This document shows positions 1-64,000 of a DNA stretch of 64,000 bases, in pieces; positions within the stretch are counted from its first letter, which is position 1; each line of letters begins with the position of its first letter. The notes beneath the pieces are model-generated. The model did not search any database, was not told the origin of the DNA, and saw nothing but the letters and a program-made list of their open reading frames with translations. Source of the DNA: Antedon mediterranea (Eukaryota; Echinodermata; Crinoidea; Comatulida; Antedonidae). A program made the translations under genes and the position numbers. Location of the stretch: assembly GCF_964355755.1 (NCBI RefSeq), contig NC_092678.1:8838922-8902921 (forward strand), in the 5' to 3' direction.

Positions 1-1280
1 GTTTAGAAGTCTCATTTGAACTGGCCTTCAGGCATTATTTGTTTGTTTTGTTTACAGTTATGTTCAGTAACTTAATAATCGTTATTATTGTAACAAAATC
101 GTTAAAACAAACGGAATGTTTTGATATTTTATTCGATAGTTATTAGCTATTTCGAAACTTGAATGTTGGCCAGGAAAAATATTTGGCAATATGTATGAAT
201 AGTTTGAATCCAAAACAGTTAGGAACATATATACAGTTTTAAGTGGAGTTAAATTAAAGTCATAACTTACTAGTTTCTTTTGTTGTCCGGCTGTTTGCTG
301 GTAAATTAAAAATAATTAAGATTTTAATGCAAGACACGGAACTCTTAACATAAACAAAAAAATACTTTAATTATTCCTCTTATTATAATGTTATAAAAAC
401 AATTGTTTCAGATAATTTTATTATACAGATAATTCAGTTTGTTTGTCGTATTGACTAATGTTTAGAAACAGTGGATGGTTTAAAATAGGACAGCATCTTC
501 CGCATGTCCCCTCAGACTTGTTAAAATACAACACATCTTTTACCAATTTTTAAGTCTAGATGTCTATTTTTATTAGTATAAATATTATTCTGTATACATA
601 TATTTCCGTCACCCCCTTATGTGAAATATCGGGATGTAGGACTATTCTGATTATTGTTGTAGTCAAATAGAAAAATTACAAAATCTCATGCACACATTTT
701 TTGCATATACGGGCTTTCGAGTTCTTTACCTGTTAACTTAGGCCTACTAGTTTCTTGTGTTGGTTCACTGGTTGCTAAAAGATATAATAGTACAAATAGC
801 ATTAATAATTTGAATTAAAATTCGGTACTTAACAGTGAATAAACAACTTGAACACTAATTAATGTTATTTTCGCCGTCGTCTTCAATTAGAAAAACTTTT
901 GTTTCTATGCATAGTTATATGTAAAACTATATGCTTAGAAGAGAATTATTAGAATTAAACAGGTATTTTGTTTCAAGCCTTTGCTCCAGCAATACTTAAT
1001 GTAGGAATAACGTTTGTGAAAATGTAAAATCCACGTCGGTCACAAAGGCATTTCTATATTGCATTAAAATAATTTACATGCTATAGAACAGTCTCTGCTT
1101 TTATCCACAACATTCATTTATTTTATTTGTTAAAATCAACTCTATCATTTTTATAATCAAACTGTTAATTACAATTCTTGAAGCATGCTTAACACACTAT
1201 TTTCGTGGTTTCGAGGTTCCCTACACAGAAATAGCTTAATTGATCCAAAAAATTGACTGGGGTAATCATGTAGAGTTTTT
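1..1280. other. AT-rich intergenic DNA, no gene seen
   Basis: No open frame with recognisable protein similarity, no tRNA-like box pair and no strong repeat was found in this AT-rich stretch. Small exons of a gene outside the window cannot be excluded. Confidence 0.5.
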
Positions 1281-1286
1281 ACAACA

Positions 1287-1328
1287 TTAGGCGCTATATA
1301 AATCCAGGATATTATTATTATTATTATT
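1287..1328 (+). repeat. 3' tail of a LINE or SINE ending in (ATT)n
   Basis: The words aggcgctatataaatcc run directly into a short (ATT)n array. A GCGCTATATAA-like stretch followed by a simple trinucleotide tail is typical of the 3' end of non-LTR retroelements and their SINEs. Related words (tatatagcgc) recur near 52760 and 60050. Only the tail is recognised; the body upstream was not identified. Confidence 0.4.
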
Positions 1329-1339
1329 AATTTGTACAG

Positions 1340-2040
1340 CTTTAGATTGTACTTTCATAGAACAAATGTAAAAGGGATTTACTAAGAGTTTCATCCACTT
1401 TAATTAAAATGCTAATTTTAAAAGCAATATTTTTATTTATATTTATATTGGCGAATATGATCATTTCAGGTAAGCTATCGTCAATTTGAATTCCTATGTA
1501 ACCGATTTTGTTTAATACTTCAACTGCATGTTCCATTATCCATCTAGATATTCAGAGGGATTTGATGGCGTACATTTTTAGTTTTATTGAGTTTGGTTTT
1601 TCTAATTTATCAAATTTAAACCACAGATATTTTATTGAATTTTGAAAGCAATCCGAACCATGGATCCCATTATGGACTAACTTTTTATAATTCACGTTTA
1701 AACCACAAATAGATAGGCATATTTGGTCACGGAAGACTCCATTCAATTGGAGGGAATCCGGACCAGAATTCCAATTCTTAAGCCCTTTTTATTATTTTCT
1801 TATTATAGGCCGTACGTTAAAACTACAAGACGGTTCTTTTTCAAGATTCTTGATCCTTTTTCTTTTTTAACACCTGGCTGTAGTTGCATCTTTCAGATTA
1901 ATTTTGTTTATAATAATATTTATACAAACTATGAAGAGGATGCGCCCAAATCAAGCACTACGTTAGCAAACACGCAAGATCCCGAAAATACTATACAAAT
2001 TGGAGAAGATCAGCTATAAAAAATAAAAATAAATAGGTCC
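1340..2040. other. Unassigned stretch with short open frames on both strands
   Basis: Two minus frames (1342-1536 and 1552-1746) and one plus frame (1723-2019) of 64 to 98 codons are open here. None shows a domain I recognise. The two minus frames lie next to each other in different phases, which could mean a decayed, frameshifted mobile-element ORF. I do not call a gene. Confidence 0.25.
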
Positions 2041-2343
2041 AAGGGATATCAGTTTCAATATATTTTTAGCCACTAAACTTTACTATTCTTACGTTGGTGT
2101 AAATACAGTAACTTTAAGCTCAACTTATTTCCTTTTAAAACCATCATTTTTCGAATGGCCAATAACATCCAAATTATTCTAATTATGAAAAAAATACAGG
2201 CACAGATCATTTCATTCAATTGTCATTCAGATTTTCCAACCATTCATCTATAACTTAATAGAGACAAGTGAGTGTAAAATGTTTTTTTTTCTAAATATAT
2301 ATATATATATAAACAAATCAGGCAAAGAACATTAATTCTAAAC

Positions 2344-2475
<132 letters not shown>

Positions 2476-2691
2476 CATACGATATCATCAATCATATGAT
2501 TTATATATAATTTACACAGTGCTACGCAACATCATTGATTTACATATAGGCCTACACAATATTATTTAAAAAACCGTTGCGAATTAAAGTTGGAATTTAT
2601 TCTGACTTGTTAAGCCTCCACTGATTGTGAGGGCGTTTGTTGTATGAGAGAATGTATCTGGTGGGTGAAAATCTGTGATAATACCATACAT

Positions 2692-2762
2692 GGCTCTGTG
2701 GTCTAGTGGTATGATACTCGCCCTGTAAGCGAGAGGTTGCAGGTTCGAATCCAGCCAGAGAC
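2692..2762 (+). tRNA. tRNA-like sequence, anticodon TGT (Thr-type), probable pseudogene
   Basis: 71 nt that fold as a cloverleaf. The acceptor GGCTCTG pairs with CAGAGAC with one mismatch at 2:71. The A-box region is GTGGTCTAGTGG. The anticodon stem is a perfect CTCGC/GCGAG with loop CCTGTAA, and the B box is GGTTCGAAT. The T stem has one A-A mismatch. Position 33 is C instead of the near-universal U. The anticodon reads TGT, but the mismatches, C33 and location inside a fold-back repeat argue for a tRNA-derived repeat rather than a working tRNA. Confidence 0.5.
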
Positions 2763-3161
2763 ATTTTTTCATACAACTAAAAAATACGGAACTTTCGCCA
2801 ATGAGCTATGCTCGACGCGATTATGAGATCATGTTCCGAATATGAGCACTGTTTCTATAATTTACAGTATGATTTATATATAATTTACACAGTGCTACGC
2901 AACATCATTGATTTATATATATATATAAATCAATGATGTTGCGTAGCACTGTGTAAATTATATATAAATCATACCATAAATTATAGAAACAGTGCTCATA
3001 TTCGGAACATCATCTCATATATATATATATATAAATCAATGATGTTGCGTAGCACTGTGTAAATTATATATAAATCATACCGTAAATTATAGAAACAGTG
3101 CTCATATTCGGAACATGATCTCATTGGCGAAAGTTCCGTATTTTTAGTTGTATGAAAAAAT

Positions 3162-3232
3162 GTCTCTGGCGGGATTCGAACCTGCAACCTCTCGCTTACA
3201 GGGCGAGTATCATACTACTAGACCACAGAGCC
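3162..3232 (-). tRNA. Second tRNA-like copy, inverted, anticodon TGT
   Basis: Minus-strand counterpart of the tRNA-like sequence at 2692-2762, lying in the other arm of the fold-back locus. It has the same acceptor mismatch, anticodon stem and C33. It differs by a base in the D loop and one in the T stem (CCCGC against CCAGC). Both copies keep the internal A and B promoter boxes, so RNA polymerase III could in principle read both strands of the palindrome. Probable tRNA pseudogene or SINE head. Confidence 0.5.
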
Positions 3233-3607
3233 ATGTATGGTATTATCACAGATTTCCACCCACCAGATACATTCTCTCATACAACTTTCGCCAATGAGCT
3301 ATGCTCGACGCGATTATGAGATCATGTTCCGAATATGAGCACTGTTTCTATAATTTACAGTATGATTTATATATAATTTACACAGTGCTACGCAACATCA
3401 TTGATTTACATATACACAATATTATTTAAAAAACCGTTGCGATTTAAAGTTGGAATTTATTCTGACTTGTTAAGCCTCCACTGATTGTGAGGGCGTTTGT
3501 TGTATGAGAGAATGTATCTGGTGGGAACTTTCGACAATGAGCTATGCTCGACGCGATTATGAGATCATGTTCCGAATATGAGCACTGTTTCTATAATTTA
3601 CAGTATG

Positions 3608-3608
<1 letters not shown>

Positions 3609-3649
<41 letters not shown>
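3609..3649. repeat. (TA)n microsatellite
   Basis: Pure TA dinucleotide run that ends the direct third copy of the fold-back repeat unit. Confidence 0.9.
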
Positions 3650-3652
<3 letters not shown>

Positions 3653-4325
3653 AACCAAACGATATTATTTATGTCTATGTTTTATTGCCTTTAATGTCAC
3701 TTAATTATTGGTTATGTGTCTGTTTATAATAATGCAATGAAATCAGGACAAAATCTACCAATAACTAGACTTCTTATAGACAAATATTTGCTTAATATAT
3801 TTGCAACGAGAACGCCATTTGCCGTAGTATTTATGTCAGCATTGAAAAACAGCGTAAATATTAATTTTCTTTCGAAACCGGCAAGTTTCTTATTATAATA
3901 ACATTTTTTCTATAATACCGGTAGTAACACAATGATCTAACAGCGGAAACATTTAAACCACACGTTCTTATATAAACAAAGGGATAACAAAAAATATAAC
4001 AAAAATTTCGTCATAGCATGGATAAAATAAATAGAAGGATATGTATCAGCGGTAACATCAACATATTATCCAACGTGCTAGCATTTTTTTCCTGTAGTAT
4101 TGTTTTGTAAGCATTGTTAGTAAAAATGTAAATGGAACAAGAATTTTTTTTTCAACTATTAAAATGTTTCAGTAAAATTTGTCTATAAATGTTAAAAAGT
4201 AAGAACTACAAGAAAAAAGTCAGGCATATGAGATCGAAGAGAAAGCAAGAATGATTAGGATTAAAGTAACTCATCATTAAGATCATTTGTTAAATTATCG
4301 TGTTTAAGTGGGCAAGAGTATGAGA
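3650..4325. other. Intergenic, no feature recognised
   Basis: Two short plus-strand open frames of about 60 codons (3544-3729 and 3716-3898) overlap the end of the repeat locus. They show no domain and are treated as chance. Nothing else was recognised. Confidence 0.4.
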
Positions 4326-4415
4326 AAAGTATAGGAACAAGACCATCTATATGGCTGCAGTCACATGCGCAAATTTGAGTTAGTGTCTACCGACTGACCA
4401 ACCGACCGACGGTTG
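4326..4415 (-). repeat. Copy of the GTCGG-core dispersed repeat
   Basis: Contains a conserved block (aagaccatctatatggctgc, then cagtcacatgcgcaa) followed by ccgaccaaccgaccgacgg. The same block and core occur near 40128-40225, 51688-51775 and 62265-62345. Confidence 0.7.
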
Positions 4416-4599
4416 AAGATATCAGGATGTCTTGATTTGATTGAGATGTGTTTCTCGATAACAGAACAGTCATAAGATCCATATAGACATTTGCACACAA
4501 ATGAGATCAAAAGGAAGTTTCCTCTCGACTCAAAAGTCATGAGCTAATCTTCATCTTTAATCATAAACTGATAAAAAAAAAATGTGCATCTAAATTACG

Positions 4600-5020
4600 T
4601 GGCTTTTTGTTACCAGTTCAGCAATTTGCTGTGTGTTTTCAATAAAAATATTAGAAATATTTAGCCGTTTTTCAACAAATGCCTTGATTTTATGGATAGA
4701 TTCTTCTCTTTTAACGCCTTCAAATCGTACATTGAATAGCGTTTCATTTTAAGGACCTGGCAATCCAGGATCTCAATGCTAGTTTTTGCTTAGTCGATAC
4801 GCCTTTAAGTTTGTTTTCATACTCAGCGACCTTCTGCTCAAGCTTTGATAGTTTCAATTTCATTCAATCCGACCCAATATAGTTGATTTTTACTAGGCTA
4901 TCGATCTTAGCTTTTTTTATTTCAAAGTTCTCGCCATAATGCTTCCACATTCATCTCAGCGGGCGTTTTCAATGTCTGTTAGCAATTTTCTCCCTTTTTT
5001 CTAAACATAGTGAAAGTTTT
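4600..5020 (-). pseudogene. Possible decayed LINE ORF1 (L1/Tx1-like)
   Basis: Read on the minus strand with frameshifts and stops, this stretch gives a Lys/Glu-rich coiled-coil-like part (EQKVAEYENKLKG). It is followed in another frame by NVRFEGVKREESIHKIK and VEKRLNISNIF, a pattern like the RNA-binding part of L1-type ORF1 proteins. The frame is broken several times. Similarity is by eye only and another coiled-coil relic is possible. Confidence 0.3.
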
Positions 5021-5349
5021 TTTTTCTGTTTTCGGAAATCATTGTTAAAAATCAAAATTCAAGATTCAATTTTATTTGCCAATTTAAAATGGAAATAATA
5101 TGAGTACATTTTCAAAAATTCTAAAATGTAGGTCTATATTAATAAAATTATTACTATAAAAATATTAAAGCGTACTTGAGATATATTATTTAAAACAATG
5201 AAATACCACATGGATACAATATTTTAAAAGCAACATATAAGAACATCAAAAATACTATAAACATTACTTTAGACTGGTTCCAATAATTAGTTAAAATGTG
5301 CAATAAAAACTGGCGAAAAAAATAAAAGTGCTGACTTTACTAAGCTTAA

Positions 5350-8060
5350 TCTATATATAAATTTACGTAAGGGCAAAATTCGGTAAATCGCGCCTTACTT
5401 CTAGAATTTTCACTCGATGGTATGTAAAGTTGGTTCGTACTTTCGGTACTGATTTTAACCGCCTGATGTAACCCTGTTTACTAATTAAATTGAGTTAGAT
5501 AATTAGTTATTGACGATTAAAACGAATTTAGGTTCAACGATTTGCCCCAAATAGGGGTGTTTTCCGATCGTGGTATACACTGTCTAATGGATGTCCATCT
5601 TGAAAAATACCCGCCAAAAAAATGCGAGGATCGGAGGCTTCGCATTTTTCTATCTCCTCCTACGATAATTGTTTTTAATAGCTGAAAACCGGTTGAACAG
5701 CTAGAGTACACCATCATAATGTTGAAGACAGGCCGATTTTCTTTAAAAAATACTATTTTGATAGATTTAATATACGATTATACAAATGTATTGATTTGCG
5801 ATGAATGGAACATCCCAATCTCTCAGTCTGCCAGAGTTTGGTTTAACACAAGTACTGTAGGTAAATTTATGAGCCCTTGGTTTAACACATACGGTAGGTA
5901 AATATATGGGCCCTTTGAGAATAAACTTGCAATACTTTGACAATACTGTAAATACCTATTAACTATTTTTCATTTGAATCGAACATTTCTTACTGTGAAT
6001 GTTCGTACTGTTAGATGTAATATAAAAAAATATATACAAATAAACTTTATTACTGAGACTGTGGATAGGCTCTACTGTTAGATATACAAATAAACTTTAT
6101 ACTGACAGTTCCTTCTCAACGTTTGTATTAATTAATAATTACCAAAAATATAAACGTCGTAGTGGTGTATCGTGACATGTACTTTAATATTTCAATCGAT
6201 TATGACAGTGACAGTTTTAACAGTATTATACTGAGTATAATACTGTATACGTTTTCATAAGTAAGCGCATATACATTTTCGTGTTTTCATTGACGAGATT
6301 GTAATAGTAACTTCAGTAACTATTACAGTACTTATTTATTATACGACACAAGACAATTGTATCTGACAGGTACGTACATTATTCTAAAAAATAAGTCTAG
6401 ATAGATCCCTTAGGCGTCATAAATCACAGGCCAACAAATCAGTACTCATGACAGAAATTCGACCCAGTTTGGTTCACACAAATGTTTACAGGAATTTCAA
6501 CACCACAACCGATGATTTGCCCTAAATATTTAGGTAGACTACAGTTTAATTAGTATTTAGAGGTATATTATTTATAGGCCTATAAAACATGAACAAAATA
6601 TTTCGTTACTCAGTGGATAAAGAATATATTTAAAAATTGTTCCTCTTTGTACCTATCCGCTTTCCCATCCCTCAACCCTAATGTTACATAGCGAGGAGGC
6701 TTCGCATTTTCCTATCTCCTCCTACGATAATTGTTTTTAATAGCTGAAAACCGGTTGAACAGCTAGAGTACACCATCATAATGTTGAAGACAGGCCGATT
6801 TTCTTTAAAAAATACTATTTTGATAGATTGCTAGAGTACACCATCATAATGTTGAAGACAGGCCGATTTTCTTTAAAAAATACTATTTTGATAGATTTAA
6901 TATACGATTATACAAATGTATTGATTTGCGATGAATGGAACATCCCAATCTCTCAGTCTGCCAGAGTTTGGTTTAACACAAGTACTGTAGGTAAATTTAT
7001 GAGCCCTTGGTTTAACACATACGGTAGGTAAATATATGGGCCCTTTGAGAATAAACTTGCAATAGGTTCGGAAAATGTTAAAAACCAATTTCTATTATTT
7101 GAATCGGTAAACAGTTTCCATTTATTATACATTGATAATGAAACATGAAATATTCCTATTTATGTCCCTCGAGGTTCATTAAAATTTATATTTAGTAGTC
7201 CCACGGACTTCATCTTAGCCACTCCCCCGAGTGCTAAGGCCAAATTTATGATACCCTACTTTCTATGTAAGTTTATGTGCTTATAAATTAAGACTCACGT
7301 AAACAGCTTGATTACATCATTTTACAGACAAACGAAACTTTTTTAAACCTACTGTTTCAATAACTGAGTATAATACTGTATACGTTTTCATAAGTAAGCG
7401 CATATACATTTTCGTGTTTTCATTGACGAGATTGTAATAGTAACTTCAGTAACTATTACAGTACTTATTTATTATACGACACAAGACAATTGTATCTGAC
7501 AGGTACGTACATTATTCTAAAAAATAAGTCTAGATAGATCCCTTAGGCGTCATAAATCACAGGCCAACAAATCAGTACTCATGACAGAAATTCGACCCAG
7601 TTTGGTTCACACAAATGTTTACAGGAATTTCAACACCACAACCGATGATTTGCCCTAAATATTTAGGTAGACTACAGTTTAATTTTTCACTGAATAGGAG
7701 CTTGCATTTCCGATTTCCATTTCGCAGAATGTCTAGGTCTATTTATTTAGTTTGGTTCTTATAATATATAAATACAATCAACTTTATTACTGCGGTTCCA
7801 TCACCACCACCACGTGCCGCCCAATTCCCGTACATACATTTCCATTTCTCCCTAATTTCTTTAATCCACATAAATTAATTGTCCTTTATGGAATCCAGTA
7901 TTGGTTTTGTTGTCTCTATTTCTGAATACCCCAATTAGGGGGACACTTCCGTTTTTGTTTAGTGTCCCAAAAAAGTCCCCGTCCGTGGATTCTACTGTAT
8001 TCGAGAACCATCTGTGAGCACCCCTAGATGGTACGCGAGCGAAGCGAGCGTGCCATCTAG
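5350..8060 (+). mobile_element. Helitron-like non-autonomous element, copy 1, internally duplicated
   Basis: Begins TCTATATATAAATTTACG after an A and ends in a 37-nt hairpin finishing CCATCTAG before a T. This fits Helitron insertion between A and T (5' TC, 3' CTRR, 3' hairpin). It is about 2.7 kb against about 1.4 kb for the other copies because internal blocks are repeated: 5633-5940 recurs at about 6700-7065, and 6231-6550 recurs at 7363-7682. No Rep or helicase coding is present. The small frames at 5719-5901 and 6828-7031 are just the duplicated repeat. Confidence 0.75.
8024..8060 (+). other. 3' terminal hairpin of Helitron-like copy 1
   Basis: A 13-bp stem beginning CTAGATGGTACGC encloses the 11-nt loop GAGCGAAGCGA. 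One base of the right stem is changed (GTGCC instead of GTACC). Confidence 0.8.
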
Positions 8061-8150
8061 TTGTTTCAATTGACATTATTCAGCGTTATACAACCTGGTC
8101 GAGTAAGGATCTTTTATATCTCTCGGTTCTACATCTGATATATCTATATA

Positions 8151-8735
8151 GACCGGCTTCAGAATGAGCTAGGTTTTCAAAATTTATTTTCTATGAAATA
8201 TTTTTCAGGCAAGTACGTTTCAGGCAATTTTAAGCGTTTACAAAATTGCCATGAGTGCGCATACTTTTGCGCGCGCACTGCGCGTTAAATGTTGTTGCGC
8301 ACTCTTTTTGCCCGATTTCTGTTTTCTTGACTTACTTTTCAACTCGAAATTACGTTATACGAGCACGTCAAAAGTGACAGGCTACGCACGTGTAAATTAA
8401 AAAAATATAAATGTTTTTAAACATTTCAACATTTTTAAACATGTTCAGTAATTTCGGTCAGTATAGTTCACTATGTCGGTCGGTCGGTCTGTCGGTCTGT
8501 CGGTCTGTCTGTCGGTCCGGTATCACTATGCATTGTAGCACGCGACTTAATGGCTGTTGGCCTTGTTTTAGTAAAATGGGGCTATTTTGGCGGCCATTTT
8601 GATTTATCATCCCAACCCACCCCAAGATGCGCGTTTACCTGAACTTTTCTGTTCATACACATGATAAAGGCCCAAGAAAACATTGTGTCATTAATGTCCT
8701 CTCCGGGTGGCACCTAGCTCATTCTGAAGCCGGTC
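8151..8735. mobile_element. 585-bp MITE with 24-bp perfect terminal inverted repeats and TA target duplication
   Basis: The ends GACCGGCTTCAGAATGAGCT (8151 onward) and its reverse complement (ending 8735) match over 24 bp and are flanked on both sides by TA (8149-8150 and 8736-8737). A TA duplication fits the Tc1/mariner group. The interior holds a GC-rich part (tgcgcgcgcactgcgcg) and a GTCGGTCT array at 8474-8520, both shared with other repeats in the window. No transposase is encoded. Confidence 0.8.
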
Positions 8736-9870
8736 TAATACAGATCATTTATTTCGGAACGCATTTTAATAATTACTATAATAGACTATTCCAGATTTGA
8801 GAAAAATGAAATGCTGTAGGCCTAGGTATTTCGTGTTAAAAGCGTGTTTTAGGGTAATTTTGGGGTGCTGAATTCAAATATGCTGTTTAAGTCAGTATTC
8901 AAATCAATTTTCTGTCAAGGAAGAAAGTTTATAATACTGTCTTTTGTATTATTCAAATACTGAATTAGTCTTTATATCCGTCCTAAATCCCCAAGGCTTA
9001 AATTACAGCCTATGATGGCGTGTTACTGTTGTATACGGTACTGTGTTTTTGCTAGTGCAGAGATTAGGACCTAGTTGAGACGGGGTCATTTGGTTATGTT
9101 GTTTGAATAATAATACTGTATTGCTATACTTAGTGTATACTGTATTGATAAAGGACTTAGAATCAGTTGATGTTGCTAAAAGCACGGGTGCTGCCCAAAT
9201 TTTCAATGATTGATGTTAAATTATCGTTTTCTCATATTTAGATATTTAGTGAATCTCTATCCGACGTGACAGCGACATTGTATGCAAGATAATCAGGATT
9301 AAAGGTTTATTTTGTTTTTCTCAACCAAGTTTGTCCTGTTTGTTTGTATCATACTTGCGATCGATTTCGTTAGTGGCGCTCTATAGTTTTTAGAAATTAC
9401 GAACTCTACAAACAGATTTTTGGCTTATAATAACAACAATCCTTTTTTTTTTCAAATCTTAGGAAAATGAAAGAAGAACTTTATTACAAAAAAACTACAG
9501 TTAAACATGTCAATGATTTCTTTTTGATCATCCAATAAACAATGTTTGCATAAACGTTAAACTTACGTTTATTATTTTTGAGCTTTCGAGCATTTTGCTT
9601 CGTCCCTGGTATGATCATCGTCGGTACACAACAGATACAGTATGGCTGTTACGGTTGAGTAATTCTTAACGGTAAATCAAATTACTGTAGACCTACTGCA
9701 GCTTAGTATAAAATACATACAATATTAATCTGACCAAAACGCTAATTAATTATACAAATATCATGCATTAAAAATATATTATATATTTCTAAAGAATGAT
9801 CAAATCTATAAAGAAAGAATGTGTTTTAAATATTTTTATGACATTTTTTGGGGAACTTTCTAAACTGGTT
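8736..9870. other. Intergenic, nothing recognised
   Basis: AT-rich sequence with one minus frame of 67 codons (9003-9206) without recognisable domains. A plus frame of 91 codons at 9879-10154, just before the Tctex1-domain gene, also shows no domain and is in a different frame from it. Confidence 0.4.
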
Positions 9871-10276
9871 TTAGCAAAATGTCCTATGTTTTAACATTAG
9901 CGCAAAATCAAAAAGTGCCCTTCCAGTTTTACAGTTTTATAACACGCGACACTAATGCATTCGAGTCACAAATGGATACGTTTTATCAATTTGTTGGTAT
10001 TTTGTTATTTTTATTCACGGGCCGATTTGATTGTTCGGCCCGGTGTATCTTTCCATTCGACATCATTATACCTTTGTTTGGCATGTTTAAAAATTGTATT
10101 GGCAAAATGCCCCAGCAAGAATTAGTAACACTGATTACAAATGGAATTCAGTAAACATTTGTTAAAGATAACATTATTTGAAATTGTTGTTGCCTTGGCG
10201 ATATGCTTAAAAACTACAACACTATGAAATGATTAGCTCGCAACAGCTTCTATTTGTTAGCTAAATTTTATTACAT

Positions 10277-10972
10277 ATGCTTAATATGGCTAATGTTGCT
10301 AAACTAAGCTATGGCAACCTTTTGGAATTTGATAGCCGTGAGACAGCCAGGTATAAATGTAGTCGAAAATCGGTTTTTGACGTTCAAAGTGAATTTGTTC
10401 CCACATCCAGGCAGTTAAAATCTATCAACTCAAGCCCACCAATGCAAACATCAAGGCGATGGAGGAGTGCCTCTGATGCATTTTTTCCGCAAGCCAGGTC
10501 TGGTAATGTCAGCCTACGAAAACTCTCTCTTTACTTTGGAAAAGATGTGCCGACATCAATGTGGTGGCGTTTTAAATTGGAAACCAAAAGTGAGAAAAAA
10601 GAAAAAGACATTACTATTGAGGAGGTACAGACATATCAAATTGAACCAACAATAACATTTAATTGCTCTGCCGTTGAGAGAATAATTGAGGAATCGTTAC
10701 ATGTTCATCTGGATGGTGAAGAATACAACCCTAAAACAGCTGGTGGATTGGTGAAAACACTGACGAACATAATTCAGTATCGTGTTAAATGTGAAAAGTT
10801 CGATAGGTATCGATTGATTGTACAAGTCTACCTAGGTCATCCACGTGAACACAATCTTGTCATTTCTAGTTCTTTTCTTATTGATAGTGAAAGAGACAGG
10901 TTTAGTAGGGCTGTTTTCTCCTCGCCAAGAATATTTGCTGTAGGTGTCGTATTTGGAGTGTACTTGGATTAA
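10277..10972 (+). CDS. Tctex1-domain (dynein light chain Tctex-type-like) protein, single exon
   Basis: 231 codons without interruption. The last ~115 residues form a Tctex1 domain: YQIEPTITF, then VERIIEESL, KTLTNIIQYRV, the strand RLIVQVYLG, and the diagnostic end FSSPRIFAVGVVFGVYLD before the stop. The N-terminal half is basic and Ser-rich without a known domain, as in the longer Tctex1-domain proteins. Members of the family bind dynein intermediate chain and act in cytoplasmic or ciliary dynein. There is no signal peptide. A second Met at residue 4 could also start translation. An AATAAA lies about 300 bases downstream. The absence of introns may mean a retrocopy, or this may be only the main exon of a larger gene. 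The family is fairly sure; the orthologue is not assigned. Confidence 0.8.
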   Translation: MLNMANVAKLSYGNLLEFDSRETARYKCSRKSVFDVQSEFVPTSRQLKSINSSPPMQTSRRWRSASDAFFPQARSGNVSLRKLSLYFGKDVPTSMWWRFKLETKSEKKEKDITIEEVQTYQIEPTITFNCSAVERIIEESLHVHLDGEEYNPKTAGGLVKTLTNIIQYRVKCEKFDRYRLIVQVYLGHPREHNLVISSSFLIDSERDRFSRAVFSSPRIFAVGVVFGVYLD

Positions 10973-11273
10973 ACATTTAACAGGTGTGTGGCAGAATAGA
11001 CAAACTTTTAAAAACGCTTGTGCTTGTGCTTGTGGTGCTGCAACCTTCCCGGACCCCGAAAAAAGAAACGATATAAGTGTTGTACCGATTGAATACGTTA
11101 CTGTCTTTCGCCAGAAAATACGACAACTCATTTCCGACTGAGAAGATGTGGCGGGGGGAAGCTTTAAATATGCCTTCTTAGTAAATCTGTATAAATGTTG
11201 TATCCAAGATAATACGACGTGGTCTTAGGTTATCCAATGGTATGTAGAGACCGTACAAGTTTCTAAAAATGTA

Positions 11274-11279
11274 AATAAA
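11274..11279 (+). terminator. AATAAA poly(A) signal for the Tctex1-domain gene
   Basis: Perfect AATAAA about 300 bases after the stop at 10972, with no nearer perfect signal noticed on the plus strand. Confidence 0.45.
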
Positions 11280-14240
11280 GCTAACTTTTAAATTTAAAGG
11301 CAACTACAATTAATTGTCAAATTTCAAAATTTACTTTTTCATCTTACAAAGGTTCTGAATTTAAACAATTAACGTTTAATCATAAAGACGTGCCTCATTT
11401 GTTTATATTATCATTATGCCAAACTTACTATCTCAAAAAATAGCCATAATTGGCAAAAAGTAATTGAGTATTGTATTATAGTATTGTCACGTGATTAGTC
11501 ACGTTAGTTGGTAGAGTATACATTAATCATCATTTTAACAGTTAGGTGACAGACGTAAGCTTTAAAATAGGTCGGTGGTATTTGTTTTGCGCAAACTATA
11601 ATCCAAATAAGACGTTTATTTGATAATTTGAAGTTAATTCTCAACAAGAATTGTTTCTATCATCAGTTTAATTGGGAATTTTTATTTATACGCACATACA
11701 TTTCTAGAACTAATTATCGTGTAGGCCTACTTTGATTGATCGAGTTTTAATCATATTTAGCCATCAATTTATATTTTCTCATTTTCTCATTGTTAGGGGA
11801 TACATTTATATTACTATTATATTATTATCACTTTACCATAGTATTGTACTGTATATATTATATTGGTTGTAGACTAGACCAAAGTTCAGTAACCAGGTTG
11901 TTAGTAATTGTACCTATGAGACTGCTCATAACTCAAGTTGTCAGAGACACTTGTTTGATATTCCATATAAGGAAATTGTTACAACAACTTCATACTAAGA
12001 TGATGATGTCATTTGAATTTCATCTTAAAACCAATTTCATCATCTTTAAGTTATTTGATGAGATCATTATGATCACCCCACATATCCTGCATAAGAATAT
12101 AAATAGTGGTACATTAACCATATTTAATCAGTCCTAATACGAATACTGACATAGCTAAACTAAATGCTGCTAAAGTCTATTGTTGAAGTATCTAGAAGTC
12201 TGTTTGACTGTTTTGAACAACTGAAGTAAAGCTTTATATCAGCCTTGGGCTCAGCTATATTTGTAAGTCTTGAATTTCTTTATGTATTTTGATTGTGTGT
12301 TACCACCATCTTATACTTTGATAATTATTTTATATTGTTAATTAATCTTTATGTTTATAATCCTTTTAATTGATTTTGTTATCTTTTGCTTTTCTGTTTG
12401 AAGAATAAAACGTGGATTAGAGTATAAAACTTATCCATTGTATTGCCTATCTTCTGTTTGTGCCTTGCATGTAACATCATTTATAATAAAATACTATGTT
12501 ATTTTTGCATTGCCTGTAACGGGGTCATCCATAGATATTAGCCTACAAATTCATAATTGTAATGTATACTGATCATATTATATTAGAAATAATAAACAAT
12601 AAAGAACCAATGATTGGACTTTGAGACCAGTTACTCTGTAGTCGAAAACGGTTTACTTTAAACAAGCATGCTGATATGGTTTGATATCTATTCATTGCAA
12701 AATGTAAAACATAATATAGCCAAAGAATACGGCAACTTTCACGGTCAACAACAAATATAATTTTGTCTCTGTAATCCAAATTACATGAATAATCAAGGGA
12801 AAATGATAGCTTGGCATTACATAACTTCGCTAAATAAGTTAATATCGAAATGTATGTTAACGTGATTATAATCTAGTGGCCTACTACTCACTAAGCATGA
12901 TTTTTAAAAATCATACGAAGGGCGCTAACGTCGTGAGAAAAGGATATCGGGGTTAGTTGTTATACACAGTGTTCTATTGTTTTTGTTACTAAATGAGCTA
13001 AATACATTGTTTTATTGCAAATTCAAGAATAATCTATTGGTTATACAAAAATCGATTATATTAATCGCTATAGACTGTATGACACAACAATGATAACTTT
13101 AACAACTTAGACCACGTGCTATCATTTGTATATTTACTTTTATAGAATAATGACCTCTGTAAGTGTTGGTAATGACCATCATCAAGTGTTTTATAGGTTA
13201 CAGTTATTCGCACAGCGGCTTTAGCCAGCTAAAACCCCAGAGGACATAATCAATAAAAAGCTTTATCATCGCGAAGTTATATAATTATCTAAGGCTTACA
13301 TTTTCAGACTTTTATTAACTCGACTAATTTTATAGGTCCAAGCTGGTCCAAAAACACGTCAGGGAAAAGAAAGTCTATGAGGGCTCATGGTTGAACAATT
13401 TTGTATTCTCGCCCTTTGATTTGGTTAACGCGAATCAACAGACTGCGGAAGAATTTTCTCACGTGTGCCATTGTCTCTCCTGAAGACGGCATGTCCTGGC
13501 ATATCCAAAACAACACTTTTTTTATTTAATAGACTTGTAATATCATATTTGATTGAATGTTAAAATGTTGATATACAAAATATATTACTAAAACTATATA
13601 AAATATATAGGTTCATACAATTGCCTACTGAGAGCGCAATTTATTTACTTCGTTCGTGCCTAAAAACGATTATTTTCGGCGATGTTTTGGACCCTATATT
13701 TCGAAAACTATAAATCAGATTTTCATTATTCTTTTAATATTGATACAAAATATTAACATACAATGTATGCTATTAACTTTTAATGTTGCATCGTAATGCC
13801 TAGGTAGTAGGCCTATTATACTAGTATAGTGTGTGGGCCGGGCCATTAGGGAGTTAATGCTTCTACCCTGGAATATGTACATATACTCATGATATACTGC
13901 AGTTTAGTTTATAATTATATTTTTGTTCTGTACAGTAGGCCAGACTATATATTTACGTTACACAAAATGTTTACTACTGATTGTTAAATAAAAGTAATTT
14001 ATATAATAAATCATTATATCTGATGAAGAAAGAACACTGATTAAACATTTTAGTTAAAGAGTCGAGCGGTGTTTTTGTAAGAAATATTTCTTGTTTAACT
14101 TCAGATCATCTCTTGGTTTTCTTTCTTTTTATTTTTTGTCTTCATACTCATCCAACGGCGAGCAAAAACTAGCCAAGTACAGGATGAGATAAACTATTAA
14201 AGTTATAGTTCGTCGTGCTTATAAACTAAGTCTCATTTGA
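11280..14240. other. Intergenic, no gene recognised
   Basis: AT-rich. Short open frames at 11790-12137 (plus) and 12573-12779 (minus) have no domain. Near 13430-13500 the minus strand reads PGHAVFRRDNGTREK, which faintly recalls LINE endonucleases but is too short to call. Confidence 0.4.
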
Positions 14241-14249
14241 GTCTTAGGA

Positions 14250-14325
14250 AGTGGAGTTGAACAGGATTGAACCCTGGACCTTTGGATTGGAAGGCAAGCA
14301 TGTTAACCACCAAGCTACAGCTTCA
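14250..14325 (-). mobile_element. tRNA-derived SINE head
   Basis: On the minus strand: GTAGCTTGGTGGTTAACATG (A-box region), then TTGCCTTCCAATCC and GGTCCAGGGTTCAATCC (B box). This is tRNA-like spacing with decay, followed on the same strand by ordinary sequence. The A and B boxes identify a tRNA-derived SINE or pseudogene; the parent tRNA is uncertain. Confidence 0.6.
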
Positions 14326-14409
14326 CTTCACTTTATTTATTTACTTCACATAAAAAAAAACAATAATTCAAAGATAACAGAACAAAATTTGAAAAGAAAG
14401 GATTTAAAA

Positions 14410-15802
14410 TCTATATATAAATTTACGTAAGGGCAAAATTCGGTAAATCGCGCGTAATTTCTAGAATGTTTACTCGATGGTATATAAAGTTGGTTCGTAC
14501 TTTCGGTACTGATTTTAACCACCTGATGTTACCCTGTTTACTAATTAAATTGAGTTCGGTAATTAGTTATTGACGATTAAAACGAATTTAGGTTCAACGA
14601 TTTGCCCCAAATAGGGGTGTTTTCCGATCGTGGTATACACTGTCTAATGTATATCCATCTTGAAAAATACCCGCAGACAATAATACGAGGATGCTTCGCA
14701 TTTTCCTATCTCCTCCTACGATAATTGTTTTTAATGGCTGAAAACCGGTTGAACAGCTCGAGTACAGCATCATAATGTTGAAGACAGGCCGATTTTCTTT
14801 AAAAAATACTATTTTGATATATTTAATATACGTTTATACAAATGTATTGATTTGAAATGAATGGAACATTCCAATCTCTGTTCCACAAGTGTCTATTCCT
14901 TCAGGTGTCGTAAAGGCAAGTACTGTATACTCATAACAGAAATTCGATCCATTTTTTTTTTCAATCTGTGCTGCGGATAATGAGCTAGCGTTTTCAGTCG
15001 CCGTATATTATGTACAAATCTTTATGTTGCAGTTAAACCACCCACGTGACATCATCACCCTTCCCTCACTACACTGGCATGAGTAGCGTTGTAAAGCCAG
15101 TAGAGGAGGATAGGCCTACGATGCATCACATGTCCTAAACGCAGAACAACTTTGGTGGGTAGGGTAGGAACAAACTTAAATATGAATTGGCTCTAAGAAA
15201 CAATTGAAAACCATTAGGCCTACTAATTAAGTTGAGTTAGATAATTTAATATTTATTGACGATTAAATCGAATTTATGATTTGCCACGAATAGAGGTGGT
15301 TTTCACAAATTGTTTTACATTATAAAAACATATACACGTCGTAGTGATGTATCGTTACATGTACTATTTCAATTGACTAGGACGGTGATAGTTTCAACAA
15401 AGTATTACATCGCAATGTTTTACTGTGTTTAGTGGCATATTATTTGTAAAACATGAAAACAATTAATATTTTGTTACTACATGGATAAAGACTATATTTA
15501 AAAATTGTTCCTCTTGGCACCCATCCTCTTTCCTATCCCTCAACCCTAATGTTACATACAAAACCTTGGTCTCATTTTGTGACAAGTTTCTCTTTCGGAA
15601 GTAATTCCCAGGGTGCTAATTTTAGTTCACTACATAAATCACAGTGTCTATTTATTCGTTCCTGTAAAACGACATGTATTATTGTCTTGCGGTACGTACA
15701 TTTGAAATCGCCAGTTTTTTAACGCTGAAATTATTATGTATTCGAGAACCATCTGTGGGCACGACCTAGATGGTACGCGAGCGAAGCGAGCGTACCATCT
15801 AG
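14410..15802 (+). mobile_element. Helitron-like non-autonomous element, copy 2
   Basis: Same termini as the copies at 5350 and 44188: TCTATATATAAATTTACG after A, and a 37-nt hairpin ending ACCATCTAG before T. About 1.39 kb without the internal duplication of copy 1. It matches copy 3 almost end to end, including the block beginning gggcaaaattcggtaaatcg. No protein is encoded. Confidence 0.8.
15766..15802 (+). other. 3' terminal hairpin of Helitron-like copy 2
   Basis: Perfect 13-bp stem (CTAGATGGTACGC with GCGTACCATCTAG) around loop GAGCGAAGCGA. Confidence 0.85.
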
Positions 15803-16985
15803 TAATATAAAATATCGCATAAAAAATATCGGTAATCCCTTTTTCTAGGATATAAAAATTACTGATTTGAATTGATGATTGTTGATTGTTGAAAGATGAT
15901 TGATAAAGCAATCTCATCGTGGGACACCTATGTTCGTGTTGATTGTATATCCTGTTTCTTTTCACTTTTCTTTCTTTTCACACTTTCACATTATCTACAG
16001 GATGCTTTATTATGTGAAGTTAATCTGGTTAGAAAGTCTTTCAGCATTCCCATTGGTATAATTTCTTTCTAATTTACCTGTATCAAATGGACTTGAAAAT
16101 AAAATGGCAATGCTTTATAATTATATATACTTTATTTATCCATCACACAAGCGAAAGCTGCAAACGGTTTTGTCATAATCTTACAGTGCTATTTCACGGT
16201 TTAAATGTCTCCTATTTCTGTTTGTGAAAAAGACCACTGTCACAATTGGTCCCTTCCTACTGAGCCAGTTATGTAGGCCATTATTTCAAGGACAGTTATA
16301 ATGCTTGAGCTGCACTGCACAACAATATTTTGTTCCTTTGTGTGAAGTGACGGGCCGTATTACTCTACCGAATGTTAGTCCTAATTATTTTAATTTATAT
16401 ATAGATAACAAATTACAATAAATTGGTAAATCTATGTTTTGTACAGCATCATTTTGAAAATGTTTAATATGTTCTTTGTATTATATAAAGTTGAAAATAA
16501 TTCACTAAGACCGAATGAACTTGCCACGACTAAGGGGTTAGCATGGTTGATCCATGATTCTCTCACTGACAGTGTCCGAAAGCTCGCCCCGACGGGGCCC
16601 ACGTTGCTTCTACACCAGAAGCATGAAGAAAACTAATAAAAACAAACATTCAGTGAAACAGAACAGTTGCAAATTAAATTTCTTCCCGATAAGCTTATCA
16701 AGCAGGCTCTTGGAAATTGGCTTCTACTAGCGCTATTGGAGAGACCGATATTGGGATATTATTTTTGACCACATCATGCCTATCAGGTCGAATTCATAAT
16801 TTTTAGAAATAAAAGAATGAAGAGTGTGACTAATGGTAGTCTAATTACTATGTAACGTTTATGTAAACTGCACCTTAGATTCATTAGACTATACACGCCA
16901 ATCTAATGACAATTTATTGTAATAATTTAAGGGCATCACTGAATAATAGTTACAATTAAAAAAATAAGGGAAAGTCGGTTGCATC
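15803..16985. other. Intergenic, nothing recognised
   Basis: AT-rich DNA downstream of gene 1. A plus frame of 65 codons at 16439-16636 shows no domain. Confidence 0.4.
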
Positions 16986-17018
16986 TTTATTGTGATTATT
17001 ATTAATAATTATTCTTCT

Positions 17019-17024
17019 TTTATT
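17019..17024 (-). terminator. Poly(A) signal candidate for Kazal gene 1
   Basis: AATAAA on the minus strand about 150 bases after the stop at 17170. A second lies at 16986-16991. Confidence 0.5.
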
Positions 17025-17169
17025 CTAATATCGCAAATACATATATTTCTTTTTAAGATATTCACTAAAGCAGGTAAAGTGACATGTTAATTTTGTTTTC
17101 TTATTTTCTCTGCATAATCCCATCATTAAAAGCGGAAATAATTATATATGCAATATTGTTCATTGATGT

Positions 17170-20100
17170 TTATATGTCTCCTCGAGGGATGCATTCACCA
17201 TCATAATCCACCTCGATTTCCACCTCATTTTCACAGTTATATTTTAAGAGATTACATCTTGAAGGGTAACTGTTATTGTCTGTACCACAAACTGGTTCCA
17301 ACTCCAAAGGAGGACATGTGATCGTACATTTGGTAGGCTTGACGCATGCACCCTCATGCAATATACTTAATTTTAGATTATCGCATCGATTGATATTTTC
17401 CAGGACACAAACTGACGGATACGTTTTTCCATCATTTGCGCAAACTGGTTCAAAAAGGAGCTTACATGTGGGGTTAGCACATGAATCTTCTGTTGTCATC
17501 TGAGACTTTTTAGGAGTAGGAAGTGGTTCCGTACCATTTGGTTCTGGGGTGACTGTAATGTTGACAGTTGTACATGGACCCTCATATTCAATATCTAGGG
17601 TAGAATTGTCGGAAGTACACGCAACTTTTAGAAGCTTGCACTTGTTTTCATACGTATTTTCGTCTGTCCCACAGACGTAACTAATATCTTCTTCGCATTC
17701 ATCTTCTGGACAGTACCTAAAACCTTCAAGATTGTCTGTTGGGGGCTCAGGACTTTCACATAAGCCATAATAACTAATCTCAACTGATTGTTCAGTATTT
17801 CCTGTGCATTTACTAGCTTCAAAGACGCACGGACTTGGATAGCCTTTTCCATCAGTGGCACATATGGGTTCATACGTCAACGGACATACCTCTGCACAGC
17901 TTTCTTTTGTTGTTTGCAACTGAACTGGCGGGATTGGTTCAGTTACTACGTTAACTCGGTTGTCAATGCGACCATTTTCCCCCTCCGCCTGGATACGTGT
18001 TTTGGACCTAAATCTTTTGGTAGTTCTGGGTTGATTGGTTACGATTGCTGGGACTCTAGGTGGAGAATAGAAAAACGTCTTGGCATGACCTGTGAAGATA
18101 AGATAGTAATGGTAATAGTAGTTTGTCTTACACTCGACAAAATTCGAATAAACATATACCATATTAAGTGGAGTTGCCTAATGGTCACCACAAATGGTCG
18201 TATATGCCTATACTTGGGTTTTAGTTGCGATGTTTTGTCTGGGAGATTATGTAATTGAGTATGTTGTTTGAATTGATTTTGACAATCCATCTAGTATATA
18301 CATGTTCAGGTATATCATATCTTTTCCAATTATGTCTTTAGTTATATTGTACAGCTAGTTAGTTTATTGTGAATAATCTAATATCGATGAATTCAAGTTA
18401 ACATTAAAAATTGTTTCGGTTTGTACACCTAATCATTGGGGATCATGAAGAAAAAACTTAAGTAATCATATTCAATAGAGGCCTACTAAAAAAATTTTCC
18501 CGATAAAATCATTACTTTTCCCAAATTGAACTTCCTAGAGTGTAAGCGAAAGTGATTGGCGATCGTAAGTTTATATATTTTATTTATACTGAAATCCAAT
18601 AAGCGTGTGGGTTTATTGTGATTCATATTTGTTTCCCATTAGGCTTTAAAGATTGTACAAATGAAAAAGACCATTTGGGATTTCTCCTCCATGACGCATA
18701 TCACTAATAAAACGAACATTTCCATTGTTATTCTTATTTATGGAATTGATATTGTATTTACATTATGCTATTCGTTTTATATAATATACAGTAGATAGAT
18801 AGATAGAGATGTAATTTATATTTCACAACGCCTGATTCAAATACAACAAGAATGATTTTTGTTTTTTTTAATTATCAAAATATATCTAAAATGAAGTTTG
18901 ATTATAAAATGATTCATTTCAATGATATAATTGGATCGAGACATAGATGCCTTTTATGCTCTGTATTTTCAAGGTTTGAACAATTCGACAACCTATAGCC
19001 AAATTATGTATGTCGTCAAACCTTTTTAATATAAATAAGAATAATTTGAATTGAATACTGGCCAATTCCTGATAATGTCAATTCCTTAGAGTAAAGGTTC
19101 ACAGACATGAGTCAAACATATGGATATGATAATTCACCACGCATGCACTTTTCATTATCATTATTTTTTTCATTATTTTTCCCGGGATTAAAACGAAAGA
19201 TTGATGAATTAGTCAATTCTGCATTACACGGTTTTATTGAGAATTATGTGTAAACAATAAATAAACGCATATACATATGTATATCTACTTTTAAGAGGAT
19301 TGTCCCCCTGAAAAAATAATTCTCAACACAATTTTTGTTGAATATTTTAATTTAACATAATATTAATCCACTTCTAACAAAAATTGGGTAAAAAAATATA
19401 TTTACCTGAAAAACTGTAATTTAAAACAAACTGGCTGCTGCCAGCCAATGGGTTATTTGTTGATTTAAAACAATTTTTTTTTGTGATTTTATAGGCCTAA
19501 AGTGAAAACTTTGATTTTATTAATCTTAATTGTTTAAGTTTCTTCCAAGGTTTGAAGTATCACCCACTACTCATATTTAAATTAAACCGAATCTAGTTTA
19601 TACTGATTGATTGATCGCTATGCTCGGTAAACTCTGGTAGTGGTTAGTGTTTTTCAAAGACTGTTATTATAAATATTATCTCTTTGGAGAATATACTGTA
19701 AGCTCTGTCTAACTTTATGTGACAACAAAATGTGATATGGAGACGATGACATCATATCACTACCATATTTGGGTATATCACTACCATATTTGGGTATATC
19801 ACTACCATATTTGGGCACATCACACTTTGTTGTCAAATTAGTTTGACAGTGTAGACAGAGCTTTAGATGAGAGCGTATCTATTTGATTTGATCTGCGCGT
19901 GCGCGTGCATACATTGCAAACAGTGTTGTTCCGTCGGACAACACCGACCATGTAATTCTTTGTTACTCTCTGTAGACGTTTGCATGTCGATCTAAAGGTA
20001 CGGGTTCTTATCTCCGTCGGGTGGCTTAGAAATGTATTTATTTATTTATAAAGAACATATGGATAACATTATCTTTATATATAATGTTCTAAAAACTAGT

Positions 20101-21106
20101 CTGTGGTAAGATAATAATTAATAAATACTGTATAACAATACATTAAAGTTTAAACATTTTAAAATATGTTTTGACTTAAAGAATAACTAATAGCATGCAA
20201 TAAAAATGTGCTTAATTAAATAATTTCAATATAAAATAAAGTCATAATATTGCTATACTTTATTTTTAGAAGATATGTATTTCTAGCATACAGTTATGTT
20301 TAAATATACTGTACGTGGCATTAAACAAATTTTAATTAGGCATATATAGCCTACGTTATGTTTCTAATTGTTTTTTGTCTCAGGTTTTCTAATTTTATTT
20401 CATATTTACGTTATTACAGTAATTATATCAGTGTTATTGATGGTTCACAGTGTTTATCTTATTGATATAATAATTATATATATTTATTAATTAATTAATT
20501 AATTAATTTAATTATAATTGTGTGTATATTTTTTCTGCATCGTATATTGTCTTACCTTCGGTGCAAGTGACTCTACTAATATCTTCAAACGATCTTGCTG
20601 CTTTAAATTCACAATAATCTTCATATATTATACCATTACTTGCGCACACGTTTCTAATCCTTGTACAGTGGCGTTGCCTTTTAAAGTAGTATACAGTCTG
20701 GATATCTTCGTTGCTTATGCTGTTTTTTCGGAAAGCTCTCATATTTGCAGGTTTTCCGTCTTTATCATAAACAATAATGAGATACGTATTTTATCGTAAA
20801 GTATAGAAAAAAAAGATCGTGTATTTTCAATAATTCTGAATTAACACATTGAATTATTTATGATCTATTCATTCCAAGCCTAAATTTGAGAGACGTAACA
20901 AGCGCCTTCCTTGAGTGCATGTTGATCGTTCGATTGTTACAAAAGGATAGTACATCGAGAATCAAACCTTATTTAACTACAAAGTTATCAATAGACTAAG
21001 GTAGCTTACCTCTATACATTGCAACCATCTCTTCAGAACTGTCTGCAGTGACAGAAATACAATATATTGTCATGGAAACGAATAAATATAAACACTCCAT
21101 TTTCAT
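17170..21106 (-). CDS. Kazal gene 1: secreted protein with one degenerate and four canonical Kazal domains
   Basis: Three exons inferred: 21010-21106, 20556-20759 and 17170-18089, joined in phase 1, giving 406 residues. Exon 1 encodes a signal peptide (MKMECLYLFVSMTIYCISVT) and ends AGAG|GTAAGC. Exon 2 holds a reduced Kazal module (VCASNGIIYEDYC, about residues 60-97) that lacks the C1 and C5 cysteines. Exon 3 follows a good pyrimidine tract and holds a basic linker, then four Kazal domains starting at about residues 165, 225, 300 and 350 (e.g. CAEVCPLTYEPIC, CANPTCKLLFEPVC), joined by Thr/Pro linkers. Kazal domains inhibit serine proteases through the residue two after C2; here these are Leu, Glu, Leu and Pro. 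Targets are unknown. Further small exons in the 2.5-kb intron cannot be excluded. Confidence 0.78.
19699..19865. mobile_element. Small fold-back MITE in intron 2 of Kazal gene 1
   Basis: The ends taagctctgtcta and tagacagagcttta are inverted, and the inner parts tgacaacaaaatgtgat and its near-complement continue the pairing. Between them the word accatatttgggtatatcact is repeated three times (about 19755-19816). About 167 bp, no coding. Confidence 0.7.
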
Positions 21107-21182
21107 GTTTCAGCCGGCAAACTTTATTTACATTAAGTTTATGATACTATTAAGTATGAATGGCAAGATGAGTACTCTTTTG

Positions 21183-21188
21183 CTTATA
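21183..21188 (-). promoter_or_regulatory. TATA-like box for Kazal gene 1
   Basis: Minus-strand TTCTTATAAGC about 78 bases before the start codon at 21106. Genes 4 and 5 have TATA-like words at similar distances (about 72 and 56 bases). Confidence 0.4.
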
Positions 21189-21401
21189 AGAAATTCTGTA
21201 TTGTGTTTGTTGTGTTGACACTACCCCAGAAACGTCGATGAGTCTGTGGCATGCTGAGTCAGAGTCTAGGCACACAGCCATGTGGTTTCCTGTAGGCGAT
21301 AAACGTATCAACACAATTAATATTTTTCAGATCTAAACACCAAGTATGACCGACTTGCTTGCTAACGTTTTATTATGATTATTCCCAAAGTGTGCATAAA
21401 C

Positions 21402-21413
21402 ACTATGTCGGTC

Positions 21414-21444
<31 letters not shown>

Positions 21445-21850
21445 CGGTCTGTCGGTCTGTCTGTCGGTCCGGTATCACTATGCGTTTTATCGCTTTCTGA
21501 CCTTATCTTGATATCAGTTTAATTCACAGTATATTCCTTATGGCCAGGAATCGATGTGGTTATGTTTTCACGGTGCGCACTAAAAAATTACGCGGTCTAC
21601 GCACGATTTAACGAAATCACGTTTGTAATCATATCTTCAAAACCATGAATCACAATTAAATAAAATTTGGTACTCATCAATTTCAGGGCATAAATCATCA
21701 TATGGCAATACAATTACATGCGTAGCGCATGTAACGCATGCGTACGCGCACTTACAATTTTCAAAATTTATTTTCGATGAAATAAGAGTACGTTTCAGGC
21801 AATTTTAAGTGTTTACAAAATTGCCATGAGTGCGCAGATTTTTTTGAAAA
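21402..21850 (+). repeat. GTCGG-core dispersed repeat, left inverted arm
   Basis: Starts cactatgtcggtcggtcggt, runs through a GTCGGTCT array, gtccggtatcactatgc, and a block ending gtttacaaaattgccatgag. The whole block occurs inverted at 23755-24235. Confidence 0.8.
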
Positions 21851-23335
21851 CTAGGACTAGTGTCTCTAAGCATCAGAAATGTCAAATACCTTGAAGATTG
21901 ACTGTCGGGATTCTGGTATCATGGAGAAAACAGACTGACAACCATTAAAAGGTTCGTTTATCAAAAACCTTGGTTATTACCAAACCAATATTATTTTTAA
22001 TATGCATTTTCGGTGTGGTTTTAATGGCTTGAAAGCCTTGTTTTATGTTTATAAAATTAAAGATGATCTTTCACCAAATTACATTAGGCCTACTTTTCCT
22101 TATTGGCAGATGCATTTGGCTTCACTTTCTTTTTTTTTACGAACATGTAAAGCGATAGGCAATGACAAAGCAGATTGGTAAGAAGGTTTTGGACAACATT
22201 ATGGCCAACTCATTGTTAAACTTATTTTAGTACGTTTTAATAAAGCATGAAGAGATGGTTATGTAAGCTATATCAACACATTTTTGTAATTGTCGAAATA
22301 ATTGTGTTTTTTTTTAATTCCAAGACCTTGATTCTCTGTATAAGAAATACTCTCTGGTATTCCCATTTCTTTTAGCAAAATCCCTAATTCCCTAAACTAC
22401 TTACATAAAAACAATGGCATTCTATTTCTACAATTTTTATGCTGATCCTTTGCCAATAACAAGCAATTTCTTGAGATTATCATTATTGAACTCATTATTA
22501 TCAGGCCTATACGTGACTATCTATAATGCGTGCGTTTATAATGATTTTATATAATTCTTCACGTTCGTGTGTCTTGTTCAATTTATATGGACGATTATTT
22601 CAATGTTCACAGATATACTGTAAAATATTTCCATTGTCATTTTAAAGATGTTGCTTTTTAGCCTAAATATAAAAGTGGGTAAAAGTTACTATCTCAAGAA
22701 AGAAACAACAAAGTGGACAGTTTACAAAACAGAGATTAAAAAGTGATATAATCCAAAACAATAATAGTACATTTGCGATTGTTTACAATAATGGTAAATG
22801 TACGAGAAAGAATAAACAGAGAGAATAAAACAGCTAAGCCAAGGATTATTTGTACCGATTCAAATTTGAGATTGTCTTTAATAGGATGGGTAATCAAATA
22901 TAGGCCTACTTCCAATAACGAATTTGAATTATTATCAAATATTTAAAATTCATGACACATTGCAACAACAAATTCACACACACACCCACTTATTAGCTCG
23001 TTATCTTTTCATAGGTAAATTATGAAAAATATAATGAATGGGTCAACGTGGGTTATGAACTAACTAATGCTACGTACACTTCTATCAGCTCTACCTCCAA
23101 TAGGATATATGTCCGGTACACATGAAATAATGTGTTTTAGAGCTTGATATTTAAAAAATGGAATTTAAAATAAAAAACATATCGCCTTTGTTGTTTTGGC
23201 TAAAGAGCTAGCATTCATAATGTATTATTACATGCATTTAAAGAAAATTTTCCCCTGAATTTTGTGTTTCTGTTTTATGACATTTTAATGTCACATAAAA
23301 GTTATTCACCTTAACCTAAAATTTGATCAAAACTA
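21851..23335. other. Intergenic, nothing recognised
   Basis: Spacer between the two inverted repeat arms. No open frame with a known domain. It contains a short (AC)n run near 22978. Confidence 0.4.
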
Positions 23336-23640
23336 TTTACCTAAACAAGGCCAACAGCCATTAAGTCGCGTGCTACAATGCCTAACGATACCGGACCGAC
23401 AGACAGACCGACAGACAGACCGACCGACATAGTGAACTATAGTCGCGTCCACGCGACTAAAAAGGCATAATTTTGACGAATTTTTTAACCTCTTCATCAA
23501 AAACGTGCGCAAATTATCCAATTCGACGTGCTCGTATGACGTAATTTTAAGTCGAAATTGTTTATAATTATTAGAAAAGGCTACAAAAACATAAATCACG
23601 CGAAAAAAGCATGTATTTAACGCTACGTGCGCACCACGCG
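23336..23640 (-). repeat. GTCGG-core dispersed repeat, minus copy
   Basis: The reverse complement resembles the interior of the 8151-8735 element: acaaggccaacagccattaa, a gtgctacaatgc word, the GACCGACAGACC array, and cgacgtgctcgtatgacgta. It is followed by gtcgcgtccacgcgac, a short palindrome. Confidence 0.7.
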
Positions 23641-23754
23641 CGTAAAAATTTGCGCGCGTATGGGAATTTTTGACATGCTCAAAATGACAAGAAACGCGTA
23701 GAAAGTTGATTAAAAATGAATTTTGCGCATTTTAAAATTTTAAATGCGCGTGCG

Positions 23755-24235
23755 CGCGTAACTTTGTGGTTTTGTGACTCATGGCAATTTTGTAAACGCT
23801 TAAAATTGCCTGAAACGTACTCTTATTTCATCGAAAATAAATTTTGAAAATTTTAAGCGCGCGTACGCATGCGTTACATGCGCTACGCACGTAATTGTAT
23901 TGCCATATGATGATTTATGCCCTGAAATTTATGAGTACCAAATTTTATTTAATTGTGATTCATGGTTGTGAAGATATGATTACAAACGTGATTTCGTTAA
24001 ATCGTGCGTAGACCGCGTAATTTCTTATTGCGCACCGTGAAAACATAACCACATCGATTCCTTGCCATAAGGAATATACTGTGAAAAATTGACTTAGCTA
24101 GATTAAACTGATATCAAGATAAGGTCAGAAAGCGATAAAACGCATAGTGATACCGGACCGACAGACCGACAGACCGACAGACCGACCGACCGACATAGTG
24201 AACTATAGAGTCGCTTCCACGCGACTAAAAACTAT
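23755..24235 (-). repeat. GTCGG-core dispersed repeat, right inverted arm
   Basis: Near-complete reverse complement of 21402-21850, from ctcatggcaattttgtaaac to the GACCGACAGACC array and gacatagtgaactatag. It ends with the short hairpin gtcgcttccacgcgac. Confidence 0.8.
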
Positions 24236-25530
24236 AGATTAAAACCAAAAATTGTCAAATTGGCTGGAAGTCAATGGGTTTTGGGTTGAATTTAATCATT
24301 TATTTTGTCTTTTTATAAGTGGAATATTATTTTTATTTTTCTACCTAAGTGATTAACTTAACTTGATTAAAACTGCAAAATGACCTATTTAAAATCTTCA
24401 TGTTTTTGGGAGAGAATGTTTTTTTAGAACAAATACCTATTAATTATTGTTCAATGACATCTTTGAAATTCTGTTATGACTGGCAACAATATCGATTGTA
24501 CCAAAGAGAAGCCATATGACGTGCTTATGCACATCCTTTCTTGAAATGTTGAAATGTCACTCTAAAACTGCTTGTTTATATTCTCTCTTCTGATGGCTGG
24601 GTTATAGTGCTATGACATATTAAGCTTCAACTGGCAAGTACGTGTAAGATACAGTAATACTAATACACAACACAAATGTGAATAACCGTATTTAATCAGT
24701 AAATACTAATAAAATCACCTTTGTATTCTTTTTCAACGTATGTATGGACATGTTTGAACCTGTGTTGTGGTATATAAACACAACTATCTAATTTGTCATG
24801 ATTTTAATACAGATTAAATTATTTCCTTTATTCTACATTCTACAGACAGTTTTCAGATGTCATCTTAGAACCTGATATTTCCAAATTTAATTCGTCAATT
24901 CAACCTTATTTTTGGTTGGTCGGTAACAGGTCGTCAGAGTCACATTTGATGCCGGTCAATAGTCATTTATATTCAGTCAAGTAATTCATCGTAAGAAAGT
25001 CAGTATGCTGACAGAGTCAAACAGTTAAACAACCAATTCATTGTCAGTTAGTCAATTCATATTATCAGTTTACCGTCAGTTGAATATCCGTTGTAAGTTT
25101 TCAGTTTATCAGTTTATAGGTCAGTCCTTTCACAGTGAGTCAAGCTATTTAGTCTTGCGGTCAGTTATGACAGTCATAGAAAACTTAATATTCAAAACAA
25201 ACAACAATCAATTTACCTATATGTTTTTGTACAGTTTTATAACAAGGCTAAAACATTGTTTTAACTAAAAAGTATATGATTGTTTTATCAATTTCTAAAA
25301 TTCAAATTATTGAAGATAATTGATTGTAAAAACACCAAGCTGATGTATGCGTAATATCTAAACCAAAATATGCATAATTTAGTATTTATTCTATATATTT
25401 AAATAAATTTAATGCGTAATTGGTAAAATACTGTTTAGATAACTTATTTCTTATTTATAAATGAATTGTGTATCTTTAACATTAGCAAATTATTCAAAAT
25501 ATTGTAGATATGTTATGGATTTGATGATTT
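24236..25530. other. Intergenic; cryptically simple gtcagt-rich part at 24950-25170
   Basis: Between about 24950 and 25170 the words gtcagt, cagtca and tcagtt recur irregularly (aggtcagtcc, cagtttatcagtttatag). This suggests an old degenerate tandem repeat. No gene was recognised. Confidence 0.45.
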
Positions 25531-25536
25531 GAGTTT

Positions 25537-25542
25537 TTTATT
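25537..25542 (-). terminator. Poly(A) signal candidate for Kazal gene 2
   Basis: AATAAA on the minus strand about 130 bases after the stop at 25669. Confidence 0.5.
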
Positions 25543-25668
25543 TTGAGTTAATGCATTTAATGTATAAGATAATACAATCGCCCATTACCAACTATCAATG
25601 CCGCTTCCTTTGTAGCGTTTACTGATATGAAAATATTACAAATTTGGTTAAATGGAAGCACAATAAAA

Positions 25669-28600
25669 TCATTCGTCTAATCGGACTGTGTATTTGCGGT
25701 TGACAATGTAAAGTTTAACCTTTGGTACACATTGTTTAACTTCAACGTCAACCAGTGTATTATCTCGTAAACTACACGCCTTCTTATCTAGTGCACACAA
25801 ACTATCGTATATCTTCTTATCGGAGCCGCAAACTGGTTTGTATCCGTCTTCTGCGCAACGCATATCCTCACAGGGGTCGTCTTTAACTCTCAGTCGACCA
25901 ACCATTGTGTCACCCGTCGGTTCAATCTTACACTCTCCTTCGTAGTCAATTTGCAAAAAGGGATTTTTATACAGACACGCCATCGATTCGATGATACAAG
26001 GGGATGGATAAGTCACACCATCAATACCACACACAGGGCTGTATTCAATTGGACAACCTTCCACGCACTGTACATCGCTGTTCGGATCATGCCGTGGACC
26101 TGGGCCGGGTAGAGGTGTAGTGTATATAGGTGGTACTGGGGTTGTCGAGACGATACAACTTCCACCATACCATACTGTTAAATCGATGTCTTTCTGACAT
26201 GCTACTGCGCGTAACACGCACGCACTCGGGTATGTGACGTCATCAGTGCCACAGACGGGATCGTATTCTAATGAGCATGTCTCGTCACATGGCGAAACCG
26301 TCAGTGGTGCTGTTGGTTGAGGATTTACTCTCGGTGCGCTTGTTGGTGGTCTTACTACAGTTGGTCTTTCTATTACTGGTCTTTCTATCGACGGACGTCT
26401 TGTAACTCGTGTAATTCTTCCTCTTGTTGATCGTACTAAAATAAAGAAAGAAACTTTACATTATTTTGCTTTGTTACAAAACATAAGCCCATGTTGTACA
26501 TTTGTAGCAAATTCAAAATCAAATAATAAAGTAAGGAATTAAGTTAAACTTTTACTCAGATGGAATGTTTGTATATCTAAGTTTCGTTGTTCTGGCCAAT
26601 TTTTTAAACATGTTTTACCTGTCAACATAGGTATATATGGACGCTGTGTTGGCTGAGGAATTGGTCGTGGTTGAGGTCGTGGTTGAGGCTGGGGCCGTGG
26701 TTGAGGCTCTGGTCGTGGTTGAGGCTGGGGTCGTGGTTGGGGTCGCGGTTTAGGTTTAGTCCTCCGCCGAATACCTCCGATAACTTCGGTTGCTGGTGGT
26801 ACATATATTCTTGTGACGCGCGGAATATTTGTTACACGTGGTCGTACAAGGTCGAGATCTGTATTGATCACAGCTATGTTTCCCTGAACCACTCCGTCTT
26901 CTTCATCAGACTCATCAGAGTTCATGATTGGTCTTGGCTGGGAGTTGATATAACCTCTTTGACGACCGTTACTGCGTAAATTTTGAGTCGTCCCACATGG
27001 TCCTTTTGATGCGACTGTTACTCCAGAGTTGCACTTAGTGGTTGTCAATTGGCACACAGACGAGTATGTTACTCCGTCTGTACCACACACTTGTCTCCCC
27101 GCCTCGCAATAATGTGTCAGATGACATTCTATAATATTAAAGTGAATGTTTACGTTATTTTGGATAAATGTTGGATAAATCATTACAAGCCCGCCCTATG
27201 AAACATAACCGTAATCATATCAGTATGCATCCGGTGTATCAAAAAACAACTACTGTACATACTTGTAAAATGACATAATAATAAATGATTTATTACTTAA
27301 TATTGTTATTTAAGGTAATGTTGACAGGTAATTATTTATGAAGTTTATAATACTATCCACACACATACACACACGAAGATCCATTTATGCAATCTAGATT
27401 AGTTTTGTAATAATTCATTCATCTCTGTTAATGTATTATATGTATTTTATTTTTGTGGTAATGAAAGGGTAACGATGATAATGATCAAAAATAAGAAGCA
27501 TATCTATGTTAACTTACGTGTAATGTACGGAGGACAACTTTCCTTAAGATAAATGAACTTAGATTCATTGTTGATACATTTACTTCGTTTAAATTCACAC
27601 CCATTTCTGTATGTTCGTAAGTCGGAACCACAAACTGGTTTGTACTTGTTTCTACACTGAGTTGGACATCTATATTGTACGTTTGTATATGTCGCGACTA
27701 CTTCTTCACCGTCATTATCATTGTACCTTCGTGGACTAAAGTACCTTGTATACCCTGTGCAAAAAAAGGAAAACATTTTTTTTTAAATAGCGTAAAAATA
27801 AAAAATAAAAATTAGAAATAAAAATAGATTGTTTTCACCATTGTATTGAGAAACTTGAAAGTATGTGATGATGTAATTAATTTTCTTGCAAATCAAATAC
27901 ATTAAGTAATATATTACATAATATCATATATACATCATTTTAATTATCCACACCATATCATCATCATCATCGTCATTAAGTTATGTATAAATTGTTTATC
28001 ATCACCACAATGTTCTCGAACTAAAATTATGGTCTATATAATATCATCCCTTTTTTCGTAACAACACTGCCATCATTCCACAAACGTGTTTCCACGAATA
28101 ATGATGAACAGTCTCCTCACGATTGACCTTTTTATAAACGCTTAAGTTTAACCAACTTTAGAAGTTGTGTTATGGGTATACCGTTACTTCGAAGATTATG
28201 TAGTGACGTTTAAGCAGAAGGAAGCGGATAATTTCCACCTTGTTAACTTATTTAGTGAATAAATTCACAAACTGCTATGCCGTATGGTTTCAAAATCGTA
28301 ACAACATTTCAAACGTAACTCTGACTTGCTCAATTGAATTAGCTAGGACTTTACTAAAATAATAAATAGAAGACTATTAAATATATACAGATTATCTTTA
28401 GATATTGAAGGATTTAAGCTAAAGAGAAAGCCCATCAATCATATTCTATAAAACTGTACAATTTGTCTTTAAATAGTCAACTAGATGTTGTTCTCATATT
28501 TGACAGACAACAATATAATTATTTTAATTCTTATGCAAGGTATTTTGTTTAAATATGTATGTAATCATATTTTAAATCAAGTTAGAACGTGTCAAAATGT

Positions 28601-29528
28601 ATCTTATAGCAATACTTTATAGCAATAATGTTTGTCAACTAAATTCTATTTATAGTGTAGACCAACAACCATGGGAAGTACAGGTTAATCTTAATCTATG
28701 CAATAAAATTGAAAAACAAAAAAACCCATTTGGAAAAACTACAATCATCTTTAGACACATTTCAAACAATCTGAGTTAATTCAAACTGGACTGTTATGGA
28801 AGAAACTAATCGTTCGGGGTTCAAGAATCTTCTTTATGGAAATATATCTTCTTTTTTTTTTACCATACGACAAATTTCACAGAAAACTCTATCAAACACA
28901 TAGCTACTTGAAATGATAACTATTCCTTGTAATGATTTTAATCATTACAAGGAATACTTAAAAGTATTCATAATACAAAACTAACAATAATACAATTATA
29001 ATGCTTTTTTACCAATGATAATATTAATAGAAATAATAATTATAATTATGCATAAGAGTGTTGTATTTTAATGATCTATATTATTATTTTATAATAAAAT
29101 CAGATTGCAATTCAATATGTTTTAGGCCTACTATTAGTTTTATTTTAAATAATACATATGAATACATTTTAATTTGTGTCGCAAAGTAAGCATCATATTC
29201 ATACGTACGCAACAAGTTTCCTCTTATTAAAATGAAAAATGAACAAGCAATACAATACAATAATACAGTATGTTGTTTGCAATAGTTGTCAAAATAAAAC
29301 ATTTGTTCTAGGTGTATACGATGATCACTAATTTTTTACTTGTAAAAATAATTGTCTGGAATAATAGCGTATACAGTAAGTGGCCGTGTTAAAATGAAAG
29401 AAAAAACGATTAATATAGCATATCAGTTAATAGTTAATGTACATACCATTATATTGGGCCTCGATGGTCTTTAGACTAAGAAGGCAACAAACAAGAAACA
29501 ATAGGCTGGAGCAAACTTTGTACTGCAT
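25669..29528 (-). CDS. Kazal gene 2: secreted five-Kazal protein with a Pro/Arg/Gln-rich repeat
   Basis: Four exons inferred, all phase 1: 29447-29528, 27518-27754, 26619-27128 and 25669-26435, giving 531 residues. Exon 1 is a signal peptide (MQYKVCSSLLFLVCCLLSLK) ending AATG|GTATGT. Exon 2 carries Kazal 1 (CPTQCRNKYKPVCGSDLRTY). Exon 3 opens with Kazal 2 (CEAGRQVCGTDGVTYSSVC), followed by an acidic stretch and a long (PR/PQ)n segment such as PQPRPQPQPRPEPQPRPQ. Exon 4 has a basic linker and three Kazal domains (CDETCSLEYDPVC, CVEGCPIEYSPVC, CEDMRCAEDGYKPVC). Predicted P1 residues are Asn, Ala, Leu, Ile and Glu, so the domains are unlikely to share one target. Expected to be extracellular. 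A TATA box and AATAAA bracket the gene. Confidence 0.88.
28921..28956. other. Perfect 17-bp hairpin with 2-nt loop in intron 1 of Kazal gene 2
   Basis: TATTCCTTGTAATGATT, TT, then the exact reverse complement. No repeat copy was noticed elsewhere in the window. Confidence 0.8.
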
Positions 29529-29698
29529 CACTTCCAAGGTGATTCGTTGTAAATATGGCAAAAAGTCAATAACCAGTTAATCGATTGATGTTTATTATTG
29601 TCAAAAAATATTATCAGGCTAACTTCCTTCGTACATGATGTATATAATATTCTAGAAGAAACTCTGTTTAGCTACTAAACGCATTTGATAAATTACAA

Positions 29699-29706
29699 CT
29701 TATATA
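29699..29706 (-). promoter_or_regulatory. TATA box for Kazal gene 2
   Basis: TATATAAG on the minus strand about 170 bases before the start codon at 29528, which would leave a 5' untranslated region of about 140 bases. Confidence 0.5.
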
Positions 29707-29709
29707 GCG

Positions 29710-31060
29710 GAGACTCGTAGTCGAACTTCTTGTTTAGTTGGCACAATAAAAACTTATGATAAACATAATGTCCCTTGTTACCCCCATACGTGTGTGTACA
29801 TTTTCAGATGCATAGAAACACGCTTATTTTGTAAACGAACACTTCTCGCGGGAATTCTTCTCACATAAGAAAAATAATGACGTCTGATGTATGACACAAA
29901 CCTAATGTGATAGATTCCCATGTAAATAAATCAGATTATTTAAATTACTCACTTACAAAATGTGATGAGATGAAGGAAAGGGAGGGGGTTCTGTCTATTT
30001 TGACTTAATTGATGTTCAAAAATAAATGCCAAAGGTCATCAAAGACAAAGGGAATAATATATATTTGTTTAATATCACATTAAACGATGATGTCACATTT
30101 ATATACGCTATCATCAGTAAACGAATATTCGTTAAAATAATAATAATACTACTGAATTTATTGAATTTTGTATTATTTTTTGGTGATAGTGGTCCTATGA
30201 TCAGGTGACTAACATGTGACGTGTACAGATGAACGATAATTACCGAAAGCGTTTACTACCAAATTGTTCTAAAAGTAGCCTATACTTAAGGTTAAATAGA
30301 GAGTGCAAATGTGTGAAAAGGATAGCCTACAAAATCTTCGGCACTATCGACTATTCTATGCCTGTTTATAAATATATAATATACAAGTTATTGTTTTATT
30401 GTATAACATTTGTTCATTTGTATTATGTAACTATAGCCTGAATAGTAACACCTTTGGGTATGAGGAGGTGTACATCTAGAAATTCAGTTATTTAAATTAA
30501 AATATTGTTAGTTGATAATTAGTTTTGTTAGTACCAGTGTGTGTCCTTCCTTATTTCATTCTGTACATAGGTATATACTTACAGAACATGCCTATTGATT
30601 TTCAGGTAAATTGATATAGTGTTTGTCACAAAAGCTTATCTTCCGTACGATATATATTAAATAGCACGCATTCTGTCTTCTTTTAACATGGACATGTTCT
30701 TTGATATGGACCAAAACATTAGTCGACTGGTCAAGCGGTTAAGCTTACTACATGGGTTAAGGCAGAGGTGCGGCAAATCGGTACAGCTTCAAGACACTCC
30801 TCGATCATTATTCTGGTCAATCTTAATTTTAGAAAGGTCATTGTTGCAATGCCGGAGTTGTTTGTATGAAAACATTATTTAAACATAATTGTTAACCCCA
30901 GCAAGATTTTAACAATGTAAAGCTAATACCTAAAGCAAAACAATTTATCTTTCAACATGCTCCGAGTCAGTGGATATATTTTGCCAAGTACTTCACTCAG
31001 TTTCTGAGTGCTTTCATTTGTTTGTTTGTTTGTTAGCAGGATTACTCAAAAAATAATTAC
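29710..31060. other. Intergenic, nothing recognised
   Basis: Short plus frames (30026-30208, 30229-30441, 30688-30882) show no domain. Near 30720-30760 a weak tRNA-like A-box word occurs without a convincing B box. A (TTTG)n run is at 31018-31035. Confidence 0.4.
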
Positions 31061-31074
31061 AAGATCTTTATAAA

Positions 31075-33602
31075 AATTAATATGCTACATTTTGAAATGA
31101 AACCAAGCAATCTGCTTGCTTTAAAACATATAAAATTAACTTGTGTATGACACGACAACAAACTATTTACATATACACCTAGAAATTTAAATTCTGTAAC
31201 TTCAGGAATATTGTCTTATTCTATGGTATAATCCCAGTTAACTATCTCTTTACATCTTGTAACATGCATTACTGCGCATTTGACAGGATTTAAGGGAAGT
31301 TTGTTTACATTTGCCCATTTAGCAATTAAATCTAAATCCTTTTGAAGCAATTTACAATCATTATTGTTATAAATAGGACGTGATAATGTGTGATCATCAG
31401 CAAATTGAAAAAGTGAAGAAGAAATATTATTTACAATATCACTTACGTAAATAAAAAATAAAAGAGGGCCCAAAACTGAGCCTTGTTGTACCCTGAAGTA
31501 ACATTTACCCACTCTGACTTTTCTCCTCTGTAAATAACCCTTTGGCGTCTATTTGAAAGAAAATCTGTAATCCATGCATTAGTGTTTCCACCAATGCCAC
31601 AGTTATTAAGTTTCTTAATTAATCTTTTATGAGACACCTTATCAAATGCAGACGAAAAATCAAGAAAAATAATATCAATATGTTTACAGCCTTTAAGTTC
31701 TAAGCTCTGTGCCCATGAATGAAAAACCTTTGAAAGTAAAAGTTCAGTACTATACATTTGTCTAAACCCAAACTGATTTTCTGAAAGGATATTATTATAT
31801 TCTAGATATTCCCTTAAGCGATAACAAAGCAATTTCTCAATAATCTTACAAATTATGGGAGTTAAAGACACTGGGCGATAGCTTTTCATTTCGTCTTTGA
31901 GTTTTACATTTCTTTTGAAAATAGGTACAACATTTGCATCCTTCCATTGTCTTGGTAAAATACCTTTTTGTACAGTTAAATTAAAGAATGTACATAAAAC
32001 ATTAGCCAATTGTGCCTTACATGACTTTAGGAATCTTGGAAGCAAGCAATCAGGTCCTGGTGATTTGGATAGGTACAATTAACTGTGAGAGGGCATAAAA
32101 TACCTCAGGCATCACAAATGGTTCACATTCAAAGTTGGTAAGACAATCTATTGTATCCAAATCACAATGCTGATCATTATCTATGCAAAAGTTGTTTACA
32201 AATTGTGTGTTGAAAAGATTAGCCAACACCTTAGCATCACCATTGTGTTATTTATCTTAAAGCTAATAACATCTGAGTCATTTTTTATAGACCTTATATA
32301 CGCCCAGAATTGTTTTATATCAGTTGTAGCTTTGTTTGAAATATTTACAACATAATCCCGATGGCTACAATATATTGACTTTTTGAATTCCCTGCTACAA
32401 GATTTGAATTTAGTTATGCTTTCTTCAATTCCTACTTGTTTAGCCATTTTGTACAACTTTCTTTTCTTTGTACAAAGCTTTTTGATATCTGGAGTTATCC
32501 AGGGAAAAGATTTCGATTTTTTACATTTCTTAGTTGGTACAGATTTTTATATTGCAAAATTGATATTACTGGAAATACTTTCCCATATTTCACTAATATC
32601 ATTAAATTGAAAACAATTCTCCCAATTAAAATTATCTAATATAGTGTGCATTTTTGAAAAATCAGCTTTTTTAAGAGCATATACCGTTTTAGTTATGTCC
32701 TTAGCACGTTTATACGACACTTTAACAGAGATCTCAACTGCTTCATGATCACATGATTCAAAATTATAAATTTTACGACATTTTTCAATCAGTAGTGGAT
32801 TAGAAACAAATACTAAATCTAAGAAATGTCCTTTACTATCACGTGTAATATACGATGGTTGTTTTAAGACTTGAACTAACCCAGCAGAATCTGTTGCATC
32901 TAAAAAAACATTCGCTAGGCTAGTTAAACCACTACTTTTATCTACCTGTATATCATTCCATTCAATATGTATATTAAAATCATCAATAAGCGAAACCCAT
33001 TTGTACTGAGTCATTTTTCTTTGTACTTTTTCTAAATTGGTATATAAAGCATTTGTGTATTGAATATTGGAAAAACTATCTGCTTGATAAACGCTAACTT
33101 TATTTTAATTGTATAGGTGTATTTTAAATTGTGTTACACAGAAATACTAAATAATTAAATTTTTTATATAATCTGTATATTTTATATTAATTTTAACTTG
33201 TATTAAGTTGTATGTTACAGGGGTTGCGGACACAAATGTGTTATGGCGCTCTGTTGCTGTCGCAACCCCTGGACCGCTTGTTGTCGAATAAAGAAATGAA
33301 ATGAAAATGAAAAAAATGGTGGTCTGTAATATACACCTAATAAGAATTTTCCCAATACCAGTGTAACACTCTAACCACAATAACTCAAGTATATTATCAT
33401 TTAGTTCATGACACTCAGATGGTTGTAATGATGTTTTTACAGCAATAAGTACTCCCCCACCATGTGAGTTTCTATCCTTTCTAAAAACTATATAATCGTT
33501 ATTAAATATTTGACTATCATAAATGGAATTGTCAAGCCATGTTTCTGTCATAGATATAATATCATAAAATGAAGAATTAAATCGAGAATTTATATCATGC
33601 AA
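31075..33602 (-). pseudogene. LINE ORF2: endonuclease and reverse transcriptase, broken
   Basis: The endonuclease start (SMTETWL, GGGVLIAVKTSLQP) lies at 33600-33330, then YYRPPFF in a shifted frame before the insertion. The rest (IDDFNIHIEW, GHFLDLVFVSNP, SCDHEAVE) is at 33014-32547. The reverse transcriptase runs from SPGPDCLLPRFLK (about 32070) through YRPVSLTP, NQFGFR and IIFLDFSSAFDKVSHK. A frameshift near 31500 separates it from QGSVLGPLLFFIYVSDI and the catalytic FADD. The last match is FKFLGVYVNSLLS (about 31190) and KASRLLGF. In life it would nick target DNA and copy the element RNA; here it cannot be translated whole. Confidence 0.85.
33100..33316 (+). mobile_element. Nested 3' end of another non-LTR retroelement
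   Basis: Inserted in the endonuclease of the minus-strand LINE but in plus orientation. It contains a hairpin (CAGGGGTTGCG at 33218-33228, CGCAACCCCTG at 33261-33271), an AATAAA at 33287-33292, and a tail of gaaatg-like units ending in A's. LINE protein similarity resumes immediately on either side. It is short and 5'-truncated, as expected for target-primed reverse transcription. Confidence 0.8.
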
Positions 33603-33842
33603 CTTATATTTAACACTTCTTACATTGCAATAGAATATGTTTAGCTTGTTTTTACTATCAGAACCTAATTTTGAATCTATCTTAAAATCACTTTGGTTTA
33701 CATTATTACTTAAACTATTATCATAAGTACATTCAGCATTAATAATTGGTTGTCAAGCATTAACATTGAATATATTTACATTTCTTTCTTGATCATTTAA
33801 CACCATTAAGTTTGTGTCGGCTATATCTTCTTTGCCAATAAC

Positions 33843-34870
33843 TCAATTTCGCATGTCTTGAACTTGGCATAGCTTTGCTTTATGTCCACTCTGCTTGCAT
33901 TTCCAGCAGGTAACTGGACCTCCATGCCGACACCCTCTATGTGTATGGCCACTTTCGCTACAGTAGTGACATCGAACATTCGCTGATTTTGTGCGCTCTT
34001 GTCTCTTTACTGGGAAGAGAATAGACACTACTTTATTGATACGCTTTATCAGTGTAGATGTTCCATATTTGTTAAGGTGGAGACCATGGCGTGTAAATTT
34101 GGAAGCATCATATCCTTGCTCGGAAGAGAATGCCAGAGTGTGGTCTATAAAACAATTTCCATAAACTGATTTCAGAATCTTATTTGCTTCTAGCACTCTC
34201 ATATTTATTTCTGGATCATCCAAACGCGGGCAAATACTTCAAACATAGATGTTACCAGATGTTTTATGCCTCAAACGAACCATAAGATCACTGAAATCCT
34301 CCTTTAACTGATCTAATTTAAAGTTCAGCTCACTGCAATCATTTGTGCCAACGTGCAATATGACATTGTGTACTTTGTCCAAATCCATTTGATCCAAAGT
34401 ATCAGAAACCTGAGTTGTGATAGCACCGCGTAGTGTCTTCACTGCTGTGTCACACAGACCCTTAGTCTTGACTAATTTCAGCATTGAGTCGCCAATTATT
34501 AGATTTCTTTTATTCTGTATGGTAATATCAGACTGTAATTTTTCAGCTGCATGATTTTTTTCAGAACCTAAGGCTGGAGACTCAAATAACTAATTCTGTA
34601 AAGGATTAAAAGAGTTGTGTAGTGCAGTAGGCTGTGGGTTTGACTTACACATTACAGAATTGCTAATGGGATGAGAAGCTGTATGAAACTCCTTTTCTGT
34701 TGTTAATAAAGCTTGAAGGCCGGTAATCTGAGTTTCCAAAGAGGCATTTCGCTCACATAGCTCCTTAAAAGATGATGCAAGCTGAACGAAATTAGAGTTA
34801 ACATCTTGGTACTCTTGCAACTTCCTTTTAGATTCAGCAATTTTGTCCTCACAGCTTTTAATCTTGTTCT
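33843..34870 (-). pseudogene. LINE ORF1: coiled coil, SGNH esterase-like domain, two CCHC knuckles
   Basis: Minus strand: a coiled-coil-like part at 34820-34600 (SSFKELCERNASLETQITGL). Then the esterase motifs IIGDSMLKLV (about 34500), HVGTND (about 34350) and GLHLNKYGTSTL (about 34080). Two zinc knuckles follow, CHYCSESGHTHRGC and CWKCKQSGHKAKLC, ending near 33850. The esterase GDS and HVGTND blocks are intact, but stops split the frame near 34225 and 34580. In CR1 elements ORF1 is an RNA-binding chaperone whose esterase role is unclear. Confidence 0.8.
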
Positions 34871-35119
34871 TCAGTAATGGGGTTTGATCTCAACTTATCG
34901 GTGCCTGTATACCAATATCAAATGTTCTATTTTTTGTATTCTGAGTTACAGAATCGCAGTATTTTGGCGAAACATTTCCTCTTGATGGTCTGGAATTCTT
35001 TTTACACCTTGGCGTTGAAGTAATTGGGTGTAGAAAATATTGAAATCCAGTATCCGATGTGATATCTTCGCATTAAGGACTCACAAAAACTTGATTCTTC
35101 CATAGTCTTAGTAAAAGTC

Positions 35120-37179
35120 GCTGAGGCTAGGCTCAAACTCAGGTTAACCATTGTTTCAATTGTGTTTTAAAAAGCTAACAGATCAATAAAGGAAGTACAA
35201 TAAACAGCTTGGTGAAAGGTAATCAAGCTACTTTGCTGGCCTAGTAAAAGTATCATAAAACTACGAAAAACCACCCTAAAATACCTTAGATAGTCAAAAT
35301 AACTGCCATAATCCTGTTCAGTATAAATTCAGCTTTACAAAGATATAAATATTTAGTTTCCTTGATCATTGTCTTCTGTATGTTAATCGATAATTAAGAG
35401 CAAATTTGATCCCTTGTTACACAGTCTAATACACCACCACCAGATAGATATGTGGTCAGACCACTTTTTGAGTATACTTTTCAGACCTGATAGTGTTAAA
35501 AGATAGGACAGAATTTTTCAAAAGCCGGCGAGCAGTCTTAAAGTATCAAGTAAACTGAAATTGCATTTTCTCGAGAACTACTTGTCCAAAAAACTTCATT
35601 TTTGTACAAGAGGCAAGATTTATAATTTGTGATTTGTAATTTTCAAACATAATTTGATTTAATATGCACGTTTTTTGATGCGAGTAGTTTAAAAACCTAT
35701 TTCTTTTCAAATTCACTCGTTTGATTTTCGCGTTGCTGTTCTATCGTTAGTCAACTGAAGCTATTGTTAATTGAAAGGCTTGTTACATAACCATTACGCC
35801 AAACTCACATACACATGCTTGTAGTGAAATTAGCGTAAATCACAAACAGCATTAAGACACACACATATATATATATATATATATTAATTTGTTACCGGAG
35901 AAATCTTATGTAGGAGAATTTTACAGTAGGCGGAGGTATGCACTCTTAGAGTGCCTTTCTAGTTTATAAAGTATTTGCACGTATTTCAGGATTTGACTTT
36001 GACACATATGATTTGTAATGCTTAGCTAGTTTTTATTTATTTAATAATTAATGATATTAAGAAAGTTTTATATAAGTTCAGTTTCTCTCGATCCAATAAG
36101 GCCGCATAACTATTTAGTCAGTAAGAAACTAATTTAATTATGTCATGTATGGTAAAATCCATCTTAAAGGGGAAATATTAACTTTGAAATGTGAACGGTA
36201 TTTGACACCAGATTACACCAGTATTGCGTATCTGAGTATTGAAGACGTTAAGAGACCAATATCGGTATAACAAGATTATTATTTATTATTATAATGTATT
36301 GAGAAAATTGAAATTATAGAAATTAATAATAAATTAATATTTTAATTAAAATATCAGTCTACAGTATCAGACTCATTTAAATGCTGTATTATTTGAAGTA
36401 ATGTTATGTTAATAACTTTTTTGTTTTTAACACTTTTATTTTTCACTAAATTCACAGAAATATAAAAATGTAAAACACATGTGTTTTTACAATGTTAAGA
36501 TATCTTTTAAAGCATAACATATTGATCATATTGGCACATATCCTCGTATAGAAAACAAAATAATGTATGTTTATCACAAAATAAAAGAATAATAGTTCAA
36601 CAGTAATATAAAATATATTAGTATCTTAACATCTTTAACATGTGTCAACATTAACTGTTTAGGCTAATTTTGATTTCTAAAGAAACACATTCAAAATGGT
36701 TGTTTAATGCACAATGTAGGCCTACATTTGCCATTTTTGTTTAATAAAACGTTAGAATAACTTACATTATACGAGAAATGTGAACGGCGAAGATTTCAAT
36801 TATGTGATAACAAAAGACATAATATTTTTATTATCAGAGAAAAATAGTCCCAAAAAACCAGCTTAGACTCTGACCCTGAAAATATATTTGTATCCAGAAT
36901 TTATCCAATTATTATCAGCTAATTTGTCATAGTTTAGTGCCACAACAACTGTTCAGATTATGATGCAGAGTAAAATTGTGTATCTATCAACAATAACAAA
37001 TTTCGTCACGCTACATGCTGAGTAATTTTGGCAGACGGAAAAAAAGTTTAGTAATTTGTGAAAATGATGATCACGAGCCAAGTATTTCATTTGTTCTCAA
37101 ACGTGCTTTTTAGCCTACACTACATCTAGGCAATATCATTGTTTGAAAAACATTTACGAAGCGTAAATATAGCACAATT

Positions 37180-37180
<1 letters not shown>
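35120..37180. other. Intergenic, no gene; short (AT)n at 35862-35884
   Basis: AT-rich sequence without a recognisable coding segment on either strand. Confidence 0.4.

Positions 37181-37253
<73 letters not shown>
37181..37253. repeat. (GATA)n microsatellite
   Basis: About 18 uninterrupted copies of the tetranucleotide taga/gata. Confidence 0.95.
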
Positions 37254-37254
<1 letters not shown>

Positions 37255-40200
37255 TTTATGTATGTAACTTGAATGAATTAAGCTACATTCGCGTTTCCAT
37301 TTAACGAAATGAAAGATGGCACCGTTTTGTTAAAAAAAGAGTTCAATTGATTTCAGTGAATGTAGCTTTATAAGTAAAATATTTATAATTATTCTACGAA
37401 ATTTAGTTAGTATTACAGTATATATTACCATTGTCAACTCACCGGAGATTCATGAATTCGGTGTGTTTACAATGAAATATCTTGATAATGAAATGACAGG
37501 GTCTACCAGGGTCGTTAACTTCTTAATAGAAGTTGTCAACATTGAATTAGCATCGGTATAATCAGTCAAGAAAAGAAATCAATACTTAACTATAATTCAG
37601 ACATCTAATCCTTTGAGATGAAATAAAATAACATGTATAAATGAATCATGAACAGATTTGGACACTCGATCTTGCCTCTGTAGAAATGTATAATAAATAC
37701 TAATATTGTTATAACAGTAGGCCTAACTTAATTCTATAATAATGATAATTCTCAAACTAAATTCGAGTGTTTTTAACTTTTCTAAAAAGTTGACCTTTGA
37801 TATTAAACATACATGTGTCAAGTTTTCATTGACAATTGTTTGTTGGTTTCAAATTTATCAGTCATACCATCATAAACATCGCGCGGTAACTTACGATGTG
37901 CAACTCTGGTGTCATGCTGACTCTTTATACGGGTTTAGAGAAATAAATAACATAATTTCTATTTTGGAAAAAAAGTAAACAGAGAGAGTCTTTCTATATT
38001 AAATAGTTCAACTTATACAGTCATGCATTCAGACTTATAATTCTCTGACAGAATTAAACTGTGCGTTATCAGATCGACTTAATCAGAGAATGGAAATCAC
38101 AGACCTTGTATTTTACCGAGAGTACCCGATGAATCTAATTGGAAAATAATCTAGCGGGCGGTTCCATGTGCTTTCGCGTGTCTACCTTAATATGCAATAA
38201 GATGAATTTTAAAGTTAATCCTGCTCTGTTTTCCTATACAAATGAACAAAGCATTATGGAACAGAATTAATATGAACAAATGGAAATTGAGTAATCTCCG
38301 TCTTCCATGATTTAGACATATCCAAGCACGCATTCAGATCTGTCAAGATAAAATTTCGATTGCATTATTTTGTCCCTGCAGAGCATGCGCATCTGCAGCT
38401 CATTTGAGAATTAAGAGGTGTAACTCAAGTATACTTAGCCTAACATAAATTGCACTTCAAAGCCGCCACAGACTTTCCACTTTGTCTAGACATCGAGTTT
38501 TCGTTATTTCCGTTTCATAATGATTCGATCTCATTCTATCGTTCATTTATTCAATGTTATTTGTAATCAGCATTTTTTTGTCTGTCGACTGTTCAATGTA
38601 TCTGTTTGAATGCAGTTTACCCTCAGCAGCATGCTGTCATAATTGAAACTAGGTACATCTATTCGAGAATATAAATATTAATCTTAACATTATTTATAAC
38701 TTCTTATTCATTTATTTATTTTTGTCACCACTTCCCTTAAGCGGCCACCTCCCTTAACGGCCGTACTTTTAAAAACCCGTTTGTTCTTCCTATCTAATTA
38801 TCGCATTTGGTACATCCCGTAAACGGCTACGGCCACTTTTTTTTTAAATTAAAATTTGTTTTTTGCATGATAAATTACCTCGCGTAAGCGACCAATTCGT
38901 ATTCATTTTTATGTCAGTTATTGTGCTTTATATATTAGCTTTATTCGAAGCGGTTTTAAAAACATTTTTAGATGAGATGAGAAAACGACACAGATTTTGA
39001 CCGACATTTTCATATGATAAAAGCTTTTAAAAAATGCGCATTAAACGTCAATACGCACTCTTTCTTCCCGATTTCTGTTTTACAACCTTTCTTTAATAAT
39101 ATCATCATATTTAATTATCAACTCGAAATTACGTTATACGAGCACGTCAAAAGTGACAGGCTACGCACGTGTAAGTTAACAAAATGGTGAAAATATGCTA
39201 CATTGTTAAATTAATATACTGTAGATCGTTAGAATGCTCAGGAACACCTATTTTTCATTTCATTTTCTTGAAGTGTATGTATCATATGTATGATTTATTA
39301 TGGAATTAAGAGAACAAAAGTGGATTAAGTCATCATTGATTGCATAGTAAATTTCTTTTTTATAATTTCGACAATCAAACAAATTAGGTTTGACAGTGAA
39401 TCATCTTTTTATATATTGAAAGATGTCATCATAGTAAAAAATTATAATTCATTGCGGTATTTAATAATCTATCTGCACGAAAGTGGTTACTGTCGTAAAT
39501 ACACGGGGGAATCTTTCTACAACTTTTAGTCAGTTGTGTATGGCTCAGTGGTACCGAGATCGAGTCTCACCGTTGGGAAACGAAACTAAATAAGCTTAGA
39601 TACATATAACAGTTTCCTCAACAATGTGTGCTGTTTCCAGGATGGTCGATTGTGTTTTATTTTCTTATCCGTGTAAACTGTCATGTCCCAAGTAATTTGA
39701 ATGTTTTTCTTCTCTGTGACTGCTAATGGCTGATGATCATACCATTTGTCAGTACATTCGATTCCGCCAGTGTACCCGCAATCATCATCGTCACCTTGTC
39801 ATCAGGCTTTCTATACTCTCTCTGGGCGAGCATCTTGAATCCACTGATAATAATTATGTTTTACAGTTTTAGTACAGTCTCCACACAATCTACATAACGG
39901 TGTTTCTGAGCTATACTGTATTTTATCGCATTCGTTCTTCTGTCTTCTTCTTCAATAAAAAAAAAACATTCATAAGCCATCTCCAAGAAACTCCATGTAG
40001 GGATTTCTCTTTCCAGTCCTTGGTTTTCGCCTCTTGCCACCTCTTTTTCATTAATTTTTCATCAACAATTCTCCTTTAAAGCAAATTGCAGCATCCGCTG
40101 TAGTATGTTTACTCTACTCTACAGCTCACTATGTCGGTCGGTTGGTCGGATGGTTGGTCGGTTGGCAAACACTAACTCAAATTTAAGCACGCGATAGCAG

Positions 40201-41590
40201 CCATGTATATGGCCTTGTTTATTGAAGTTAACATTCACAATAATATAGTTTTTAATTTAAATTTATCCGTACAACTGAAAATAGAAATGAAATAAAAGTG
40301 GATTGAGACTACAAAGGGAAACAATTAGACAATTTCTATACAAAATAAATTCTAAACAAAATAGAAAATTAAAATAAGAATAAAACCATATATAATAATA
40401 ATATATAATATAAATAAATAAATAATACATATGCAATTTAATGTTGTAACGTAACGCGATAAGTAGACTGCTGTTCGGGTCACTTTTGATATTCAATCTT
40501 TGGCTCTGTTAGTATTTAATCATTATTATACTTTATTTATTAAAAACACTCTCACATTCGTTGCAAAAAGTCAGATCATACATGTCTCAACAGATTTGTG
40601 TGTATTGCATGCACATACTTATTGGTACAAAGATGATAACCATATTAGGAAGAATCCAATTCAGAGTAGATGAGTATAAAACAAAGTTATATTCTTTGCC
40701 AACTAAAATTCCCCAAACAATTTTAGAATTGGACTTCTATTGCTAACAATCACCGGAAACACTATTGAAAATCTTATATAAAATCGAACTGTTGATCAAC
40801 AACTACAATCTATTGGTATCTGCTTCAAATAACATCGTTAGGTAGCCTATAATTGCGGTAAGGTAGTTTTTCATTTTTATTTAATCTTATATTTTACTGA
40901 TATTAGATCAGTTATTGATTATGCATATCCTGGTTCACTGGCTTAAATAACAACGTGCAGTTAGGTTCATGCTACTGGAGTCCCGGGGCCCGGGCTTTCC
41001 TGTGGACCGATTGCTGGGGATTAGCAGGAGGTACCTCACTAAACTAAAGTCAGAGAGAGACACCGTCTAAATCACGTTATTCCCCACAAATACAACCGCA
41101 GACACAGCAAATCTTTCTCAACACCTTTCACTCGAACTAACAGATCTGGAAATGTCATCGTCAACTTAGGACTATCACATGAATGGTGATTCGATCGGTG
41201 CCTCTTACATGATTGTCCTGCCTGTTTAATTAATCTTTCCACGTTTGTAATTTTTTTGGAGAGATGAGCAATTGTATTTTTTTACATTATTTTGTTATTG
41301 TAAATAAAAAGTCAGAATAATTTTAAAGATCAATTAGTTTGTTGCCTCTTCAATCTTTTGATGTAGGCCTATTATTGAAGAGATGAGCAATTGTATTTCT
41401 CATATTTATTATCGTAGATTGCATTGGACCTACTGATATTTTTTATTTTACTTTGTTGTCGAAAGAAAAAATTTGAATATTGGATATTTTTGTTGTCAAA
41501 CGTTGCTTTGGAGCAATTTACCTTTAAAAGCAGCATATTTTCAATACTGTCTAGTATCATACGAAAATACTGTGATAACATGTATCCCAA
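37254..41590. other. Intergenic; repeat fragments only
   Basis: No coding segment recognised; frames at 37742-37978, 40263-40496 and 40561-40746 have no domain. At about 39040-39180 the sequence repeats part of the 8151-8735 element (gcacgtcaaaagtgacaggc and flanks). A partial tRNA-like stretch (tggctcagtgg then gatcgagtctc) lies at 39541-39570 but is too short for a tRNA. Confidence 0.4.
40128..40225 (+). repeat. GTCGG-core dispersed repeat, (GGTTGGTC) variant
   Basis: ctcactatgtcggtcggttg, then an irregular GGTTGGTCGG array, then the conserved block ending gcagccatgtatatggcctt. Same arrangement as 51688-51775 in the other orientation. Confidence 0.75.
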
Positions 41591-41598
41591 ATGTCTCG

Positions 41599-41606
41599 TA
41601 TAAAAA
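41599..41606 (+). promoter_or_regulatory. Possible TATA box for Kazal gene 3
   Basis: TATAAAAA about 135 bases before the start codon. A good 3' splice-like tract (ttattttactttcag) lies only 8 bases before the ATG, so a 5' untranslated exon further upstream is equally possible. Confidence 0.3.
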
Positions 41607-41733
41607 TAACCTAACCTTACATAATACAAGCATCAAGCATGTGGTACACAACATGCTTATTATGGACTTTTTCTTGATACTGAGCAAATATTAGTGTTAA
41701 AACATTATAATTATTTTACTTTCAGTCCAGAAG

Positions 41734-42981
41734 ATGAAACTACTGGTATACGTGTTAGTGTTTGCGTGTATTTGTACACACGTCCGTGCTCAAATTTGGT
41801 CTAACAGGTGGTTTCGACGTAAGTTTTTCCTTCTTTCATTTTGTGAAAATTGATTATGCTTTAGTTTAAATTTAACTATTTTAATTACAAATAATAATAG
41901 ATAGAAAATAGAATATCATCCAACTTCAAACAGTGTCAATTCAATTTGTATTCAGGTTCAAGTTGGTTTGACAACTCATGGAATACTGGTATGCAACCAC
42001 TCAATTCCTGGTCTACAGTACCAAATGACGGATGGTTTAATAACAATTGGAATGCACAACCAGTTGGATGGTCAGACAGTTGGCGTACTGGTACCATACC
42101 CACGGGTTGGACAGGTACTCGTGATAGCTGGTATCAATGGTATAGTTGGTACAGCTGGAACTCATGGCAAGGTGCACCACGTGGTGGCTTACCTTTTTCA
42201 AGAACGGCCCTTATTCAAGGAACTTCACCGGAAAATTCAATTAATAATGGTCCACGTCGACCAAATATACCCCGTCAAAACAGACCAGAAACTGCACCAA
42301 CGCAAAACAACCCAGAAACTAGGCCTACACTTACCATCCCAACTACTCGCACCAGAAATCAAAGGGGTGAAAGCGGGAGACAAAGGTCATCGTACCGTAA
42401 CAAGCGAAATATTGATAACATTCCTTCGATAGCCAATGTGATCGATAAGTTTGCGCGTGAACCAACTGCTCCTGTTGACGTCTGTCCAAGCACATACACA
42501 CCACTCTGTGGTAACGACAACCATACTTACAGCAATGCATGTGAGTTGATAAAGGCTGCTTCAACTAATGCTTGTCTTGATTTTGCTTATGAAGGTGAAT
42601 GTAACAGTCAGAGTAAGTTATAGTTGAAGTTTTTTAATAATCTAGATGAAGAATGGTTAACTAATAGGTTAAAGGATAAAAAATATCTAATACAAATCAT
42701 TATGCCATTGTTATTATTATTTTCATTTATGTATTATCAACATTTTTGTAGAAGAATTAACATGTTTTGATTGTCAAGAGGAAGACGCCCAACTCGATAT
42801 AATTACCAATATGGTTTCACCAGACATCGAATGGTTGACCTACAGTATGGTAGTCTGTGGAACTGATGGAAACACCTACAGTTCACTTTGTCATCTGTGT
42901 AAAAGCAAATGCTTAAATCATAGCGAAAAACTTCGACCAAAACATAGAGGGCACTGTGGCGCTCCGTTTGTGTTCAACTAA
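41734..42981 (+). CDS. Kazal gene 3: secreted Trp-rich protein with two atypical Kazal domains
   Basis: Three exons inferred, phase 1: 41734-41818, 41956-42612 and 42755-42981, giving 322 residues. Exon 1 is a signal peptide (MKLLVYVLVFACICTHVRA). Exon 2 starts with about 75 residues rich in Trp, Ser, Asn and Gly (WYQWYSWYSWNSW), then a Pro/Asn/Arg linker with a dibasic RNKR, then a Kazal-like domain VCPSTYTPLCGNDNHTYSNAC that lacks C1 and has a shifted C5. Exon 3 carries a second Kazal domain (VCGTDGNTYSSLC) in which 27 residues separate C2 and C3 instead of about 7. The exon 3 acceptor must be the second AG of tagaag, because using the first gives an early stop. An AATAAA lies about 245 bases after the stop. 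The function of the Trp-rich part is unknown. Confidence 0.82.
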
Positions 42982-43225
42982 TCGGCGGCGGCAGCAAGGT
43001 ACACGTTCTATACTTGGTATTAATCATTTTGTTGACATTCGAAAATGAGACTTAATGTGCTTATCATCATTATATAAGATTTATTGAGTAATAATATTAT
43101 CTATTATTAAAAAATAATACAGTTAAAAGGATTGACATACGTAAATCTTTCTTATTTGTGTCATAATATGTACCGTAAAGTTCATTTTTTAAAGATGTAC
43201 CGTATTGTCCACAAAAGCATAAACA

Positions 43226-43231
43226 AATAAA
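43226..43231 (+). terminator. Poly(A) signal candidate for Kazal gene 3
   Basis: AATAAA in aaacaaataaagatt, about 245 bases after the stop. The surrounding 3' flank is repeated near 57960-58100 in gene 5. Confidence 0.5.
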
Positions 43232-43785
43232 GATTAATAAAATCAGACTTTGAATAGATCATTTTGCAGTTTTATTAAAGTTATTCACTTCTGTAGGAAA
43301 AGAATCAACAAAAATAATTAATTCACTTATAAAAAGACAAAAGAAACGGTTAATTTTAACCAAAAATCATTTTGTCTGACAATTTAGGTATGTTTTGCTT
43401 GCTAAAACAAAATTATAAATAAATACTGCAATTGATAAAGTTAAATTGAAAAAAGAAATGTTAAAAGAAAAAACTATTTGAAAAATAACCATTACAAACA
43501 TAAAAATTATTAAAACAAGGATTATTCTAACTGAAACAAAGTTATGTAAACACATGTGTGCCCAATGCAATGTTAAAAATTATGGCTGTAGGAAATTTGC
43601 TCAAGACGACTGTATGGAGACTAAAATGAGCACATGTATCCGGGTTTGAGATGAAGTTGTTTTATTCACAGTCTCATTCAATTCTAAAATATAACATACA
43701 TCAAACTGATCAAATAAAAGAACATAATCATGTCATTACTACATTTCGTTAACATGTTAAACTTGTCTATTCTTATCGAAACTTA

Positions 43786-43865
43786 CTACTTTGCCAGATA
43801 CAGACACTCAGAATAGCCAATACAAGCTGGTTTGCAACAGTAATCACAATGACTTCTTTCATAGC
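43786..43865 (-). other. Candidate terminal exon of a small Cys-rich protein
   Basis: After a splice-acceptor-like tract (gttgttcgtttag) the minus strand reads, in phase 1, YERSHCDYCCKPACIGYSEC then LYLAK and a stop. An AATAAA on the same strand follows about 120 bases later (near 43665). Five Cys in 14 residues, the phase and the position inside the cluster make a secreted-peptide exon plausible. No signal-peptide exon was found upstream, where Helitron-like copy 3 has inserted. It could be a chance frame or a gene remnant. Confidence 0.3.
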
Positions 43866-44187
43866 CTAAACGAACAACATACAGTACTATTTATTATGAC
43901 TCCATAAGTTACTCAAAAAGGTGAAATCACTCAAGCGTGACCAGTAAATTTACAACAGATTAACACATATAAAGTTAAGCAACAATTCTTGCAATCTTAA
44001 TGAAAATACATTCTGATGATTTATGGAAAATACTGTAGTCTGTATCATGATAACACAATCTTAACTCAGTTTTAGCTATGTATAATAACTCATCTGGTTT
44101 GTCCTATTCAAACTCTACAACTACAAGATGATGGCGTCCATCATTACCACGTTGTTTAGACTAACCAAGCAATTATATTTAACACAA
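43866..44187. other. Intergenic, nothing recognised
   Basis: AT-rich spacer before Helitron-like copy 3. Confidence 0.4.
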
Positions 44188-45641
44188 TCTATATATAAAT
44201 TTACGTAAGGGCAAAATTCGGTAAATCGCGCCTTACTTTTAGAATTTTTACTCGATGGTATATAAAGTTGGTTCGTACTTTCGGTACGGATTTTAACCAC
44301 CTGATGTAACCCTGTTTACTAATTAAATTAAGTTAGATAATTAGTTATTGACGATTAAAACGAATTTAGGTTCAACGATTTGCCCCAAATAGGGGTGTTT
44401 TCCGATCGTCGTATACACTGTCTAATGGATGTCCATCTTGAAAAATACCCGCCACAAAAATGCGAGGAGGCTTCGCATTTTCCTATCTCCTCCTACGATA
44501 ATTGTTTTTAATAGCTGAAAATCGGTTGAACAGCTCGAGTACAGTATCATAATGTTGAAGACAGGCCGATTTTCTTTAAAAAATACTATTTTGATAGATT
44601 TAATATACGTTTATGCAAATGTATTGATTTGAATGAATGGAACATTCCAATCTCTGTTCCACAAGTGTCTATTCCCTCAGGCGTCGTAAAGGCAAGTACT
44701 GTATACTTATAACAGAAATTCGATCCATTTTTTTTTTCAATCTGTGCTGCAGAGGTTGGATATAGATTTTTTTTAACGGATAATGAGCTAGCGTTTTCAG
44801 TCGCCGTATATTATGTACAAATCTTTATTATTGCAGTTAAACCACCCATGTGACATCATCACCCTTCCCTCACTGGCATGAGTAGCGTTGTAAAGCCAGT
44901 AGAGGATAGGCCTACGGTGCATCACATGCCCTAAACGCAGAACAACTTTGGTGGGTAGGGTTAGGAACCAACTTAAGTATGAATTGGCTCTAAGAAACAA
45001 TTGAAAACCATTAGGCCTACTAATTAAGTTGAGTTAGATAATTTAATATTTATTGACGATTAAATCGAATTTATGATTTGCCACGAATAGGGGTGGTTTT
45101 CACAAATTGATATACATTATATAAACATATTATAAACGTCGTAGTGATGTATCGTTACATGTACTATACTATTTATTTCAATCGACTAGGACGGTGATAG
45201 TTTCAACAAAATATTACATCGCAATGTTTTACTGTGTTTAGTGGTATATTATTTGTAAAACATGAAAACAATTAATATTTCGTTACTACATGGATAAAGA
45301 ATATATTAAAAAATTGTTCCTCTTTGCACCCATCCTCTTTCCCATCCCTCAACCCTAATGTTACATACAAAACACAAATTAAGTGTTTAAATTTGACTTA
45401 AACAATTGGTCTCATTTTGTGACAAGTTTCTCTTTCGGAAGTAATTCCCAGGGTGCTAATTTTAGTTCAGTACATAAATCACAGTGTCTATTTATTCGTT
45501 CCTGTAAACGACATGTATTATTGCCCTGCAGTACGTACATTTGAAATCGCCAGTTTTTTAACGCTGAAATTATTATGTATTCGAGAACCATCTGTGGGCA
45601 CGACCTAGATGGTACGCTCGCTTCGCTCGCGTACCATCTAG
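44188..45641 (+). mobile_element. Helitron-like non-autonomous element, copy 3
   Basis: TCTATATATAAATTTACG after A; ends with hairpin and ACCATCTAG before T. About 1.45 kb, closely matching copy 2 along its whole length with small indels. No coding. Its terminal hairpin has an inverted loop compared with copies 1, 2 and 4. Confidence 0.82.
45605..45641 (+). other. 3' terminal hairpin of Helitron-like copy 3, loop inverted
   Basis: Same 13-bp stem as copy 2, but the 11-nt loop is TCGCTTCGCTC, the exact reverse complement of the loop in the other copies. Confidence 0.85.
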
Positions 45642-46100
45642 TTACTAATAATTATGATAAACATCATTGAATAATTTCAGATTCATACATTGAGTGAATT
45701 AAACAAACTTATGTCTTTCAACAATGACCAAACATTTATTTCTACTTGCTTTTAACTAATGTTTCTTAGTAATTAACTGCAACACACTCACAGTAGCGTT
45801 TTCGACGCTCATCTGCCTCAAATCCGTTGGCGGCGCCATTTAAAATTAAACTAAATCTTACAATGGCCATTTATTGTGTAAAGTACGGAAGCAAATGATA
45901 TAGATTGTTTAAATTAACTGAATAAATATATATCGATATATTCTACTTGACGCAATGCTCCCGGATATCGCTTCAGGCTCGGCATGCGCAGCAATCAAAG
46001 TCAAATTACACACTAAATGTTATTCTTTCATTTATCTTGTCTGACATGTCAATGTCGAGCTAATGTTCTATCACCGGTCATTCAATAAATTGACGTCAAA

Positions 46101-47210
46101 ATTATCTGTTTTTGTCCCATTTAAAGTGGAGCTCCACCCAGAAAATTACTATTTTTCATACATTTCAACTATTATTTAAAAATATCATCCCTCATACTTC
46201 ATATTTTTTTGAAATTTTGTTTAATGATTACGATTTTCTTGAAAAACACGCCTTTTTGCGTTTTTTTTTTTTGGGGGGGGGGGGATACCTTGTAATTTCC
46301 TATTCTGTTACATGCAAAAGGGGGGTATATTTGAAAAGTCCTTAATAATTAATTTCTTCACTAAAAAAAAAAATTTTAAATGTAATTTTATTTAATTTTT
46401 CCAGATCTTTTTATTTCTGGTATTTTTATCGCGTATACATTGCGCAATTTTGCGTAAATATATACTTTCCCCCGTTCGGGTCCGATTGGGCTTTTTATTT
46501 TGCTAGGGAGTATGATCACGTGACATTTTTCACAATAACACTACTGCAGCTGGCGATGTGTTATTTTATTGTCGCGATGTTATTTTTGACGGGCGAAATA
46601 TATATTAAAACATTCTGAATGTGACCCTATCATGTTTCACATTTTAAAAATTTAAATTATCTGTTTTTGTCCCATTTAAACTGGAGCTCCACCCAGAAAA
46701 TTACTATTTTTCATACATTTCAACTATTATTTAAACATATCATTCCTCATACTTCATATTTTTTTGAAATTTTGTTTAATGATTACGATTTTCTTGAAAA
46801 ACACGCCTTTTTGCGTTTTTTTTTGGGGGGGGGGGGGGGGATACCTTGTAATTTCCTATTCTGTTACATGCAAAAGGGGGGTATATTTGAAAAGTCCTTA
46901 ATAATTAATTTCTTCACTAAAAAAGAAATTTAAAATGTAATTTTAATTAATTTTTCCAGATCTTTTTATTTCTGGTATTTTTATCGCGTATACATTCCGC
47001 AATTTTGCGTAAATATATACTTACCCCCGTTCGGGTCCGATTGGGCTTTTTATTTTGCTAGGGAGTATGATCACGTGACATTTTTCACAATCACACTACT
47101 GCAGCTGCTGGCGATCTGTTATTTTATTGTCGCGATGTTATTTTTGACGGGCGAAATATATATTAAAACATTCTGAATGTGACCCTATCATGTTTCACAT
47201 TTTAATAATG
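46101..47210. repeat. 555-bp tandem duplication
   Basis: Two direct copies (46101-46655 and 46656-47210), nearly identical and each with a poly-G run (46265-46284; about 46827-46841). The matching open frames at 46112-46345 and 46667-46933 are products of the duplication and carry no domain. Confidence 0.9.
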
Positions 47211-48069
47211 TGATTATGAGACTATTACTAAAATGTCAAATTTAACGAGATTTGAGAAAGACGTGGCTATATATTCAATAAAGCTAGGCCTAGTCTTAAT
47301 AGAGTGTTAGGTATGTACCGATGCTGCTTGGCCTGTAGCTAGGCTGATAGCAGTGAAGTTTGTTCTGCTGACACCCAACCTCGGCCTACCCATGGGCCAT
47401 GATAGGGTGCCTCAATAGTTGCTTTTCAGTCAGGCCTAAGCTTCCACATCGCTTTACTAGTCTTGTTCTGTATAGGATTTTGTGCTTCACAATTCTTGTG
47501 AATGTGCGAGAAAACCCAGGAACGATAAATGGGGCGAAACGACCAAGCATTTCCAAACCCATGAATGCATAGGCCTAGGCCTTGACAAAAATTAAAGGCT
47601 AGCTAGGCTGAGCAGACGGCTTAGCTAGGCCTAGGCCTAGCTTAAAGTTATTATGCTGTTTTTGTACAGTGCAAATAATGAGGTTACATGTACATTATAC
47701 TGACATTTTTATCGAAAATATTACTTAGGCCTAAACAAATTGTATTAATTGTGTGTATAAAATTTATTCCCCATTTGTCGACACATAATTTACCAAAGGA
47801 GAGACATTTCACCAATGAGTTCACCGGCGACTAAAACGCGTCAGTCGCTAAGTGTAACGCGTTTCGCGACGTATTGTAAACTAATAACCCCTAAGTTACT
47901 GAAAAAGTGTAATGTATTAAAAAACACTATTTTCTGACCGATTTTTTAGAAATGGGTTTTTGGAAAATATTTCCGTATTTTCCCTGTTTTTTTTTATGTA
48001 ATCACTTTCAATTAAACATACTTAAACATAATATAAGCTGAGAAAGTCTGAGTGTAGCTCCACTTTAAA
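46119..48069. mobile_element. Element with inverted ends enclosing the 555-bp duplication
   Basis: The left end reads catttaaagtggagctccac; the right end (48049-48069) is its reverse complement with one or two changes (gtagctccactttaaatg). About 1.95 kb without coding. The interior after 47210 is rich in taggcctagg words. The target duplication is unclear; TTTAAA occurs at both ends. Confidence 0.55.
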
Positions 48070-48886
48070 TGTTTCGGTTGTGACGTCACTAGCAACAATG
48101 GAATACAAATAAGGACACGCTGTGAATTACTTCATTGTTTTGTCGGTTACGCATTACACAGTGCTGACGTACTAAAACAATTATTGGATCGTAGCACTGG
48201 CAGAACACGCCGCTGAATTTTAACACGTTTTAATTCATTGCGTATTCCACTTAAATACTACTTTAACTCATTAAATCTCACATAACACTCAATTACTTCG
48301 TATTACAATACTGTGAAACATGTTACATTAGTTTATTCAAATATTTTTGTATTTAACATAATAAAGTACATAACATTGTAATTGACAATGTATAAGTAAA
48401 AAATATATAAGAAATGTTATTTTGTATTATTTCCACCTGTATTTACATAAAAAACAAAAGAAACTGTTAATTTTTTTTAAAAGTAACTTGAAGCATTGTA
48501 TAAGCAATACTTTTAAATTTAATAAACATTGTTTATGAAATAGTATTGTTCTATATGATAAACTACTAGTATATACTGTATATGCTTTACTGTTTCCTGG
48601 AAATAGAATATGATATACTACCGTATTATTATTATTATTATTATTAATATCATTATAAAAATAATTTCATTTTTAAAGGTGCGATGAAATCAAGAAAAAA
48701 TAGAAATAATGTAAATTTAACAATTACAAGAACATTTTCAAAAAATTAAAAACAAAAAGACTGGAAACAAATTTGTTAACGGTAATGAAGATAGAATTAT
48801 TCATAAAATATTTCATAGAATACTTTGTGTATCATTGATATTATTAATAAATGTAGATTGGCTCTATTCCACGGCGGTAAAATTAC
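48070..48886. other. Intergenic, AT-rich, nothing recognised
   Basis: Includes a short (ATT)n run at about 48627-48645. No open frame of note. Confidence 0.4.
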
Positions 48887-50748
48887 TCAGCATTCCCCAC
48901 GATAATCTAAATCTAAATCAGGATTTGCCGTACATGCAAGTGCATTTAATACGCATAGGCTTGGATATGTCACGCCATCTGTCCCACAGACTGGGTCAAA
49001 CTCCAGAGGGCATGATTCTCTGCATAATTCTGTTGTTGTCGTCGCATTTGTTGGAAGATCGTAACTTTCTGTTGTGACTGAAATTTCGAACATGGTCGTC
49101 TCTGGAACATCTGATTAAAAACAAACAGGTTCATTCATTCAATATGGAACGTTTATATATTCACTTTATTGCCGTCTGCAATAATATAACTAAGTCAGGT
49201 TAAACATTTCTGTTGGTGTAAGTTCAAGTAAAAACATCAAAACAATTTCCACGAAATTGTTCACGCATATTATATTTTTTAAACTTGCAAATGATGAACA
49301 TACATTAATGAATAAATTAATGTTTATCTTTTTATTTTTAAAATACATGCGCAGGGACAGGATTTATTCATATCTAATATTTTGAATACGCCGAAAACGC
49401 CAAAGTATTCAACTAACCTGTATACACTTCTGGTGTCGTCCTGGGTTTTACACCCTCTATCTGGGTAGTTTGTGGTATGTCTGTAGTAGGCTGTACCTCG
49501 GTGCTAGTTTCTTCTTCTTCGCTTTCATCTGAGCATGGGTTTTTATCAACAATTGTTAGTCCTTTGTTTAGTATGTTTAGCTGTTTAAGTTCACACAGCG
49601 TGTATGTCTTGCCGTCAGAACAGCACACTTCGATTGGTTTAACTTGTCTTTTTCTACATTCTGACAACAGAAATAATAATATTATAATTACTTTTTTGAC
49701 GATTTGTTTAAAATTTTTTTTAGTTTCTTATATTTTAATTATACATCCAACAACCATTGGCAAATTACAGAATGTTATAATAAAAATAGTAGTTAATTTT
49801 ATTCAAAACGACTAAACTAAACAAAAAAGCCGTCTTACGTTGTCTAGTAGGGCATCTGTGATTTGAATCAATTAGAAATAATGACTCATCACTCATTCCT
49901 TTAAAATCACGAAGTGAGTAAGTCCTTAAATTTGAAGCGCAAATTCTTTTAATTCGTTTGTGTCCATGTTTTCTGTTTTCACCTCTTTCATCGTCGTCTT
50001 CTTCACTGTCATCTGACAAACAAAAACAATATTACTTATATGATCTAAACTGTATATTGTAAATCAATTTTAATCGAAATACCCATTCAGTTAATATAGC
50101 AGGTATATTGAAAAAGAGGAAATATAGGCCTACTCGTTAATACTATATTGAAAATAAGTAGGAAACCCGCATAAGTATTTTTATATATCTAGATATTAAG
50201 AACATAAAATAAAATTTCGATTGCAATTTCTTTTTGATATTGATTAACTTAGACCATAGTAATAAAAACTCGAGTTTTCGAAAGGTACCATTTTTCTTGA
50301 AATTTCTTTTGGATAATTAAAGTATGAAAAAGTCGTTTTCTTTTTGACAATTAACCAACAGTGTCTAAGCATACTTAAAGTGTTGATATGTACAGATACT
50401 ACGGTGCGTTAATACCAATAAGCATCAGCATTTTGATAATCCGGGCAGATAAACAATAATGACAACATCCTTAACTTAAAACAGAGACTCTCAATGCCAG
50501 AAACAATGGGTTAAAATGAAATTAAATAAGCCTGGCTTCATGTGCGAGGTCATTTGAAACATAGATTTCGACATGAAATAAAATTAATAATAAATACATT
50601 CATGCAATAATTCTTTATCTATTATTAGCCCTTATATTGTATTACAAATTAAGTAAGCCTCATAAATTATTGACAAACCTGCTTTTGAAAATTGTACTAT
50701 GGTAGAAAGGCAGAATAACAAGATCAGCGCATGTATAACGACGTCCAT
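48887..50748 (-). CDS. Kazal gene 4: secreted acidic protein with degenerate and canonical Kazal modules
   Basis: Four exons inferred, all phase 1: 50679-50748, 49839-50012, 49418-49660 and 48887-49110, giving 236 residues. Exon 1 is a signal peptide (MDVVIHALILLFCLSTIVQF) ending GCAG|GTTTGT. Exon 2 has an acidic start (DDSEEDDDERGE), a basic stretch, then a Kazal-like core RICASNLRTYS with only two cysteines. Exon 3 has VCCSDGKTYTLCELKQ, a Kazal core lacking C1 and C5 and with an extra Cys, then a Glu/Thr-rich linker. Exon 4 has a canonical Kazal domain (CRESCPLEFDPVCGTDGVTY) ending at the stop right after YRGEC, with Leu at P1. Exon phases and domain order match genes 1 and 2. Probably only the last domain is a working inhibitor. 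Confidence 0.83.
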
Positions 50749-50817
50749 TTTCTATAGGAATGTTTATAAAGTGAATTTTAATGACTGTTCCCTGTTCCGC
50801 AGGACATGACTGTTTCC

Positions 50818-50825
50818 CTTATAAA
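50818..50825 (-). promoter_or_regulatory. TATA-like box for Kazal gene 4
   Basis: TTTATAAG on the minus strand about 72 bases before the ATG at 50748. A second TTTATAAA lies too close to the ATG to be used. Confidence 0.45.
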
Positions 50826-51360
50826 CGGATAAGGATTGTCTTATCAACGTGTATAAACCGGGCATTGATAATCTCCTGTATATTTTGATATGGAAGTTAT
50901 CATCATATTGATCGTGCATCATAATACGATCGATTGTTGTGATTATATATAAGCTATTTTTTATCTTAATACTTAACTATAATACTGAGAAATTAAACTA
51001 CTTAAGATAGTAAAGTACGTTACAAACGTGAAGAGGATAATACACAAACGTAGCTGATAAGCGTACACGAATGTATACATAAAGAAACCTACTTTGTAAG
51101 TTTGTAAATAAAACTGCAGAAATTCCGACTTTTTACAACTAAGCATCACACTTTATGTCTATTCTGTATCTAACTATAACTATATAATACCACATATTTG
51201 AAGGAACATAACACAACTTGAAATTACATAAAATGTCTTAATTTGGCATAATTATTAAATGTTCTGTGAGTGACTCAAACGTCCTAAACAATAGTTGGTC
51301 TAGAATTAAAGGAAATGAGACAAATATTACATAGGCACAGAAATGTGCTATATTTCAGAT
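50826..51360. other. Intergenic, nothing recognised
   Basis: AT-rich sequence upstream of Kazal gene 4 with no coding segment seen. Confidence 0.4.
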
Positions 51361-51363
51361 CAG

Positions 51364-51460
51364 TCGTCGTAATGGTCAAGATAGGCTTTTAGTCTGTTTT
51401 CCAGTCGTCGTAATTGGCCAATATAGGTTTTTAGTCTGTTTTCCAGTCGTCGTAATTTGT
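51364..51460. repeat. Tandem repeat of about 49 bp, two copies
   Basis: The word cagtcgtcgtaat followed by gg(c)caatataggtttttag-like sequence and tctgttttc is repeated, with a third partial copy of cagtcgtcgtaat. Confidence 0.8.
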
Positions 51461-51687
51461 GAACCATTTTGATTCATTAGATTTAGGCCTAACGATCGTA
51501 AAGTTGAACTCACAATTTTTAGAGAATTTTATTTTATTTTTAATTAAAAAAACAACATATAATCCAAGACAATGGTTCAGTGCCCTGTGGAGTGCTAAGA
51601 CTATCGATTTGGGTCTCCATACTACACTTTGAACATATACAAGTAAAAATAAAAAATACATATAGGATATTAAATTGAACAAGGCCA

Positions 51688-51775
51688 TATACATAGCTGC
51701 AGTCGCGTGTTCAAGTTTGTGTTTACCGACCAACCGACCGACCAACCGACAAACCAACCGACCGACATAGTGAGC
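51688..51775 (-). repeat. GTCGG-core dispersed repeat
   Basis: aacaaggccatatacatagc, gcagtcgcgtgttcaag, gtgtttaccgacc, an irregular CCAACCGACCGACC array and cgacatagtgagctgtagag. Reverse complement of the locus at 40128-40225 and like 62265-62345. Confidence 0.8.
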
Positions 51776-52968
51776 TGTAGAGTTAAAAATATCATAGTGT
51801 CAAAACCGAACAATCATAACAAATATTAAAAACATATATCATTTACAGTTAAAATGGTTCATGTGTATAATTATATTAAAGATGCCTGCTAGTCTACAAG
51901 ATCGGAGAGCTGTCACAAATGTGTTAAAACTAAATAAAGAATGTTCCCTAATATAATTAAGAAAATATTGCCATGCACGGGAAAAATTAGTATACAATGA
52001 ATATTTAAAAGAATTTGTTTTGCCATGTTTGTGTTTAATGATGTATTGTCCCTTTGACCAATTCCAACAAAATTTTAAAAAAAAAACGATTTCGAAAAAA
52101 GTGGGTCATTTTGACGTATCATAATAGTTATTAACTTTCACCAAAAATTAGTCGAAAAAAAAAATCATTTAACTGAAATACAGACGTTTTTTTGTTCAAA
52201 AAATAACTTTGACTTCCAGTCAAAGTTTTCGATCAAAACATATCTCATAATGCAACGCGCTTGTTTGGCTACTCTGTAAACATAATCATAAAATTTCCTC
52301 GCGATCACCTTCTCAACCGTGACGAGTTGTAAACAATCTTAATTAGCATCATGCATAATGCATACTCGTGGTTTGAAATCTTTGTTTACTTTCGCTCGCG
52401 ACGATTTTCCAGACGAAATGTAATCAAATTAATTTACCTGTTAATTACGTAAACTTGTTTTTAGCTCGAATTTTCGACTTAAAGTGAATAACTTTATTAT
52501 TACTTTGATATGGCCAATTTAAATTTAGAATATTTTGACCTTCATTTTTTGTGTTTCAACGAAAAATACATCTTTAAAGAAAACTGATTCAGTATATCTT
52601 GGATTAAAATCAACCAAATCATGAATAAATATAAACAGATAAGAAAATACACTCTCTGGTCGATAGATGGTGGTATATGTAAATGTTCGAGCTGCTTCTC
52701 AAAATCCACAAAGTTTTGTGATCATTCGAAGAGGTGTGTTTATAATAATAGTCTGTTCTTATATAGCGCATATAAGCAGGCTCTCAATGCGCTTAATGCT
52801 ATTAATATGCAGGACCCCTAGTATATCTAACACGTGAGGTATATCAAACATTTACTGTTTTATTCGAAACGTGATTGAAATACATTTTTGAAGTAACCCT
52901 CAACCCAGTCTTCATCTTATAGACCTATGTATTATGTAACTATTATATTAGGCTTATGATATAAGGGT
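51776..52968. other. Intergenic, no gene recognised
   Basis: A 66-codon plus frame at 52621-52821 ends in a repeat-like stretch (tatagcgcatataagc) and shows no domain. Homopolymer A runs occur near 52078 and 52156. Confidence 0.4.
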
Positions 52969-54351
52969 CGCGTCATCACGAAAGGAGCCTTGTGTCGCAA
53001 AAGCTATATTGCTATAATTAGCTTTGAAAGTTGGAATAGTCAATTTTGACTGAAAATAATTTTTTTTTTTTTTACATATTCGACATATTCAACTATTATA
53101 GTTTACTTTTCCTTAATTATTAAAACTTAATTTTGTTCCAAAATACATAAATTTTGACGTTTTTATAGACAATGTTGTAAGGTTTTGTGTGGAATTCTGA
53201 CGATTTCAGTCGTAAACGGCCAAAAATCTACCCTATTTTTCAATCGAATGTTCTCGGCTTTCCAACATTAGAAACCCGTCACAACTGGTATGGTTTTAAA
53301 GCTTGAAACGTCATCTTTCAGAATATCATGAATAAACATTTGTATTTGCAATCATAGTCCAATCACAATCACTTTTATAAAGGCTTCGGCCTTAGATACA
53401 GCCAAACAAAAGGGACTAATCGCGTCCTCTGATTGGTCAATCACATGTGAGCATGCGTAGACGTATTGTTTACTTCCTTGGTAAGCTGTTCGCACGAGGT
53501 TTACAGTGTGCTACATTATTGTCCTACTTTCGTGTTATAATTTACAATCTTTTAATAAACTATACTATAATTCTTTTGCATCATTCGAATTAGTAGTTTG
53601 ATATAATTAATAGAAATGTCTAATTCTGATAATGAACGATCGGAAAAAGTCATAGCTGACGCTTTAAATGCTGGCCTTCTTGCTAATGCTGACGATGCGG
53701 CCCGGCCCCTGTTCAGCGACTAGGCCTACATACATTCAGGATTTTTTTACTCGGTGAGGGGCTAAAGAAAATGGGGTAAGTGAAGATGATGATGAGGATA
53801 CTAAAGACTGGATGGGGATAGACGAAGATTCTTACGGCGAGGATAGTTATTGAAAACGAATAAGAATGTGTAAGAATTTGTATAGGCCTAATCATGATCT
53901 AGAGTAGAAGTGAGTTATGTTAACAGATTGTGTGCTCAAAATAATCCATTAATCAACATAATTATGCATTTTTAATTGTTGATTTTATATATGAAGATGA
54001 TAATAAAATTGAAAGAAATTAAAGTGTAATCTTTATTCGTATTCATTCTTTAAGTGTGTAAAATTTCATGTAGATCCATTAATAATAACTAATGGTATCC
54101 AAGGAGAATGTGTTGTGGATATTGAATAGAACCAATGTAATGGTCCACTGAACTTCAAAGGCTGTTTTCTAATTGTTGATAATCTATTGAATTCGGAAGT
54201 GCTTTGTTGAAATCGGGTCATATCTTAATTGCCTTGAAAGAAATATAAAGCAAGTTACATATTTTTGGAAAGCTTAAAGAATGGAGATTAATATTATAAT
54301 AATAATAAAAAAATTTTAATTTCAACACAAGGCTCCTTTTGTGGTGACACG
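52969..54351 (+). mobile_element. DNA transposon derivative with inverted ends and acidic ORF remnants
   Basis: The left end CGCGTCATCACGAAAGGAGC and the right end (54325-54351, reverse complement CGTGTCACCACAAAAGGAGC) match over 27 bp with three differences. Inside, CCAAT-type words (near 53360 and 53437) precede an ATG at 53616. The frame MSNSDNERSEKVIADALNAG ends with a stop at 53723. A second frame, SEDDDEDTKDWMGIDEDSYG, ends at 53853. Both are acidic and look like the two ends of a transposase with the middle deleted. Family not determined. Confidence 0.6.
53616..53853 (+). pseudogene. Remnant N- and C-terminal ends of a transposase-like ORF
   Basis: N-terminal piece at 53616-53723 (36 codons including the stop) and an acidic C-terminal-like piece from about 53768 to the TGA at 53851-53853. 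The catalytic middle is absent. No family motif is left, so the assignment rests on the flanking inverted ends. Confidence 0.35.
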
Positions 54352-54528
54352 AATTAAATTTCATTTAATGATTGTTAAAAACCTTCAAACAATTATTATC
54401 AAATACATAATATTCAAGTTACCACATAAAAGCGGTGACATGTATATGTAACATGTATTAACTACAATTATCAATTTATCTTATTTTCCTGTTTAAAAAA
54501 AAAATAAATAACATAGATTAGTAAAACC

Positions 54529-54536
54529 TATATATA
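54529..54536 (+). promoter_or_regulatory. TATA-like box for Kazal gene 5
   Basis: TATATATA about 56 bases before the ATG at 54592, in an AT-rich context. Confidence 0.35.
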
Positions 54537-54591
54537 TTAAGCAGCAAAAAATATAACAATTTATTTGTGTCAGGAAAGATTTTGAAACAGT

Positions 54592-57500
54592 ATGAAGTAT
54601 ATAATCTTACTCGTAACTCTGTTGGCTGGAACTGCTAATTCAGAAAGTTTGTAACAATCTTTTATCTTACTGTATTGTTTTAAGCTAATTAAAACATTTA
54701 GTATGATTGTATGTCATATCTTTATGTTGTTTATATTATTTTAATGCAATGTGTGCTGGACTCTGTATTTTATGGCTACAAAGATTAGATACATTGTATG
54801 GGTAGTATCAGGGAAGAGTGAATGGTAGTATTAACTTTGTTTAAGTGATATTAATTAATAATGAAGTAACATTACCCTTTATATAGTACCTTTACAATGA
54901 TCAAAAAGTAAAAATAACCAGATATGATTCCAATAATTCAATCTGTAACTGGATATAGATTGATTACATATCATATCACACGTAATAACTATCGTTAAGT
55001 TTGTCAGAATGACACCATCTGTGAGAATGGAGCAAGTTGTGTAGGAGCACTGCGAAGTACAATATATACTTGCCAGTGTACATTTGAGTGGCAAGGAATA
55101 AACTGCAATGAACCTTTAATACAGTTCAATATTCGAAGTAAGTACATTTTATTAACATTATTTAAATACTTTACAGTTTTAATAAATAATGTTATCTATT
55201 TTTTTTTTAATATGCCTTTTCAATGATACATAATAGTTATACACTTTGACACAAAATTAAATCGCGAAAATATATATACCAAAATACTGTAATTTAAGGC
55301 AAAACATAATTGATTTTTGGCTAAATATATCTGTTTACTTCTTATAAGTGAAATCAATATCTGAGTTTTTCTATCTAATTAAATAACTTTATCACAAATT
55401 CAAAATGGCCTATTTAAAATCTGATTTTAATAATCTTCTTGCGCTGTTCATGTTTTCGGAGACAATACATTTTTAATCATTGCTGTACCATTCTATTCCG
55501 CACTTTTAACATTTACATTTATTTATAGGTGATGGTTTTTGCGGATACAATCAATATGAAGACCAAGGTGTTATAGAAAGTCCAAACTTTAACAACTCTG
55601 ATACGTACGAAAACAATCTGGAATGTTACTACCTTGTTCGTGTCCACAATGCTCAACAAATTACATTTACAATAGAATCTTTTGAAACAGAAGTAAGTGG
55701 CTTACCCTTTTAATAATATAATATACAAGTTGTTGTATTACCGACGAATTACCAAGATGTAACATGTTTCAAGTTCATGATCAGAGGCGTAGGCCGGTTG
55801 CTTTCTGGGTTGGGGCGATGGGGGGGGGGGAGATGTGAACACAGTAAATGTGAAACTACGCCCCTGATTCTTAGGCCTACCCCTAAAGGTCACGTCATGT
55901 CAGTGCAGCCAATATGTAAGGCGCTCTCTTATCTGTCCACACGTCAGTGGCTATGTTAACTAGCACACCGGAGCAACCTCCTACTCTTCCCGAAAGATTA
56001 CTAGGCTTTGTTACACTAGATTCTCGTACGGTATTAATGATAATAGTTTGCTACATCTATTTCTGTTTCACATGACTTACTGTACATATTTCCTGGAACT
56101 TGAAAAACACCTTTTAACTCATAAAATAACTACAATTACAATCAAGACACTAAGAACTTAAATGTTTTATCATTATATCAATTGTAGATTAATAAAGATT
56201 ATCTGGAGTATGGGCAAGGATATTCCAAGAGCAGTGATTATTATTTTCTGGAGGGTAATATTTCTTCCGCTACCACCTTTACTATCAATGGAAGCTACGC
56301 GTGGTTTTACTTTTTTACTGACTTCAATATGCAGAGAGGCGGGTTCTTCATCACGTATATAGCAGGTAAAATGGTCACTATTAATATAAAATGTTGTATT
56401 AAAGATGTCGATGTAGGCCTACATTTTGATCTTATTAATGATGGGATAGTGATTTGTCAGCAATTAATATCAAAATATACATCTTATTGATATTACAGAT
56501 TATAACGAGGACAGCTATGGTATAATGTAAGCCTGGCCTATAGTATTGAAAGAATGCATTTATGAGTTATCTGGTATAAATAATTTTAAGAGGTGAAAAT
56601 ATGACTTTTCATCTTTCCCGAATGAAATTATTTGTACCATAGCACGAATATAAAAACATTTATTATTTGTGTTTAGTATGTTCATCGTCACTCGCGACAG
56701 GGAGATCGATCTTATTATCTAATTATTATCTTATTATCGTGGAGGTCACCAGTAGTTCCGGGTCTTCAACCGGTTAAGAGTGATTCACCACGCTCTCGCT
56801 GGAGTATGCGCAAAGTAGCGTTGTTATGGTGTCGTGTCGTTATGGGGGTTGGGCTGTCCGGCTTCATCCGGGAAAATAAGGTGATTGATAGGGAACATAC
56901 TTTTTACCATGTGATCCACAATCTTCCAATCAAATAACAGGAGCTCTTTAAGTAGTAAACCAATACTAATTGTTAATATATACTGTATCATGACTATTTT
57001 GTAATATTTACTTAACATTTTTTGAAAACCTGGACAGTTATTTTAACTCCCGTCACGCCATCATTGGCCTAATAGTTTAAATTTATCAATCTCGATCTAA
57101 CTAAAACTTATTATTTAATTTCACAAGACTGTAAATAAACCACAAAATGACTTTTCAGATATAAATGAATGTGGATCCAATCCATGTGAAGCTGGTGAAA
57201 TATGCACTGATGGAAATGGAACGTACACGTGTACATGTCCAGAAGGCACCCAAAGACCTGGATGTACACGTAAGTGCTCAACCACAGATTCTAATATGCA
57301 GTACTTATTTTATAGTTTCGCATGCGCTTGCACACGGTTAGGCTGATTGTATTGTAAAAATTGTCTAGTTAACAGTAGGCCTAATTATTAAATCGAAGCT
57401 ATAAACCTCCCGAAAAGAAAGGAGGAGCTTTTTAAACACCGAGTCAAAGCAGGGAGTTGTAAAATAAGTCCCTGGTCAAAGTTACGCTTACTACAGTTTC

Positions 57501-59603
57501 TCTTGTTGCCAAAATCGGAATCCGACACCAATTTAAAAATAGCTTATCATTAATTTTACTGTTAATATTAATGTGCGTATACATATTATATCAGTGACGT
57601 CAGTAACTGATTAAATGCATAATTATTTTAGCCTGTACAAGTGAAGGATGTCATAATAGATTGCGATTGAAGTGTGCAAGTGATGGAAGAACTTATCGAA
57701 ACAGATGTTACCTGAATCACGCCGCCTGTCTTGATCCTACTATCAGGATAATATCACGTGGACCATGTAGAAGCTTTGGTAAAACGACAGGCAGATAGAT
57801 AATCATTTTCCTCTGGAGTTATATAACAAACTGACATTTTAAATAAACACAACAAAATTCTATTTTAATACCATTGAATCAGAGACATATATTAAATAAT
57901 TGTGCATCATTCCCATGTTTACGATATCATGCAAAGGGTAGAGAAAAGAAATGTAGCGCCCTCTTAAAGATGTGTTGTCCCCCAAAAACATGAAACATGA
58001 AGATTAATTAATTCAGACTTTGAATATTTTATTTTGTAGTTTTAATAAAGGTAATCACTTCCATAGAAAAAAAACGAAAAATATAATGTGTTCACTTGTA
58101 AAATAACAAAATAAATGGTTCAATTCAATCAAAAATCTATTAGTAGCAAATTTGACAATTTTTTGCTTTAAACTACATTTTTTTCAGGTAAATACATTTT
58201 TTTTCTCGATCCAATTTTTTGTCAAAATGGGTACGTAACTATTATGTTACATTAAAATGGAGTAGGCCTATTCAACAAAAATTTGTTTTAAGAATTATTT
58301 TTTCAGGGCGACAATACATCTTTACGTTAAAAAACATATACAAACTGCATTTACTTCTCTTGCCAGATGCTAATTTTAATGGAGTATGCCATTCTAAAAT
58401 CAAGATAATTTAATAATCGTTAAAGATAATAAGACATATGTTCAAAAATACTTTTCTTTCTCTAGGTACATTTGAAGTAATAGGAGGCCCTCGCATTTGT
58501 TTGGGAATAGAAGACAGTAGTAGTAGTGAAAGTTTTGAAAGAACAATTTGTCCACCCACTCAAGGTAATTCGGACTATGAAAATGCCTTTATCTGCAAAT
58601 AATTTCATAATTAAATTATTTGTACCATTGCATTATTTGTTTGATAACACACTTAATATGATAACAGGCGAAACATATTCTAAGGCCTAGCTATGACTAC
58701 ATGGGCTTGGTTAGACTACATAGGCCTAGTTAGACTACATAAGCCTAGCTAGACTACATAGGCCTCACTAGACTACATAGGCCTAGTTAGACTACATAGG
58801 CCTCACTAGACTACATAGGCCTAGTGCACCTGGCAACTGAAACTGATCTGATGCAAATTCTGTTTCTAGTTCTTTTATAATTTTTCCCATTGATTAATAA
58901 CAAAAATTATACGATCTGAAGCTAATTTTAAAGTGCATACATATCGCTCGATAAAAACGGTTCTAATTTAATAGTATTTTAACAAGAAAAATAGATGACG
59001 CCGCACAATATGTTTTTTAAATGAAAAAATAGTAGGCCTATCACACAATACAATGCGTCTAATACTACCGTCAATTGAACGCCATGTGATCCAGTGACAA
59101 GCGTCTAACAGTCAAATGACAAGAAATATTTAGGTGATGTGTTATATATTTTATTATCATATTACCTAATGTTTGTTGAGATATCTATATTAGTCTATTT
59201 AGAAGATTTATTTCAGATTTGACTCAACAACGTTAAACACTGCCTTTTTATGTTAGATAATTATTACTTATGAAGCATCCATTCATTGTTTCTTATTGAC
59301 ATTGCTATTTTTATTATTGTTGCTATTGTTATTATCATTGTAGCACCGACGAGTGAAGCAACAACTGTGAATGATATGCCTACTACCACAGCAACTGAAG
59401 CAACAACTGTGAATGATATGCCTACTACCACAGCAACTGCTGCCATTGTATGTCAAAATGAGTGCCCTCTTTCATTTGAGCCCTTGTGTGGCGGTAATGG
59501 TGTTAAAAACACAACTTTTCCAAATATATGTGTATTGGAAGCTATAAAGTGCAACAATGACCCAGAATTAACTGTTATACACGAAGGTGAATGTATAGTT
59601 TAA
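54592..59603 (+). CDS. Kazal gene 5: secreted EGF-CUB-EGF-Kazal-Kazal mosaic protein
   Basis: Eight exons inferred: 54592-54646, 55000-55137, 55529-55692, 56188-56365, 57159-57269, 57632-57778, 58466-58564 and 59344-59603, giving 383 residues. Junctions are phase 1 except the one inside the CUB domain (phase 0). Exon 1 is a signal peptide (MKYIILLVTLLAGTANS). Exon 2 is an EGF domain with six Cys (about residues 20-54). Exons 3-4 form a CUB domain (GVIESPNF, YENNLECYYLV, DYLEYGQGY, GGFFITYIAG). Exon 5 is a calcium-binding-type EGF (DINECGSNPCEAGEICTDG). Exon 6 is Kazal 1 (KCASDGRTYRNRC). Exon 7 is a short linker. Exon 8 has a repeated Thr-rich linker and Kazal 2 (CPLSFEPLCGG). EGF and CUB modules mediate protein contacts, so the inhibitor may be anchored to a complex or matrix. 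An earlier stop after exon 6 may give a shorter form. Confidence 0.88.
55782..55866. mobile_element. 85-bp MITE with CAGRGGCGTAG ends in intron 3 of gene 5
   Basis: Ends cagaggcgtag and ctacgcccctg are inverted with one difference. A CAGGGGCGTAG terminus is common among hAT-type miniature elements. The interior has a poly-G run. Confidence 0.5.
57842..57847 (+). terminator. Intronic poly(A) signal after exon 6 of gene 5
   Basis: If the exon 6 donor is not used, the frame continues GKTTGR to a TAG at 57796-57798, and AATAAA follows 44 bases later. Confidence 0.5.
58682..58824. repeat. Minisatellite of about 20 bp in intron 7 of gene 5
   Basis: About seven units of gactacataggcctagttag with variants (cctcacta, cctagcta). 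Confidence 0.85.
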
Positions 59604-59738
59604 CGCTGACAACATATTACTGTATGATTTTTATTCATTTCTATGTGTGCCTATTATAGGAATATATCAATGAACATTTTTGTTTAATTAACGTTAAAAT
59701 ATTAAATCAAGTATAAATTTATTCAACCATATCAAAAT

Positions 59739-59744
59739 AATAAA
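59739..59744 (+). terminator. Poly(A) signal candidate for gene 5, long form
   Basis: AATAAA about 136 bases after the stop at 59603. Confidence 0.5.
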
Positions 59745-60107
59745 TTCTAAACATGTGTACAAAAATATTGGCGAGGGCGATTATAAGAGAGAAGCTCGTT
59801 TTGCGGTCACCACCCATGGTGCTGAGACACTACATAACATAGTGATACTATTATTATAAACTCGATTATATTTCTTTTGAAATGAAAATAATTAATTGTT
59901 ATTAAAATAGTCTATTTTAGGTAATCTCAACAATAACTTATTTACTGACACTTTAATAAAATCTATATAGTATACAGTTTTTCTTTTGAATAAAACTAAA
60001 TAATATTCTCAATATTTCTATTTTTTAAATATAATAATACCACATTTATATAGCGCCCTTTTCGTGAGTAATCATGCTCAAGGACGCTTTACATAGTACT
60101 AAATGGT

Positions 60108-60157
60108 AAATAAAAATAATCAGTAAATATAGGCCTACCATAACCAACCAACCATCC
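60108..60157 (+). repeat. Left flank of an inverted repeat around Helitron-like copy 4
   Basis: aaataaaaataatcagtaaa, taggcctaccataaccaacc and accatcc recur as the reverse complement at 61476-61530. The sequence just before (tatagcgccc to gacgctttaca) looks like a LINE or SINE end. Confidence 0.8.
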
Positions 60158-60161
60158 CAAC

Positions 60162-61454
60162 CTCGCTTCGCTCGCGTACCATCTAGGTCGTGCCCACAGA
60201 TGGTTCTCGAATACACAGTAATTTCAGGGTAAAAAATCTGCCGATTTCAAATGCACGTACCGCAGGACTATAATAATACATTGTCGTTTACAGAAACGAA
60301 TAAGTAGACACAATGATTTATGTAGTCAAACAAAATTAGCACCCTGGGAATTACTTCCGAAAGAGAAACTTACCACAAAATAAGTCCAAATTGTTTATTC
60401 ATTTAAAGAAACCCAATTAGGGTTGAGGGATTGGAAAGAGGATAGGTACAAAGAAGAACAATTTTTAAATATATTCTTTATCCACATCAGTAACGAAATA
60501 TTGTTTTCATTTTTTATAGGCCTATAAATAATATACCACTAACGGTGACTAAATATAGTAAAACATTTGCGATTTAATACTTTGTTAAAACTGTCACTGT
60601 CATAGTCGATTGAAATAGTAAAGTACATGTAACGATACACCACTACGACGTTTATATTTTTTGTAATTATTAATTAATGCAAACGTTGAGAAGCAACTGT
60701 CAGTAATAAAGTTTATTTGTATATTACGTGTGTATATATCTAACAGTAGAGCCTACCCATAATCACAGTAATAAAGTAAATACTAACAGTATTCACAGTA
60801 AGAAATGTTTGTATATATCTTTTTACATCTAACAGTATTCACAGTAAGAAATGTTCGATTCAAATGACAACCAAAAATGGTTAATAGGTAGGTATTTGCA
60901 GTACTGTATTGTCAAAGTATTGCAAGTTTATTCTCCAAGGGCTCATAAATTTACCTACTTGTGTTAAACAAAACTGGCAGACTGAGAGATTGGAATGTTC
61001 CATTCATCGCAAATCAATACATTTGTAAAAACGTAAATTAAATCTATCAAAATAGTATTTTTTAAAGAAAATCGGCCTGTCTTCAACATTATGATACTGT
61101 ACTCGAGCAGTTCAACCGGTTTTCAGCTATTAAAAACAATTATCGTAGGAGGAGATAGGAAAATGCGAAGCGTCCTCGTATTATTGTGTGCGGGTATTTT
61201 TCAAGTTGGACATCCATTAGACAGTGTATACCACGATCGAAAAACACCCCTATTTGGGGCAAATCGTTGAACCTAAATTCGTTTTAATTGTCAATAACTA
61301 ATTATCTAACTCAATTTAATTAGTAAACAGGGTTACATCAGGTGGTTAAAATCAGTACCGAAAGTACGAACCAACTTTATATACCATCGAGTAAAAATTC
61401 TAGAAGTAAGGCGCGATTTACCGAATTTTGCCCTTACGTAAATCTATATATAGA
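60162..61454 (-). mobile_element. Helitron-like non-autonomous element, copy 4, 3' end truncated
   Basis: On the minus strand it starts TCTATATATAGATTTACG after A at 61454 and runs to the 3' hairpin. The hairpin is cut after the left stem and loop (CTAGATGGTACGC, GAGCGAAGCGA), so the final CTAG is missing. It matches the other copies along its length. No coding. Confidence 0.8.
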
Positions 61455-61475
61455 TTATTACCCCGGTCATTATTT

Positions 61476-61530
61476 GGATGGTTGGTTATGGTAGGCCTAC
61501 ATTTACTGATTATTTTTATTTCTCTCATAG
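61476..61530 (-). repeat. Right flank of the inverted repeat around Helitron-like copy 4
   Basis: Reverse complement of 60108-60157 with a few differences (one ggtt unit fewer). Confidence 0.8.
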
Positions 61531-62160
61531 GCATGTTAAGTAGAAGTAAGTAGACTAAACTATACCTGGACATGTATATCAACCCATCGTGATTTCATAA
61601 TTTGATTAAGAAATATAAGTCACCGGAACAAGACGTTCGTTCATTTGAATTGTTAACAAAGTTAAGGTCAACTGGGATAAACCACCAAGGTCATACATTA
61701 TGTAAAACATAACAATATGATAATATTACAACAACGTACTTGACATTGAAACTGAACGCTGAATTTAAATGTAACGTTTAAAAACATAAACTACGAATGA
61801 AACTACTGTATAATAAGAAGGAATGTACTCGGTTTATTGACATTTTATAAACTTTCGAATAATAGTTTTCGCTTAGGGTCATCGCTTAGGGTCATCGCTT
61901 AGGGTCATCGCAAAACTACAGAACTATGCCTGATTTTAAGTAGACGATTTAGTATTATAAATGATTTGTTATAGTTTTTAAAAATGCATTTTAAATATTT
62001 AACACTTTTTTTATTTGGACACTGACACTCATTGTAATGTTGGGGTTATTAATGAATATGCCGTGCTTGTATTTTTTCTTCTGTCTGAATTCATGTTCTG
62101 TCTTTGACTGAAGAAGGTGTCATGTGTAATGAACATGCTGTCTTGCCATAAATAAAATGA
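61531..62160. other. Intergenic; 13-bp triple repeat at 61870-61911
   Basis: cgcttagggtcat occurs three times in tandem. No gene was recognised. Confidence 0.5.
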
Positions 62161-62166
62161 ATTACA

Positions 62167-62535
62167 TAATTCTTATTTTTCGTGAATAATAGAGATTATC
62201 CACCACCTACAGTATACCTAGTCAAAGTCAATTTTGAAGGTTTATATCAACGTCACTATTAACAAGGTCATATACATGGCTGCAGTCGCGTGCTGAAGTT
62301 AGTGTTTACCGACCAACCGACCGACATAGTAAGCTGTAGAGTCGCGTTGCCCGCAACTAATCCCCATAAATAAATCGAATTGCATAATTCTTATATTTCG
62401 TGAATAATAGTGATTATCCACCACCTACTATATACCTAGTCAAAGTCAATTTTGAAGGTTTATATCAACGTCACTATCAACAAGGTCATATACATGGCCA
62501 CAGTCACGTGCTCAAGTGTTTACCGACCTCAAATC
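62167..62535 (-). repeat. Duplicated GTCGG-core repeat, period about 218 bp
   Basis: The block from ataattcttat through gattatccaccacctac, caaagtcaattttgaagg and aaggtcatatacatggc occurs twice (about 62167 and 62385). The first copy keeps the CCGACCAACCGACCGAC core and the flank gacatagtaagctgtagag; the second stops at ttaccgacc. Confidence 0.8.
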
Positions 62536-63205
62536 GGATTAGCTTTTTGCAGCATATGTGCTCACTCAGTTTTGTTTTTATTTATTTCCAAAATATAGTA
62601 TAATTTACTGGCTGAAATTCAAATAACAGCGAACAATTATGGCTATGCAGAGCCCATGTGTTGCGATTTTAATAATAAAACTCTCTTCAAAATACACAAA
62701 GTAAAACTGAGTATTATATATTATTAGAATTGACAGTAGGAAGGTCCCCTGAATAGGATGTCCTTGTCCAAATATCAATTTGACGTAATATAGTTCGCAT
62801 ATTTGACATACAGTACATGTGTCATTTATGAAAAATGTTCTGTATCAAAATGTAATTTTCAGGTCCGAGAAATAAAAAAATATTATCAGGTAATACGTCA
62901 TCTGATTTCATTTTATTTGTCTTGTTAAAAGGGTAGAACGCATTTTTTTTATATTAAATTTGTATTTTTTCAAAAATTATAATTCATAATTTTGGACATT
63001 GACATTTTGGTAGCTAAAAGAATTATTGTTATTTATTTGGCAAAAGTTCATAAAAGTACATTTCACAATTCATCTTGCCAGGAGCAAGTAGGCCTAATAG
63101 GCATGAGCCCAAACAGAAAACTGCTCTTACTCCATCATTACTTATAAAATACAAAAGTAAGTAAGCACAAATTAAGTAAAAACAAAACAAAGTTATAATG
63201 ATACA
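62536..63205. other. Intergenic, nothing recognised
   Basis: AT-rich sequence with one minus frame of 65 codons (63029-63226) without a domain. Confidence 0.4.
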
Positions 63206-63209
63206 CCAA

Positions 63210-63500
63210 TTAAAAATAAGGTGCATTGAATAAACAATTACAACTTAATATTTTGAGATCAAATGTTTGGAGTTGGGCTTTAACGTCTGAAATTGTGGCA
63301 CATTGTTTAATTTCATTGGGAAGTTGCTCCCATAATCTAGGGAAAATAACAAACGATGAATTTAAAAATGTATTGGTCTTAGCCTTCCAATGTATTAACC
63401 GCCCTTCACACCTCTTACTTGATTTCACAAACTCATTAAAGGATGAGGGACAGAGGCCATGTATTATTTTAAAACCAAATGTGAGTCTAAACACTTTAAA
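63210..63500 (-). pseudogene. C-terminal end of a LINE ORF2, truncated copy
   Basis: The minus strand reads FRLTFGFKIIHGLCP, then FPRLWEQLPNEIKQC and SDVKAQLQTFD. This is the conserved tail after the reverse transcriptase in CR1/Jockey-like LINEs (the W..LP..I pattern). Upstream reverse transcriptase motifs are absent, so this is a 5'-truncated copy. The LINE at 31070-35110 lacks just this part. Confidence 0.7.
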
Positions 63501-63840
63501 TATATCTTCAAAAGTTAAAATATTCTGACGTTCTTAATAATAATAAATAATTATAAGATTATCCTAAAACATAATTATACTTCTTCCAATTACTAAACAG
63601 CGGAGGTGAAAGCTGGTTTTATTGATTATTCGTTTACACAAATATTTAATGCAAACTAGTAATAGATGTATTGTGGTCAGGTAGAAAATTACTGTCAAAT
63701 TGTCACGTATGCTTTGCTTACCGTCACGGGGGCTTAGTAACTTAGGTTGAGATAGCTTCCTGGAATCGGAAGCTGTTCTGACGTTTTTAAGAAACGGATA
63801 TTTAAATACAAGTTTTGAGAAGAATACAAAACAAACATCT
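63501..63840. other. Intergenic, nothing recognised
   Basis: No open frame or repeat was recognised before the minisatellite. Confidence 0.4.
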
Positions 63841-63846
63841 CTTAAA

Positions 63847-64000
63847 CTTGAATCAGTAGACCTACTAAGAAATCAACAATCATCGACTTGAATCAGTAGA
63901 CCTACTAAGAAATCAACAATCATCGACTTGAATCAGTAGACCTACTAAGAAATCAACAATCATCGACTTGAATCAGTAGACCTACTAAGAAATCAACAAT
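63847..64000. repeat. 40-bp minisatellite reaching the window end
   Basis: Almost four identical units beginning cttgaatcagtagacctact. The array continues beyond position 64000, so its full size is unknown. Confidence 0.95.

Follow-up and report, generated by a model that had tools for sequence, protein, structure and literature searches.

Kazal domains are found together with EGF modules in agrin, follistatin and TMEFF/tomoregulin, which are secreted or matrix proteins; to our knowledge these do not have a CUB domain, and their module order differs from that described here. The multi-Kazal inhibitors rhodniin, dipetalin and infestin, as well as the sea-anemone elastase inhibitor, carry neither EGF nor CUB as far as we know. 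Among echinoderm proteins, the fibropellins of sea urchins have an EGF that precedes the CUB domain. Their published description combines a C1s-like domain at the N-terminus with EGFs and with a domain resembling avidin, and names no protease (PMC10336842). A second echinoderm protein of relevance is PMI_025317 from the skeleton of Patiria miniata, which one table places among CUB-and-sushi proteins and another enters as Sushi/Kazal (PMC5460417). This double listing suggests that a single echinoderm protein may contain both CUB and Kazal.

A gene at positions 54592-59603 (+) of the window, i.e., the whole 64,000-nucleotide stretch of Antedon mediterranea DNA that was analysed, encodes a putative mosaic protein that resembles each of these systems in part. 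Eight exons join to form one open frame of 383 amino acids plus a stop, and the two alternative frames of the spliced sequence contain 21 and 41 stops. The order of signal, EGF, CUB, calcium-type EGF, Kazal, linker and Kazal, proposed in a preliminary description, proves right, and the eight-exon, 383-residue EGF-CUB-EGF-Kazal-Kazal reading is confirmed at the level of sequence. That description also did not recognize a standard family in this order; among the papers listed when the full-text literature was searched for Kazal together with CUB, none describes such a family. As with the fibropellins (uEGF, of the apical lamina), which are secreted matrix proteins, an N-terminal CUB is combined with EGFs (PMC10336842). 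The mosaic protein, however, displays one EGF after the CUB, compared with up to 21 in fibropellins (compared by description), and the C-terminus carries Kazals instead of the avidin-like domain. It differs from agrin, follistatin and TMEFF in having a CUB, and from C1r/C1s/MASP and tolloid in having no protease domain; neither a protease nor avidin is among the seven Pfam families that match the protein at E 1. PMI_025317 differs in its Sushi domains, and its description in PMC5460417 mentions no EGF.

Exon 1 (54592-54646, + strand as are all exons of the gene) contains the start codon and a likely signal peptide (MKYIILLVTLLAGTANSE), assigned by hydrophobicity only, and ends in phase 1. Exon 2 (55000-55137, phase 1-1) encodes the first EGF-like domain (C20-C54), which is assigned from the spacing of its cysteines and from an EGF sequence pattern. 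The CUB domain is divided between exon 3 (55529-55692, first half, with C69 and C97) and exon 4 (56188-56365, second half), both recognized by Pfam and PDB matches. Exon 5 (57159-57269, phase 1-1) encodes the calcium-type EGF (residues 179-214), exon 6 (57632-57778, phase 1-1) the first Kazal (C217-C261), and exon 7 (58466-58564, phase 1-1) a Ser/Glu-rich linker with two cysteines, C276 and C293. Exon 8 (59344-59603) carries a Thr-rich linker, the second Kazal (C334-C381) and the stop.

All seven introns are GT-AG. Six are phase 1, situated at or near module borders with the last one within the linker, and the single phase-0 intron is within the CUB. Splice sites were scored with approximate matrices, which serve only to rank the junctions. 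On this ranking the poorest junction is exon 1-2, with a donor of -3.5 (GTTTGT) and an acceptor of -8.5. Negative scores are also obtained for the donor of exon 6 (-2.1) and for four further acceptors, those of exons 4, 5, 6 and 8.

The CUB (residues 69-176) is detected by Pfam with an E-value of 5.3e-14 and 52.9 bits against a cut-off of 21.4. It contains only two cysteines; typical CUBs have four. At E 0.01 or better it matches 17 distinct PDB sequences, those of cubilin, Kremen, neuropilins, PCPE-1 and TSG-6. Three of its residues, E119 (at the end of exon 3), D123 and D164, are matched by acidic residues when the domain is aligned with the first cubilin CUB; against the second cubilin CUB and Kremen, the two Asp are matched in this way and E119 is not. 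The preliminary description had contrasted this protein with complement and developmental proteases, in which CUB-EGF pairs usually precede a protease. The pair is indeed present and precedes the Kazals, but the contrast is weak, as no protease is named in the description of fibropellins (PMC10336842), and it finds no backing in the 17 distinct PDB matches, among which C1r, C1s, MASP and tolloid are absent (solved structures only). It is very improbable that, as the preliminary description proposed, the front competes for the partners of complement- or tolloid-type CUB-EGF proteases: the CUB-EGF pair and the acidic positions common to this CUB and a cubilin CUB would fit such competition, yet the order is EGF-CUB-EGF and not the CUB-EGF-CUB of C1r/MASP, and none of the 17 matches is from these proteases.

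Both EGFs fall below the Pfam cut-offs (EGF 17.8 vs 21.5, EGF_CA 16.8 vs 27, hEGF 21.2 vs 29.3). The second EGF matches PDB EGFs of Notch and factor X, with a whole-sequence E-value of 9.6e-11 for Notch 1, and displays the motifs DINEC and C-x-D-x4-Y-x-C-x-C, which correspond to patterns for calcium binding and hydroxylation. The EGF spacing pattern matches 2 of 1467 six-frame open reading frames of 25 amino acids or more, and these are exons 2 and 5. Across these 1467 frames no other EGF or CUB was detected by spacing pattern and single-sequence phmmer; the best non-self matches in the window, for CUB at 52333-52449 (+; E 0.39, 8.4 bits) and for EGF at E 0.7, are read as chance. Pfam covered 10 of the 1467 frames, and a divergent EGF or CUB copy could escape.

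Over the whole protein, Kazal_2 scores 41.6 bits against a cut-off of 22.8 (E 1.4e-10), and at a limit of E 1 it covers two stretches, the better being the second Kazal (334-381). Kazal_1 (20.0 vs 21) and Kazal_CFAI (23.1 vs 27.7) are under their cut-offs, and the PROSITE Kazal pattern has no match in the protein. Each Kazal has six cysteines in Kazal spacing. The first additionally matches rhodniin (whole-sequence E 8.6e-6). The second is similar in sequence to the multi-Kazal inhibitors rhodniin, dipetalin and infestin and to the sea-anemone elastase inhibitor; in the PDB it aligns with rhodniin and the latter inhibitor, and follistatin and agrin are also among its matches. It is interrupted by a three-residue insertion and has a sequon at N353. 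By position, the putative P1 residue is Asn in Kazal 1 (C-H-N-R) and Leu in Kazal 2 (C-P-L-S). Kazal 1 with Asn at this position is a doubtful inhibitor; it may inhibit weakly or serve as a spacer. Of the linkers, that of exon 7 has a best other match in the window of only E 3, and in the Thr-rich linker of exon 8 a 42-bp unit is repeated exactly, with copies at 59355 and 59397.

Not included in the preliminary description are four other Kazal loci in the window. Locus A (17173-18177, -) consists of four Kazals in a single open reading frame with a C-terminal RGDI; a weak further Kazal match (12.1 bits) lies at 20661-20581. Locus B (25672-27782, -) has five Kazals with Pro-rich linkers and may be one gene or more. 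Locus C (41901-42981, +) displays a Trp-rich repetitive stretch and two Kazals. Locus D (48890-49660, -) has two likely exons, 49660-49418 (phase 1-1, a weak Kazal) and 49110 to the stop (linker and Kazal). Together these loci, all outside the mosaic gene, hold 12 Kazal matches that reach at least 27 bits, found with a window model built on eight seeds, two from the mosaic gene and six from neighbours, so that 6 of the 12 outside matches are seeds. As the eight seed domains match by construction, Pfam provides the independent test, and its Kazal_2 cut-off is exceeded by seven of eight neighbouring frames. The neighbouring frames tested are Kazal proteins, as are the multi-Kazal inhibitors.

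The linker and Kazal of exon 8 align with those of locus D at 39.7% identity over 78 columns (E 4.3e-13, low-complexity filter off) and also match locus B (38.9%, E 2.2e-10). Kazal 2 is equally near to domains of loci D and A (47% each). In a tree of 15 short Kazal domains, none of the 12 inner branches is well supported; a separate grouping of the two Kazals in the mosaic gene is at most weakly indicated (71/93). Phase-1 Kazal exons with a last exon of linker plus Kazal are found in the mosaic gene and may be read in loci A, B and D, where exon borders were set by eye. Of eight neighbouring Kazal exons, six have a phase-1 acceptor as their most pyrimidine-rich one (exceptions B2 and C1); that of exon 8 in the mosaic gene is not phase 1.

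The resemblance of exons 6-8 alone to locus D raises the possibility of two adjoining genes, EGF-CUB-EGF (exons 1-5) and a Kazal gene of the cluster (exons 6-8), joined on paper only. The border introns are phase 1, and any such exons would join in frame. When exon 5 is read onward, the frame closes at 57344 and ATTAAA follows at 57387 and 57610, but such signals say little because AATAAA/ATTAAA is present 30 times in 53001-60600. An in-frame ATG is also found 5′ of exon 7, at 58438. On the other hand, the intron between exons 5 and 6 is only 362 bp, the open stretch of exon 6 has no ATG, and the donor of exon 5 scores well (GTAAGT, 4.1). A scan for signal exons with a relaxed donor demand and a hydrophobic start, which recovered exon 1 as a control, detected no candidate in introns 4-7; this is mild evidence, since the expected number of candidates is only about 0.3 for the 362-bp intron and 2.3 for the four introns together. 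Two genes are improbable, and exons 1-8 probably constitute a single gene of EGF-CUB-EGF-Kazal-Kazal architecture.

The main and simplest reading, with a probability of roughly 0.7, is that of a secreted mosaic protein in which a gene of the Kazal cluster carries a fibropellin-like EGF-CUB-EGF front. Chain of exons, domains and intron phases of the mosaic gene are read from the DNA, as are the Kazals in its neighbourhood; we infer transcription as a single unit. The 3′ half of the gene is simply explained by the presence of other Kazal loci in the same window, and the EGF-CUB-EGF cassette at the 5′ end, carried on phase-1 exons, may have arrived by exon shuffling or have been retained in this gene alone. 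If the single transcript is real, this would be clean exon shuffling beside likely relatives, the Kazal loci without EGF or CUB matches and the shuffled gene all being within ∼42 kb. Since neither these domains nor shuffling as a mechanism is new, the surprise is modest; the mix-and-match protein seems unusual, not revolutionary.

With respect to function, the earlier suggestion of a scaffolded inhibitor is a reasonable hypothesis. The front would bind a matrix or cell-surface partner, perhaps with the help of calcium, the Thr-rich tether would hold Kazal 2 near that partner, and the P1 Leu could block a chymotrypsin-, elastase- or subtilisin-like serine protease. A matrix-held protease inhibitor, predicted on domain content, stands at slightly below even odds; given a single transcript, it would provide a testable model for the positioning of protease inhibitors within animal matrix. 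A structural or adhesive protein of skeletal or epidermal matrix, with Kazals as disulphide modules and not as inhibitors, is a tentative alternative of roughly one chance in three. The Asn at P1 of Kazal 1 and the Trp-rich and Pro-rich stretches in neighbouring loci are in keeping with it, and echinoderm skeletons contain Kazal-domain proteins according to two reports (PMC4336488, PMC5460417). Some Kazal matches of the cluster also have fewer than six cysteines within their frame. Kazal 2, however, retains all six cysteines, and its P2 Pro/P1 Leu loop can be aligned with established inhibitors; five neighbouring Kazals (A1, A3, B3, B4 and D3) have Leu or Ile at the putative P1 place, as judged by position. 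The more specific proposal of a lineage-specific, matrix-anchored inhibitor, in which a fibropellin-type front was captured by a gene of the tandem Kazal cluster and docks in a calcium-dependent manner to apical or skeletal matrix, and which would represent a family not yet described, is rather unlikely.

Upstream of the mosaic gene, a TATATATATTAAG stretch is situated ∼55-60 bp 5′ of exon 1. The motif TAGGCCTA is dispersed in the window, with 39 copies compared with 0.41 expected.

The EGF-CUB-EGF-Kazal-Kazal gene at 54592-59603 (+) was rebuilt from sequence as eight exons that join into a single frame of 383 residues, the length given in a preliminary description. All seven introns (353, 391, 495, 793, 362, 687 and 779 bp, in order) have GT-AG borders, the alternative frames of the joined exons contain 21 and 41 stops, and the G + C content is 31% in introns versus 39% in exons. 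A TATA-like stretch lies ∼55–60 bp 5′ of the start codon. Poly(A)-type signals found 3′ of the stop, at 59701 and 59739, are of little weight, as 30 such hexamers occur within 53001-60600. By splice scoring, the weakest junction is that of exons 1 and 2. The exon 8 acceptor used in the model ranks second, not first, in pyrimidine richness, and the Thr-rich linker of this exon contains an exact 42-bp duplication. At the level of sequence, the predicted gene is real.

The proposed order of signal, EGF, CUB, calcium-type EGF, Kazal, linker and Kazal is borne out. Pfam accepts the CUB domain (residues 69-176, E 5.3e-14) and Kazal_2 (whole-protein E 1.4e-10), and the second EGF has PDB sequence matches to Notch and factor X. 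At an E limit of 1, two Kazal_2 stretches are detected, the second Kazal being the stronger; Kazal_1, Kazal_CFAI, EGF, EGF_CA and hEGF fall below Pfam cut-offs in the 383-residue protein. The first EGF, below cut-off in the whole-protein Pfam run, is assigned by its EGF spacing, which is displayed by 2 of the 1467 six-frame ORFs of the window, namely exons 2 and 5 of the gene. The second EGF agrees with calcium-binding and hydroxylation patterns. Rhodniin is a PDB sequence match of both Kazals, neither of which matches the PROSITE Kazal pattern. The top PDB sequence matches of the CUB are cubilin and Kremen; it has two cysteines (C69 and C97), as does the aligned Kremen stretch. Acidic residues of the first cubilin CUB align with E119, D123 and D164; D123 and D164, but not E119, are kept in the second cubilin CUB and Kremen. 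These three residues might bind calcium.

Exons 1-8 probably form one gene, with a probability of about 0.8. An alternative raised earlier is that exons 2-5 and exons 6-8 come from separate genes, and exon 7 does have an upstream start codon at 58438. However, the open stretch of exon 6 has no start codon, and intron 5, at the border of the EGF-CUB-EGF and Kazal halves, is 362 bp. When hydrophobic starts that have a phase-1 donor are scanned for (112 per 128 kb, both strands), exon 1 is recovered as a control and introns 4-7 yield none, which is mild evidence, since the expected number is ∼0.3 for intron 5 and 2.3 across introns 4-7. Intron phases are not decisive, as the border introns are phase 1.

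Neighbouring Kazal loci are found at 17173-18177 (−; locus A, four Kazals), 25672-27782 (−; B, five), 41901-42981 (+; C, two) and 48890-49660 (−; D, one good and one weak). A Kazal profile seeded with eight window domains, two of them from the gene, gives 12 matches of at least 27 bits outside it, of which six are seeds. In an independent Pfam test, seven of eight neighbour ORFs exceed the Kazal_2 cut-off, the remaining one scoring 18.9 versus 22.8 bits. The weak D Kazal at 49533-49628 (−) has fewer cysteines and a below-cut-off Pfam score of 18.9 bits.

In six of eight neighbour Kazal exons, the acceptor richest in pyrimidines is in phase 1; the two exceptions are B2 and C1, one Kazal exon each of B and C, and exon 8 of the gene likewise departs from this pattern. 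Phase 1-1 Kazal exons are readable at 27754-27518 (B) and 49660-49418 (D). With neighbour exon borders set by eye, the last exons of A, B and D consist of a linker and at least one Kazal, ending at most 19 residues past the last cysteine. Exon 8 aligns with the terminal exon of D at 39.7% over 78 columns (E 4.3e-13) and, more weakly, with B at 38.9% over 90 columns (E 2.2e-10), scores raised by the Thr-rich linker because the low-complexity filter was off. One D domain and one A domain each share 47% identity with Kazal 2; for Kazal 1, identity to the other compared domains does not exceed 38%. Pattern and single-sequence searches of the window find EGF and CUB only in the gene. With these neighbour Kazal matches and the confinement of EGF and CUB, the 3′ half is an ordinary-looking member of the local cluster and the 5′ half the distinguishing part.

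Novel combinations of these modules are to be expected, since Kazal_2, EGF and EGF_CA are among the 30 most promiscuous human domains in one survey; CUB is not among the promiscuous-domain rows shown from it (PMC4224354). One Patiria record appears under CUB/sushi and also Sushi/Kazal in excerpts of PMC5460417. Among the papers listed in open-licence full-text searches for Kazal paired with CUB, and in the excerpts read, none is seen to describe the EGF-CUB-EGF-Kazal-Kazal order, a result that covers papers as distinct from proteomes.

The protein is most likely a secreted protease inhibitor held in place. The EGF-CUB-EGF front would dock to a partner, the Thr-rich linker would act as a spacer and Kazal 2 would do the inhibiting. 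In Kazal domains, P1 lies two residues past the second cysteine, and is presumably Leu in Kazal 2 (C-P-L-S) and Asn in Kazal 1. The Leu would fit chymotrypsin-, elastase- or subtilisin-like enzymes; the Asn would be poor for most enzymes. Opposed to the inhibitor reading is a structural role, which is consistent with the repetitive linkers of neighbouring Kazal loci and with the Kazal proteins of echinoderm skeletons (excerpts of PMC4336488 and PMC5460417).

Several minor features accompany the Kazal loci. A degenerate Kazal-like exon, recognized by eye near 49960 (49835-50012, −), lies 5′ of locus D and scores 4.3 bits with the Kazal profile, which is chance level; by eye, this exon and the weak Kazal at 49533-49628 suggest decay or a changed role. 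Upstream of locus A, a weak Kazal-like match at 20581-20661 (−; 12.1 bits, E 0.013) may be an additional exon of that locus. The locus A ORF ends in RGDI (17173-17190, −), a possible integrin motif. In locus C, the ORF at 41901-42450 (+) displays a repetitive Trp/Asn-rich stretch (WFDNSWNTG, WYQWYSWYSWNSW) followed by a Kazal domain, and its product looks by eye like a matrix or mineral protein.

The palindrome TAGGCCTA is dispersed in the window in 39 copies, versus 0.41 expected under a first-order Markov model. Intron 7 contains a 19-bp minisatellite (58683-58824) whose unit includes AGGCCTA. A LINE-like element at 31219-34589 (−) is spread over several ORFs, with a reverse transcriptase at 31446-32078 (Pfam RVT_1, 8.4e-19) and, by eye, CCHC-like knuckles in an ORF at 33846-34238. 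An open frame at 10265-10969 (+) carries a Tctex-1 domain (Pfam, 7.4e-18), as in a gene of the dynein light-chain type.
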